Positions 1 through 42,784 of a stretch of 42,784 bases of DNA are shown piece by piece. Numbering within the stretch: position 1 is the first letter of the stretch; the number at the start of each line of letters is the position of its first letter. Origin of the DNA: a virus; the IMG/VR virus record IMGVR_UViG_3300021957_000089, positions 1-42,784 of that record, one strand, 5' to 3'. The position numbers and the translations under genes are program-made. The notes beneath the pieces were generated by a model. It was given only the letters and a program-made list of their open reading frames with translations, made no database searches and was not told the origin of the DNA.

Positions 1-480
1 GCTGAAGTCGGAGGTAAAAGTCACATAAGAATTACAGTTGATGGTGTGTCATATGAATTTGTTGGTAATCTTCACTACAGAAATGGAGCAGCAACTTCTT
101 CTCACGAAAGACTATTCTGGGGATCTTTAATGTCAACTTCTACGACATCTAATCCATTTGCAGGAGGAATGCTTGGAGCAAATCACTCTTCATTAGGAGT
201 TGGTTCGCATCATAGAACATATTACTATACTAAAAATTCTATGGGCGTATATACACACCCAGAAGAAACTATTGGTCTTCCTTACCCAGACGAATTCATC
301 CCATCAAAAGGATTTACTTCTCTTAGGTTTGATAACTCTATTAGAGTTGAGGTGAAGATATCACATCCAAATAATTCTTATGCATTACCGTCACAAGGAG
401 CCAATACAAATACAAGCCCATACTTTGCTAACTACGCAGCTGCTTGTATCCAAAAGGATTTAGTATTACCTGGATTTTAA
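1..480 (+). CDS. C-terminal part of an unidentified protein, probably virion-associated
   Basis: The reading frame is open from the first base of the window, so this is the 3' end of a longer gene. A GTG at 46 is an in-frame valine and not a convincing start, because the coding frame continues upstream. The visible 159 residues are rich in Gly, Ser, Thr, Asn, Tyr and His with few charges, which fits a beta-rich virion or fibre protein. I do not recognise the family. It is followed after 3 bases by a small gene and lies upstream of the terminase genes, so it may belong to the end of another structural block. The function is unassigned. Confidence 0.6.
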   Translation, partial: AEVGGKSHIRITVDGVSYEFVGNLHYRNGAATSSHERLFWGSLMSTSTTSNPFAGGMLGANHSSLGVGSHHRTYYYTKNSMGVYTHPEETIGLPYPDEFIPSKGFTSLRFDNSIRVEVKISHPNNSYALPSQGANTNTSPYFANYAAACIQKDLVLPGF

Positions 481-483
481 TAA

Positions 484-702
484 ATGAGTTACATTAGAAA
501 AATATCCATAGGTGGAAACTATAAAGATGCAATGCATTATATGATTGATCAAAGTGTGATGGCAGGTGATTGGAAAATACATGCTGTCACACAGGACGAC
601 CTCAGCTATAATGTATGGATACAAAAAGGCGATGAAATAAAAAAATGGAAAGAATTCAATAAAAACATGCCTATTACAATCGAATATAATGTCAATTTTT
701 AA
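484..702 (+). CDS. Small conserved phage protein of unknown function
   Basis: A 72-residue soluble protein starting MSYIRKISIGG and containing several Trp and Lys residues, with no signal peptide or membrane segment. The ATG lies 3 bases after the previous stop and the end overlaps the next gene by 14 bases, so it belongs to the same tight transcription unit. From memory, similar short proteins with an N-terminal YIRKISIG-type motif occur near terminase genes of Bacteroidota phages, but I cannot name a function. The tight packing supports it being real. Confidence 0.65.
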   Translation: MSYIRKISIGGNYKDAMHYMIDQSVMAGDWKIHAVTQDDLSYNVWIQKGDEIKKWKEFNKNMPITIEYNVNF

Positions 703-1249
703 TCCACTAAATAAATTCTTAATACAGCCACACGGACAATCAGAATACAACAAAGAGAAAAACGGAGTAATAGTTACCTCATCCATAGAAAGTCATAAGG
801 ATGTAAACCGTATAGGAGAAGTTGTAGAAGTACCTGTTGGTTACGAAGGCGAAATCTCGAAAGGAGATTTAGTTGTAATACATCACAATATATTTAGATC
901 TTATTATGATATGAAAGGCTATGAGCGTAAAAGTCGTGAGCATTTCAAAGATAATTTGTATCTTGTAGATATATATCAGATATACCTTGTTAAAAAAGAT
1001 AGTGACTGGTTTAGCTTTGATGAGTTTTGTTTTGTCGCTCCAGAGAAAGAAAAAGAGGAGGGAGTTTTTTTAGGTCGATATAATAATAATATCGGAACTA
1101 TTAAATACGCAAACAAGACGCTAGTTGATATGGGAATTAAAAGTGGAGACAGGGTCGGTTTTACGGATGATAGTGAATACGAGTTTGAAATAAACGACCT
1201 ATTACTCTATAGAATGAAAACTAAGGATATTTGTATTAAAATTAATTAG
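689..1249 (+). CDS. Possible co-chaperonin with two GroES-like halves
   Basis: A 186-residue protein. Residues about 7-95 follow the GroES strand order: an N-terminal strand (NKFLIQP), a short mobile-loop-like element with a hydrophobic triplet (NGVIVTS), a Gly-Glu-Val-x-x-V strand, then GDLVVIH, comparable to the GDIVIF strand of GroES. A second, more diverged half follows from about residue 125, with GVFLGRY, IKSGDRVGF and LLLYRMKTKDI elements. Phages such as T4 encode co-chaperonins that redirect host GroEL to fold the capsid protein, and the position upstream of terminase, portal and capsid would fit that. The resemblance is by eye only. It could instead be another small beta-barrel protein. 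It starts inside the preceding gene. Confidence 0.4.
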   Translation: MSIFNPLNKFLIQPHGQSEYNKEKNGVIVTSSIESHKDVNRIGEVVEVPVGYEGEISKGDLVVIHHNIFRSYYDMKGYERKSREHFKDNLYLVDIYQIYLVKKDSDWFSFDEFCFVAPEKEKEEGVFLGRYNNNIGTIKYANKTLVDMGIKSGDRVGFTDDSEYEFEINDLLLYRMKTKDICIKIN

Positions 1250-1251
1250 TT

Positions 1252-1329
1252 ATGGAAGATATTTGGCACACAACCACCACCTGGGATGAAGATCATGAGA
1301 TGTTAGAATATACTCTAACTTATGAATAG
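1252..1329 (+). CDS. Possible 25-residue small protein
   Basis: An ATG two bases after the preceding stop opens a 25-codon frame (start MEDIWHTTTTW, ending TAG at 1327-1329) that overlaps the next ATG at 1322 by 8 bases. Otherwise the 72 bases between the two neighbours would be empty, which is unusual in this densely packed genome. The peptide is acidic with two Trp. Its position suggests translational coupling to the terminase small subunit, or a leader peptide. There is no homology evidence, and chance remains possible. Confidence 0.35.
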   Translation: MEDIWHTTTTWDEDHEMLEYTLTYE

Positions 1330-1615
1330 TACAAAAGAAACAATATTGCGAGTTATATCTGCAGCAGAAAAAGCCGTAGAGGAACTCATTAAGGTTGCTC
1401 ACGATGAAATCATAACAGATGATCCGTCTGAAGATTTAGCCGCAGACAGACTTAAAAATGCTGCTGCAACAAAAAAGCTTGCTATATTTGACGCATTTGA
1501 AATATTAAACAGAATAGAACAAGAGAGAGAAAAACTCGAAGATGGAGGATCTAAAGAAACCAAAAAAGAAGAGTCTTTCCAGGGCTTCGCTGAGTCGAGA
1601 GGTAGAAAGTCTTAG
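1322..1615 (+). CDS. Putative terminase small subunit
   Basis: A 97-residue, highly charged, mostly helical protein placed directly before the large terminase gene and overlapping its start by 74 bases. The central stretch (AADRLKNAAATKKLAIFDAF) is a helix pattern I associate with small proteins encoded just upstream of terminases in Bacteroidota phages. The C-terminus is Glu/Lys rich. A small terminase recognises packaging sites in phage DNA and hands them to the motor subunit. No helix-turn-helix can be called with certainty, so the assignment rests on size, position and composition. Confidence 0.5.
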   Translation: MNSTKETILRVISAAEKAVEELIKVAHDEIITDDPSEDLAADRLKNAAATKKLAIFDAFEILNRIEQEREKLEDGGSKETKKEESFQGFAESRGRKS

Positions 1616-3836
1616 CCTCTGTACTACTATTAATGTAGTTGATGAGAAATTAAAGAAAAAAAGAAACAGGGAGGGCTCGTGGAATTACGGTTATGATCCT
1701 TCTACAGATCTTGTTGTTATATCAAGAAGCGGAAAAATTGGCGATACAGTTAACATAAGTGGATTAAAAATAGCCTTACCTTTGCAGCCAAAAAATATCC
1801 ATGAACGCAGCAAGGAAAATAAAGAACAATTCTGGGAAGAGTTTGAATACCCAAAAGAGCTATCGAAGATCAAGACCATATTCCAGTGGAATAGCATGTC
1901 GTCTTCATTCAAAGAGTCATGGGTACCCTATATCGAAGAAGAGTTTGAAAGAAGAGATGGTGGTTTCTGGTTTAAAAATAATGGTAATACTACTTATATT
2001 ACTGGGTCTCACTACATGTACTTACAGTGGACAAAGATTGACGTCGGACATCCAGAGTACAGAGAATCAAACAGAATCTTTTTTATTTATTGGGAGGCCT
2101 GTAAAGCTGACAACAGGTGTTATGGAATGTGCTACCTCAAAAATAGACGGTCTGGATTTAGCTTTATGTCATCTTCAGAGACAGTCAACCAAGCTACAAT
2201 CACCTCTGATGCTAGGTTCGGTATTTTATCAAAGACTGGTTCAGATGCCAAAAAAATGTTCACAGACAAAGTCGTGCCTATTTCAACAAACTATCCCTTT
2301 TTCTTCAAGCCAATTCAAGACGGTATGGATAGACCAAAAACAGAGCTTGCATACAGAGTTCCTGCGTCAAAGCTTACCAGAAAAAATATCAAAAACATTG
2401 AAAGCAAGGAGGAGATTACAGGGCTCGACACTACAATTGACTGGAAAAACACAGGAGATAACTCCTACGATGGGGAAAAGCTACGACTGCTTGTCCACGA
2501 TGAGTCTGGAAAGTGGGAGCGTCCAGATAATATCCTCAACAACTGGCGCGTCACTAAAACTACACTTAGACTAGGAAGGAGAATCATAGGTAAATGTATG
2601 ATGGGCTCAACATCAAACTCTCTAGATAAGGGTGGAGATAATTTTAAAAAACTATTTAATGACAGCAATCCGCAAGAAAGAAACTCTAATGGACAGACTA
2701 AAAGCGGACTATATCACTTATTTATTCCCATGGAGTGGAATATGGAGGGGTTTATAGACATGTATGGCCAACCTGCGTTTAGAACTCCTGCAGATGAGAC
2801 GTTAACTGTGTACGGAGATTATATTGATCAAGGCGTTTTGGATTATTGGGAAAACGAAGTAGATTCATTGAAAAACGATGCAGATGCATTGAATGAGTTT
2901 TACAGACAGTTTCCTAGGACAGAAAACCACGCGTTCAGGGATGAGTCTAAAAATAGTCTTTTCAATTTAACAAAAATATACGAACAAATAGATCACAACG
3001 ACACTACAGGAATACATTCAACTGTTCAACGAGGAGACTTTCATTGGATGGACGGAAAGAGAGATTCGCAGGTGGTTTGGAGTCCAAATAGAAAAGGAAG
3101 GTTTTATGTGACCTGGTTACCCCCCAAAGAACTAAGGAACAATGTTAGAAAAGACGGAGGAAAGTTTTATCCAAAAAACGAACACGTAGGAAGCTTTGGA
3201 TGTGACTCTTATGACATTTCAGGTGTCGTTGGCGGCTCAGGATCAAAGGGAGCCTTACACGGACTCACAAAGCTTAATTTTGATAATGCTCCATCTGAGT
3301 TGTTTTTTTTAGAATATGTAGCAAGACCACAAACAGCAGAGTTGTTTTATGAAGATGTGTTGATGGCTATGCATTTTTACGGAATGCCTATATTGGTGGA
3401 GAATAACAAGCCAAGACTTTTATACTATATGAAGAACAGAGGGTATAGAGCTTTTTCTATGAATAGGCCAGACAAACTAAAGCATGACCTTTCTAAATCA
3501 GAAAGAGAGCTGGGAGGAGTTCCTTCTTCACAAGCTGTAATATCGATACACGCAGAAGCCATTGAAGCCTACATAGAAAAGAATGTAGGAGTTGATAACA
3601 CAGGTGTTTACAGGGAAATAGGAGCAATGGGAAAAATGTATTTTATGAGGACCTTAAAGGATTGGTCTAACTACAATATATTTAACAGAACCAAGTTTGA
3701 TGCTACAGTTAGCTCTGGACTAGCTATAATGGCTAATCAAAGATTTATAAATAAGCCTGAGAAAAAGCGTAATAAAATAAACGTTAACTTTGCCAAGTAC
3801 AATAATACAGGCCTAAATAGCGAAATTATAAAGTAA
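1542..3836 (+). CDS. terL: Terminase large subunit (DNA packaging ATPase and nuclease)
   Basis: A 764-residue packaging motor protein. The ATPase half contains a deviant Walker A region at about residues 200-213 (KNRRSGFSF, lacking the classical GKS/T) and a Walker B at 316-321 (LLVHDE). The nuclease half begins near residue 550 with the acidic strand GCDSYD (Asp555), followed by VENNK and an HAEAIEAY segment, the layout of the RNase H-like terminase nuclease. The deviant Walker A is typical of Bacteroidota phage terminases as I remember them. The ATG at 1542 lies within the small-subunit gene. The frame upstream of the conserved Trp-Asn-Tyr-Gly-Tyr region is basic and Ser rich, so a later start is possible but none is obvious. 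The portal gene follows after 4 bases. Confidence 0.9.
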   Translation: MEDLKKPKKKSLSRASLSREVESLSLCTTINVVDEKLKKKRNREGSWNYGYDPSTDLVVISRSGKIGDTVNISGLKIALPLQPKNIHERSKENKEQFWEEFEYPKELSKIKTIFQWNSMSSSFKESWVPYIEEEFERRDGGFWFKNNGNTTYITGSHYMYLQWTKIDVGHPEYRESNRIFFIYWEACKADNRCYGMCYLKNRRSGFSFMSSSETVNQATITSDARFGILSKTGSDAKKMFTDKVVPISTNYPFFFKPIQDGMDRPKTELAYRVPASKLTRKNIKNIESKEEITGLDTTIDWKNTGDNSYDGEKLRLLVHDESGKWERPDNILNNWRVTKTTLRLGRRIIGKCMMGSTSNSLDKGGDNFKKLFNDSNPQERNSNGQTKSGLYHLFIPMEWNMEGFIDMYGQPAFRTPADETLTVYGDYIDQGVLDYWENEVDSLKNDADALNEFYRQFPRTENHAFRDESKNSLFNLTKIYEQIDHNDTTGIHSTVQRGDFHWMDGKRDSQVVWSPNRKGRFYVTWLPPKELRNNVRKDGGKFYPKNEHVGSFGCDSYDISGVVGGSGSKGALHGLTKLNFDNAPSELFFLEYVARPQTAELFYEDVLMAMHFYGMPILVENNKPRLLYYMKNRGYRAFSMNRPDKLKHDLSKSERELGGVPSSQAVISIHAEAIEAYIEKNVGVDNTGVYREIGAMGKMYFMRTLKDWSNYNIFNRTKFDATVSSGLAIMANQRFINKPEKKRNKINVNFAKYNNTGLNSEIIK

Positions 3837-3840
3837 CGGT

Positions 3841-6264
3841 ATGCTAAGAGACGACTTTAAAATTGCTAACATTACATTTCCTGATCAACTAGCGCCTGAC
3901 TCAAAAAAAGCCTCCAAGGAGTTTGGACTCACGGTTGGAAAGGCGATAGAGTCGGAGTGGTTTAGGAAAGATAATGGAGCAGCAAGATTTTATAACAACA
4001 GAGATAATTTTCATAAGTTGAGAATGTATTCTCGTGGCGAGCAATCTGTTCAAAAATACAAAAACGAATTAGCGGTCAACGGTGACACTTCTTATCTAAA
4101 CCTTGACTGGACTCCTGTACCTGTGGTACCAAAATTTGTAGATATCGTTGTTAACGGTATGTCAAACAGATTATTCGACGTTAAGGTAGAAGCTGTTGAT
4201 GATATAGCTCAAGCTAGAAAACAATCTTACAGAGAAGAGATAGAAAAAGACATGCTTGCTCGTCCTATGCTGGATCTTATACAACAAAAAACAGGAGTAA
4301 ACTCTTTTGTTAATGATCCTGCTAGTCTTCCAGAAACAGATGAGGAACTGGAATTACACATGCAATTAAGCTATAAACAAAGAATAGAGGTTGCAGAGGA
4401 AAAGGCGTTAGAGGCATTGCTAAATATAAATGACTTTGAGCTCACAAAAAGAAGAATTGATGAAGACGCAACGGTTTTAGGTGTTTCGTCTGTAAAGCAT
4501 TCTTTTAATGCACACGATGGCATAAAGATAGAATATGTCGATCCATCAAACATGTTGTGGTCTCCAACAGAAGACCCTAATTTCGATGATTGCTATTATT
4601 TTGGCGAGGTTAAGAATGTTAACATTACAGAACTTAAGAAAATCGATCAATCTTTAACTCAAGAGGATATTAAAGATATATCTAAATTAAGTGCAAAATG
4701 GGATGCTTATCAAGGAATCAGAGGAGGTTATAAGACTGATAATTTTGATTCTAACACAGCAACATTGCTATATTTCTGTTACAAGACAGATAAGAATATA
4801 GTATATAAAGTAAAAGAAAACGCTAACGGTGGGAAGAAAGCTATTAGAAAAGATGATAGTTTTGATCCGCCAAAGAGTGACCAAGCTAGGTTTGTTAAAC
4901 GATCAAAAAGAATTGATGTATGGTACGAAGGTGTTCTTGTTCTAGGAACGAATTATGTCCTGAAGTGGGATCTAATGAAAAATATGGTAAGACCGAAGTC
5001 AGGGATACAGAAGGTGTACGCTCCGTACATTGTAAGTGCTCCAAAAATGTACAGAGGTCAGATTGATTCTTTAGTAAAAAGAATGATTCCTTTTGCAGAT
5101 CAAATTCAACTAACTCACTTAAAGCTACAGCAAGTAATTTCTAAGATGATACCAGACGGTGTTTATCTTGACTTAGATGGTATTGCTAGTGTGGATCTGG
5201 GTAACGGATCAACATACAATCCTAACGAAGCTTTGAATATGTACTTTCAAACAGGAAGTGTTGTAGGTAGAAGTTTAACGGACGAAGGAGAATTTAACAA
5301 CGCAAAAGTTCCTGTTCAAGAGCTAACTAGCTCTGGATCAAACGCTAAGATCAGTTCGCTTGTAAGCATGTATAATCATTATATGCAGATGATTAGAGAT
5401 GTGACAGGTATAAATGAAGCTAGAGATGCATCTATGCCAGACGCAAAGACATTAGTTGGCGTTCAAAAATTAGCAGCACTTAACTCTAACACGGCTACAA
5501 GACATATATTACAGTCTGGAATAAACCTAGTCAACAAACTTATCACTGCAGTATCTTATAGATTGTCTGACTTACTAGAGTATAGTGAGATGAAAGATTC
5601 TTTTGTAAGTATTATTGGAAGAAAGTCTGTGGACATCATAAGTGAGATTAAAGAGTTGCATATACATGATTTTGGTATCGAAATAGAACTGCATCCTGAT
5701 GAAGAGGAGAAAAACATGCTAGAGCAGAACATTCAACAGTCATTACAGAATGATAAGATTGACTTGGACGATGCTATTGACATTAGGAATGTGAAAAATA
5801 TAAAGCTAGCTAACATGCTTCTTAAGATAAGAAAATCAAGAAAAGAAATGCTTGATCTTAAGAGAAAAGAAGCTAATATTAAAATGCAGACACAATCTAA
5901 TATTGAATCTTCTAAATCAGCTTCTCAGTCCGCAATGGAAGAGATGAGATTTAAAATGCAATCTGAATTAGAGCTTGAAAAGCAAAAAGCTATGTTCGAG
6001 TTACAAAAGATGCAGAAGCAAGGAGAGATTGATTTAGAATTGCTAAAGCAAAAAATGACTATGGAGTATCAAAACAAAATAGTTGAGCAGGCTGGTATTC
6101 AGAAGAGAGATGAAATGAAGGAGGACAGAAAAGACAATCGTCTTAACACTCAAAGTACACATCAATCAGAGCTTATAGATCAAAGAAAAAAAGAAAAGCT
6201 ACCTAAAGATTTTGCGCAAGGAGATAATGTACAAGGAATTGTAGATCAAATACTGGGCGAATAA
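3841..6264 (+). CDS. Portal protein
   Basis: An 807-residue protein directly after the terminase, in the usual portal position. It has the expected make-up: an alpha/beta N-terminal wing and clip region, a stretch near residue 520 (RDVTGINEARDAS) characteristic of portals of this phage type, then a helical region and a very long Gln/Lys/Glu/Met-rich coiled coil over about residues 620-780. The portal forms the dodecameric ring at one capsid vertex through which DNA is packaged and ejected, and the C-terminal helices would form the barrel inside the head. The length is at the upper end for podovirus portals. The assignment rests on position, size, coiled coil and that stretch. Confidence 0.85.
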   Translation: MLRDDFKIANITFPDQLAPDSKKASKEFGLTVGKAIESEWFRKDNGAARFYNNRDNFHKLRMYSRGEQSVQKYKNELAVNGDTSYLNLDWTPVPVVPKFVDIVVNGMSNRLFDVKVEAVDDIAQARKQSYREEIEKDMLARPMLDLIQQKTGVNSFVNDPASLPETDEELELHMQLSYKQRIEVAEEKALEALLNINDFELTKRRIDEDATVLGVSSVKHSFNAHDGIKIEYVDPSNMLWSPTEDPNFDDCYYFGEVKNVNITELKKIDQSLTQEDIKDISKLSAKWDAYQGIRGGYKTDNFDSNTATLLYFCYKTDKNIVYKVKENANGGKKAIRKDDSFDPPKSDQARFVKRSKRIDVWYEGVLVLGTNYVLKWDLMKNMVRPKSGIQKVYAPYIVSAPKMYRGQIDSLVKRMIPFADQIQLTHLKLQQVISKMIPDGVYLDLDGIASVDLGNGSTYNPNEALNMYFQTGSVVGRSLTDEGEFNNAKVPVQELTSSGSNAKISSLVSMYNHYMQMIRDVTGINEARDASMPDAKTLVGVQKLAALNSNTATRHILQSGINLVNKLITAVSYRLSDLLEYSEMKDSFVSIIGRKSVDIISEIKELHIHDFGIEIELHPDEEEKNMLEQNIQQSLQNDKIDLDDAIDIRNVKNIKLANMLLKIRKSRKEMLDLKRKEANIKMQTQSNIESSKSASQSAMEEMRFKMQSELELEKQKAMFELQKMQKQGEIDLELLKQKMTMEYQNKIVEQAGIQKRDEMKEDRKDNRLNTQSTHQSELIDQRKKEKLPKDFAQGDNVQGIVDQILGE

Positions 6265-6283
6265 CAGGCTTTAATATTATATA

Positions 6284-6291
6284 TAATTTTG
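6284..6291 (+). promoter_or_regulatory. Candidate Bacteroidota-type -7 element (TAATTTTG)
   Basis: TAATTTTG fits the TAnnTTTG consensus of the Bacteroidota primary sigma factor. It lies in the 58-base gap before the scaffold gene, ending 31 bases before the ATG. No TTG is seen at the expected -33 distance. Confidence 0.35.
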
Positions 6292-6322
6292 CAATTAATT
6301 CAATCAATTTAAATTTAATAAA

Positions 6323-7429
6323 ATGGCAGATTTCAAATTAAGGTCGCTAGATGAAGACGACTCTAATATCACAGTTAAGACTGAAGATGTTAAGCAAGAA
6401 GAACCTCAGCAAGAAGTTCAAACTGACCAAGAAGTAAAAGAAACTGTACAGGAACAGGTGCAAGAAGAGGTACAAGAAACTGTACAAGAAGAAAAAAAAG
6501 AAACCGTTGAGGTTTCAGATGAAGATAGAGTTAGGGATTACTTGAATAAGTATGATCTAAGTCTAGATGACGTTCTTTCAAATAAGGATAAGCAAGAAGA
6601 AAAAGTCGAGCTTACTGAAGATGTAGAAGCCTTTTTGAAGTATCAAAAAGAAACAGGCAGAGGTCTATCAGACTATATGAATCTAAGTAAAGATTATGAT
6701 AGTATGTCGGATTCTGATTTGTTAAGGTCCTATATCAAAGAGACAAAGCCACATTTCGATGAAGAAGATATTAGTTATCATATATCGAAAAACTTTGTTT
6801 CCTCTGAAGATGATGATGATTCTATCTCTAGAGAAAAGAAGCTTGCATTAAAAGAAGAATTATACAAAGCAAAAGACTTTTATAATACTCAGAAGGAGAA
6901 ATACTATAAACCACTTGAGTCAAGTGATCAAAACGTACCAGAAGAGTATAAAGAGGCTTTTAGTTTTTATGATGATTATAAGAAGAACCAGGAAAAACAG
7001 GAGAGTTTAGTTGAACAAAGAGGAAAGATTTTTCAGCAAAAAACAGATGAGCTATATAATCAGATCGAAGGTTTCGAGTTTGATTTAGGCGAAAAAAAAC
7101 AAGTTTTTAAGCTGAACGATAAGGAAAGTGTGAAAGCACAGACCTCTGACTTCAACAACTTTGTATCTAAATTTGTCGACGGAGAAGGATATATAAGTAA
7201 CCCTGCTGGATATCACAAGGCTATGGCTATTGCGAATTCACCTGACCAATTTGCAAAATATTTCTACGAATTAGGTAGAGCGGAAACAGTTGATGGTTTA
7301 GTAAAAGAAACAAAAAACATTGACATGTCTGTAAAACAAAACGTAGTTACTGGCAATGACGGTAAGACTTTATTCAAGGCTGTGTCCGAGGATTCTGGTT
7401 CTAAATTGAAAATTAGAAAAAGAAGTTAA
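6323..7429 (+). CDS. Putative capsid scaffolding protein
   Basis: A 368-residue strongly acidic protein between portal and major capsid genes, the standard place for a scaffold. Residues about 20-62 are a low-complexity Glu/Gln/Val segment (repeated QEEVQETVQEE-like units). The middle is helical and very rich in Asp, Glu and Lys, and the C-terminus ends in a basic KLKIRKRS, consistent with a scaffold tail that binds the capsid protein. Scaffolds direct capsid assembly and are expelled or cleaved before DNA packaging. It is preceded by a candidate promoter element and followed 20 bases later by the capsid gene. No protease domain is visible. Confidence 0.65.
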   Translation: MADFKLRSLDEDDSNITVKTEDVKQEEPQQEVQTDQEVKETVQEQVQEEVQETVQEEKKETVEVSDEDRVRDYLNKYDLSLDDVLSNKDKQEEKVELTEDVEAFLKYQKETGRGLSDYMNLSKDYDSMSDSDLLRSYIKETKPHFDEEDISYHISKNFVSSEDDDDSISREKKLALKEELYKAKDFYNTQKEKYYKPLESSDQNVPEEYKEAFSFYDDYKKNQEKQESLVEQRGKIFQQKTDELYNQIEGFEFDLGEKKQVFKLNDKESVKAQTSDFNNFVSKFVDGEGYISNPAGYHKAMAIANSPDQFAKYFYELGRAETVDGLVKETKNIDMSVKQNVVTGNDGKTLFKAVSEDSGSKLKIRKRS

Positions 7430-7449
7430 AACCTTAAAAATTATTTAAA

Positions 7450-8802
7450 ATGGCTGTAACAATGAACCCCACTCCTGCTGGAGTGCCGATAACACCTGCG
7501 CCAACTAAGTCGGTGTTGTCAACAAATTACATCACAGATTTTGATTTTTTAAATCAATATCTCCCTGATCTTTATGAAAAAGAATTTGAGCGTTATGGAA
7601 ACCGCTCGATTGCATCTTTCTTACGTTTAGTAGGTGCTGAACTTCCTTCAAACTCTGATCTAATCAAATGGACAGAGCAAGGGCGTTTACACTTAATCGT
7701 AAAAGCTGCTAGTCGTGCTGGTGAAACTATCACCTCAGCTTCTCACCCTTTCCGTGCTAACCAAACAGTAATTATCTCTGATGGAACTAACACTGCAAAG
7801 GCTCTTATTACATCTGTAGACGCTGGAGGCGCTGACTTTACTGTCGCTGCTTATGGTGGTGCTACACTTACTGGTGCTGGTTTAACTGGTACAACAGGAT
7901 TAACTATCTATGCTTACGGTTCTGAATTCAAGAAAGGAACTGGAGGAATGGAAGGATCTTTAGAAGCAAACGTAGATATCTTTGAAAATAGTCCAATCAT
8001 TATCAAAGACAAATACGAAGTTGCTGGTTCTGACATGGCTCAAATCGGATGGATTGAAGTAACTACTGAAAATGGAGCTACTGGATTTCTATGGTATTTG
8101 AAGTCAGAGCACGAAACTCGTTTACGTTTCGAAGATTACCTAGAGACATCTATGGTAGAAGGAGAGACTGCTACTGCTGGTTCTGCTGCTGAAACTGCAG
8201 GATACAAAGGTACAGAAGGTTTATTCTCTGCTATTGAGTCAAGAGGTAACATCGCTACAGGATCTATCGCTGGTAAATCAGATGTAGAGAATATTGTTAA
8301 AGTATTAGACAAGCAAGGTGCTATCCAAGAGAATGTTCTCTTCGTTAGCCGTGACAAATCTTTCGAGATTGACAACATGCTTGCTAGCCTTAACACTTAT
8401 GGAACTGCTGGTGCAGCGTCTTTCGGATTGTTTGACAATGACAAAGACATGGCTTTAGAGCTTGGATTCGCTGGATTCAACATCGGATATGACTTCTATA
8501 AGTCTGACTGGAAATACTTAAACGACGCTACTACTCGTGGTGCTATTGACGACATCGATGGTGTATTAGTTCCTGCTGGGACAACTACTATCTACGATCA
8601 AGTGTTAGGTAAGAACGCAAAACGTCCTTTCTTACACGTACGTTACCGCAAGTCAGAAGCTGAAGATCGCAAGTACAAAACTTGGACTTTAGGATCTGCT
8701 GGTGGAGCTAGCACAAGCGACCTTGATGCAATGCAAGTACACTTCTTATCGGAGCGTGCACTTTGTGTTATGGGAGCAAATAACTTCGTATTATTGAAGT
8801 AA
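7450..8802 (+). CDS. Major capsid protein
   Basis: A 450-residue protein after the scaffold and before a strong terminator, the usual place for the major head protein (HK97 fold expected). Residues roughly 85-160 form a Gly/Ala/Thr-rich beta segment (HPFRANQTVIISDG and a GAGLTGTTGL stretch) that looks like an inserted surface domain. The codon choice differs from the neighbours: of 16 arginine codons I count 12 CGT, 3 CGC and one AGA, while other genes here use mostly AGA/AGG. This is what one expects for the most abundant protein of the virion. The start is preceded by A-rich sequence without a Shine-Dalgarno motif. Confidence 0.85.
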   Translation: MAVTMNPTPAGVPITPAPTKSVLSTNYITDFDFLNQYLPDLYEKEFERYGNRSIASFLRLVGAELPSNSDLIKWTEQGRLHLIVKAASRAGETITSASHPFRANQTVIISDGTNTAKALITSVDAGGADFTVAAYGGATLTGAGLTGTTGLTIYAYGSEFKKGTGGMEGSLEANVDIFENSPIIIKDKYEVAGSDMAQIGWIEVTTENGATGFLWYLKSEHETRLRFEDYLETSMVEGETATAGSAAETAGYKGTEGLFSAIESRGNIATGSIAGKSDVENIVKVLDKQGAIQENVLFVSRDKSFEIDNMLASLNTYGTAGAASFGLFDNDKDMALELGFAGFNIGYDFYKSDWKYLNDATTRGAIDDIDGVLVPAGTTTIYDQVLGKNAKRPFLHVRYRKSEAEDRKYKTWTLGSAGGASTSDLDAMQVHFLSERALCVMGANNFVLLK

Positions 8803-8810
8803 TATTTATA

Positions 8811-8840
8811 GGGGGATGGGAATCCTGTCCCCCTTTTTTA
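8811..8840 (+). terminator. Rho-independent terminator after the capsid gene
   Basis: GGGGGA at 8811-8816 pairs with TCCCCC at 8828-8833, with a few extra pairs possible in the loop, and is followed by a run of T. It lies 8 bases after the capsid stop and probably ends or attenuates the capsid transcript. Confidence 0.85.
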
Positions 8841-8865
8841 ATTTAATAGAATAAAATAAAATAAA

Positions 8866-9636
8866 ATGGCAAATACTACAAAAGCACGCCCTAGTGCTAA
8901 AAAAGAACAATGGGTTCATAAGGATAGACGATATATCTTATTAGGAAACAAGAGCCCAATTACATATTTACTTAGATCATCACATAGTGGAAATAAACCA
9001 TTACAATGGTTTGATGGCGCTAATTACAGGCCCTTACGCTATGCAACAAACAGCATAACACCTTTTCTGGATGAGCAGGATGGATACGTAATACCATCTC
9101 CGATTGAGTTTGAAAATGGTATGCTTACTGTGCCTGCGAACAACGTGAACTTGCAAAAGTTTCTCAGCTTGTATCACCCAGATAATGGTTCGGAATATGA
9201 GGAGTGGGATCCGCATAGAGATGCACAAGAAGAATTAGATTTTGAAGAGTATGTTTTGGATGCACAAGTAACCGCAAGAGAGATGCCAATAGAAGATTTA
9301 GAGGCTATTGGTAGAATTGTGTTTAGAACAGAAACATCTAAACTGACTTCTTCTGAATTGAAAAGAGATATGATTCAGTATGCAAGAACTAATCCTAAAG
9401 AGTTTTTAGATTACGCAAATGACCCAGATATAAAATTAAGAAACCTGGCTATTCGTGCGGTAGACAATGGCATTTTAAAAATTAAAGATGACAATAGAAC
9501 TATTGTGTGGAACGATAAGTCAGAGCAAAAGGTATTGACTGTTCAGTTTGGAGACAATCCAATAGCAGCTTTATCATCATTCTTCAAGACAGACGAAGGG
9601 ATGGACTTAATGGAATCGATTGTGAAGAAGATATAG
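8866..9636 (+). CDS. Conserved structural protein of unknown role after the capsid gene
   Basis: A 256-residue protein with a basic N-terminus (residues 1-20, Lys/Arg/Ala rich), then a segment with YLLRSSHSGNKPLQWFDG and RPLRYATNSITPFLDEQ, followed by an acidic linker and a helical C-terminal half (TNPKEFLDYANDPDIKLRNL). I remember similar two-part proteins next to capsid genes in large marine phages, without a proven function. Flanked by terminators on both sides, it may be transcribed partly by read-through from the capsid gene. The level would then be lower than that of the capsid. A head decoration or completion role is possible. Confidence 0.6.
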   Translation: MANTTKARPSAKKEQWVHKDRRYILLGNKSPITYLLRSSHSGNKPLQWFDGANYRPLRYATNSITPFLDEQDGYVIPSPIEFENGMLTVPANNVNLQKFLSLYHPDNGSEYEEWDPHRDAQEELDFEEYVLDAQVTAREMPIEDLEAIGRIVFRTETSKLTSSELKRDMIQYARTNPKEFLDYANDPDIKLRNLAIRAVDNGILKIKDDNRTIVWNDKSEQKVLTVQFGDNPIAALSSFFKTDEGMDLMESIVKKI

Positions 9637-9660
9637 ATCTTACTTTACCATCTTATACAG

Positions 9661-9693
9661 AGCCCCTCCCATAAAAGAGGGGTTTCTTTTTTT
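9661..9693 (+). terminator. Rho-independent terminator
   Basis: CCCCTC at 9663-9668 pairs with GAGGGG at 9677-9682 across an 8-base loop and is followed by a T-rich tract ending at 9693. It separates the capsid-associated gene from the neck gene block. Confidence 0.85.
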
Positions 9694-9695
9694 CG

Positions 9696-9703
9696 TAAAT
9701 TTG
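9696..9703 (+). promoter_or_regulatory. Candidate -7 promoter element (TAAATTTG) before neck genes
   Basis: TAAATTTG fits TAnnTTTG and lies directly after a terminator, 14 bases before the ATG at 9718. The following bases (CTTAAAAAT) resemble those after the other late elements in this window. No TTG lies at -33 because the terminator hairpin occupies that place. Confidence 0.5.
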
Positions 9704-9717
9704 CTTAAAAATAAGAG

Positions 9718-10410
9718 ATGATTAACAGCGTTAGAAATACAGTATTATCTATCATAGACAAGGATAATAGTGGGTATATCTCACCTAGCGAATTTAATCT
9801 ATTTGCAAAATCAGCACAACTAGAAATCTATCAGGAGTATTTTGACAACTATAGAAAGGCTGTGTTGGCTAAGAATAGTAGAAGAGGGTCTAGAGGAGCA
9901 ACTGATGAGGTAAAAGACATATCTCATAAGCTCGATATATTTACAGTAAAACAATCTCTAAGTGCAGCTGAAAACAATCAGTTGACACTTCCAAGCGATC
10001 TATATATGATTAACACTGTTTTATGTGAAAATTCTATTGTAGAGGAAGTTGACAAGACTGAGTTTTACTTTTTGAATCAAGCTAATCTAGCGTCTCCATC
10101 AGAAACATATAAAATTTACACAAGGTTTGGAGAGAACATTGAAGTTTCTCCATACGATGCTTACGTCGACTTGGTCTATTACAGGACCCCATTGACGCCT
10201 AAATGGACATATTTAACTAATCCAAATAGTGATCCAATTTACAATCCTACTGCATCGGATTTTCAAGACTTTGAGCTACACCCAGAAGAGGAAACTCAAT
10301 TAATAGTTAAAATATTAAGGTACGCTGGTGTTACAATAAGAGCTGAAGATGTTGTATCTGTTGCAGAGGGACAAGACAAAACGGAGTACGAAAAAGAAAA
10401 TCTTACATAA
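9718..10410 (+). CDS. Putative neck/head-tail connector protein with EF-hand-like loop
   Basis: A 230-residue protein. Its N-terminus contains a full EF-hand calcium-binding loop pattern, DKDNSGYISPSE, at residues 14-25, with Asp, Asp, Ser, Gly, Ile and Glu at the canonical positions 1, 3, 5, 6, 8 and 12. It is followed by the helix FNLFAKSAQLEIYQEYFDNY. In Bacteroidota podoviruses, proteins with a similar N-terminus sit in the ring or connector region below the portal. The rest is mixed beta, with conserved-looking LTLPSDLY and LVYYRTP strands. It begins a new transcription unit and is followed 3 bases later by another connector-like gene. Calcium binding is an inference from the loop only. 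Confidence 0.6.
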   Translation: MINSVRNTVLSIIDKDNSGYISPSEFNLFAKSAQLEIYQEYFDNYRKAVLAKNSRRGSRGATDEVKDISHKLDIFTVKQSLSAAENNQLTLPSDLYMINTVLCENSIVEEVDKTEFYFLNQANLASPSETYKIYTRFGENIEVSPYDAYVDLVYYRTPLTPKWTYLTNPNSDPIYNPTASDFQDFELHPEEETQLIVKILRYAGVTIRAEDVVSVAEGQDKTEYEKENLT

Positions 10411-10413
10411 TAA

Positions 10414-11268
10414 ATGAGCTCACAACAATATTACGATGACGTAGCGAAACATGGTGAATACCAATATGTTTTACTAAAAGATATAGTGAACAACTTCATG
10501 CTTATGAATGTTGGTGACGATAAGATTATTAATGACGTTCAACGTTACCAAGTTGTGCATCATGCTAAGCGAGCTTTGCAAGAGTTAAACTATAGTGCGT
10601 TAAAGGAAGAGTCTTTTCTTGAGGTAGAATTGTCGGAAACTCTTAGGGTTACAATGCCTCAGGATTTTGTGCAGTTAACAAAAGTCTCTTGGGTTGATGA
10701 TAGTGGTAGGTTACATCCTATGACTCAGAACAAATACATGAGTCAAGGGGCGAAGGGCTATCTTCAAGACGAAAACGGAAACTTTATATTTAACGAGGCT
10801 GGAGAGCTACAGGAGGCGGATTCATTGGCAGACCAGAGATCTTATGTAAGTAGGCAAGATTCTATTGATTATGACACTTTAGAGGCAGAACATACAGGGG
10901 GTAGGTTTGGAATGGACACTGCTAGCGCAAACAAGAACGGAACATACATTGTAGAAAAAAAATCTGGATACATAAGGTTCAGTTCACATTTACAAGATGG
11001 CGACTTAGTTGTCATACAATACATATCAGACGGTATGTCCGTAAATGACGACTCAATATTACGAGTTCATAAACTTGCTGAAGATTATATTTATAGTTAT
11101 ATTCAAGCACAAGTTTTGGATCGAAAATATGGCGTTCAAGAGTACGTTGTTAGAAGATCAAAAAAGGATGCTAGCGCAAAACTAAGAAACGCTAAAATTA
11201 GATTGATGAATATTAATTTAGACGACCTTGTGCAAAACCTAAAGGGCAGAAACAAGTGGATTAAATAA
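10414..11268 (+). CDS. Putative neck/ring structural protein
   Basis: A 284-residue protein between a connector-like gene and the large tail gene. Residues 20-55 are helical (VVHHAKRALQELNYSALKE), followed by VTMPQDFVQLTKVSWVDDSG, a pattern typical of adaptor or ring proteins in crAss-like and related podoviruses. The C-terminal part is helical and basic (RRSKKDASAKLRNAKIRLMN). The ATG follows the previous stop after 3 bases, and its stop overlaps the next ATG (TAATG). A role in joining portal to tail is inferred from position and pattern. Confidence 0.6.
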   Translation: MSSQQYYDDVAKHGEYQYVLLKDIVNNFMLMNVGDDKIINDVQRYQVVHHAKRALQELNYSALKEESFLEVELSETLRVTMPQDFVQLTKVSWVDDSGRLHPMTQNKYMSQGAKGYLQDENGNFIFNEAGELQEADSLADQRSYVSRQDSIDYDTLEAEHTGGRFGMDTASANKNGTYIVEKKSGYIRFSSHLQDGDLVVIQYISDGMSVNDDSILRVHKLAEDYIYSYIQAQVLDRKYGVQEYVVRRSKKDASAKLRNAKIRLMNINLDDLVQNLKGRNKWIK

Positions 11269-14200
11269 TGAAGTTAAAAAACGTATTTCTTTCTGGTCGC
11301 ATGAATAAAGATGCGGATGAACGCTTGTTAAAAAATGACGAGTATGTTCATGCTGAAAACGCTGTGGTATCTAGCATAATAGATGCAGACACAGGTGTGT
11401 TAAAAAATGCAAAATCTAATAGACTTGCTGGTCAAGAATTAGTATTTGCAGGAAGCAATCCTGAAACAATAGGGTCTGTGGCTGACGATGCAAACAATAA
11501 AATATATTGGTTTGTTGTAACCACCTCTGGCTCTTATATATGTGAATACGATAATGTTTTGGGGTCAAGTAGTTTTGTTTTAGAGGACACTAGAATAGAT
11601 GATCAAAACGTTTTAAACTTTCAGAGATACAACAAAATACATAGTGCAAACATCTTAAATGACACTGACAACGGAAGAGACTTTTTATTCTGGACAGACG
11701 GATTTAATCCTCCAAGAAAAATAAATATACAAAGAGCAAAAGACTATTCTGCTAATGGTTTCACAGAAGATGATATAAATGTCATTGTAAAGCCACCAAT
11801 AGAGCAGCCTGAGATAGAACTTACAAATACAGATTCAGATGGAGACAACTATATGACCAACAAGTTCATACAGTTTTCTTACAGATATAAGTATCTTGAT
11901 GGGGAGATTAGTGCTTTAAGCCCTTTTAGCGAATATGCTTTTGATGCTCAGGAGTTTTTCTATAATTATGAAGAGGCTACTAATGAGTCTATGAAAAACC
12001 AATACAATCAGGCTAATGTAACTTTTGATACAGGGGGATCTAACGTTGTTTCGATAGACTTGTGTTTTAGGGAATCGGAATCCAGCAATATATATTTGAT
12101 TGAAAGTTTTGGTAAGAAAAAATTAAAACTACAAGATAATTCCACTCACACTTTCTCTTTTAAAAACAGTAAGATATACACTGTTTTGCCTAGCGATGAA
12201 AACAAGAGACTATATGATGCAGTGCCTTTGACCGCAGAAACACAGGAGCTCATAGGAAATAGACTAATATACGCAAACTACACAGAAAATTATGACATGG
12301 TTGATGTCAATAATGAAGAGATAAACTTTGACTTCACCCTAAACCATTTGTCGTTTTATTTAAACTTTGGTACACCTTCAAGGACAATAAAGAGTAATAG
12401 AAGTTATGAAGCAGGTATTGTGTATCTTGATGATTACGGCAGGATGTCTACTGTTATGACCTGTGCTAAAAATGCAGTTAAAATACCTGTAAGCGCATCA
12501 AACACAAGAAATAGGCTGCAGCTTACCATAAACAATATTGCGCCAAAATGGTCTAAATATTACAGGTTATTTATAAAAGAGAATCAGACTCAATACGACA
12601 CCATTACACCAGTTATATTTCATTCTGACAATGAGTTTTCTTGGGTAAAAGTTGAAAAAGCTGATATAGATAAGTTTAAGGAAGGTGAATTTTTGATTGT
12701 AAAATCAGATACATCAGGAATAAAGAACAACTACATAGAAACAAAAGTGTTGGAGTTTGGTCAAAAAGAACGTAACTTTTTAGACACAGCAGGAACTGCA
12801 TCTCCAGGTGAGATTCTACAAGAAGAAGGTACTTACATAAAAATCAAACCGACTGGATTTAGCATTAGCGATGCTGGATACTTTAAGAAAAACAGTAGAG
12901 ACGAAGATAACTCTAGAAAGAAAACAGGACAGGACGATCCTAGAATCACAAACGAGCAAAGCGTTAGGTACTTTGACGGCCCTTATTATTATGAGGTTGC
13001 TTCTGGAGGACTAAATGATATGAATATCACAGGGACTCCAAGCGCTTCAACAGACCAACGTTTTGAGATAGAGGTAGACAGCACAGGTAATACTGATACA
13101 TTTAAGTGGAGAGTTAGTGATGAAACTGGCTTAGGAAATTGGAATGATAACAATTCAATGAGTCAAAGTCATAGTCTTCAGGATGGACTAGGCGTTTCAT
13201 TTTCTGCCTCTACTGGTCATAGCTTGGGAGAAAGATGGACTGTAATAGCCAGAAACCCAATAACAAACTATGATGAGACAAAGTTTTCACAAGTGATTTT
13301 AGTGGGTCCTGAAGGGAACGAAGAAGTTGGACCAGGAAGCACACTAAGATTGATGTATAATGAAAGAAGGTCTGATTATAGCAACACATATTCGTCTAGT
13401 ATATTATCAAGCAGATATTATCCAAACATAGAAGAGTTTTGGCATGAACAGATGAAAGACGAAATGTCTATAGACGTTCCAGAATCCACTATTCGTTGGA
13501 GAAGAGGAGTTGTAACAGATACTGATACAGATAGAGGAAGAACTTTTGCTGTAACAAACAACAGCTCTGATCCTCTTTGCATGATCATAAACTCACAGAA
13601 CTCACAAGACTCTGGATTAGCAGATCTTTTAGGATCAGGTGACCATACGTTTTTTGGTGGCTTGTTTGATGGTTTGTCTGCAAATGTTTTTAATGAAGCT
13701 AGCTGGAACATGGTTTTAAAAGACAGAGGAGACTCTATGCTTGTTTTTGAAACAAAACCAGACGTTACCAATGATCAGATATTTTATGAAATTGGAGAAA
13801 CATACACCATATCAGAACAAGGATATCATTTAGGAAGTAATGGAGACAGAAACCAAACGGAAGGTAGGGCTGCTTTAGTTACTCTGGATTTCTTTAACGC
13901 TTTTACCTGGGGTAATGCTATTGAAAGTTATAAGTACAAAGACTCTTTCAATGCCCCTGAACTTTTACATAACGCAAGACCTCTTACTAGTTATGAGGGT
14001 TATAGAAAAAACAAAAGAATAGCCTCTCTCACTTACGGTGGTCGATATGAGCAGACTACAAATTATAACGGATTGAATGAATTCAATCTGTCGTTATCTA
14101 ATTACAGAGATGTAGACGACAAGTACGGATCTATTGAAAAAATATCGTCAAGAGATACTGATCTTATCGTTTTTCAAGAAAACAAAGTTAGTAAGATATT

Positions 14201-15344
14201 GTTTGAAAAATCTGTTTTGTATAATGCAGATGGATCAGGAAATGTCGGATCGACAGAAGATGTTCTTGGCACACAAGTTCCGTTTGTTGGAGAATATGGT
14301 ATATCAAAGACACCATCTTCTTTTGCTAAATGGTATAATGACATATTTTTCGTTGACAGCAAGAGAGGATCTGTTTTAAAGCTCAACTCCAACGGATTAG
14401 AAGAAGTATCTCAATATGGCATGAAAGACTGGTTTAGACAGAACGTTGGGGACACCGCCAACTCACAGGTTGTAGGGGGATATGATCCTTACAATGACCT
14501 GTATGTTATAAATGTAAAAGACCCTGTAATTGAATGGAGAGAAGACGACTATTTTTGCGAAAAAGGAAATGTGTCTTGGTCTGTAAGTAAGTTTTATTGT
14601 GAACAAGCAGTAGTTCCTATTCCTACACCTGCACCAACTACACCTGCTCCTACACCAGCACCTACACCTGCTCCAACAGCAGCAGCTCCTAATCCAACAC
14701 CTGCTCCGACATCACCACCACCTGTAGCACCATCACCTACTAACGCACCAGTGCCTGTTGCTCCTTCACCAACAAACCCACCGCCAGTATGTACAGTTAA
14801 TTGTAGTACATACAGTTGTGGTACTCATGGATCAAATTGGTTTAACACAAGCTTTGATTGTAACACAGGAGCTATTAATGTTTCTGCATACTTTAGCGGT
14901 CAAACATTAGTTTCTTATAGTCCAACCAGTGCTACACCTAATAGTGGAACTGCTAATGTTAGTGCATCTTTCTATTTATCTGACCCATATTGGACTAACG
15001 CAGGAACAACTATAACTTGTACTGTAGGAGTAAGTACAGCATGTGCTACACCAGCACCTACAACTCCTGCGCCTACAACCCCTGCACCAACACCTGCGCC
15101 TACACCTGCTCCTACTGCCACACCAGCACCTACACCAGCACCCACGGCAGCAGCTTGTTATTTCTTTGATATTGGAAATGACGGAGACCCACTTGATGAT
15201 GACTCCTTTACTTATATAAGGTGTAACGGAACTACAACTTCTGGAAGCGTTCCGTTTGGAGACCTTATTCAGGTGTGTGGAAGATCATTTAGTCACATAG
15301 GTGCATCGTTGACAGTAACAAACACACAGACACCTTGTAGTTAA
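11268..15344 (+). CDS. Large tail protein with proline-rich linkers and C-terminal adhesin-like modules
   Basis: A 1358-residue protein. The N-terminus (FLSGRMNKDADERLLKNDEY) matches the start of large tail hub/stabilisation proteins of Bacteroidota podoviruses as I remember them. The first ~1090 residues are a beta-rich body, with many Tyr/Asn/Asp and a YDPYNDLYVINVKD segment near 1075. Then come a 57-residue Pro-rich tract (1117-1173, 26 prolines, Thr-Pro-Ala-Pro units), a Cys/Gly module (about 1174-1260), a second Pro tract (1261-1296) and a final four-Cys module (Cys1297, 1319, 1337, 1357). That last module recurs in the protein at 16294. The C-terminal half thus looks like exposed host-binding modules on flexible, possibly glycosylated linkers. 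The usual tail domain that I would expect next is found in a separate gene at 22605. Confidence 0.7.
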   Translation: MKLKNVFLSGRMNKDADERLLKNDEYVHAENAVVSSIIDADTGVLKNAKSNRLAGQELVFAGSNPETIGSVADDANNKIYWFVVTTSGSYICEYDNVLGSSSFVLEDTRIDDQNVLNFQRYNKIHSANILNDTDNGRDFLFWTDGFNPPRKINIQRAKDYSANGFTEDDINVIVKPPIEQPEIELTNTDSDGDNYMTNKFIQFSYRYKYLDGEISALSPFSEYAFDAQEFFYNYEEATNESMKNQYNQANVTFDTGGSNVVSIDLCFRESESSNIYLIESFGKKKLKLQDNSTHTFSFKNSKIYTVLPSDENKRLYDAVPLTAETQELIGNRLIYANYTENYDMVDVNNEEINFDFTLNHLSFYLNFGTPSRTIKSNRSYEAGIVYLDDYGRMSTVMTCAKNAVKIPVSASNTRNRLQLTINNIAPKWSKYYRLFIKENQTQYDTITPVIFHSDNEFSWVKVEKADIDKFKEGEFLIVKSDTSGIKNNYIETKVLEFGQKERNFLDTAGTASPGEILQEEGTYIKIKPTGFSISDAGYFKKNSRDEDNSRKKTGQDDPRITNEQSVRYFDGPYYYEVASGGLNDMNITGTPSASTDQRFEIEVDSTGNTDTFKWRVSDETGLGNWNDNNSMSQSHSLQDGLGVSFSASTGHSLGERWTVIARNPITNYDETKFSQVILVGPEGNEEVGPGSTLRLMYNERRSDYSNTYSSSILSSRYYPNIEEFWHEQMKDEMSIDVPESTIRWRRGVVTDTDTDRGRTFAVTNNSSDPLCMIINSQNSQDSGLADLLGSGDHTFFGGLFDGLSANVFNEASWNMVLKDRGDSMLVFETKPDVTNDQIFYEIGETYTISEQGYHLGSNGDRNQTEGRAALVTLDFFNAFTWGNAIESYKYKDSFNAPELLHNARPLTSYEGYRKNKRIASLTYGGRYEQTTNYNGLNEFNLSLSNYRDVDDKYGSIEKISSRDTDLIVFQENKVSKILFEKSVLYNADGSGNVGSTEDVLGTQVPFVGEYGISKTPSSFAKWYNDIFFVDSKRGSVLKLNSNGLEEVSQYGMKDWFRQNVGDTANSQVVGGYDPYNDLYVINVKDPVIEWREDDYFCEKGNVSWSVSKFYCEQAVVPIPTPAPTTPAPTPAPTPAPTAAAPNPTPAPTSPPPVAPSPTNAPVPVAPSPTNPPPVCTVNCSTYSCGTHGSNWFNTSFDCNTGAINVSAYFSGQTLVSYSPTSATPNSGTANVSASFYLSDPYWTNAGTTITCTVGVSTACATPAPTTPAPTTPAPTPAPTPAPTATPAPTPAPTAAACYFFDIGNDGDPLDDDSFTYIRCNGTTTSGSVPFGDLIQVCGRSFSHIGASLTVTNTQTPCS
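14616..14786 (+). repeat. Thr-Pro-Ala-Pro coding repeat, tail protein tract 1
   Basis: This stretch encodes 57 residues, of which 26 are Pro and most of the rest Thr, Ala, Val or Ser, in the units PTPAP, PAPT and SPT. Synonymous codons are mixed, so the protein pattern appears to be maintained by selection and not only by recent slippage. Confidence 0.85.
15048..15155 (+). repeat. Thr-Pro-Ala-Pro coding repeat, tail protein tract 2
   Basis: This 36-residue Thr/Pro/Ala tract separates two cysteine-containing modules at the end of the large tail protein. It uses the same dipeptide units (TP, AP) as tract 1 and the tracts in the two adhesin genes. Confidence 0.85.
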
Positions 15345-15351
15345 ATAGTAA

Positions 15352-16269
15352 ATGAAATATATATCAGCACAGCCAGAAAACCATTACTTTTCTTGGCAAC
15401 TAGACGTCATGCTTTTTTCATTCCAAAAAGTTGGGATAGAAATGAAAGATGTTCATATATTAGCATCTATTTTACCTAATCAACAGAAACAATGGTTTTC
15501 GTATTTAGAAAAAAAATACCCTGGTATATCTATACACAGGTATAAAGATGGCAGACCAGATAAGTCCTACATACCCAGCATAAAACATTATTTATTATTT
15601 AGATACTATGAAGAGTTTCCTGAAACAAGAGATTATTCCGTTTTTTTTCATGATTCTGATATCGTTTTTACTAAAAATCCTAGTTTAGATCATTTGTGTA
15701 ATGATGATGTTTGGTATCTAAGCGACACTAAAAGCTACTTAGGATATAATTATATTATGTCTAAGGGAAAGGATACATTAGATACTATGCTCATTACGAC
15801 AGGTATGGATGAAGAGACTGTTAAAAAAAACGAAGATAATTCTGGAGGAGCGCAATACATCATTAAAAATGTAGATGCAAAGTTTTGGTACGACTGTTAC
15901 AGTATGGGAGTTAACCTTTACAAAATGACAAGCGTATATGAAAAGGCCAAGAAAAAAAACGACCCTAATTATCATATGCTACAGGTTTGGACCGCTGAAA
16001 TGTGGGCTACATTATGGATGGCTTGGATGAAGGGCATAGAAACAAGAATACATCCAGATATGGACTTTTGTTGGGCAACAGATCCTATAAAAAGATGGGA
16101 TGATTGCTCCATATATCACAACGCTGGTGTTACTTCCTCACACACAGGAATGTTTTACAAGGGAGCTTATATCCACAACGATCCATTTGCTACAGATTTA
16201 AAGCTAGATGAAAAAAAATGCTCATATAAATATTATAAGTTACTAAAAGAAGCGAGTCTCAAAAATTAG
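15352..16269 (+). CDS. GT-A-like glycosyltransferase, possibly hydroxyproline-glycosyltransferase-like
   Basis: A 305-residue soluble protein. It starts MKYISAQPENHYFSWQLDVM, has a conserved-looking YIPSIKHYLLFRYY segment and a DxD-type motif, FFHDSDIVF (Asp101-Ser-Asp103). Near the C-terminus is IYHNAGV...FYKGAY, a layout typical of metal-dependent GT-A enzymes that use a nucleotide sugar. The Tyr-x-x-Trp-Gln element near the start and the DSD followed by Asn-Pro (109-110) recall plant hydroxyproline O-arabinosyltransferases and peptidyl-serine galactosyltransferases, but this is a visual resemblance. It lies 7 bases after the large tail gene and directly before a proline-rich adhesin and a prolyl hydroxylase. 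The protein substrate is therefore plausibly the phage's own tail. No signal peptide is seen, so it acts in the cytoplasm. Confidence 0.6.
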   Translation: MKYISAQPENHYFSWQLDVMLFSFQKVGIEMKDVHILASILPNQQKQWFSYLEKKYPGISIHRYKDGRPDKSYIPSIKHYLLFRYYEEFPETRDYSVFFHDSDIVFTKNPSLDHLCNDDVWYLSDTKSYLGYNYIMSKGKDTLDTMLITTGMDEETVKKNEDNSGGAQYIIKNVDAKFWYDCYSMGVNLYKMTSVYEKAKKKNDPNYHMLQVWTAEMWATLWMAWMKGIETRIHPDMDFCWATDPIKRWDDCSIYHNAGVTSSHTGMFYKGAYIHNDPFATDLKLDEKKCSYKYYKLLKEASLKN

Positions 16270-16277
16270 TAACTTTG
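16270..16277 (+). promoter_or_regulatory. Candidate -7 promoter element (TAACTTTG) before adhesin 1
   Basis: TAACTTTG fits TAnnTTTG and starts right after the stop of the glycosyltransferase gene, ending 16 bases before the ATG at 16294. It is followed by TGTAAAATT, similar to the other late elements. No -33 TTG is present. Confidence 0.5.
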
Positions 16278-16293
16278 TGTAAAATTATTTTAG

Positions 16294-17262
16294 ATGGCTA
16301 ATACTGGTATAGTTGTAGTTACAGAGCTAAAGAAGCTAGTTGATGGAGTCGCTACTTTTGACACAAAACCAAACTTAAAAGGTGACAAGGATTACGTCCC
16401 ACCTTTTCAAGATACAGGTAAATGTGTTATAAATGCTAACCCAGTTACTCCTGCTCCTACACCAGCCCCTACAACAACACCAGCTCCAGTGTTTTCATAT
16501 CCATCATTCTCTATTTCAGATCAAAGTTACACGGATGGAACTCAAGCTTGTGCGCATTCAGGAGGTTATACGTCTGCTTACCATAATGGATCAGGGAGTT
16601 ATCCAACTGAAGGTGACTCTGTGTATCAAGATAATCAAGGTTCGTCTAGTTATGCCGATGGGAATTATTTGCTTTTGAGCGGTTCAGGAATTAATATATA
16701 TAATGGTACTGTAACTTCAAAATTTGCTTGTAGTGCACCAACACCAGCACCTACACCAGCACCTACACCAGCACCTACAACTGCTCCTGCTCCTGTAGCG
16801 CCTCAAGAATGCTACAATTATATATTAACAGGACCTTCTGGATCTGGAGCTGTTACATTTACATACACGGAGTGTGGAGGATCGTCAACAAGTGTAAGCT
16901 TACCAACTGGACAAACCCAGACGGTGTGTGCAGTAGTTAATACTGTCACCATGAGTCCTAGTACAGGAAATATTGAAGCAAGTTCATCATGTGGAACTCC
17001 TAACCCTACACCAGCACCTACACCTGCTCCAACAGTTTCATATGCTTCTTGGGCATTACAACCGTGCGCAGGAGGTGACGGACAAAATAATCAGTATCTT
17101 GCATGGGATAGCTCAGGTCAAGTCGTGACAGGAGATATTGTGTTAGCTAGTGATGCTGCGTGTTACACTTTATTAGAACCATCCAATATATCTCCAACTC
17201 TTTCTTGGGTTACAGAATACAATGACTGTTCTGGGTGCGTAAATAGAGACGGAGGATTTTAA
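16294..17262 (+). CDS. Modular adhesin-like protein 1 with three Pro-rich linkers
   Basis: A 322-residue protein. Residues 1-48 form a small domain (LKKLVDGVATFDTKPN, DKDYVPPF, Cys44) that is clearly shared with the protein at 21461. Then follow a Pro tract (about 50-66), a Gly/Ser/Tyr module, a second Pro tract (about 148-171), a four-Cys module (Cys173, 194, 212, 233) that matches the end of the large tail protein, a third Pro tract (about 234-247), and a C-terminal module with PCAGGDG and YNDCSGC. No signal peptide is seen. The modular build and the proximity to tail genes suggest a virion-surface adhesin or tail spike tip. The Pro tracts are candidate substrates for the neighbouring hydroxylase and glycosyltransferases. 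Confidence 0.65.
   Translation: MANTGIVVVTELKKLVDGVATFDTKPNLKGDKDYVPPFQDTGKCVINANPVTPAPTPAPTTTPAPVFSYPSFSISDQSYTDGTQACAHSGGYTSAYHNGSGSYPTEGDSVYQDNQGSSSYADGNYLLLSGSGINIYNGTVTSKFACSAPTPAPTPAPTPAPTTAPAPVAPQECYNYILTGPSGSGAVTFTYTECGGSSTSVSLPTGQTQTVCAVVNTVTMSPSTGNIEASSSCGTPNPTPAPTPAPTVSYASWALQPCAGGDGQNNQYLAWDSSGQVVTGDIVLASDAACYTLLEPSNISPTLSWVTEYNDCSGCVNRDGGF
16741..16776 (+). repeat. Three perfect tandem copies of a 12-bp unit
   Basis: ACACCAGCACCT occurs three times in a row without a mismatch, encoding Thr-Pro-Ala-Pro x3 in adhesin 1. Nearly the same unit occurs at 17008-17020 and around 15129 in the tail gene. Confidence 0.9.
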
Positions 17263-17287
17263 ATGAATATAATTAAATTTAAATATA

Positions 17288-18517
17288 ATGATAACAGAAA
17301 TAGAGAACTTTCTAACGAAAGAAGAATGTGATAATATTATATTAGGCATTGAAGCAAACAATGTAAGATCTTCTGTAGCAGGATCTGGATCACAAGCATC
17401 AACAACAGACTCATCTAGAACTTCATATACATCCAACCTTGATGTTAATGTTAATTTGAATGTTGAAGTAAAAGGGCGTATAGCTTCTTTTTTGCAACAA
17501 GACCTTGGTAAAGGAGAGCCTATACAGGGTCAAAAATATGAATCTGGTCAATTCTTTAGACAGCATCACGATTATTTTACAGGTGATTCTTTCACCAATC
17601 ATTGTCTTAGCTCTGGAAACAGAACATACACAATGATGATTTATCTGAATGAAGATTTCGAAGGAGGCGGAACGAACTTTCCAAATTTAGACAAAACAGT
17701 AGAACCTAAAACAGGTAAGGCTGTTTTTTGGGAAAACACAAAGAACGGTGTGCCTCAACATGACACTCTTCATGAAGGAACAGATGTTGTGTCTGGGACA
17801 AAATACATAATTACATCTTGGTGGAGAGAGAACGAATGGAATGGATCTGAAGATGTAAGACTAGCGACAGAGCATCATAACAGGAAAACAAAGTCAAATG
17901 ATTTGAGAAAGGTTTTTACTAATCACGACAACATACCTAAGTTTGATGAATCAGGTTTTAAGGTTGTAAAGGTCCCAGAAGATGCCTGGGCTTTAATACA
18001 GGAAATGTATGAAGACGTTAAGGCTTCTGCAAGAGAAGAGATTTTTGAAGGTAAGGATAGCATAATACCAGGTGTAGGTAAGACAAGTGAGCTTTTAGAT
18101 GTGGGTCAAGTATATGAAAAAAGAGACAGACTACATCAAATGTTGCTTCCTTTACACGAAGAGTTTGCTAAAACTAAACTAGATCCGTCTTTTATATATG
18201 GAATTAGATCTTATTTGAGAGGAGCTGGTTTAACTCCACACAAAGATAGAATAGAAACTCACCATATATCTTCTATAATAATCGTAGATAAAGACATGAA
18301 GTGCGGTTGCAGGGACAAAGAGTTTGCTGATGATTGGCCTTTGGACATACAATCTCATAATGGAGCTTGGAATCAGGTACATGCAGATGTTGGTGAAATG
18401 ATTTTGTACGAGTCTGCAGCTTGTGAGCACGGAAGAAATTATCTGTTTGCTGGAACTTACTTCAGAAACATGTTTGTTCATTATAAGCTTAACGACTGGA
18501 AGTATGTCGCAGAATAA
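17288..18517 (+). CDS. Prolyl 4-hydroxylase-like protein with two 2-oxoglutarate/Fe(II) oxygenase domains
   Basis: A 409-residue protein. The first domain (about 1-180) has the full prolyl 4-hydroxylase pattern: YESGQFFRQHHDYF with His93 and Asp95, RTYTMMIYLNEDFEGGGTNF, PKTGKAVFW, then His162 and Lys172 in LHEGTDVVSGTKYIITSWW. His-x-Asp...His binds Fe(II), and Lys binds the 2-oxoglutarate C5 carboxylate. The second domain (about 225-405) has another set: LTPHKDR (His318, Asp320), THHISSIIIVD, WPLDI, GEMILYESA and EHGR (His381), the pattern of a second 2OG oxygenase. Such enzymes hydroxylate protein-bound proline with O2 and 2-oxoglutarate. Proline-rich Thr-Pro-Ala-Pro tracts in the neighbouring proteins are obvious candidate substrates. 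Its last 14 bases overlap the next gene, which encodes glycosyltransferases. Confidence 0.85.
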   Translation: MITEIENFLTKEECDNIILGIEANNVRSSVAGSGSQASTTDSSRTSYTSNLDVNVNLNVEVKGRIASFLQQDLGKGEPIQGQKYESGQFFRQHHDYFTGDSFTNHCLSSGNRTYTMMIYLNEDFEGGGTNFPNLDKTVEPKTGKAVFWENTKNGVPQHDTLHEGTDVVSGTKYIITSWWRENEWNGSEDVRLATEHHNRKTKSNDLRKVFTNHDNIPKFDESGFKVVKVPEDAWALIQEMYEDVKASAREEIFEGKDSIIPGVGKTSELLDVGQVYEKRDRLHQMLLPLHEEFAKTKLDPSFIYGIRSYLRGAGLTPHKDRIETHHISSIIIVDKDMKCGCRDKEFADDWPLDIQSHNGAWNQVHADVGEMILYESAACEHGRNYLFAGTYFRNMFVHYKLNDWKYVAE

Positions 18518-20438
18518 GTATATATCTTTTGAGCCTTGGTGGGCAGGATACTCTAATGTTAGAATGTCTTTCGAGATAGCTATTGCTATATCAGAGATAA
18601 CAGGAAGAACATTAATAATTCCACCAAAAGTGTATTTCAATGGTATTAACGATTGGAATGACACCAAATCATACCTAGATATATTTAGTGTTTGGAGAAA
18701 AGACACGTTCTTAGAAACATTTAACGCTGTTGATTATCATGATGTAGAAGAATATGCTTCTCTTAACAGTGAGATAGGATATTTTAATGGTATAGATAAA
18801 ATAGCAGAGATAAAGACCTTCTCATCTAAATACGAAACACTACATCCGCTACCTCCTCCAGACAAGGATTTTGTAGTATATAAAGATATCGAAGATCAGA
18901 AAGACTTTGAAATGTTTGCTTCAGGCAGAAAGCCTTTCTCCGTAGACTCTGAAGCTAAGTTTATTCACTTTCCAAGAAATCTATTCGGTCATTTTTATTA
19001 TATAGTGTATGGATCTTCTCCAAACAAAAGAAACTATATAAAAAATAAGATTATTAGAGGTATTCGTTTTAATGAAAATCTTTATAGGTATGCAAACGAA
19101 GCTAAGAAGAAGATGGGAAGATACAACGCACTTCACATAAGGAGAGGTGATTTCTTATCGGACAGACCTAATATGGAGTATGACTTGAGCGTTATAAATG
19201 AATTTCTACCAGATTACTTTTATGACAAACCAGTTTATATAGCAACAGATGAAAAAGATAAAAGCTTTTTTGACTCATTAAACATACAAAACAAACATTT
19301 CTTTTCAGATCTGTATGATATAACAGACCCTCTTAAAGAAATAGCAATAGACATTATAACCTGCAGTAATGCAGAAGAGTTTTTAGGCAGTAGACTAAGC
19401 ACATTTAGCGACTACATAAATGTAAATAGAGCTTCAATAAATCAAAGCGTCAGGATATTAGAATACAATAATCATGATTCTGTTGATTCTGCTTACGATA
19501 TTTTACCTTGGAGCAAAGACAATCAATCTTCATGGCATGACTTATCTGAATACTATTGGACACCTGAAAAAGATGATAGAAAGATTTTCATAAATATAGC
19601 TTCATATCGAGATTTAGATTTAATAAGAACGATAGATGACGCAAGAGAAAAATCTGCATTTCCAGATAGACTTGTATTTGGAGTGATGCTTCAGGATGAA
19701 GAGTGGATGTTGAATAGGCTAAGGCTCATGAATGATGTGAAAATAATATATTGTCATTATAAAGAAGCAAAAGGTGTTGGTTACGCCAGGAACAGAATAA
19801 ACAACGAACTATATAATGATGAGGAAATATTCTTACAAGTTGACAGTCATTGTAGATTTTACAGGAATTGGGATATAGGTATATCACAACAAATAGATGA
19901 ATCGCCAGATAACAGCTTTCTAACTGGCTTTCCGCCAGATGTCAGGAATTACATGGAATACAATAACTACATACAAAACGATAGTCTAAATTGCAATAAA
20001 ATATTAAGCTTCAAAGAGAATGCTTTTCCTTTTTTCAATAGCAGAGGAACGACACCAAGGGGAGAGGGATACTGTAAAACTTTTCATGTATCAGGTTCTA
20101 ATGTTTTTGGTAGGGGAGAAATCGTAGATGTAATCAAGTATGATGACAATAATGATCTTTTGATAAATCCGTTTCTGGATCAAGAAATATACTCTTGTTT
20201 AGCCTATGTGGCAGGATATGATTTTTATGTTCCAAAGTTTGCAAACGTCTGGCATAACTACAACGACAACACAGAGAGAGGAGATAAGAAGCTAAGACCC
20301 TTGTGGCATGAAGATAATCAATTGGATAATTACATAAAAAATCCATTGCCTTTATTCAAGTCTAGGGAAACAAAAAGAACTGTCGATCAGTGGATCGAAG
20401 AAATAGAAAGTGAAATAAAAATAAATAAAAATGAGTAA
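18504..20438 (+). CDS. Two-domain glycosyltransferase: O-fucosyltransferase-like plus GT60-like (hydroxyproline GlcNAc-transferase family)
   Basis: A 644-residue protein from the ATG at 18504; an in-frame ATG at 18423 lies deep in the previous gene and is less likely. The N-terminal domain (1-320) has WAGYSNVRMSFEIAIAIS, HIRRGDF at 211-217 and a C-terminal SNAEEFLGSRLSTFSDYI. These are the hallmarks of GDP-fucose O-fucosyltransferases, where the Arg residues bind GDP-sugar. The C-terminal domain (358-605) has IFINIASYRD, KGVGYARN, EIFLQVDSHCRF (metal-binding DSH, 447-449), HVSGSNVFGRGEI and NVWHNY. This order of motifs belongs to family GT60, which includes the Dictyostelium enzyme adding GlcNAc to hydroxyproline of Skp1. 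It lies next to a prolyl hydroxylase and a GDP-sugar epimerase. Cytoplasmic, with no membrane segment. Confidence 0.8.
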   Translation: MSQNKYISFEPWWAGYSNVRMSFEIAIAISEITGRTLIIPPKVYFNGINDWNDTKSYLDIFSVWRKDTFLETFNAVDYHDVEEYASLNSEIGYFNGIDKIAEIKTFSSKYETLHPLPPPDKDFVVYKDIEDQKDFEMFASGRKPFSVDSEAKFIHFPRNLFGHFYYIVYGSSPNKRNYIKNKIIRGIRFNENLYRYANEAKKKMGRYNALHIRRGDFLSDRPNMEYDLSVINEFLPDYFYDKPVYIATDEKDKSFFDSLNIQNKHFFSDLYDITDPLKEIAIDIITCSNAEEFLGSRLSTFSDYINVNRASINQSVRILEYNNHDSVDSAYDILPWSKDNQSSWHDLSEYYWTPEKDDRKIFINIASYRDLDLIRTIDDAREKSAFPDRLVFGVMLQDEEWMLNRLRLMNDVKIIYCHYKEAKGVGYARNRINNELYNDEEIFLQVDSHCRFYRNWDIGISQQIDESPDNSFLTGFPPDVRNYMEYNNYIQNDSLNCNKILSFKENAFPFFNSRGTTPRGEGYCKTFHVSGSNVFGRGEIVDVIKYDDNNDLLINPFLDQEIYSCLAYVAGYDFYVPKFANVWHNYNDNTERGDKKLRPLWHEDNQLDNYIKNPLPLFKSRETKRTVDQWIEEIESEIKINKNE

Positions 20439-21432
20439 AAAAAAGGTACTAGTATTAGGAGGAGGTGGCTTCGTTGGTGGTCATTTAGCTAAAAGATTAA
20501 AGGAAGAGGGTTGCTTCGTAAGGGTTGCAGACATAAAAAAAGAGCCTTCATTTCATTCTAAAGAGGAAATATGTGATGAATATGCTTCTTTAGATTTAAG
20601 AAACCCATCATTTGTTTCTTTGTGTATGCATGCACCAGACCAAAAGTCGTTAGATGATAGTGAAAATTCATTTGATGAGGTATACAATTTGGCAGCAGAT
20701 ATGGGTGGTGCAGGATACATATTCTCTGGTGATAACGACTTGCAGGTAATGTCTAATTCATCAAAGATAAATCTTAATGTAGTTGATAGCGCTGTATCTT
20801 TTAATGTAAAAAAAATATTTTTTTCTAGCTCAGCTTGCGTTTACCCAGAGCACAATCAACTAGATCCAAACAATCCAATTACAGAGGAGAGTAGTGCCTA
20901 CCCTGCAAACCCTGATTCTGAATATGGATGGGAAAAGCTTTTTTCAGAAAGATTATATCTGTCTGCAAATAGAAACGAAAACTTAGACGTTAGAGTTGCT
21001 AGATATCACAATGTATACGGACCTAATTGTTCTTGGAATGACGGCAAGGAAAAAGCACCTGCAGCCATGTGTAGGAAAGTGGCTGAAAACAACAAGGTTG
21101 TTGAGGTTTGGGGTGACGGAAAACAAACCAGATCCTTTTTATACATAGACGATGCTATTGACGCTACAATCGCTTTTATGAGGCAAGATAAAAGTTTAGG
21201 TCCTATTAATATAGGTTCAGAGCAAATGGTAACTATAAACGGACTGTTGAATACAGTTATGAGTGTTGCCGATAAAAAATTAAAAATAAAACATATAGAA
21301 GGTCCTCTTGGAGTCAGAGGAAGGTCTTCTGATAATAGGTTGATTTACGAGCTGATAGGATGGAAACCTAAGTACAAACTAAAGGACGGAATCAAATTAA
21401 CTTACGATTGGATAAAAAAGCAGGTTGGTTAA
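20431..21432 (+). CDS. GDP-mannose 3,5-epimerase-like nucleotide-sugar epimerase
   Basis: A 333-residue short-chain epimerase. It has an N-terminal Rossmann motif (GGGGFVGGH, 10-18), NLAADMGGAGYIFSG (86-100), SSSACVYPE with Cys136, Tyr165-x-x-x-Lys169, and GKEKAPAAMCRK with Lys208. It also has WGDGKQTRSFLYIDD and GPLGVRGRSSDN. This set, including the Cys/Lys acid-base pair, is characteristic of GDP-mannose 3,5-epimerase (EC 5.1.3.18), which makes GDP-L-galactose (and GDP-L-gulose) from GDP-D-mannose. Similarity to the plant enzyme is apparent over nearly the whole length. It overlaps the preceding glycosyltransferase by 8 bases. L-galactose is the 6-hydroxy form of L-fucose, so the product is a credible donor for the neighbouring O-fucosyltransferase-like domain. 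A GDP-sugar 4,6-modifying enzyme is a less likely alternative. Confidence 0.8.
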   Translation: MSKKKVLVLGGGGFVGGHLAKRLKEEGCFVRVADIKKEPSFHSKEEICDEYASLDLRNPSFVSLCMHAPDQKSLDDSENSFDEVYNLAADMGGAGYIFSGDNDLQVMSNSSKINLNVVDSAVSFNVKKIFFSSSACVYPEHNQLDPNNPITEESSAYPANPDSEYGWEKLFSERLYLSANRNENLDVRVARYHNVYGPNCSWNDGKEKAPAAMCRKVAENNKVVEVWGDGKQTRSFLYIDDAIDATIAFMRQDKSLGPINIGSEQMVTINGLLNTVMSVADKKLKIKHIEGPLGVRGRSSDNRLIYELIGWKPKYKLKDGIKLTYDWIKKQVG

Positions 21433-21437
21433 TTTAC

Positions 21438-21445
21438 TATCTTTG
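21438..21445 (+). promoter_or_regulatory. Candidate -7 promoter element (TATCTTTG) before adhesin 2
   Basis: TATCTTTG fits TAnnTTTG and lies in the 28-base gap after the epimerase, ending 15 bases before the ATG at 21461. It is followed by TAGAAAATT, as at the other late elements. No TTG at -33. Confidence 0.5.
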
Positions 21446-21460
21446 TAGAAAATTCAGTAA

Positions 21461-22603
21461 ATGGCAGAGACTACTGGACTCAAGACTGTTACAAGGTTAA
21501 GAAAGTATATTAACGGAAAGGCTACGACAGAGACGAAGGCTAATCAGGCTTCTGACTCTGACTACATTGCCCCATATTCTGACACAACATCTTGTCCTTT
21601 ATATGTGTTTGACGTTCCTACTCCTGCTCCCACAGTAGCCCCTACACCTGTGCCAGTAGGTACAACGCCTACACCTGCGCCATCACCAACACCAGCACCT
21701 GCACCCACAGTTACACAGATTCCTATACCAGAGGCAACAAATTGTAGTCCTTGTATTACACAGGATGTGGCTAACTCTGAGTGTGCTGTTTACAATGTTT
21801 TTAATCATGATCCAGTAAAAACTGCTTATTTTCAGATTACAGACTGCTCTACTGGGCAGAAAGTTTCACAAGTAATGTACCCAGATACAGACAGAGAACT
21901 TGAGTCATTGACTGAGCCCTTCCTTAATAGTGGAGCTCAAATTGGATACGATTTTGTAAAGTGGGCTGATGGGTTTTCTGACATTGATTTAAATAAAAAT
22001 CATTATGAGGCTGTAAACTGCTCAAACAATTTAGAGTATAGAATTGTAAGAACAAAAAGACAGTTGAACGAAGGTCAAGTTGTAAAAACAGAAAACAGCT
22101 CTTGCTGTTGGCAAATAAAATCACAAGTATCGCCTCAACAAGCACATAATGCCCTTATTAACGCAACCTATCCAATATACAATGAGTGTATAGATTGTTG
22201 TTCAACGCCTTCTGTCATACCAAGTACATCTGCCGTTATAACAGGAACAACAACAACATCTATAGATTGCTCTGGATCTTATAATAGGGAGGTGATATTC
22301 GTTGTAGAAACAGAAGGAGAGGTTGATGTAGAAATATCTGTAAATGTTGCAACAGGCCAATACGTAAGATCTACAGGAAGATTACTTCTAAACAATGAAG
22401 GTATCTACAGTCAGTATGCATCTTTTCCAACAAACTTATACGCATACCCACCATATGTTGTGAATGGTGTTGAGCAGGCTGGTCCAACCGTAGAGACAAA
22501 AAGAATGACACTACCTGAAGGTACTTACAAACTACAACTAGAACCCCTAGACTGTGCTTCAGGTGCTTTCGGAACATCCACATTAACCGTATCAGTAGTA
22601 TAA
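21461..22603 (+). CDS. Modular adhesin-like protein 2 with Pro-rich linker
   Basis: A 380-residue protein. Residues 1-45 (LRKYINGKATTETKAN, DSDYIAPY, Cys45) match the N-terminal domain of adhesin 1 in length, motif and Cys position. A Pro/Thr/Ala tract follows (about 52-90), then Cys-rich modules including NCSPC, SSCCWQIKSQVS and YNECIDCC. The last resembles the YNDCSGC end of adhesin 1. The C-terminal ~120 residues form a Gly/Thr/Val beta domain. The shared N-domain suggests both adhesins dock to the same virion site. It begins its own transcription unit and is followed one base later by a detached tail-domain gene. Host-receptor binding is inferred from the architecture. Confidence 0.65.
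   Translation: MAETTGLKTVTRLRKYINGKATTETKANQASDSDYIAPYSDTTSCPLYVFDVPTPAPTVAPTPVPVGTTPTPAPSPTPAPAPTVTQIPIPEATNCSPCITQDVANSECAVYNVFNHDPVKTAYFQITDCSTGQKVSQVMYPDTDRELESLTEPFLNSGAQIGYDFVKWADGFSDIDLNKNHYEAVNCSNNLEYRIVRTKRQLNEGQVVKTENSSCCWQIKSQVSPQQAHNALINATYPIYNECIDCCSTPSVIPSTSAVITGTTTTSIDCSGSYNREVIFVVETEGEVDVEISVNVATGQYVRSTGRLLLNNEGIYSQYASFPTNLYAYPPYVVNGVEQAGPTVETKRMTLPEGTYKLQLEPLDCASGAFGTSTLTVSVV
21616..21729 (+). repeat. Thr-Pro-Ala-Pro coding repeat in adhesin 2
   Basis: This stretch encodes about 38 residues alternating Pro with Thr, Ala, Val or Ser (PTPAPT, PVPV, PSPTPAPAPT). It is the same kind of linker as in the tail protein and adhesin 1, but with fewer perfect DNA-level repeats. Confidence 0.8.
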
Positions 22604-22604
22604 T

Positions 22605-23354
22605 ATGGCAAAAACAGTAACATATAAAGATAGCGCCAAGGGTTGGACATCGTTCTATTCTTATGAACCAGAATGGATTGACAACCTTAATGATGAGTAT
22701 TTTACTTTCAAAAATGGACAAATATATGCGCACCATAAAGACGATAATGACAGAAACACTTTCTACGGTCAGCAGTATAATACTAAAGTAGAATTTGTGT
22801 CTAATGAAGGACCTTCTGAAGTTAAAATGTTTAGAGCTATAAAAACAGAAGGAAGCAGCAAAAACTGGGACTTTATTGTTGATAGTGATATTGAAAGCGG
22901 ACACATAGACAAATCCTCTTTTGTTGAAAGGGAAAACATGTACTACGGTTATATTAGAAATAATAATGACGAAGTGGATACAAAGAAACTTACATTTCAG
23001 GGTATTGGGATATGTAGCAGTGTATCTGCTGACGCTATAACTTTCTCTGAACTTCCTGACTCAACCATTTCTGTTGAGGACAACGTATACAAAGCAGTCG
23101 TTGATGAAGATACATCGGAAATAGGAAACATGACGTTGGTAGGTGTTGTTGATGTTATAAATCAAAACAGTATTGATATTAAAGATATATCTTCAATGCC
23201 TAACCCAGGAGAATTTATTATGTATGGCAAAAATCAAACATCGGAATCAGAAGGAGTAAGAGGTTATTACGCTAAAGTAACAATGACCAACTCCAGTACA
23301 GATCCTGTTGAAATTTATGCCGTTAACTCTGAGGTTACAAAGAGTAACCTTTAA
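22605..23354 (+). CDS. Detached C-terminal tail-protein domain
   Basis: A 249-residue protein. The first ~120 residues (KGWTSFYSYEPEWIDNLN, EYFTFKNGQIYAHH, NTFYGQQYNTKV, NEGPSEVKMF, ENMYYGYIRNN) form a pattern I know from the C-terminal region of large tail proteins of Bacteroidota podoviruses. There it normally follows a beta-body ending much like the Tyr-Asp-Pro-Tyr-Asn-Asp segment of the protein at 11268. Here it is a separate gene with its own ATG, placed 7 kb downstream after the adhesin/glycosylation cassette. The C-terminal half is a beta-rich domain. It probably still assembles with the large tail protein. Confidence 0.6.
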   Translation: MAKTVTYKDSAKGWTSFYSYEPEWIDNLNDEYFTFKNGQIYAHHKDDNDRNTFYGQQYNTKVEFVSNEGPSEVKMFRAIKTEGSSKNWDFIVDSDIESGHIDKSSFVERENMYYGYIRNNNDEVDTKKLTFQGIGICSSVSADAITFSELPDSTISVEDNVYKAVVDEDTSEIGNMTLVGVVDVINQNSIDIKDISSMPNPGEFIMYGKNQTSESEGVRGYYAKVTMTNSSTDPVEIYAVNSEVTKSNL

Positions 23355-23360
23355 AATTTG

Positions 23361-23368
23361 TATATTTG
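23361..23368 (+). promoter_or_regulatory. Candidate -7 promoter element (TATATTTG) before ejection genes
   Basis: TATATTTG fits TAnnTTTG in the 29-base gap after the tail-domain gene, ending 15 bases before the ATG at 23384. It is followed by TAAAAATTA. No TTG at -33. Confidence 0.5.
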
Positions 23369-23383
23369 TAAAAATTAATTATT

Positions 23384-24034
23384 ATGGATCCATTCACAGC
23401 AATATCAATGGGAATAAGCGTTGTTGGCGGTGTTGCCAAGATGGTTGATGGGTTTACCAGAAAGAAAGCTGCTCAGCAAAAAATGAGAGAGCTTGAGGCT
23501 GCACCACTTCCATTAAACGCATTTGAAGCATTACAAGTTCCTACTGAAGGAACACAAATTCAAAGAGAAGAACTTCAAAGACAAGCTGCTAGTGCAGCAT
23601 CTCAAATGCAACAGGCTGGAACAAGAGCTATTGCTGGCGGTATTGGAGACTTCCAAGAAGCACAAACGAAAGGTTACAGACAGATCGGAGCTGACATTGA
23701 TGAAGCTATGTTTAAGAGAGACTCTATGGTTGCTCAAGAACAATCTACAATTAATATGGTTGGTGAAGAAAGATTAGCAGCACAGATATCTGGTACTGCT
23801 TCTGATATTGGAGCTGCTAGACAAGATGTTATGAGTGGAATGGGTGATGTAGCTAACACAGCATTATCATTTGGATTATCCAGAAGTGAGTCACAGGCTA
23901 TAAATGACCCAGAAGGAAATAAAGCTAATAGAAAGTCATCTAGGAATACCAGAAAAACAATAAGACAGTCTAAGAGAGTATCTAATAGGGCTAAACGCAA
24001 TGATGGTGCTAATTATTCAATATTTAATTCATAA
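23384..24034 (+). CDS. Putative internal virion (ejection) protein, small
   Basis: A 216-residue protein. It has a short hydrophobic N-terminus (AISMGISVVGGVAKMV), then long Ala/Gln/Glu-rich helices (residues 30-160) and a strongly basic, Ser/Arg/Lys C-terminus (about 175-208). This composition is typical of small internal virion proteins of podoviruses that leave the head with the DNA and form part of the channel across the envelope. It begins a three-gene block of rising size (216, 587 and 2080 residues), as in T7- and crAss-like ejection modules. The stop and the next ATG overlap by one base. No enzyme motif is seen. Confidence 0.6.
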   Translation: MDPFTAISMGISVVGGVAKMVDGFTRKKAAQQKMRELEAAPLPLNAFEALQVPTEGTQIQREELQRQAASAASQMQQAGTRAIAGGIGDFQEAQTKGYRQIGADIDEAMFKRDSMVAQEQSTINMVGEERLAAQISGTASDIGAARQDVMSGMGDVANTALSFGLSRSESQAINDPEGNKANRKSSRNTRKTIRQSKRVSNRAKRNDGANYSIFNS

Positions 24035-25797
24035 TGTCTAGAAGAAGAAACTTTGTAAACAGGTCGATGTACAATTATAGTACATCAGGAGGTCCTATTC
24101 AAGAGGACTTTGGTGCTATAGGAGATAAGTTTCTTGCAGGCACTCGATACATCAATCAAGTTAGAGAGCGACAGGTTGAAAAAATACAGAAGAAGCAAGA
24201 AGAGATCATAAATCAAACACAGTTTCCTTTGACAGGTAATGCTGATGTGGATAAGATGTTTGCTAGGACTGGTGAAGCTATTAGGAATGACTTGATGAAT
24301 ATGCGAAAAAAAGTTGGAGTCGACGGTTTTACTATGGCTGATTTTAACGAAGGTTACTCTAACAGCCTTTCATCTGCAAAAACTATCACAGGCGTCAATG
24401 AATGGTCTAAGAATGAGATGGAAAGAATACAGTCGGATGAATCTCTATCTGAAGTAACAAGAGATTTATACATGGAAAATTTGGGTGGTGTTTTTAATCC
24501 TGACTCTGTGTTTGATGTTAGATCAGAAAATGGATCTATAATTATAGACGAAATAAAGGGAAAGGATGAGAATGGCAATCCAATAACACAACAAACGGAT
24601 GTCAAAAGATTCATGATGAATGGATCTCAGGACATTGAAAAATTTGATCCTCTTGATGCTTTTAGTGAATTGCAAGATTTATATATGAGCAAAAACCAAT
24701 CCTTTGAATATAGCCTTGAGGATTTGGAAGGCAACCCTGCTTTACTATCTAAGCATGTTGTTGGAAATCCAGAACAGTTTGGTTCGTTTCTAGAAAACTA
24801 TCTTGACAACTTCGAGTCAAGTGACGAAAAGGTCATTTCATTTATGTATGATGAGATGGGTGTTAGTCTGGGAGAAGGAGGAATGAAGCACAAAGACGGA
24901 AGAGTTATTCTTACGGATGAACAAAGAAAAGAAGCTAAGGAAAACTTTAAAAGATATTTATTAGATAAGGTTGGCGTCAAAGAACAAGGGAGGCTTCAGT
25001 TTGTTCCTCAAAAAAGAACTACCTCTGGAAGATACTCTCCTACGATGACTATTAGTGATGGTAGAAATGTTGTTCCGAGAGGATCATCTAACGCAGGCTA
25101 TGGGCAGTCATTTGGTTTTGAAGATATAGCAAAAACATTTGCTGCTGGAAAAATAGGTCTAACAGCAGCGAATATTGAAGAGGGAATTAGTGCAGTATAT
25201 AATTCAGGATATGATGAATATAGTGAAGTAGTAGACACAAGTGATTTCAAGGATTTTAATAAAGATTTGTTTGACGAATCTGGAAAAAGTCTTGATTACA
25301 ATGTTCCAACATACGATGATTCTGGAGAGTACAAAAATGTTACGTTTCAACATTTTTCATTAGGAACAGACTTGGAAGATTTGGAGGGCAAGATATCTAC
25401 AAATAGTGGATTGAAGTTTAGCTCTTTATCTGGATTAGCTTTTTCAATGAAGTATGAAAATGTAGTTGATGCTGATGGAAACACTGTTATGGTGGCTAAA
25501 CCAGATGCAATAAGAATAACAGGTCCTTCTGTACATCAAAGAACTATCGCTAGCTCATCTGCTGATGCTAAAATAGCAAGCATGCAAACAGGTGGTGTTG
25601 CTGATGTTACAGAGAAATCAATTGTCAGACCAGGCGTCTCTAACGCTCTTTCACCAGATAATGTTGGATATGTTCTTAGACAGCTTTATGATGAGGATCC
25701 AAACCTTCAAGCTTATTACGATGCTTACAAACAACAATATCCTGGAACTTCAGATGTTCAGGCGTTATATGCTATTATTAAAGGTTTAAAATCTTAA
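24034..25797 (+). CDS. Putative internal virion protein, medium
   Basis: A 587-residue hydrophilic protein. It has a basic, Asn/Tyr-containing start (MSRRRNFVNRSMYNY), a helical region with many Gln/Lys/Glu (30-130), then an acidic mixed region and a Gly/Ser/Asp-rich C-terminal half. I do not recognise a catalytic motif. It lies between a small Ala/Gln-rich helical protein and the giant muramidase-containing protein, and is translationally coupled to both (one-base overlap upstream, two-base gap downstream). That is the position of a second ejection or cargo protein. The assignment is by context. Confidence 0.55.
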   Translation: MSRRRNFVNRSMYNYSTSGGPIQEDFGAIGDKFLAGTRYINQVRERQVEKIQKKQEEIINQTQFPLTGNADVDKMFARTGEAIRNDLMNMRKKVGVDGFTMADFNEGYSNSLSSAKTITGVNEWSKNEMERIQSDESLSEVTRDLYMENLGGVFNPDSVFDVRSENGSIIIDEIKGKDENGNPITQQTDVKRFMMNGSQDIEKFDPLDAFSELQDLYMSKNQSFEYSLEDLEGNPALLSKHVVGNPEQFGSFLENYLDNFESSDEKVISFMYDEMGVSLGEGGMKHKDGRVILTDEQRKEAKENFKRYLLDKVGVKEQGRLQFVPQKRTTSGRYSPTMTISDGRNVVPRGSSNAGYGQSFGFEDIAKTFAAGKIGLTAANIEEGISAVYNSGYDEYSEVVDTSDFKDFNKDLFDESGKSLDYNVPTYDDSGEYKNVTFQHFSLGTDLEDLEGKISTNSGLKFSSLSGLAFSMKYENVVDADGNTVMVAKPDAIRITGPSVHQRTIASSSADAKIASMQTGGVADVTEKSIVRPGVSNALSPDNVGYVLRQLYDEDPNLQAYYDAYKQQYPGTSDVQALYAIIKGLKS

Positions 25798-25799
25798 TT

Positions 25800-28700
25800 A
25801 TGAATCCATACGTAGAAAAGAAATTTAGAGATATATATCAATCAAATCCAGATATTTTTGCACAAAAGGATTATCAGAAGATACAAGATATTTTTAATAG
25901 TAAAGGTGGTCACAATATTCCAGACCTAAAGATAGTCCCAAACCTTGTCAATTCTATTTCATTTGAACAACCGTTTGAAGGTATAGAAGATGAAGAATCT
26001 AAAAAAAAAAAGACAAAGCAGACCGAGAGAGCAAAGTTTGTGGATGCAATTCTTCAAGGCGATACGGATTCACTCTTTCCTTCGGAAGAAGAGATCTATT
26101 CATCGGATTCACTCTTAACGGATAACAAAGAATACGTAGACAACTTACTTGATTATGTTGGCAGACTAGAATCTGACAATAGACCAAACGCTTATTTTGG
26201 CGACTATACCTCTGACCAAAAACATGACTTCACAAACATGCCGTTAAAAGCTGTAATGGATTGGCAGAAGAACAATAAGGATGTAGCCGTAGGGAGGTTT
26301 CAGTTCAAAAGACGAACTCTAGAGGATGTTATAAAAAAAGAAGGCATAGATACAAGTAAGCCTTTTACAGATGACTTACAAAGACAATTGGCTATTTCTT
26401 TGCTGAAAAGAAGGGGATTAGAAGATTTTTTGAGAGATCCTGCCAAAAACAGAGATAAGTTTTCTTTAGGACTCGCTAAAGAATTTGCTTCAATTCCTTT
26501 AACGTATGATATTGGAGAAAAAAGAAAAGGAGATTCTTATTATGCAGGAAGCACTTCTAACAAGGCTAGATCTAGTGTAGACGAACTTTCTAACATGTTA
26601 GATGTGGAGACATGGAGAGGCAACATCTCTAAAAACAAAGACATAGATAAAAGACACCAAGAAAAGCTAGAGTATTTTCAAAGAGATACTGAGTTTGGTG
26701 AAGTCAACGCCTCTTTTATAGAAAACAATTTATCTGCTTTTGATAGTGATGAAAAGAATATTCAGATAGCTCTTACTAAAAGATATGGCGACCTGGGATT
26801 TAAGTTCGAACAGGCAGTATCTGGCAGTGATAACATTGTAATTACAGCTCCAAACGGAAAGGTTTCTGAGCCTATAAGTGTGGGAGTAAATGTTGTGGAT
26901 GTGATAGGTGATTCTACATTTGGTTTAAAGAAAAATGTCAAGAACGCAATAGTTGCTAACAGCCCCCTAGCTTCTGCTATGTTAGGCTTGAAAGAATTTA
27001 ATACTGCCGACAAAGGTACTAACAAGGAAGATAAACATATAGCAACAGCAAATTCTATAAAGAAATTTATGGCAGACAACTATTCTGATCCTGCCAAGTT
27101 CTATATAAACTCATTCGATCAAAACCCATATCAAACGGTAAACAAGATTAATCAAGATATTGTTAGAGTAAGCGAAAAGCAACTTGAAGATGCTACGTTA
27201 GATCTAAACATGCTGGAATCTCAGATCGAAAGACTGAGTAAGTTTGATTACGAGACAGGTGCTGGCGGATATACCATTAAAAAAAGGTCAAAAGATTACG
27301 ATCGTTACTTAGAGCTAGAAGAACAAATAGAACAAAAAAAATCAACAATCAACACAAGAGAGGGGCAACAAGAGCGTCTTTCTAGAACTGTGTCCAGGCT
27401 TATTGATGCGTCTGGAGGTTTGGACAGATGGGTAAGCGATGATAAATATGGTGAGCCATTTTTGTCTGACTTGTTAAATTCTGGCATGTTAAGACCAGAA
27501 CACATGATACTTCCATCTGTGAGAGTTCAGGGTAGAAACGTGTCTTATGAGTATTTGAAATCTGTAGTTGATGATTTCACAATGAGAAATGCATATCATA
27601 ACGGTGATGTGGACATACAGGTAGACATGAATACAGACATGTTCTCTAGTGAGCTTGTTAAGGGTATCGTTGATAAAATGTCAAACGACTCTATTGAGTT
27701 GTTAAATAAACAAACGCATGACGGATCTTTAAAAGAAAGAATAGATTACGGAGTAAAATCTCTTGGCATTCCCTTACTAGCTTCGTCATTAGATGTTGTA
27801 ACAAATGTTGCTGAAACTATTTACGATGTAGCCAATCTTCCTGACAGGCTTATGACATATTATAGTTTGCCTGACGACATGGATGAAAAAAAGAAGCAGG
27901 ATAAGGTAGAGTCAATGTTCAATGCACACTTTAATCCCTTGTTCAAGTCAATGAGAGCAGAGGTTCGAAAGCTAAGAGATGAGCAAATAAACACTTCAGG
28001 GTCTATAAGTGATTTTAGTTCTGCATATGAATTGTTCACTAAGGGTGGAGTTGCTGCCGCAGAAAGTCTTCCAATCACTACTTTGTTTGTTTTAGCTCCA
28101 GAAGTTGGATTGTCAGTGGCTGGTTTGAGTGTATATGGAGGTTCTATGAACCAATACATGGAGTATATGAACTTGGCTAGCGACTATAAAAAAGCTAACG
28201 GATATGTGCCTTTGTCTTTGAGAGGATACGAAAACATGACTGTAGACAGAGCTAGGTCTTTGTCTTTAGCGAAAGGAGTTGGAGAGGTAGCAATCACAAG
28301 ATTATTTACATACAACATGCTCAAGGGAATGATGAAGGCATCTAAAGGAGCTGGATACGCCAGCAAAAGAGAGCTTTTAGATTTAGTAAGAGAGTATGGC
28401 AAAGGGCTAAGAGCCAAAGGAACTGGAGTTTTAAAAACAGCAGGTTATGAAATACCTGAAGAAGGGCTTATTGCTATTGAAAATATGTTCGTTGACGATG
28501 TATCAGGAGTACAGAACTATGAGTTTTCTGATTATGTTGAAGAGGTTAAAAACACAAGTGTTGCATCATTATTCACATCTGTTCCTTTAGGTGTTTTAGG
28601 AGCAAACAAAAGAAGTGCTGCAGCAAATGATTATGTTATGAGCCGTGTATCTGACAGGATCATGAGTAAAGAAGAACAGAATCTATCCAACGAATTTAAA

Positions 28701-31700
28701 AATGTAGACTCTGCTATAATGGAGCTGGAGAAGAATGGAAAAACCCCATCTCAAGCTTTAGTAGATAAGAGGCTAGAGTTATCCCAGGCTGTAGTACAAA
28801 ACAAGTTAGATAAAATGGTACAAGTAGCCATATCTGATGATGCAGTTGTAAGAGAAATAGCTTCTTCAGAACTAAAAATAGAAATGTTATCTAATGACTA
28901 TAACAATTCTACTAATGATACAGAGAAAGATTTGTTTAAAAAGAAGCTGACCGAGGAGGTTAAGAAGATAGAAAACAATTCTAAACTAATAAATCCTGAT
29001 TCCTTTTTGCAAAGATCTAAAGAGACAACAGAAATACTTGAGTCACAATACCTAACTTCTGTGGATAAAACAGAAGAAGAGGAGGAGGGAGTTCAACAAC
29101 CTACTCTTGAGCCTGTAACAGAGTTTGATAGTTCTATGCGTCAAGGCGCTACTAATCTAGGATTAATGCGTGACGCAAATAATTCTGGCACCTTATTCGA
29201 TAGGTCACAAAATATATTCACTCGACACGGAGACAAGATCGATGAAATGATTTCTTTTTTAAATCAAAATAATGATTCCTCCATGAATGAGGATCAAAAG
29301 AAAGAGGTTCAGAGATTTTTAGGCAAGCTTTTGACGGACGAAAACGGAAATTTCAAAGCAGATAACTCTGGGTTTTTGAAGACGTACGAGAGGGTTGTGG
29401 AGGCTAATAAAGAGGCAGATAAATTAAATGCCGCCATGCCTTCTAACATGGCAGGCAAGAAGATAAAACCTCAAAGCTTCATAGAGAGTCTTTTTACCAT
29501 AAAAAATGTCGCAATTTCTTCAGTAGAACAAGTTCTTTCTAATATGTTTAAGAACTCTTCTATGAGAATGATTCCCATGACAATATCAAATAACATAGAT
29601 GTTGCCGTAACATCAGCACAAAGGTTTGTTGACGGAAAAAGAAGCCCATACCAAACGCTTAGCTTTTTAGGAGATAAGATTTCCAAATCAAGAAACGAAA
29701 AGTTTCAATCTCTAGAATCTCAGATAGAGAGAGGTATGCTAGCTTTTTTAGGAAAGTATGTGGATCAAGGTAAGCAAGGTAGATCGCTTCAGGAAACAAT
29801 AGATAAGCAATTTCAGACAAAAGTTATAGAGCTACAAAGATACATCACTGAAAAACTATCTAGAGATAATAGCACAAGAGGTAAACAGATCTTTGATGCA
29901 TACTCTAAAGTATATCAGAAAATGGTCGAAGGATCTATAAATTATGGAAATTTAGAGTCAAGAGCAGACGCAGACAATGTTGCTGGTATTAATTATATCA
30001 GAGAAATGTTTGAGGAACAGAAGGGTACGTTTCTAAATCACATGAGAGATTATGTTGGTAACGAACCGACTATGTGGAATAGATTTGCACCCACATTCTT
30101 TGCAAATGTCAACTCTGCTACAAGTGCTGCTACTGCTTTTACAAGTGATTTCGACTATATGAGAGAGCCTGGATCGCCATCTATACTAAGGGAGTCTGGA
30201 GAGCAAATGTCTATTCCTGGAGATCTGTATTTAGAAAACTATGATAGGCTAGCTTTTAAGGTTTTTGAAAACACATTGGCACATGTAGGTGCAGCTCCTC
30301 TAATGTCTAGGTACGAAGGATTAATAAACTCAAAAAAATTCGAAGACTTGTTTGATCAAACTGCATCTAAAAGAGCGTTTTCTAAATCAGACAAAAATGA
30401 TTTCGAGTATATGAAAGAGCTTCTTTTGCAAAAGACAGATAGGCTTAACAAAAGACTTAACAATGTAGGTAGTCAGACGCAAGTGCAAAGGAGTTTTGCT
30501 AATGTTGCAAGAGATATATTTGGAACTATAACTAAAGTAGCTGCAACAAAAAGACTAGCTACAGTAGATATGCGAGTCAAGCAGGCTTATAGTGCTTTGT
30601 TCGCACAGATCCCCAACATGGGTCCACAAGCAAGAACATTTCTTATTTCAAAGACGCTTAACTTTACGATGTTTAAGGGCACGGAAGATGTAAACAATAA
30701 GTTGTACGAAAACGTGCTTAGTAAGAGTGTCACTATGTCCAGGGGAGGTAAATCTGCTTTTACCTTTGGTTATTTAGATAAGGCTAATGTAGAAAAGGCG
30801 CGAACCGTAGCAGGTAAGGTGTCCCAAGGAATAGGGAGTGGAATTAACAAAGGTGCAGATTATTTATTAGAAAGCCTTTTAGCTAATTCTGACCAGTTAG
30901 CAGGTAGAATGACCTTTCTTTCGTTCTACATGGACTATGAAATGAAAAACAATAAGGACGTTCAGAACATGAACGACAAAGAGTTTTGGGACTACACACA
31001 GGAAAAAGTAAACCCTAGAGCTATAGCTTATGCTGATGAACAAGTATCTAGATCTCAAACACAGTCGACTCCATGGAACTTAGGTGGAGTCTTTGGCGCT
31101 GATTCTAGTGAAGGAGGCAAAATGATGGCGCAAGTTTTATTCTTGTTTGGTCGATTTGCATACAACAGAAAAGTAGGTATTGCCAATGATCTTTCTATCC
31201 AGGGCGATGAATATGCATCGGACCAAGACAAGTCAGATGCAAGAAGAAGGATTGTTTCTGCAGGTATAGAGATTGGTGTATTCAAAGCTTTAACACCAAC
31301 GTTCTCTCTCGTGTTTTCAGAATTAATGAGTGGAATGATATCATCTCTACTCGGATACGATGACGAGTTAGATGTGGTTGCAGGTAAATATGCTAATTTT
31401 TACGGCAAATTTACAGGCGAAACTGTTAGTAGACAACAAATGAAACTATACAATTACGATAGAAATCTTAGTAAAGAATTTTTTACGTCAATGGTAGACG
31501 GCATGATGCCATCTCCAACACCATCTTTTTTTAACGATGTGATGTATTCTGTTGTAAACAACAGGTTAAAAGATTTGGGAATAACAAAGGATGATTTATT
31601 CAACATATACAACCCTTCCATGAGGTCCTTAGGCTCTGAGCTTGGGCCTATATCAGAATACGATATTGCTGGAATGATTCTGTCTAATGCAGGTATACTA

Positions 31701-32042
31701 GAGTTGGCGACAGAAGATGTTAGATCTCTAGTAAATGGTCTTGCATACTTTAAGTCTGGAGAAGTTCCTAGTTATATGGGCATTGGAAAAAACAGAATGG
31801 TAGTTGACCAAGCTAAAAAGGCAGCGGATGTTTTACACACTACAGAGTTTTTAAACTTATTGTTTCCGTCTGCAGACCTTGCGAGGTTTAATAGAATACT
31901 AAGAGGTAAGATTGAAAGAGAATACCTCACGACATCTAAAAAAGACGTGCAAGCAATACAGGATATTCCAGAGAAGAAAAAAGGAGGCTTGACCAAAGAC
32001 GCAATAAGAGATAGATTGAACATGGACAAGAAAATAAATTAG
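25800..32042 (+). CDS. Giant internal virion protein with N-terminal muramidase-like domain
   Basis: A 2080-residue protein, the largest in the window. Residues about 108-235 look like a lysozyme/muramidase domain: DYVGRLESDN with candidate catalytic Glu124, MPLKAVMDWQ, VAVGRFQFKRRTLEDVI (from 163), RQLAISLLKRRG and LAKEFASIP. This order is familiar from phage lysozyme-like domains, where the VGRFQF strand follows the active site. The rest is long, helical and charged, with hydrophobic stretches near residues 660-680 and 750-785 that could insert into a membrane. Podovirus ejection proteins of this type open the cell wall locally and form the DNA channel. The gene closes the structural module. 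Its stop overlaps the stop of the convergent nuclease gene. Confidence 0.7.
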   Translation: MNPYVEKKFRDIYQSNPDIFAQKDYQKIQDIFNSKGGHNIPDLKIVPNLVNSISFEQPFEGIEDEESKKKKTKQTERAKFVDAILQGDTDSLFPSEEEIYSSDSLLTDNKEYVDNLLDYVGRLESDNRPNAYFGDYTSDQKHDFTNMPLKAVMDWQKNNKDVAVGRFQFKRRTLEDVIKKEGIDTSKPFTDDLQRQLAISLLKRRGLEDFLRDPAKNRDKFSLGLAKEFASIPLTYDIGEKRKGDSYYAGSTSNKARSSVDELSNMLDVETWRGNISKNKDIDKRHQEKLEYFQRDTEFGEVNASFIENNLSAFDSDEKNIQIALTKRYGDLGFKFEQAVSGSDNIVITAPNGKVSEPISVGVNVVDVIGDSTFGLKKNVKNAIVANSPLASAMLGLKEFNTADKGTNKEDKHIATANSIKKFMADNYSDPAKFYINSFDQNPYQTVNKINQDIVRVSEKQLEDATLDLNMLESQIERLSKFDYETGAGGYTIKKRSKDYDRYLELEEQIEQKKSTINTREGQQERLSRTVSRLIDASGGLDRWVSDDKYGEPFLSDLLNSGMLRPEHMILPSVRVQGRNVSYEYLKSVVDDFTMRNAYHNGDVDIQVDMNTDMFSSELVKGIVDKMSNDSIELLNKQTHDGSLKERIDYGVKSLGIPLLASSLDVVTNVAETIYDVANLPDRLMTYYSLPDDMDEKKKQDKVESMFNAHFNPLFKSMRAEVRKLRDEQINTSGSISDFSSAYELFTKGGVAAAESLPITTLFVLAPEVGLSVAGLSVYGGSMNQYMEYMNLASDYKKANGYVPLSLRGYENMTVDRARSLSLAKGVGEVAITRLFTYNMLKGMMKASKGAGYASKRELLDLVREYGKGLRAKGTGVLKTAGYEIPEEGLIAIENMFVDDVSGVQNYEFSDYVEEVKNTSVASLFTSVPLGVLGANKRSAAANDYVMSRVSDRIMSKEEQNLSNEFKNVDSAIMELEKNGKTPSQALVDKRLELSQAVVQNKLDKMVQVAISDDAVVREIASSELKIEMLSNDYNNSTNDTEKDLFKKKLTEEVKKIENNSKLINPDSFLQRSKETTEILESQYLTSVDKTEEEEEGVQQPTLEPVTEFDSSMRQGATNLGLMRDANNSGTLFDRSQNIFTRHGDKIDEMISFLNQNNDSSMNEDQKKEVQRFLGKLLTDENGNFKADNSGFLKTYERVVEANKEADKLNAAMPSNMAGKKIKPQSFIESLFTIKNVAISSVEQVLSNMFKNSSMRMIPMTISNNIDVAVTSAQRFVDGKRSPYQTLSFLGDKISKSRNEKFQSLESQIERGMLAFLGKYVDQGKQGRSLQETIDKQFQTKVIELQRYITEKLSRDNSTRGKQIFDAYSKVYQKMVEGSINYGNLESRADADNVAGINYIREMFEEQKGTFLNHMRDYVGNEPTMWNRFAPTFFANVNSATSAATAFTSDFDYMREPGSPSILRESGEQMSIPGDLYLENYDRLAFKVFENTLAHVGAAPLMSRYEGLINSKKFEDLFDQTASKRAFSKSDKNDFEYMKELLLQKTDRLNKRLNNVGSQTQVQRSFANVARDIFGTITKVAATKRLATVDMRVKQAYSALFAQIPNMGPQARTFLISKTLNFTMFKGTEDVNNKLYENVLSKSVTMSRGGKSAFTFGYLDKANVEKARTVAGKVSQGIGSGINKGADYLLESLLANSDQLAGRMTFLSFYMDYEMKNNKDVQNMNDKEFWDYTQEKVNPRAIAYADEQVSRSQTQSTPWNLGGVFGADSSEGGKMMAQVLFLFGRFAYNRKVGIANDLSIQGDEYASDQDKSDARRRIVSAGIEIGVFKALTPTFSLVFSELMSGMISSLLGYDDELDVVAGKYANFYGKFTGETVSRQQMKLYNYDRNLSKEFFTSMVDGMMPSPTPSFFNDVMYSVVNNRLKDLGITKDDLFNIYNPSMRSLGSELGPISEYDIAGMILSNAGILELATEDVRSLVNGLAYFKSGEVPSYMGIGKNRMVVDQAKKAADVLHTTEFLNLLFPSADLARFNRILRGKIEREYLTTSKKDVQAIQDIPEKKKGGLTKDAIRDRLNMDKKIN

Positions 32043-32491
32043 TTAAATAAGCTCTTGATGTTTTTAATGACCTCTGAGCAATCTTTCTGATTTCTTGGCA
32101 TAAATAGAGTTGCTTTTATGTTTTCGTCCATTAGGTGCTTCTTAAATAGCTTCCAGCGTAAAGGAAAAGCTTCGTTAGGATTTCCCTTGCATTCTATTAT
32201 AAATCGAGGTGGGTCGTTTCTGTCTATAAAGTCTGGTGTGTATTTAATTGGCAAGACCTTTTTGTTGCCTCTATCGTGCAGCTCTTTTCTAGTCTTAGTT
32301 TTTTCGTAACTTGCAGCTTCAAAATCAAATCCCTCAACTATTTCGTATGTTTTACCTTCGTAGTCTACTGCTATTTTTTCTTGGCACAATAGTTTGTACA
32401 TGTGCATTTCTAATTTGGAGGCAAATTGTACTCCTTTATACTTTACTTTCGTTGATCGAGTTATTTGTCGACTTTTTAGCTTCCTTCTCAT
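32039..32491 (-). CDS. PD-(D/E)XK endonuclease, possible Holliday-junction resolvase
   Basis: A 150-residue protein. It has a basic N-terminus, GVQFASKLEMHMYKLL with a candidate catalytic Glu, then KYTPDFIDRNDPPRFIIECKGNPNEAFPLR-type spacing, where PDF supplies the Asp and IECKG the Glu-x-Lys pair. FPLRWKLFKKHL follows. This is the signature of small phage nucleases of the T7 endonuclease I/DUF1064 type, which resolve branched DNA before packaging or degrade host DNA. It is the last gene of the minus-strand module. The stop overlaps by 4 bases with the stop of the giant ejection protein, and the start overlaps the YkgJ-like gene by 4 bases. Confidence 0.75.
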   Translation of the reverse strand: MRRKLKSRQITRSTKVKYKGVQFASKLEMHMYKLLCQEKIAVDYEGKTYEIVEGFDFEAASYEKTKTRKELHDRGNKKVLPIKYTPDFIDRNDPPRFIIECKGNPNEAFPLRWKLFKKHLMDENIKATLFMPRNQKDCSEVIKNIKSLFN

Positions 32492-32772
32492 AATTCTACT
32501 CTTTCGTAATCAGAATTGTCTTCATCCATCCATTCATTGCAAATGGATGCAACTTCCTTGTAGTATTTGTCTTTAGGTAAATCCCACTTCGAGTGATCAA
32601 CGATACATATCTCTGGTCTGTCCTCGTATATTTCGCATGTATTATCCTCTTTTAGGTTCGTACAATGGCCTTTATCATTCAAGGACAATCCGTTTTTTTC
32701 TATTACCTCTTCAGGTAATATATTTAATCTTCTGCAGCAAGCACCGCAAGATGTGCATGGGAATTTATTCAT
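32488..32772 (-). CDS. YkgJ-type cysteine cluster protein
   Basis: A 94-residue protein with eight cysteines in the order of the YkgJ family: FPCTSCGACC (Cys6, 9, 12, 13), GHC (37), NTCEIYEDRPEIC (46, 56) and Cys78. The family is described as a metal-binding (zinc or iron) cluster domain of unclear biochemical role. There is no signal peptide, and the protein is acidic at the C-terminus. It lies between a nuclease and a small unknown gene, overlapping both by 4-8 bases, so all three are probably made together. No specific function can be given beyond metal binding. Confidence 0.75.
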   Translation of the reverse strand: MNKFPCTSCGACCRRLNILPEEVIEKNGLSLNDKGHCTNLKEDNTCEIYEDRPEICIVDHSKWDLPKDKYYKEVASICNEWMDEDNSDYERVEL

Positions 32773-33220
32773 CTAAATCTATTACATATAATATTCCTCT
32801 AACCCCAGACTGTGCGAACAGGTCTTTGGCTTCTTTTTCATTTTTAGCAAAGACACATTCGTCTTCAGTTACAGGCTCTACGCCTTCTGTTGTTCTTATC
32901 TCTCCAGTACAAGGTACATATTTTTTTAAACTATTAATACCGTTCCAGTAAAGAAGCTCTCTAAACTCCTGAAAGAAGCCAAATGAATCATGCAGGTAAA
33001 GCACTGCATCCTTAATAGTCATACTTTCTCTCTCAACAAGTCTTTGTACCTGGCTGTCCTTAAAGTAAGAAACGTATGTTTCTCCTTGTGAAATTAAATT
33101 AACATACATGTAGTGATCATCAAGATTATCTAACACTTCACTGGCTGAAAGAAACTCGTAATACATGAATTCCTGCATTGTAGTTAGAGTTGTACTATAA
33201 ATGATTTTATTATACCTCAT
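32765..33220 (-). CDS. Small hypothetical protein downstream of an early terminator
   Basis: A 151-residue acidic protein from the ATG at 33220 (MRYNKIIYSTTL). A longer frame reaches 33283, but that start would place the first codons inside a strong minus-strand terminator (33234-33268), so I chose the shorter form. The sequence shows a Tyr-rich N-terminal third, TIKDAVLYLHDSFGFFQEF and a Val/Glu-rich C-terminus (EKEAKDLFAQSGVRGILYVI) resembling a small alpha/beta domain. I do not recognise the family. Lying after the terminator, it and the two genes below it depend on read-through or an unseen promoter. Confidence 0.55.
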   Translation of the reverse strand: MRYNKIIYSTTLTTMQEFMYYEFLSASEVLDNLDDHYMYVNLISQGETYVSYFKDSQVQRLVERESMTIKDAVLYLHDSFGFFQEFRELLYWNGINSLKKYVPCTGEIRTTEGVEPVTEDECVFAKNEKEAKDLFAQSGVRGILYVIDLDE

Positions 33221-33233
33221 GTTGTAAAAATAC

Positions 33234-33268
33234 AAAAAACTCCCACCAACTATATTTGCTGATGGGAG
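33234..33268 (-). terminator. Rho-independent terminator of the early operon
   Basis: Read on the minus strand, CTCCCATCAGC (33268-33258) pairs with GTTGGTGGGAG (33250-33240) over 11 pairs including two G-T, with the loop AAATATA, followed by six T. It lies after the small membrane-protein gene and separates three distal genes from the main early unit. Confidence 0.9.
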
Positions 33269-33296
33269 CTTTGAAACAAACATCTATATGAAAAAG

Positions 33297-33473
33297 CTAA
33301 TCTAAGCTCTTGTACCAAATTACGGAAAATCCGAATATAAACAAAAGAAATTGCAACATATGTACAGATTCTCCATCTTCCTTGAAGTCTTCTAGATCAT
33401 AATCCATGTATGTATCCCAGTAATTAACACCTACTGCAAGTCCATATACAGGAAAAATTCTTATTTCAATCAT
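33297..33473 (-). CDS. Small membrane protein
   Basis: A 58-residue protein beginning MIEIRIFPVYGLAVGVNYW, with a C-terminal hydrophobic segment (LQFLLFIFGFSVIWY) that should span or enter the membrane, and an acidic stretch between the two. The ATG at 33473 overlaps the stop of the upstream gene by 8 bases, which fits translational coupling better than the in-frame ATG at 33494. Similar short proteins occur in Bacteroidota phages as I remember them, without known function. Possible roles include lysis timing or superinfection exclusion, but nothing in the sequence decides this. Confidence 0.5.
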   Translation of the reverse strand: MIEIRIFPVYGLAVGVNYWDTYMDYDLEDFKEDGESVHMLQFLLFIFGFSVIWYKSLD

Positions 33474-33690
33474 CTGATTTATTATTAGTTCCATCCGTCT
33501 TCCCAGAATCTTGACTCATAGTTTCCTTGAATTCCTCTAGTGCCTTGTCGTAACCATCCAGTTTTTTCATCACTTCGTGTAGACCTACGTAAATCCTCTG
33601 CAAATTCTCTACAGTATGCTGAAGAGCTATTAGGTTTGCTTGTGTTTGTATTGTTTTGTTTTTTATTTTTACTAGCTCCTGTTCTTTCAT
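33466..33690 (-). CDS. Small coiled-coil protein
   Basis: A 74-residue soluble, largely helical protein with heptad-like spacing of Leu, Ile and Val over residues 3-55 (QANLIALQHTVENLQRIYVG), followed by a Ser/Asp/Lys-rich tail. It is the first gene after the promoter at 33746-33775 and is coupled to a small membrane protein by overlapping start and stop. An interaction with that membrane protein is possible. A parallel frame over the same bases (33485-33697) has no such pattern and is a shadow. Confidence 0.55.
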   Translation of the reverse strand: MKEQELVKIKNKTIQTQANLIALQHTVENLQRIYVGLHEVMKKLDGYDKALEEFKETMSQDSGKTDGTNNKSDD

Positions 33691-33745
33691 GATTCATTGA
33701 TGATAGTGATTACAAATCGGTTTTATTAAAAAATAAAATTCTTAT

Positions 33746-33775
33746 CAAATATACGACACAAACAAATGACGTCAA
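33746..33775 (-). promoter_or_regulatory. Complete Bacteroidota-type promoter (TTG-N19-TATATTTG)
   Basis: On the minus strand, TTG (33775-33773) is followed by exactly 19 bases and then TATATTTG (33753-33746), matching the TTG-N19-TAnnTTTG consensus of Bacteroidota vegetative promoters. It lies in the 117-base gap before the coiled-coil gene and would start transcription near 33740, giving a leader of about 50 bases. Confidence 0.75.
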
Positions 33776-33807
33776 GAATACCGTAAAGTCTATAAATTTT
33801 AAAAACA

Positions 33808-34950
33808 TCAGAATAAATGTGTAAATCTTGCTATTTGTCCGAACTCTTTTTCGTGAATAAAACCTTCAACAGCTTTAGGGGCGTGTTGATAACCCTTTCT
33901 GTGGTGCCACGAGTCAGTTCCAGATGGTGATCTAAGAGCCTCGACAGTGACACCGATATAGTCTTTAGACATCTTATGGTGTATGTGGTGTATGTATACA
34001 TACTTGTTCTTTGACGCTGACCAATCTTCTCTAGCCTCTTGCGCCATAAGTAATGGCAAATCTTGTGGCTTTGCTCCATCACCATGTGTTGTTCCGATGA
34101 GGTTGTTGTGGTACCTAAAGTATTTTCTGTGTGATATCGAAGTGTCAAATGTTATGTTTTTACAGCCATTGTACCATGATTTTATTGAATCAGACAAAAA
34201 GAATCCGCTTTGGTAATCGTGATTAGAAGGATTAAACATAAAATGAACATCCGCAATTTTCAAAAGTTTGTCCAGAACATTTATGTAAAGCTTCTTTGCT
34301 ATAAGAAAGTTTTCATACCACATGCCGTCCGTGTCTTGTGGCGTACCGCTTGTGGTTGTTCTCTTTGGTGTGTCAATGTGTAATATATCGTTACCTGCAA
34401 CGAACAATATTTTGTCTATATTAAATCCAGATGATTTTTGTAGTATTCCTTCTACACCTTCTAGAACTCTTTGTACTGCAATTTGCGAATTGTAATCTTC
34501 TCCTGTCTCGAAAGATGAGGCTAGTTTCCCAATGTGTACATCAGCAGGATCAATAACAAGTAAGCAATCATTAGGACTGTGGTTTCGCTTAATTTTTTCA
34601 TATTTAAACGTATGATTTTTAACATCTTCTATATGATCTTTGAGCATCTGATCGAAGCTCGGTCCAACTGCCCCTGGTTTAAAGTTTACACTCCAGTGTT
34701 TTCCCTTATACCAAGCCTGTCCAACAGTTGATGGATCAATACCAACTGTTTCACACTCCTGCAAAAGAGCAGGGTTTTCTTCCTTAATTTGTTGTTTTTG
34801 AAGAAAATGTGAAATATTTCTTCTTAATCTTTCTACCGTGTGAGTTTCTTCTAATTGAAACTTTTTGCGACACATGCGTGCCAGAGTAGTTTTGTTGTCG
34901 AAGCCTTTTTTATAATGCTCTAAGACATACTGCTTTATATCTTCATTCAT
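33808..34950 (-). CDS. Calcineurin-like metallophosphoesterase with N-terminal DNA-binding-like region
   Basis: A 380-residue protein. Residues 130-330 carry the metallophosphoesterase set: DPADVHIG (Asp137, His139), VAGND (GND at 186-188), SNHD (243-245), THGDG (His289) and a His cluster at 321-325. These bind two metal ions in calcineurin-like phosphatases and in Mre11/SbcD-type nucleases. The N-terminal ~55 residues are basic and helical (NKTTLARMCRKKFQL, VERLRRNISHFL) and could be a helix-turn-helix. Many phages carry such an enzyme among replication genes, where a nuclease or phosphodiesterase acting on DNA or nucleotides is likely. Its ATG overlaps the stop of the short gene upstream. 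Confidence 0.75.
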   Translation of the reverse strand: MNEDIKQYVLEHYKKGFDNKTTLARMCRKKFQLEETHTVERLRRNISHFLQKQQIKEENPALLQECETVGIDPSTVGQAWYKGKHWSVNFKPGAVGPSFDQMLKDHIEDVKNHTFKYEKIKRNHSPNDCLLVIDPADVHIGKLASSFETGEDYNSQIAVQRVLEGVEGILQKSSGFNIDKILFVAGNDILHIDTPKRTTTSGTPQDTDGMWYENFLIAKKLYINVLDKLLKIADVHFMFNPSNHDYQSGFFLSDSIKSWYNGCKNITFDTSISHRKYFRYHNNLIGTTHGDGAKPQDLPLLMAQEAREDWSASKNKYVYIHHIHHKMSKDYIGVTVEALRSPSGTDSWHHRKGYQHAPKAVEGFIHEKEFGQIARFTHLF

Positions 34951-35116
34951 TGTTGTCGTGCAAAAGCTTTCTGAGCTCTTGTAGTTTAAAAATCATTCGG
35001 TTTATTTTATTCTTAGCACCATCAAAGTCACTCTCCATTATAGACTCATATGTATCTGTGGATATATCGTTCAGATCATTAAAGTAATTTATAATAAACG
35101 CACCAAATTGTTTCAT
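34943..35116 (-). CDS. 57-residue hypothetical protein
   Basis: An ATG at 35116, one base after the stop of the next upstream gene, opens a 57-codon frame that ends TGA at 34945-34943, overlapping the ATG of the metallophosphoesterase gene by 8 bases. The protein starts MKQFGAFIINYFNDL and ends in a helical, Lys/Leu-rich stretch (KINRMIFKLQELRKLL). Without it, 167 bases of a packed operon would be empty. The perfect fit between neighbours supports it being real. Function unknown. Confidence 0.65.
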   Translation of the reverse strand: MKQFGAFIINYFNDLNDISTDTYESIMESDFDGAKNKINRMIFKLQELRKLLHDNNE

Positions 35117-35117
35117 T

Positions 35118-35363
35118 TTACAAATTTAGTTCTTTTTCCATCATGTGTGCTTCCAATATATATCCATCCATTGGACTTATCTGAGCTATAGCCCTGTATA
35201 TTTTTCTGCTATTTTTTCTTGTTTCTTTTATCTCTGTGGTGCTTGAATCTTTACCTAGTTTTGTATAAGCCTCTGCATCCATTTCCAATAGAGTGTCTAC
35301 CTTCCTTATGACTGACCAGGTCTTGTATCCAACAATTTTTTTTATTTGATCTTCTAAATTCAT
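35118..35363 (-). CDS. Small hypothetical protein, 81 residues
   Basis: An 81-residue helical, charged protein (MNLEDQIKKIVGYKTW, TEIKETRKNSRKIYRAIAQIS) with no membrane segment or known motif. Its ATG overlaps the stop of the MazG-like gene by 4 bases, and its stop is one base from the next ATG. Its retention in the early operon suggests a small accessory role in replication or host takeover, but the sequence gives no specific clue. Confidence 0.55.
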   Translation of the reverse strand: MNLEDQIKKIVGYKTWSVIRKVDTLLEMDAEAYTKLGKDSSTTEIKETRKNSRKIYRAIAQISPMDGYILEAHMMEKELNL

Positions 35364-35740
35364 TTCAAATATTTTTTTAAGTTTGGTTTATAATAGTTTT
35401 TTCCCTTTAAAACTTTGCCGTCTTTTCTTTTTAAAACTTTGCCGTTTTCTAGTTTGCTCATATTGCTCTCATGCACCTCTATAAACATGTCTTCAAACAC
35501 ATGTTGAAGTCCGTGAGCTAGTATAATTCCATTGAGTATGTATTGCATGTCTACCACGGCATCGGCAATCTCTATTATGTCTTCGTTTTCACAAGCCTCC
35601 ATATATTCAGAAAGCTCCTCCATCATTAGATCAAATTTCAATTTGTAATCTAATTTTGAAAGAGCTTCAGGCTTCTTATTTATCAAAATTCCAAAAGATT
35701 TATTAAACTTTCGGACAAGTTCTATTGCATCAGTTTTCAT
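35360..35740 (-). CDS. MazG-like all-alpha NTP pyrophosphatase
   Basis: A 126-residue protein with the metal-binding pattern of the all-alpha NTP pyrophosphohydrolases: MMEELSEYMEACENEDIIEIADAVVD-type spacing, where the Glu-Glu-x-x-Glu and Asp residues hold Mg2+. It then has FIEVHESNMSKL and a C-terminal DGKVLKG...YYKP, as in the phosphoribosyl-ATP pyrophosphohydrolase/MazG-like phage enzymes. These hydrolyse dNTPs or alarmone-like nucleotides to monophosphates and are common in phages. The C-terminus contains a perfect 16-base direct repeat with a 24-base period that duplicates the GKVLK unit, so the protein is about 8 residues longer there than expected. Confidence 0.75.
   Translation of the reverse strand: MKTDAIELVRKFNKSFGILINKKPEALSKLDYKLKFDLMMEELSEYMEACENEDIIEIADAVVDMQYILNGIILAHGLQHVFEDMFIEVHESNMSKLENGKVLKRKDGKVLKGKNYYKPNLKKYLK
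35406..35453 (-). repeat. 24-bp tandem duplication inside the MazG-like gene
   Basis: TTTAAAACTTTGCCGT occurs at 35406-35421 and again at 35430-35445 with a period of 24 bases, adding eight codons in frame and giving GKVLK twice. It looks like a recent in-frame duplication. Confidence 0.8.
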
Positions 35741-35780
35741 AATGCAATTAAAGTTATAGTATTTAAGTTAAATAACCAAA

Positions 35781-36017
35781 TTATTTTTGTTTTTTATATA
35801 TTTTTTCGTAAAGCTTCCATATAATTGTAGAGGCTTCTTCTGTCGTGTCAACTATTTCTTTCCCCTGTTTTACTTTTCCTTGATAATCTAAAACAACAAC
35901 ATATTGTTTACCAATTGGTTGGATCCAAGCCTTGATGTCGTTATTAAGGCACCAAGAACAAGCCGTGTATATATCCTTTGTGGGTGCAAAGAATTCTACC
36001 TTTTTTTTAGAAGGCAT
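35781..36017 (-). CDS. Small hypothetical protein after the primase-helicase
   Basis: A 78-residue basic protein (MPSKKKVEFFAPTKD, two Cys in ACSWCLNN, VVVLDYQGKVKQGKEIV, then a helical Lys-rich end). The ATG overlaps the end of the primase-helicase gene by 11 bases, so translation is likely coupled. The alpha/beta pattern could suit a small nucleic-acid or protein-binding domain, but I do not recognise it. A 40-base gap follows before the MazG-like gene, with no clear promoter. Confidence 0.5.
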   Translation of the reverse strand: MPSKKKVEFFAPTKDIYTACSWCLNNDIKAWIQPIGKQYVVVLDYQGKVKQGKEIVDTTEEASTIIWKLYEKIYKKQK

Positions 36018-37791
36018 TTTCTAAATCTTTTACAGCACCATCTATTATTTTTGTCTGAATAATTTTATTTTTTGGATTTTCTATCCAATTAGAATTATCC
36101 CAATTAGGCTCTCCGTTTATAACCTTATCATATCTACCGTTGTTTACATTCCAGGCAAACATACATTCTCCATCATTAATACCTAGGTTTGCAAACTTTA
36201 CTTTTAACACCTTTATAGTAACGAGGTTGCTACTCATGCCTTCGTCTGTTCTTTCTCTGTGCACAAGAATTCCGTGTGGACTCATGTCGTAAAACTCACC
36301 TCCCCCTTTAACATCATAAAATGTTGGGCGCTGAAGCCTTCCATCTATTTTCTCTGGTTTAGTTGGGTGTGCTACAAGAATGACTAGTACATCGTGCTTT
36401 TTGCAAAAATTATCTATTAAATTAAGATACTCATTAGTATAGTCATTAATACCTAGTTTTTGACCCTTCTTGTACCTAACCTTGTTGTATGGGTCTATGA
36501 CAAGAACTCTTATACCTTTTCTTTTAACCAATTCCTCTGCCTTTTGCAGCACCTTTTCAAGATCATATCCATCCTCGTAGTTTATATGAAAAAAGTTTTT
36601 AGATACATGACGCACTACTCTTCTCCACTTATCAGATACGACATCTTCTGTGTCAGGTCTCATGCCATAATATTTTCTAACAATCTTATCTACGTGTAGA
36701 TATGCAGGAAAGTTTTCAGTTGATGCATATGCTACCTTAAAACTATGCAACATATTATATCCTACACACATTTGATCAACAAAATCAGATTTACCAGAAG
36801 AAGGAAACCCTGTCACGACAATAAATTGTTTTGTATATGTAGTAAATATGTTGTCAAATTCTGGAAGTCCAACACCAAACCCCTTTTGATGTCCGTTCAG
36901 GTAAAAGTTTTCTAAGTCATCCATAACATCTTCTGCTGTGACAACATTTTCAAGGGGACATTGAGGAGCGTTTAGTATTTGTTTTTTTAACTTTTCTCCA
37001 TCATGCTTTATCAAGTAGTCGTTCGCATCCTTGCAATCTTCCAGATCAACCAAGTAGCACTTTTCTGCACCCAGTCTTCTTATTAGCTCTGACTGACCTT
37101 TTCTACCAGCATCATCATTGTCTACACATAAATAGATTTTTGTTTTTCCTTCAAACAATTCGTAATAGTTTGTAAGATAATCAAGATTTAACTCACCGTT
37201 TAGATTGAATCCATTTGGCACAGATATGACGCTATTTATTCCAGCCTCTACAACAGATGCTACATCCATTTCCCCTTCCACAATTACGCAAGAATCAGAG
37301 AACCTTACAGAATCTAAATTATAGAATATTTTTTCAGCATCCTTATACATTTTAAAGTGCTTCTGTGAGTCTCTATATTTAACGTTAACTAGTGTACTGT
37401 CTATAAAATAATTAAATTGAACGGTGTGCACTTCTTTGTTTACCACAGGCATCCATTCGACACCATCAGTTATTCTTAGCTTGTTTATTGTTGATAGTGA
37501 TATACCCCTTCCAAGAAACCATTTCTGTACATTTTCACCTGGATCATCGTATAGTTTTTTAGGTGGTAAAACATATGTCTCTGTTTGATTTTTCTTTTCA
37601 TACTCATGCATCTGAAGAACTATTCCACAGTGCTGACAAGTTGCAAGGGCTCTATCCCAATCAAGCATTACACATTTGTCTTTCTTCTTCTTCCTGTTTT
37701 CGCTACATACAGGACAAGTATGTGTCTTTGCTTTTGATGGAAAACTATATTGGTTAAAGTTTTTTATTTTAAAACCGTTTATATCATTCAT
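36007..37791 (-). CDS. Primase-helicase (T7 gp4/Twinkle-like)
   Basis: A 594-residue replication protein with all the parts of a primase-helicase. It has an N-terminal zinc ribbon (Cys26-x-x-Cys29 and Cys52-x-x-Cys55) and a TOPRIM primase core with VIVEGEMD (170-176) and CVDNDDAGRKG (222-232). The RecA-like helicase half has Walker A GFPSSGKS (328-335) and Walker B VLVIDPYN (429-436). It should synthesise RNA primers and unwind DNA at the fork. The next gene upstream encodes a winged-helix protein, probably an initiator or loader, whose end overlaps this start by 8 bases. The DNA polymerase it would work with is not in the window. Confidence 0.9.
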   Translation of the reverse strand: MNDINGFKIKNFNQYSFPSKAKTHTCPVCSENRKKKKDKCVMLDWDRALATCQHCGIVLQMHEYEKKNQTETYVLPPKKLYDDPGENVQKWFLGRGISLSTINKLRITDGVEWMPVVNKEVHTVQFNYFIDSTLVNVKYRDSQKHFKMYKDAEKIFYNLDSVRFSDSCVIVEGEMDVASVVEAGINSVISVPNGFNLNGELNLDYLTNYYELFEGKTKIYLCVDNDDAGRKGQSELIRRLGAEKCYLVDLEDCKDANDYLIKHDGEKLKKQILNAPQCPLENVVTAEDVMDDLENFYLNGHQKGFGVGLPEFDNIFTTYTKQFIVVTGFPSSGKSDFVDQMCVGYNMLHSFKVAYASTENFPAYLHVDKIVRKYYGMRPDTEDVVSDKWRRVVRHVSKNFFHINYEDGYDLEKVLQKAEELVKRKGIRVLVIDPYNKVRYKKGQKLGINDYTNEYLNLIDNFCKKHDVLVILVAHPTKPEKIDGRLQRPTFYDVKGGGEFYDMSPHGILVHRERTDEGMSSNLVTIKVLKVKFANLGINDGECMFAWNVNNGRYDKVINGEPNWDNSNWIENPKNKIIQTKIIDGAVKDLENAF

Positions 37792-38485
37792 TCTTCTCTA
37801 TTTTTATAAGGGTAAAATCGAATCCTGGATGATCGTAGGATCTTTGATCTTTTAAAAATTGTGCATGATTGGATCTTTTGTTAGTCATTCCCTTCCATGT
37901 ATATATATACATTTCATCACCAGGCACTTCAGACTCGTCCTTTTTTTGATACCTAAGCCAGTTTCTAAAATGTGCAACAAATTCGTTATAGTTTGTTTTT
38001 TTAGAATCACCAGATATAAGATGACCCAAGAACTTTTTTAACAAAAACTTCACGTGTTCAGGTGAAATTTTATTTTGCATGCACATCACATCCACCCATT
38101 GTTGATTTGATAATGCTCTTTCGTAATATTTTTCATTATTATTTTCTATTATCATATCGTCAGACGGATTGCTGAACGTTTGATATTTTTCGAAATTTAA
38201 AATAGTTATAAGAGTATATTTTTTATTGGTGTGCAAGTCTATTTCACCTGTTTCAGCAAGTTTTCTTAATGACCGTCTAGTCTGTGATAGTGAAATACCA
38301 CATTCTTTTGATACTTGCCGTAATGTAACAAGGCACTGGCCTGTCGTAATAGACACATCTTCTACGATACAGCTACTATCTTTACATGCAATTATTATAA
38401 GGTGAAAAAATAAGGACTTGGTACTAATGTCAGTGTACCATCTCCAATTCAATATTTTCTTGTTGATCCTTATCGAATCTTTCAT
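37784..38485 (-). CDS. Winged-helix replication protein, possible initiator or helicase loader
   Basis: A 233-residue protein. Residues 15-95 form a winged helix-turn-helix typical of phage replisome organisers (SLFFHLIIIACK, CLVTLRQVSKECGISLSQTRRSLRKLAETGEI, ITILNFEKYQ). The C-terminal region (125-180) is helical, with LKKFLGHLISG and YNEFVAHFRNWLRYQ, as in replication proteins of Bacteroidota phages and elements. Such proteins bind origin DNA and load the helicase. It lies directly upstream of the primase-helicase gene and overlaps it by 8 bases. It also overlaps the DnaA-like gene upstream by 56 bases, an unusually long overlap. Confidence 0.7.
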   Translation of the reverse strand: MKDSIRINKKILNWRWYTDISTKSLFFHLIIIACKDSSCIVEDVSITTGQCLVTLRQVSKECGISLSQTRRSLRKLAETGEIDLHTNKKYTLITILNFEKYQTFSNPSDDMIIENNNEKYYERALSNQQWVDVMCMQNKISPEHVKFLLKKFLGHLISGDSKKTNYNEFVAHFRNWLRYQKKDESEVPGDEMYIYTWKGMTNKRSNHAQFLKDQRSYDHPGFDFTLIKIEKNE

Positions 38486-38975
38486 TTCTGAGTTTTCTTA
38501 GATACATAAATAATAATTCAACTTCTTTAAGCTCAGCACCATTTTGTAGTGCGTCTACTAAGGATTTCAGCTCGTGATTAAAGATGTCTTCACCCCTTTC
38601 ATTGATTTCATATTCTTTAAGTTGCTTTTCTACTTCATCAATAGTTATTTTTAAATTGTGGTTATACAACATATCTGTATCACATATGTCTTGAATTACT
38701 TTTGTTGCATGTAAAACAGTGGCGTGATCAAATTTTAAATCTATATTATACAGAGGTTTGGAAAGGCAGCCTATAGCTGCCAATCCCATCCTCGGTATAA
38801 ACTTCCTTACCATAAACCAAGATTCATATCTAGCCATTACTAAGTGTCTTTTCCTTGATTTTTGAAAAGCTTCTGTGCTTGTCAAGTCGTTCAAGAAAAG
38901 AACGTGGTCTAATATTATCTTAGCTTTCTTTTGGTTATTAGAAAGGTAAATCGTCTGCGACTTCTTTTGTTTCAT
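38430..38975 (-). CDS. DnaA domain IV-like DNA-binding protein
   Basis: The frame is open from 39176, but its first ~67 codons lie out of frame over the SSB-like gene and are composition-biased. I chose the ATG at 38975 (181 residues); ATG 38837 is an alternative. Residues about 40-95 resemble the DNA-binding C-terminal domain of DnaA: RKRHLVMARYESWFMVRKF, IGCLS and DHATVLHATKVI, where the last matches the DnaA signature that contacts the DnaA box. No AAA+ domain is present, so it cannot act as a full DnaA. The acidic helical C-terminus may bind other replisome proteins. It lies between the SSB-like and winged-helix genes, fitting a role in origin recognition. Confidence 0.6.
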   Translation of the reverse strand: MKQKKSQTIYLSNNQKKAKIILDHVLFLNDLTSTEAFQKSRKRHLVMARYESWFMVRKFIPRMGLAAIGCLSKPLYNIDLKFDHATVLHATKVIQDICDTDMLYNHNLKITIDEVEKQLKEYEINERGEDIFNHELKSLVDALQNGAELKEVELLFMYLRKLRNERFDKDQQENIELEMVH

Positions 38976-39276
38976 TTGTTGTTGGAAATGGTGAATTTGC
39001 TGTTTGACCTTGCTGTTTAGCAGGTAACTCCTTTGATGTTTTAGGCGTAGTGCCGTCTGTCCAATACGTTGAGCCGTTGCCCAGCCATACAGGAGCTTCA
39101 TCTGGATTGTTTTGGTCTTTTGCAAATTTAACAGAGATGTTCTGGTTGTATTGATCAACCTCGTCTTTGACTGCAATCTCTAAGTTTGCCCATTTCTCAC
39201 CTTTTTTTGAAGTTGAGATTTTTGCTTGGTTTTGTCCAAGCTTAGATAAGTTAATTGAAATGTTAGCTTTAATCAT
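38938..39276 (-). CDS. SSB-like single-stranded DNA-binding protein
   Basis: A 112-residue protein with a short OB-fold-like N-terminal part (ANISINLSKLGQ, KWANLEIAVKDEVDQYNQ, ISVKFAK), a Ser/Thr/Gln/Pro-rich linker and an acidic C-terminal tip, DDLPF. The tip is the hallmark by which SSB proteins recruit partners. The length and layout match small SSB-like proteins of Bacteroidota phages. It should coat single-stranded DNA during replication and recombination with the ERF and RecE-like proteins upstream. The gene follows a 67-base gap with a perfect palindrome, and its 3' end overlaps the DnaA-like gene. Confidence 0.7.
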   Translation of the reverse strand: MIKANISINLSKLGQNQAKISTSKKGEKWANLEIAVKDEVDQYNQNISVKFAKDQNNPDEAPVWLGNGSTYWTDGTTPKTSKELPAKQQGQTANSPFPTTNETKEVADDLPF

Positions 39277-39315
39277 GATTTAAAAAATTATTGAAATTAA
39301 AATATAAATAAAAAT

Positions 39316-39330
39316 TACTGTAAAACAGTA
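39316..39330. promoter_or_regulatory. 15-bp palindrome, possible operator
   Basis: TACTGT and ACAGTA flank AAA, giving a perfect inverted repeat in the 67-base gap between the RecE-like nuclease and SSB-like genes. It has no T-tract, so an operator is more likely than a terminator. Confidence 0.45.
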
Positions 39331-39343
39331 CACAAGTGCTCCA

Positions 39344-40078
39344 TCAGATGATACCATATTCTACGAATTGGTTAGGATCACTAGTTTTTTTAAGGTGCAT
39401 ATCGATGTAGTTTGTTTCAGCCTCTAAAGCTTTGTCTCTACCTTTAAGTAGTGTCTCTTCAGAAACCTCTACAATTTTACATCTGTAGCTACCTTTCTCT
39501 ACAACAAAGAACGTTAGTTCCATGCCAAAAAGCTCTTTGTATATCCACGCTTGACTGTCGTAATTATACAGTCGTGCTTTTTGTGCGAAAGAATCTATGT
39601 TACTTGTTGTCTTTAGGTCAATTATTTTATTGTATGTTGGGTTAATTATATCTGCTTTACCCTTCCACATTATACCATTACCGAAGAGATCTTTTATCAT
39701 AGGCTCCTCGTACTTATTCTTTTTATCAAACAATTGGCTTGCGCCCTCTATTCCCCTTATAGTTTCTACAAGTTTATTTGCCATCTCTACTTCTCTTGAC
39801 AACAGCATCATCCCATGTTCTTCTGCAGCTTCCTTGTATATTTTTGTGTTTCTATTGGATGCTTCTACTGATTTTACATCTGACTTTCCAAAGAAAGTTA
39901 GTTCATGAATGTAATTTCCTAACAGCATAGGAACAGTTTTATCTTGCGGCAGACCGTATTCTTTAGGATTCTTACGCAACACTTCTATATTTGAATTAGA
40001 CAAGTACTTGTTTCCAATACCATTATAGTATTCGTTATCGTCTCTTAGCTTTTTAATTATGCTTTTATTAGATTCCAT
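39344..40078 (-). CDS. RecE-like PD-(D/E)XK exonuclease
   Basis: A 244-residue protein with LSNSNIEVL, MLLGNYIHELTFF, then GIMWKGKADIINPTYNKIIDLKTTSN, written here as the pattern GKAD...IIDLKTT, and FAQKARLYNYDSQAWIYKEL. The Asp in GKAD and the Asp-x-Lys in DLKTT are the nuclease active site, and the Gln-containing helix after it is typical of the RecE/YqaJ/Cas4-like group. The enzyme would resect double-stranded ends to give 3' single strands for the ERF annealase, whose gene overlaps its start by 11 bases. Together with the SSB-like gene this forms a complete recombination set. Confidence 0.8.
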   Translation of the reverse strand: MESNKSIIKKLRDDNEYYNGIGNKYLSNSNIEVLRKNPKEYGLPQDKTVPMLLGNYIHELTFFGKSDVKSVEASNRNTKIYKEAAEEHGMMLLSREVEMANKLVETIRGIEGASQLFDKKNKYEEPMIKDLFGNGIMWKGKADIINPTYNKIIDLKTTSNIDSFAQKARLYNYDSQAWIYKELFGMELTFFVVEKGSYRCKIVEVSEETLLKGRDKALEAETNYIDMHLKKTSDPNQFVEYGII

Positions 40079-40565
40079 GCTTGTCTTTTATAAGTTTTCT
40101 GTGCTCAGGCTTTATAGTCCTTGTTGCAATAGCTTTTTGTGCATCTACCTTACTTCCCTTTAGTATGTAGGCTAGTCCTTCGTTTGTCAACATGGGTCTA
40201 GTTTTTGCTGACCCCACCGTTGCATTTCCATCATCATCAGCAGCTTGTAGTCCTAGCATTGACGCTAAGTTATATCTTCTGAAGTATGTTATTGCACTAC
40301 CTACTTTTTGTGGGTCTGGAATATCTGGTAGAGGTATGCTACTTTCTTCTTGAGTTTCTGTTTCAGTGCACCTAAGTATAGTATATACTTCTCCATTTCT
40401 TATTGGTTGTAATAGCAAAATACCATGCTTCTTGAACAAGGGTATGGTTTGTTCAATTAAGCTATTTATATCGAAGTATTTGCTTTTGTAAAAAGGATTT
40501 GTTGCGTCCTTTGATATTTTGCCTATCTCTTGTTGAACGGCAAAAAGCTTTGTTGTAATTGACAT
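40068..40565 (-). CDS. erf: ERF-family single-strand annealing protein
   Basis: A 165-residue protein with the ERF family features: an N-terminal helix (TKLFAVQQEIGKISKDATN), NPFYKSKYFDINSLIEQTIPLF, GILLLQP, and the signature KVGSAITYFRRYNLASMLGLQAADDDGN, split here as GSAITYFRRY and ADDDG. ERF proteins form rings on single-stranded DNA and anneal complementary strands during phage recombination. It overlaps the RecE-like exonuclease gene, its natural partner. The C-terminal part is short and basic, and the protein is smaller than P22 Erf. The start follows 10 bases after the upstream gene, in A/T-rich sequence. Confidence 0.85.
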   Translation of the reverse strand: MSITTKLFAVQQEIGKISKDATNPFYKSKYFDINSLIEQTIPLFKKHGILLLQPIRNGEVYTILRCTETETQEESSIPLPDIPDPQKVGSAITYFRRYNLASMLGLQAADDDGNATVGSAKTRPMLTNEGLAYILKGSKVDAQKAIATRTIKPEHRKLIKDKHGI

Positions 40566-40575
40566 ATTGAATTGA

Positions 40576-40998
40576 TTAAATTAAAAATACTGTTTCCTTG
40601 GTTTTTATCTTGCGCATATAATATATATGGCGATAAATTTCTTCTCTTGTTTTTTCTACTTTTTTAAATGCTCCTCTTGCTTGATCTAAAAATAAACGTT
40701 CTCTTAAATGTTTCAGCTTTTTTTCAGCTTCTCTCCAGGCAATACGCCTCACTCCTTCGTCTATCCCTATTCCTGCGATGATGAGCAAGTCATCGTATGA
40801 AACGTCTGGATATAAGCTGGAGTTTGTGTATACTATAAATATACCATTTTCATCTCTATAAGCCTTAATATTAAACATAAAATAAGACTCAACATCATCC
40901 TCTTCTATTTTCGAAGGCTCTCTCATTACCTTAAGCAAAGACCAGATGGTTTCTTTTAACACAAGGTTTTTGTACGACAAATTTATTTGTGATTCCAC
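40576..40998 (-). CDS. Hypothetical early protein, 140 residues
   Basis: A 140-residue protein. The first half is mixed alpha/beta (LVLKETIWSLLKVM, DVESYFMFNIKAYRD) and the second half a long basic helix region (REAEKKLKHLRERLFLDQARGAF). It ends in a Lys/Arg/Tyr-rich tail. I do not recognise a family. The ATG overlaps the end of the upstream small gene by 16 bases, and it is followed closely by the ERF gene, which suggests a role connected with recombination or replication. Nothing more can be read from the sequence. Confidence 0.55.
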   Translation of the reverse strand: MESQINLSYKNLVLKETIWSLLKVMREPSKIEEDDVESYFMFNIKAYRDENGIFIVYTNSSLYPDVSYDDLLIIAGIGIDEGVRRIAWREAEKKLKHLRERLFLDQARGAFKKVEKTREEIYRHIYYMRKIKTKETVFLI

Positions 40999-41216
40999 TT
41001 ATGTATTACTTTATTACAAATTTCTATAATATCATCCGCTAGATGTTTCGCACAATCATCCTCAACCTTATCCATCGTGTCCTTGTCGCTTATTTTAAGC
41101 ATGTCAGTGATTAGTTTTTTTCTATCTATTACCATTTTGTCAATGAACTCATAAACATCGTTAAAAACGTCTATGTTGTTTTTTAGCATTACATCAGAAT
41201 GCAGGTAATCTCTCAT
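40983..41216 (-). CDS. Small hypothetical helical protein
   Basis: A 77-residue acidic, all-helical protein starting at the ATG at 41216, which overlaps the stop of the upstream gene as ATGA. A longer in-frame form from 41249 would overlap it by 37 bases and is less likely. The sequence has regular Ile/Leu/Met spacing (FNDVYEFIDKMVIDRKKLI, DDIIEICNKVIHKW) but no recognised motif. It may form a helical bundle. Confidence 0.5.
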   Translation of the reverse strand: MRDYLHSDVMLKNNIDVFNDVYEFIDKMVIDRKKLITDMLKISDKDTMDKVEDDCAKHLADDIIEICNKVIHKWNHK

Positions 41217-41515
41217 TTTGGGAATATTACGTTGTTTACTACGTTCCATACTGGGTTGTCTTGTTCTTTTTCTAAAGTAAATTTAGCTTCCTTATAATGT
41301 TTTAATGCCTCAGCTTTATGGTCAAATGATTTTATTTCCATTTCAAACGAGTTAATACTTTCTGACTCTTCCATATCTCTGATGAATAATTTTTTTTCAT
41401 CCATATCTTCACCTAACATATTTGTTTTTTCGTCATAGGAGTATATCCTGTATGTTTGACCTACGCACAATCCATAACTGTCGTCATGTTCTAAAAATTC
41501 TACTACATATTTCAT
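41213..41515 (-). CDS. Small hypothetical early protein, first gene of the main early operon
   Basis: A 100-residue acidic protein from the ATG at 41515 (MKYVVEFLEHDDSYGL). An in-frame ATG at 41578 would give 121 residues, but its first codons would cover the candidate promoter at 41535-41565, so the shorter form is preferred. The fold looks beta then alpha (VGQTYRIYSYDEKTN, FDHKAEALKHYKEAKF). First genes of early operons often encode host-takeover proteins, but the function here is unknown. Confidence 0.5.
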   Translation of the reverse strand: MKYVVEFLEHDDSYGLCVGQTYRIYSYDEKTNMLGEDMDEKKLFIRDMEESESINSFEMEIKSFDHKAEALKHYKEAKFTLEKEQDNPVWNVVNNVIFPK

Positions 41516-41534
41516 CTTTTTTGTATTATTTATG

Positions 41535-41565
41535 TAAATATAGTCATTGTTTTCAACAAAAACAA
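41535..41565 (-). promoter_or_regulatory. Candidate early promoter (TTG-N20-TATATTTA)
   Basis: On the minus strand, TTG (41565-41563) is followed by 20 bases and TATATTTA (41542-41535), one base away from TAnnTTTG. It would start transcription about 14 bases before the ATG at 41515 and drive the long early operon. Confidence 0.5.
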
Positions 41566-41610
41566 CTCTTATTAACAATATTTTTAGCTTTACGCCACAT
41601 TTTTTTCATT

Positions 41611-41647
41611 ACCCTAGGTTAGACTTTGCCCTAGGTCGCCCTCGGTC
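41611..41647. repeat. GC-rich short repeats upstream of the early promoter
   Basis: Three 10-base units, ACCCTAGGTT (41611-41620), GCCCTAGGTC (41628-41637) and GCCCTCGGTC (41638-41647), form a GC-rich patch in an AT-rich, non-coding gap. They lie about 45-80 bases upstream of the candidate -33 element of the early promoter. The gap between genes (41516-41790, 275 bases) holds only this, the promoter and a terminator. Confidence 0.6.
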
Positions 41648-41671
41648 GTCCGTGATAGTGAATTGCATAAT

Positions 41672-41699
41672 AAAAAAAACAAGTTAAATTAATAACTTG
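41672..41699 (-). terminator. AT-rich hairpin terminator
   Basis: On the minus strand, CAAGTTA (41699-41693) pairs with TAACTTG (41686-41680) across a six-base loop and is followed by eight T. It lies about 90 bases after the zinc-ribbon gene and probably ends its transcript. Confidence 0.6.
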
Positions 41700-41790
41700 C
41701 TTTAATTGTTAAACACCACTAGCTAACACAAATATTCCAATTATAATTAGCCATCCTATTATTGTATTTATATATTCTTTGAATTTATTT

Positions 41791-42784
41791 CTAGGCATAT
41801 TCTCTCTGACTAAAGTGATCTTTGCATTCGTTTATTATTTCTTCATTGTTATTTGTTTCAATATCAATTTCAGTATCTCCAATTTTAATTATATATACAT
41901 CATTAACATTACATAAATTACGTAGACCATCCATAAACGTATTGCATAGATATTCTAGGCATGATGGTACTTGTACTCCTAAAGCACCAACTTCCATTAC
42001 AAATTGTTTTGTATTATTGTAATCACTCCATACTAATTCATCAATACCATGTTGATCATTAACTGCATTTTCACATACAATATAATTACCATGCATATCA
42101 GTATTTATTGAATCTTCATGTATATTGTCTTCTCTTTCTTCACAGTATACTGAATCATCTACGTGTATGTAGTCAGACTCGTAGTTTGAGTATGCACATT
42201 CATTGTTTAGAAAATAACAATTTTCACGTTCTGAATAACTAGCACAATCACCACAATATGTATCACCATCGATATTTATTTCATCATCTCGTTCTACATC
42301 ATTTTCACAACTTTGACACATTGTATTGTGTCTTACATAACCATCAGTTTCTCTTAGTTTATCTCCACTTCCTTGATTGGCTATATAACCATCATTCTTT
42401 ACATACATTGTATCCATAAATGGATAATAATTCCATTCAGTCTCTATGTTGACACGTACATTACGATCAAGTGTTTTGATTTTACCATCTTTGATATACT
42501 GAAATGATTTGATTGCATCATAACTTTGTCGTTCTTTCCATGCATAATTTTTAGTCTTACAATATTCTATAACCATTTGTATTGTACTGTCTGTGCCGTA
42601 TATTCTGTCAATAAAAGCAACTGTGTCATCAAAATATACTTTATTCCATATGCTTTTCATCCAAATTATTGCACGTCCAACTAAATTTCCGTCATTATCA
42701 GTCACAATTATCATTTTGATACCTTTTTGATTGTAAATATCAAGATAATCTTCACATGAACTGTATCTCATACAGCTCTGTGAT
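41791..42784 (-). CDS. Partial protein with two Cys-x-x-Cys pairs (zinc ribbon-like)
   Basis: The frame is open to the window edge: residues before the Met at 42771 read Ser-Gln-Ser-Cys without a stop. The protein is therefore probably the C-terminal part of a longer one. Counting from that Met, residues 20-40 (MIIVTDNDGNLVGRAIIW) form a beta hairpin pattern I remember after a Ser-Cys-Met segment in proteins of large phages. Cys152-x-x-Cys155 and Cys173-x-x-Cys176 look like a zinc ribbon, and further Cys-containing, Tyr/Glu/Asp-rich repeats follow (about 185-250). The whole protein is strongly acidic. The function is unknown; nucleic-acid or protein binding is possible. Confidence 0.55.
   Translation of the reverse strand, partial: SQSCMRYSSCEDYLDIYNQKGIKMIIVTDNDGNLVGRAIIWMKSIWNKVYFDDTVAFIDRIYGTDSTIQMVIEYCKTKNYAWKERQSYDAIKSFQYIKDGKIKTLDRNVRVNIETEWNYYPFMDTMYVKNDGYIANQGSGDKLRETDGYVRHNTMCQSCENDVERDDEINIDGDTYCGDCASYSERENCYFLNNECAYSNYESDYIHVDDSVYCEEREDNIHEDSINTDMHGNYIVCENAVNDQHGIDELVWSDYNNTKQFVMEVGALGVQVPSCLEYLCNTFMDGLRNLCNVNDVYIIKIGDTEIDIETNNNEEIINECKDHFSQREYA

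Follow-up and report, generated by a model that had tools for sequence, protein, structure and literature searches.

Does a bacteriophage hydroxylate prolines in its own tail and then attach sugars to them, a chemistry known from plants and protists? This question is raised by a block of genes in the DNA stretch of 42,784 nucleotides analysed here (the window; IMG/VR record IMGVR_UViG_3300021957_000089), which stems from a marine crAss-like phage. According to the original prediction, which was made from the sequence alone, 8 kb of this DNA contain three genes with Thr-Pro-Ala-Pro (TPAP) tracts, a prolyl 4-hydroxylase (P4H), a GT60-like and an O-fucosyltransferase-like (O-FucT) domain, a further GT-A-like enzyme, and a GDP-sugar epimerase. 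From this set, a pathway was inferred in which proline is hydroxylated and the resulting hydroxyproline (Hyp) is glycosylated on the tail linkers of the phage, in parallel to the eukaryotic Skp1 pathway and to plant arabinogalactan proteins. We examined first the genes and then their occurrence in related phages.

Composition of the block

All of the predicted genes are present, and the observation thus holds. The block lies between the muzzle (tail-tip) protein and the muzzle C-terminal domain of a crAss-like phage; muzzle, muzzle C-domain, ring, terminase and portal homologues occur in the order expected for a Crassvirales-like phage. The features are:

11268..15344, plus strand: crAss-like muzzle (tail-tip) protein, 1358 aa, with two Pro-rich tracts near its C-terminus; proposed substrate (PF25731 1.6e-13, phrog_14478 1e-251)
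14613..14786, plus strand: Pro tract 1 of the muzzle (VPIPTPAPTTPAPTPAP...), 26 Pro in 58 residues
15048..15146, plus strand: Pro tract 2 of the muzzle (TPAPTTPAPTTPAP...), 14 Pro in 33 residues
15352..16269, plus strand: GT-A-like glycosyltransferase, 305 aa, with a DSD motif; accessory and probably not specific to Hyp (phrog_4417 7e-80; PF03407 0.009, below its cut-off)
16294..17262, plus strand: Pro-rich accessory tail protein 1, 322 aa, with three TPAP tracts (16447-16488, 16735-16803, 16996-17031); proposed substrate
17288..18517, plus strand: two-domain prolyl 4-hydroxylase, with a canonical P4H as N-half and a second 2OG-Fe(II) oxygenase as C-half
18504..20438, plus strand: bifunctional glycosyltransferase, 644 aa, with an O-FucT domain followed by a GT60 (Skp1-type GlcNAc transferase) domain
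20431..21432, plus strand: GDP-mannose-3,5-epimerase-like enzyme, candidate maker of GDP-L-galactose/gulose for the O-FucT domain
21461..22603, plus strand: Pro-rich accessory tail protein 2, 380 aa, with a tract at 21617-21730; proposed substrate
22605..23354, plus strand: muzzle C-terminal-domain protein (PF25729 9e-12), which in many relatives is fused to a Pro-rich tract

The tracts of the three Pro-rich proteins comprise 77 prolines in all. These proteins are the only ORFs of the window with at least 8 Pro in 30 residues (maxima of 14, 10 and 13 in the order of their genes); at the window's Pro content of 3.5%, only 1e-7 stretches with 13 or more Pro in 30 would be expected. The tracts consist of 39% Pro, and 44% of the prolines follow Ala and 31% Thr; they thus show the repeated XP or PP pattern of plant-type Hyp-rich glycoproteins. 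The two accessory proteins share an N-terminal segment of about 45 aa.

The N-half of the hydroxylase matches solved prolyl 4-hydroxylases (B. anthracis-type, E 3e-34; Chlamydomonas, E 7e-27) and the profile PF13640 (9e-17). Its catalytic residues H93, D95, H162 and K172, i.e. the iron triad and the 2OG-binding lysine, are invariant in 39 of 39 sequences; hydroxylation of peptidyl proline was not assayed. The C-half, which the original prediction had missed, is a second 2OG oxygenase domain with H318, D320, H381 and R383 kept in 38-39 of 39 sequences. Its predicted structure (pLDDT 94) has a double-stranded beta-helix fold, and prolyl hydroxylases were the top Foldseek hits; P4H and PHD2 structures gave TM values of 0.52-0.59 and the fold is nearest the P. 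putida EF-Tu P4H. However, a lysine halogenase/hydroxylase gave 0.61-0.68, which leaves the substrate of this half undecided.

The O-FucT domain (PF10250, 8.6e-15, 55.6 bits, cut-off 31.5) and the GT60 domain (PF11397, 1.3e-25, 91.1 bits, cut-off 21) belong to one fused protein, whose start is more likely ATG 18504 than GTG 18423, as judged from relatives. Note that GT60 also contains Ser/Thr transferases (PMC8724618), and the acceptor of this enzyme was not measured. The epimerase is closest to the GDP-mannose-3,5-epimerase 2c59 (E 4e-86, 292 bits, versus 1e-24 and 90 bits for GDP-fucose synthase); the active-site SSAC, YxxxK, EKAP lysine and GVRGR arginine are kept, and it is 52-58% identical to epimerases of other FUT loci. 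For the GT-A-like gene, a classification as HPAT, the plant hydroxyproline-O-arabinosyltransferase family (GT95, PF23452), was not supported: it did not reach the profile cut-off and the hhalign probability was 32%. Its structural model was poor (pLDDT 57) and was not used for a fold search. As its homologues occur in 74 phage records, mostly of Gram-positive hosts, this gene is probably not specific to the system. A search for near-identical DNA among sequenced phages found none, and promoter and terminator scans were at chance level.

Occurrence in related phages

Co-occurrence of the gene types in phage genomes had been proposed in advance as a test of the pathway, and its outcome is positive. 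In about 80 IMG/VR relatives, the two-domain hydroxylase sits beside Pro-rich tail genes: 41 of 50 clusters have one within two ORFs, where 22.5 are expected; at 70% identity the values are 19 of 27 versus 10.4. In crAss-like phages, presence or absence of hydroxylase and strong tracts matches in 67 of 67 genomes. All 34 genomes with hydroxylase carry tracts with at least 14 Pro in 30, whereas the 33 relatives without it have at most 9; on the tree, however, this match rests on only two origins. Unrelated backbones carry the same unit (L012/L022/L026, L018, L078/L087; L numbers denote individual loci of this comparison), among them a siphovirus in which it follows a tape-measure gene (L026), and it also occurs in a bacterial MAG (L319).

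The transferase next to the hydroxylase is variable: it is GT60, O-FucT, PF04488, or a homologue of HPAT, which the original prediction did not see. HPAT homologues next to the hydroxylase are 8 of 17 GT276 members (best 4e-8) and 4 of 5 fusion domains (best 1e-6). The curated cut-off of PF23452 (23.9 bits) is exceeded in L014 (26 bits), L319 (43-45 bits), and L077 (28 bits with its neighbours); most other members match below it. Fusions of the type HPAT-like+O-FucT+GT60+GT60 were also found.

In near-identical phages, tract, hydroxylase and transferase have changed together. The loci L054 and L083 are 96% identical in DNA upstream, but differ in tract, hydroxylase (73%) and transferase (PF04488 versus HPAT-like), while the ends of the accessory protein are kept. 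In addition, the tract grammar follows the transferase type: PP-rich tracts go with PF04488 transferases, XP tracts with GT276/GT60/FUT (median 33% versus 4% PP), and 32 of 32 cases are concordant on the backbone tree. The swap test rests on five to six changes (sign test p about 0.06).

It had also been stated beforehand that hydroxylase/GT60 genes found regularly in phages without a Pro-rich protein would speak against the pathway. This situation was encountered only for single-domain phage 2OG oxygenases and for a minority of two-domain contigs, many of them short. The single-domain enzymes were rejected as part of the system, as no Pro tract was found in the 33-35 kb read of HTVC027P, Sen-NF and S-RS29. 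Among the two-domain exceptions, L014 has hydroxylase and HPAT-type transferase but no tract on its whole 52-kb contig, and L031 has none in 15.9 kb. L015-L017 start at or near the ORF that lies just behind the Pro-rich genes in L077; their lack of a tract may be due to a contig end, which was not settled. Conversely, a Pro tract does not predict the hydroxylase: of 50 viral loci with strong TPAP tracts only 2 carry it, i.e. tracts do not need this enzyme.

Interpretation and alternatives

The proposed hydroxylation and glycosylation of the phage's own tail is supported by these comparisons, whereas the chemistry is untested. In the explanation that we favor with moderate confidence, the block is a post-translational unit that modifies the tail tip. 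The two-domain hydroxylase would convert Pro to Hyp in the TPAP/XP tracts of the muzzle and its two accessory proteins, in the host cytosol before assembly. The GT60 and O-FucT domains (in relatives HPAT-type, PF04488-type or further GT60 enzymes) would then build short glycans on those residues, most likely on Hyp, and the epimerase probably supplies GDP-L-galactose (or L-gulose) to the O-FucT domain. The result would be stiff, glycan-coated stalks that hold the tail-tip domains. Our analysis demonstrates the genes, folds, catalytic residues, conserved linkage, presence/absence match and joint exchange; the reactions, the acceptor residue (Hyp rather than Ser/Thr), the identity of the sugars, and the effect are inferred. 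Against this explanation, a Chlorovirus review cites an analysis that found no hydroxyproline in PBCV-1 particles (PMC7019647 ref. 162), despite the active hydroxylase of this virus. The companion enzymes, on the other hand, include homologues of two eukaryotic families that glycosylate hydroxyproline, GT60 and HPAT.

The alternative that survives best, although we regard it as unlikely, is that both modifications hit the tracts but the sugars sit on Thr/Ser, with Hyp only stiffening the polyproline-II stalk or guiding the transferases. The TPAP tracts are Thr-rich (22% T in the window), O-FucT enzymes classically modify Ser/Thr, some GT60 enzymes act on Thr (PMC8724618), and the Ser galactosyltransferase family GT96 is related to HPAT/GT95 (PMC8012813). 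In contrast, HPAT-family transferases lie beside the hydroxylase, several tracts are poor in Ser/Thr (L013: V 26%, T 12%, S 4%; L026: T 11%, S 1%, with a 26-residue run without S/T), and the transferase type changes together with the hydroxylase and with Pro spacing. Very unlikely is an auxiliary hydroxylase acting on a host protein, as Pseudomonas P4H acts on EF-Tu, with glycosyltransferases that alter the cell surface and Pro tracts next door by coincidence. Single-domain phage 2OG oxygenases far from any Pro tract (L187-L189) and the similarity of the C-half to the EF-Tu enzyme are in agreement with this view; adjacency in most loci, the 67 of 67 match, and the joint swaps inside the tail operon speak against it. 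Least likely is a hitch-hiking cassette in the variable slot between muzzle and muzzle C-domain, whose parts travel together by linkage without acting on each other: the two origins within crAss-like phages would allow it, but the occurrence of the same set in other backbones and a bacterial MAG, the conserved catalytic residues, and the match of tract grammar and transferase type argue against it.

A more far-reaching reading is possible but tentative: prokaryotic viruses, and some of their hosts, may carry a true Hyp-O-glycosylation system with interchangeable modules, in which tract grammar (alternating XP versus contiguous PP) and transferase type are matched and swapped together, a microbial counterpart of the plant rule that Hyp spacing decides the glycan. 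Phages would use it to vary the glycan coat of the tail-tip stalk without touching the tip domain. Prolyl 4-hydroxylase is reported as one of the more abundant auxiliary genes of marine viruses, and a Baltic Sea survey states that how viruses use it 'remains cryptic' (PMC9301287). Here, a whole subfamily gets a concrete, testable substrate, the phage's own tail tip. Searches of the open-access literature for phage hydroxylases combined with hydroxyproline and transferases found no description of such a system in any bacteriophage. If true, our interpretation would bring Hyp-O-glycosylation, which is established in eukaryotes only, to phages and perhaps bacteria; it would offer compact soluble enzymes for making Hyp-glycoproteins in E. 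coli, and it suggests that glycan coats of tail stalks evolve by module exchange.

Comparison with known systems

Glycosylation of virion proteins by phage-encoded enzymes is known from the capsid and tail tube of mycobacteriophages (cited in PMC12619734), where no hydroxylase and no Pro tract have been described. The chlorovirus PBCV-1 encodes a P4H reported to act on viral peptide substrates (Eriksson 1999, cited in PMC9301287 and PMC7019647); it is a eukaryotic virus without known linked transferases, and no hydroxyproline was found in its particles, as mentioned above. Mimivirus, with its collagen lysyl hydroxylase/glucosyltransferase L230 and R699, hydroxylates and then glycosylates its own protein (PMC9546862), but this giant eukaryotic virus modifies lysine in collagen triplets and employs other enzyme families.

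The Skp1 pathway of protists (PhyA, Gnt1 GT60, PgtA) likewise comprises a cytosolic P4H followed by GT60, and multi-domain GT fusions (PMC8724618). There, however, one Hyp on a ubiquitin-ligase subunit is modified for O2 sensing, whereas the substrate proposed here is a repeat tract in a virion protein. The enzyme set of the Skp1 pathway is not complete in the block: PgtA (GT2/GT74) was not found, and neither GT74 nor Skp1 is among its Pfam hits. The parallel to Skp1 drawn by the original prediction is one of chemistry, not of a shared pathway. Plant and algal Hyp-rich glycoproteins (P4H plus HPAT/GT95, Hyp-galactosyltransferases) differ in that the window itself has no HPAT, the phage-encoded enzymes are soluble and cytosolic, GT31 is lacking, and the mapping of grammar to enzyme family is not that of plants. 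They share with the phage system a P4H, XP and PP repeat grammars, and HPAT homologues in relatives, and in plants contiguous and non-contiguous Hyp get different glycans (PMC8012813); because of the tract sequences and the HPAT homologues, they are the closer parallel.

Gene content of the block within the muzzle region

The 42.8-kb IMG/VR virus record belongs to a crAss-like phage, in which the genes for terminase, portal, ring-type structural proteins, muzzle (PF25731) and muzzle C-terminal domain (PF25729) lie in order. One ring-type structural protein (9718-10410) contains near its N-terminus an EF-hand-like motif (E 4e-4, below the cut-off), which is also seen in the relative L092 and represents a possible calcium site in the tail. 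In this phage, the muzzle gene and the muzzle C-domain gene are separated by a 7.3-kb block, all on the + strand, with the following order of genes:

11268-15344: muzzle; its C-terminus carries two Pro tracts
15352-16269: GT-A-like transferase
start 16294: Pro-rich protein 1
17288-18517: two-domain hydroxylase
between hydroxylase and epimerase: O-FucT+GT60 fusion
start 20431: epimerase
start 21461: Pro-rich protein 2
22605-23354: muzzle C-domain

The muzzle and the two Pro-rich proteins are the only ORFs of the window that possess such tracts, which is far above chance. The original prediction, which had placed three genes with Pro tracts close to a hydroxylase, glycosyltransferases and a GDP-sugar epimerase, was correct with respect to the observation. 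The genes starting at 15352, 16294, 17288, 20431, 21461 and 22605 have A/T-rich leaders without a clear Shine-Dalgarno sequence, in keeping with a Bacteroidota host.

The hydroxylase consists of two 2OG oxygenase halves. The N-half matches solved P4Hs, including the P4H of Chlamydomonas, and its four catalytic residues are invariant in 39 of 39 diverse copies. The C-half has no Pfam match. According to E-value, its predicted structure (pLDDT 94) is closest to P. putida P4H, a Dictyostelium prolyl hydroxylase and human PHD2; however, lysine halogenases/hydroxylases reach higher TM values, which is why no substrate was assigned to this half. The PHROG entries phrog_2954, phrog_3531 (ferrochelatase), phrog_2297 and phrog_274 (DNA endonuclease) hit the 2OG oxygenase domains of this protein, and their labels look like misannotations.

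Both O-FucT and GT60 pass the Pfam cut-offs. The epimerase is of the GDP-mannose-3,5-epimerase type with active-site residues kept; similar epimerases recur with O-FucT genes in the loci L027, L028 and L061 and in cyanophage S-SCSM1. Hence, we infer that the O-FucT-like domain uses GDP-L-galactose or gulose. In S-SCSM1, an O-FucT gene is directly followed by a homologue of the hydroxylase C-half. The GT-A-like gene belongs to phrog_4417 (unknown function), a DSD-motif transferase-like family found in many phages of Lactobacillus, Enterococcus, Staphylococcus and Lactococcus; as it lies in some of these next to the major tail protein, it is a candidate tail glycosyltransferase. It occurs in many phages without hydroxylase, and in the crAss-like relatives L140 and L150 without hydroxylase or tract.

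Association of the hydroxylase with Pro-rich proteins

A co-occurrence of these gene types in other phages had been named at the outset as a test of the proposed pathway. We collected 80 relatives of the two-domain hydroxylase from IMG/VR. After grouping at 95% identity, 41 of 50 have a Pro-rich ORF within two ORFs, whereas 22.5 are expected for other ORFs of the same loci; at 70% identity, the values are 19 of 27 and 10.4. As a control, crAss-like relatives were collected by means of an upstream structural protein without regard to the hydroxylase. In the combined set, 34 of 34 genomes with hydroxylase have a tract of at least 14 Pro in 30 residues in the muzzle region, and 33 of 33 genomes without it have at most 9. 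On the tree, this corresponds to two origins only, so the pattern is strong but rests on few independent events. Other backbones carry the same set: L026 is a siphovirus with a tape measure gene, a Pro-rich tail protein, the hydroxylase and an HPAT-like transferase in a row; L078 and L087 carry HPAT-like+O-FucT+GT60 fusions, which lie in L078 beside tail-fibre genes.

Some findings speak against this link. Pro tracts of the TPAPTPAP kind are common in viruses without this hydroxylase (48 of 50). Hydroxylase genes without a Pro-rich protein, whose regular occurrence had been specified in advance as evidence against the pathway, were found in a minority of contigs, one of which is 52 kb long. 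Single-domain phage 2OG oxygenases are not part of the pattern. Two-domain hydroxylases also lie close to proteins with 14-16 Pro in 30 residues in four bacterial genome contigs (L314, L320, L325, L326) from Colwellia, a Pirellula MAG and alphaproteobacterial MAGs. A further bacterial MAG contig (L319, record title Gammaproteobacteria bacterium CSMAG_1741) contains at 1557-9878 an epimerase, a two-domain hydroxylase, an O-FucT+HPAT fusion, a GT60 protein and a 247-aa Pro-rich protein with what reads as a twin-arginine (Tat-like) leader. This is possibly a bacterial version of the system, with export after cytosolic modification.

Transferase types, exchanges between close relatives and the putative acceptor

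The variable gene behind the hydroxylase falls into a few kinds, namely GT60, O-FucT, a PF04488-type transferase, a 276-aa family (GT276), and radical-SAM+GT60. Additionally, sugar-nucleotide enzymes (dehydratase, DegT aminotransferase, acetyltransferase) and carbamoyltransferases are present. In L040, L042-L045, L052, L080, L081 and L084, a radical-SAM/SPASM protein sits between hydroxylase and GT60, and a further peptide or sugar modification is possible. GT276 and the N-terminal domain of the fusions match PF23452, the plant hydroxyproline O-arabinosyltransferase (HPAT) family: this holds for 8 of 17 GT276 members (best 4e-8) and for 4 of 5 fusion domains (best 1e-6), and the matches are over the curated cut-off in the loci L014 and L077 and in the bacterial contig L319. 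The window itself has GT60 but no HPAT. GT276 and the fusion domain are also related to each other (hhalign E 9e-8). So two separate enzyme families that glycosylate Hyp in eukaryotes sit beside a P4H and Pro tracts.

Pairs of closely related phages can be regarded as natural swap experiments. L054 and L083 are 96% identical in DNA over 7.9 kb upstream and have identical copies of several structural proteins. From the end of the muzzle to the muzzle C-domain they diverge: the stalk tract (PPTPPTPP versus TPVPAAPTPTP), the hydroxylase (73%) and the transferase (PF04488 versus GT276) differ, whereas the accessory protein keeps its N-terminal part and an almost identical C-terminal stretch of 63 residues. 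The pairs L051/L062 and L056/L084 repeat this in outline. Over all loci, Pro is preceded by Pro in a median of 33% of cases with PF04488-type transferases and of 4% with GT276/GT60/FUT. On the tree of the structural protein, the two traits change five times each and agree in 32 of 32 genomes; on the hydroxylase tree, five of six independent pairs agree and none disagree (sign test 0.06). This is best explained by the transferase acting on the tract.

The acceptor of the sugar could also be Thr, as GT60 and GT95-like enzymes have relatives acting on Ser/Thr. Moreover, a chlorovirus review cites an unpublished analysis that found no hydroxyproline in PBCV-1 particles. Taken together, the proposal that the phage hydroxylates prolines of its own tail proteins and then glycosylates them is supported: the genes, folds, linkage and co-exchange were demonstrated by our comparison, whereas the reactions themselves are inferred, as the chemistry was not assayed. 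We consider it highly likely that hydroxylase and transferases act on the tail tracts, and, with less confidence, more likely than not that Hyp is the main sugar acceptor. Although the mapping of transferase family to tract grammar is not the plant one, the concordance of both traits recalls the rule known from plants that contiguous and non-contiguous Hyp receive different glycans (PMC8012813).
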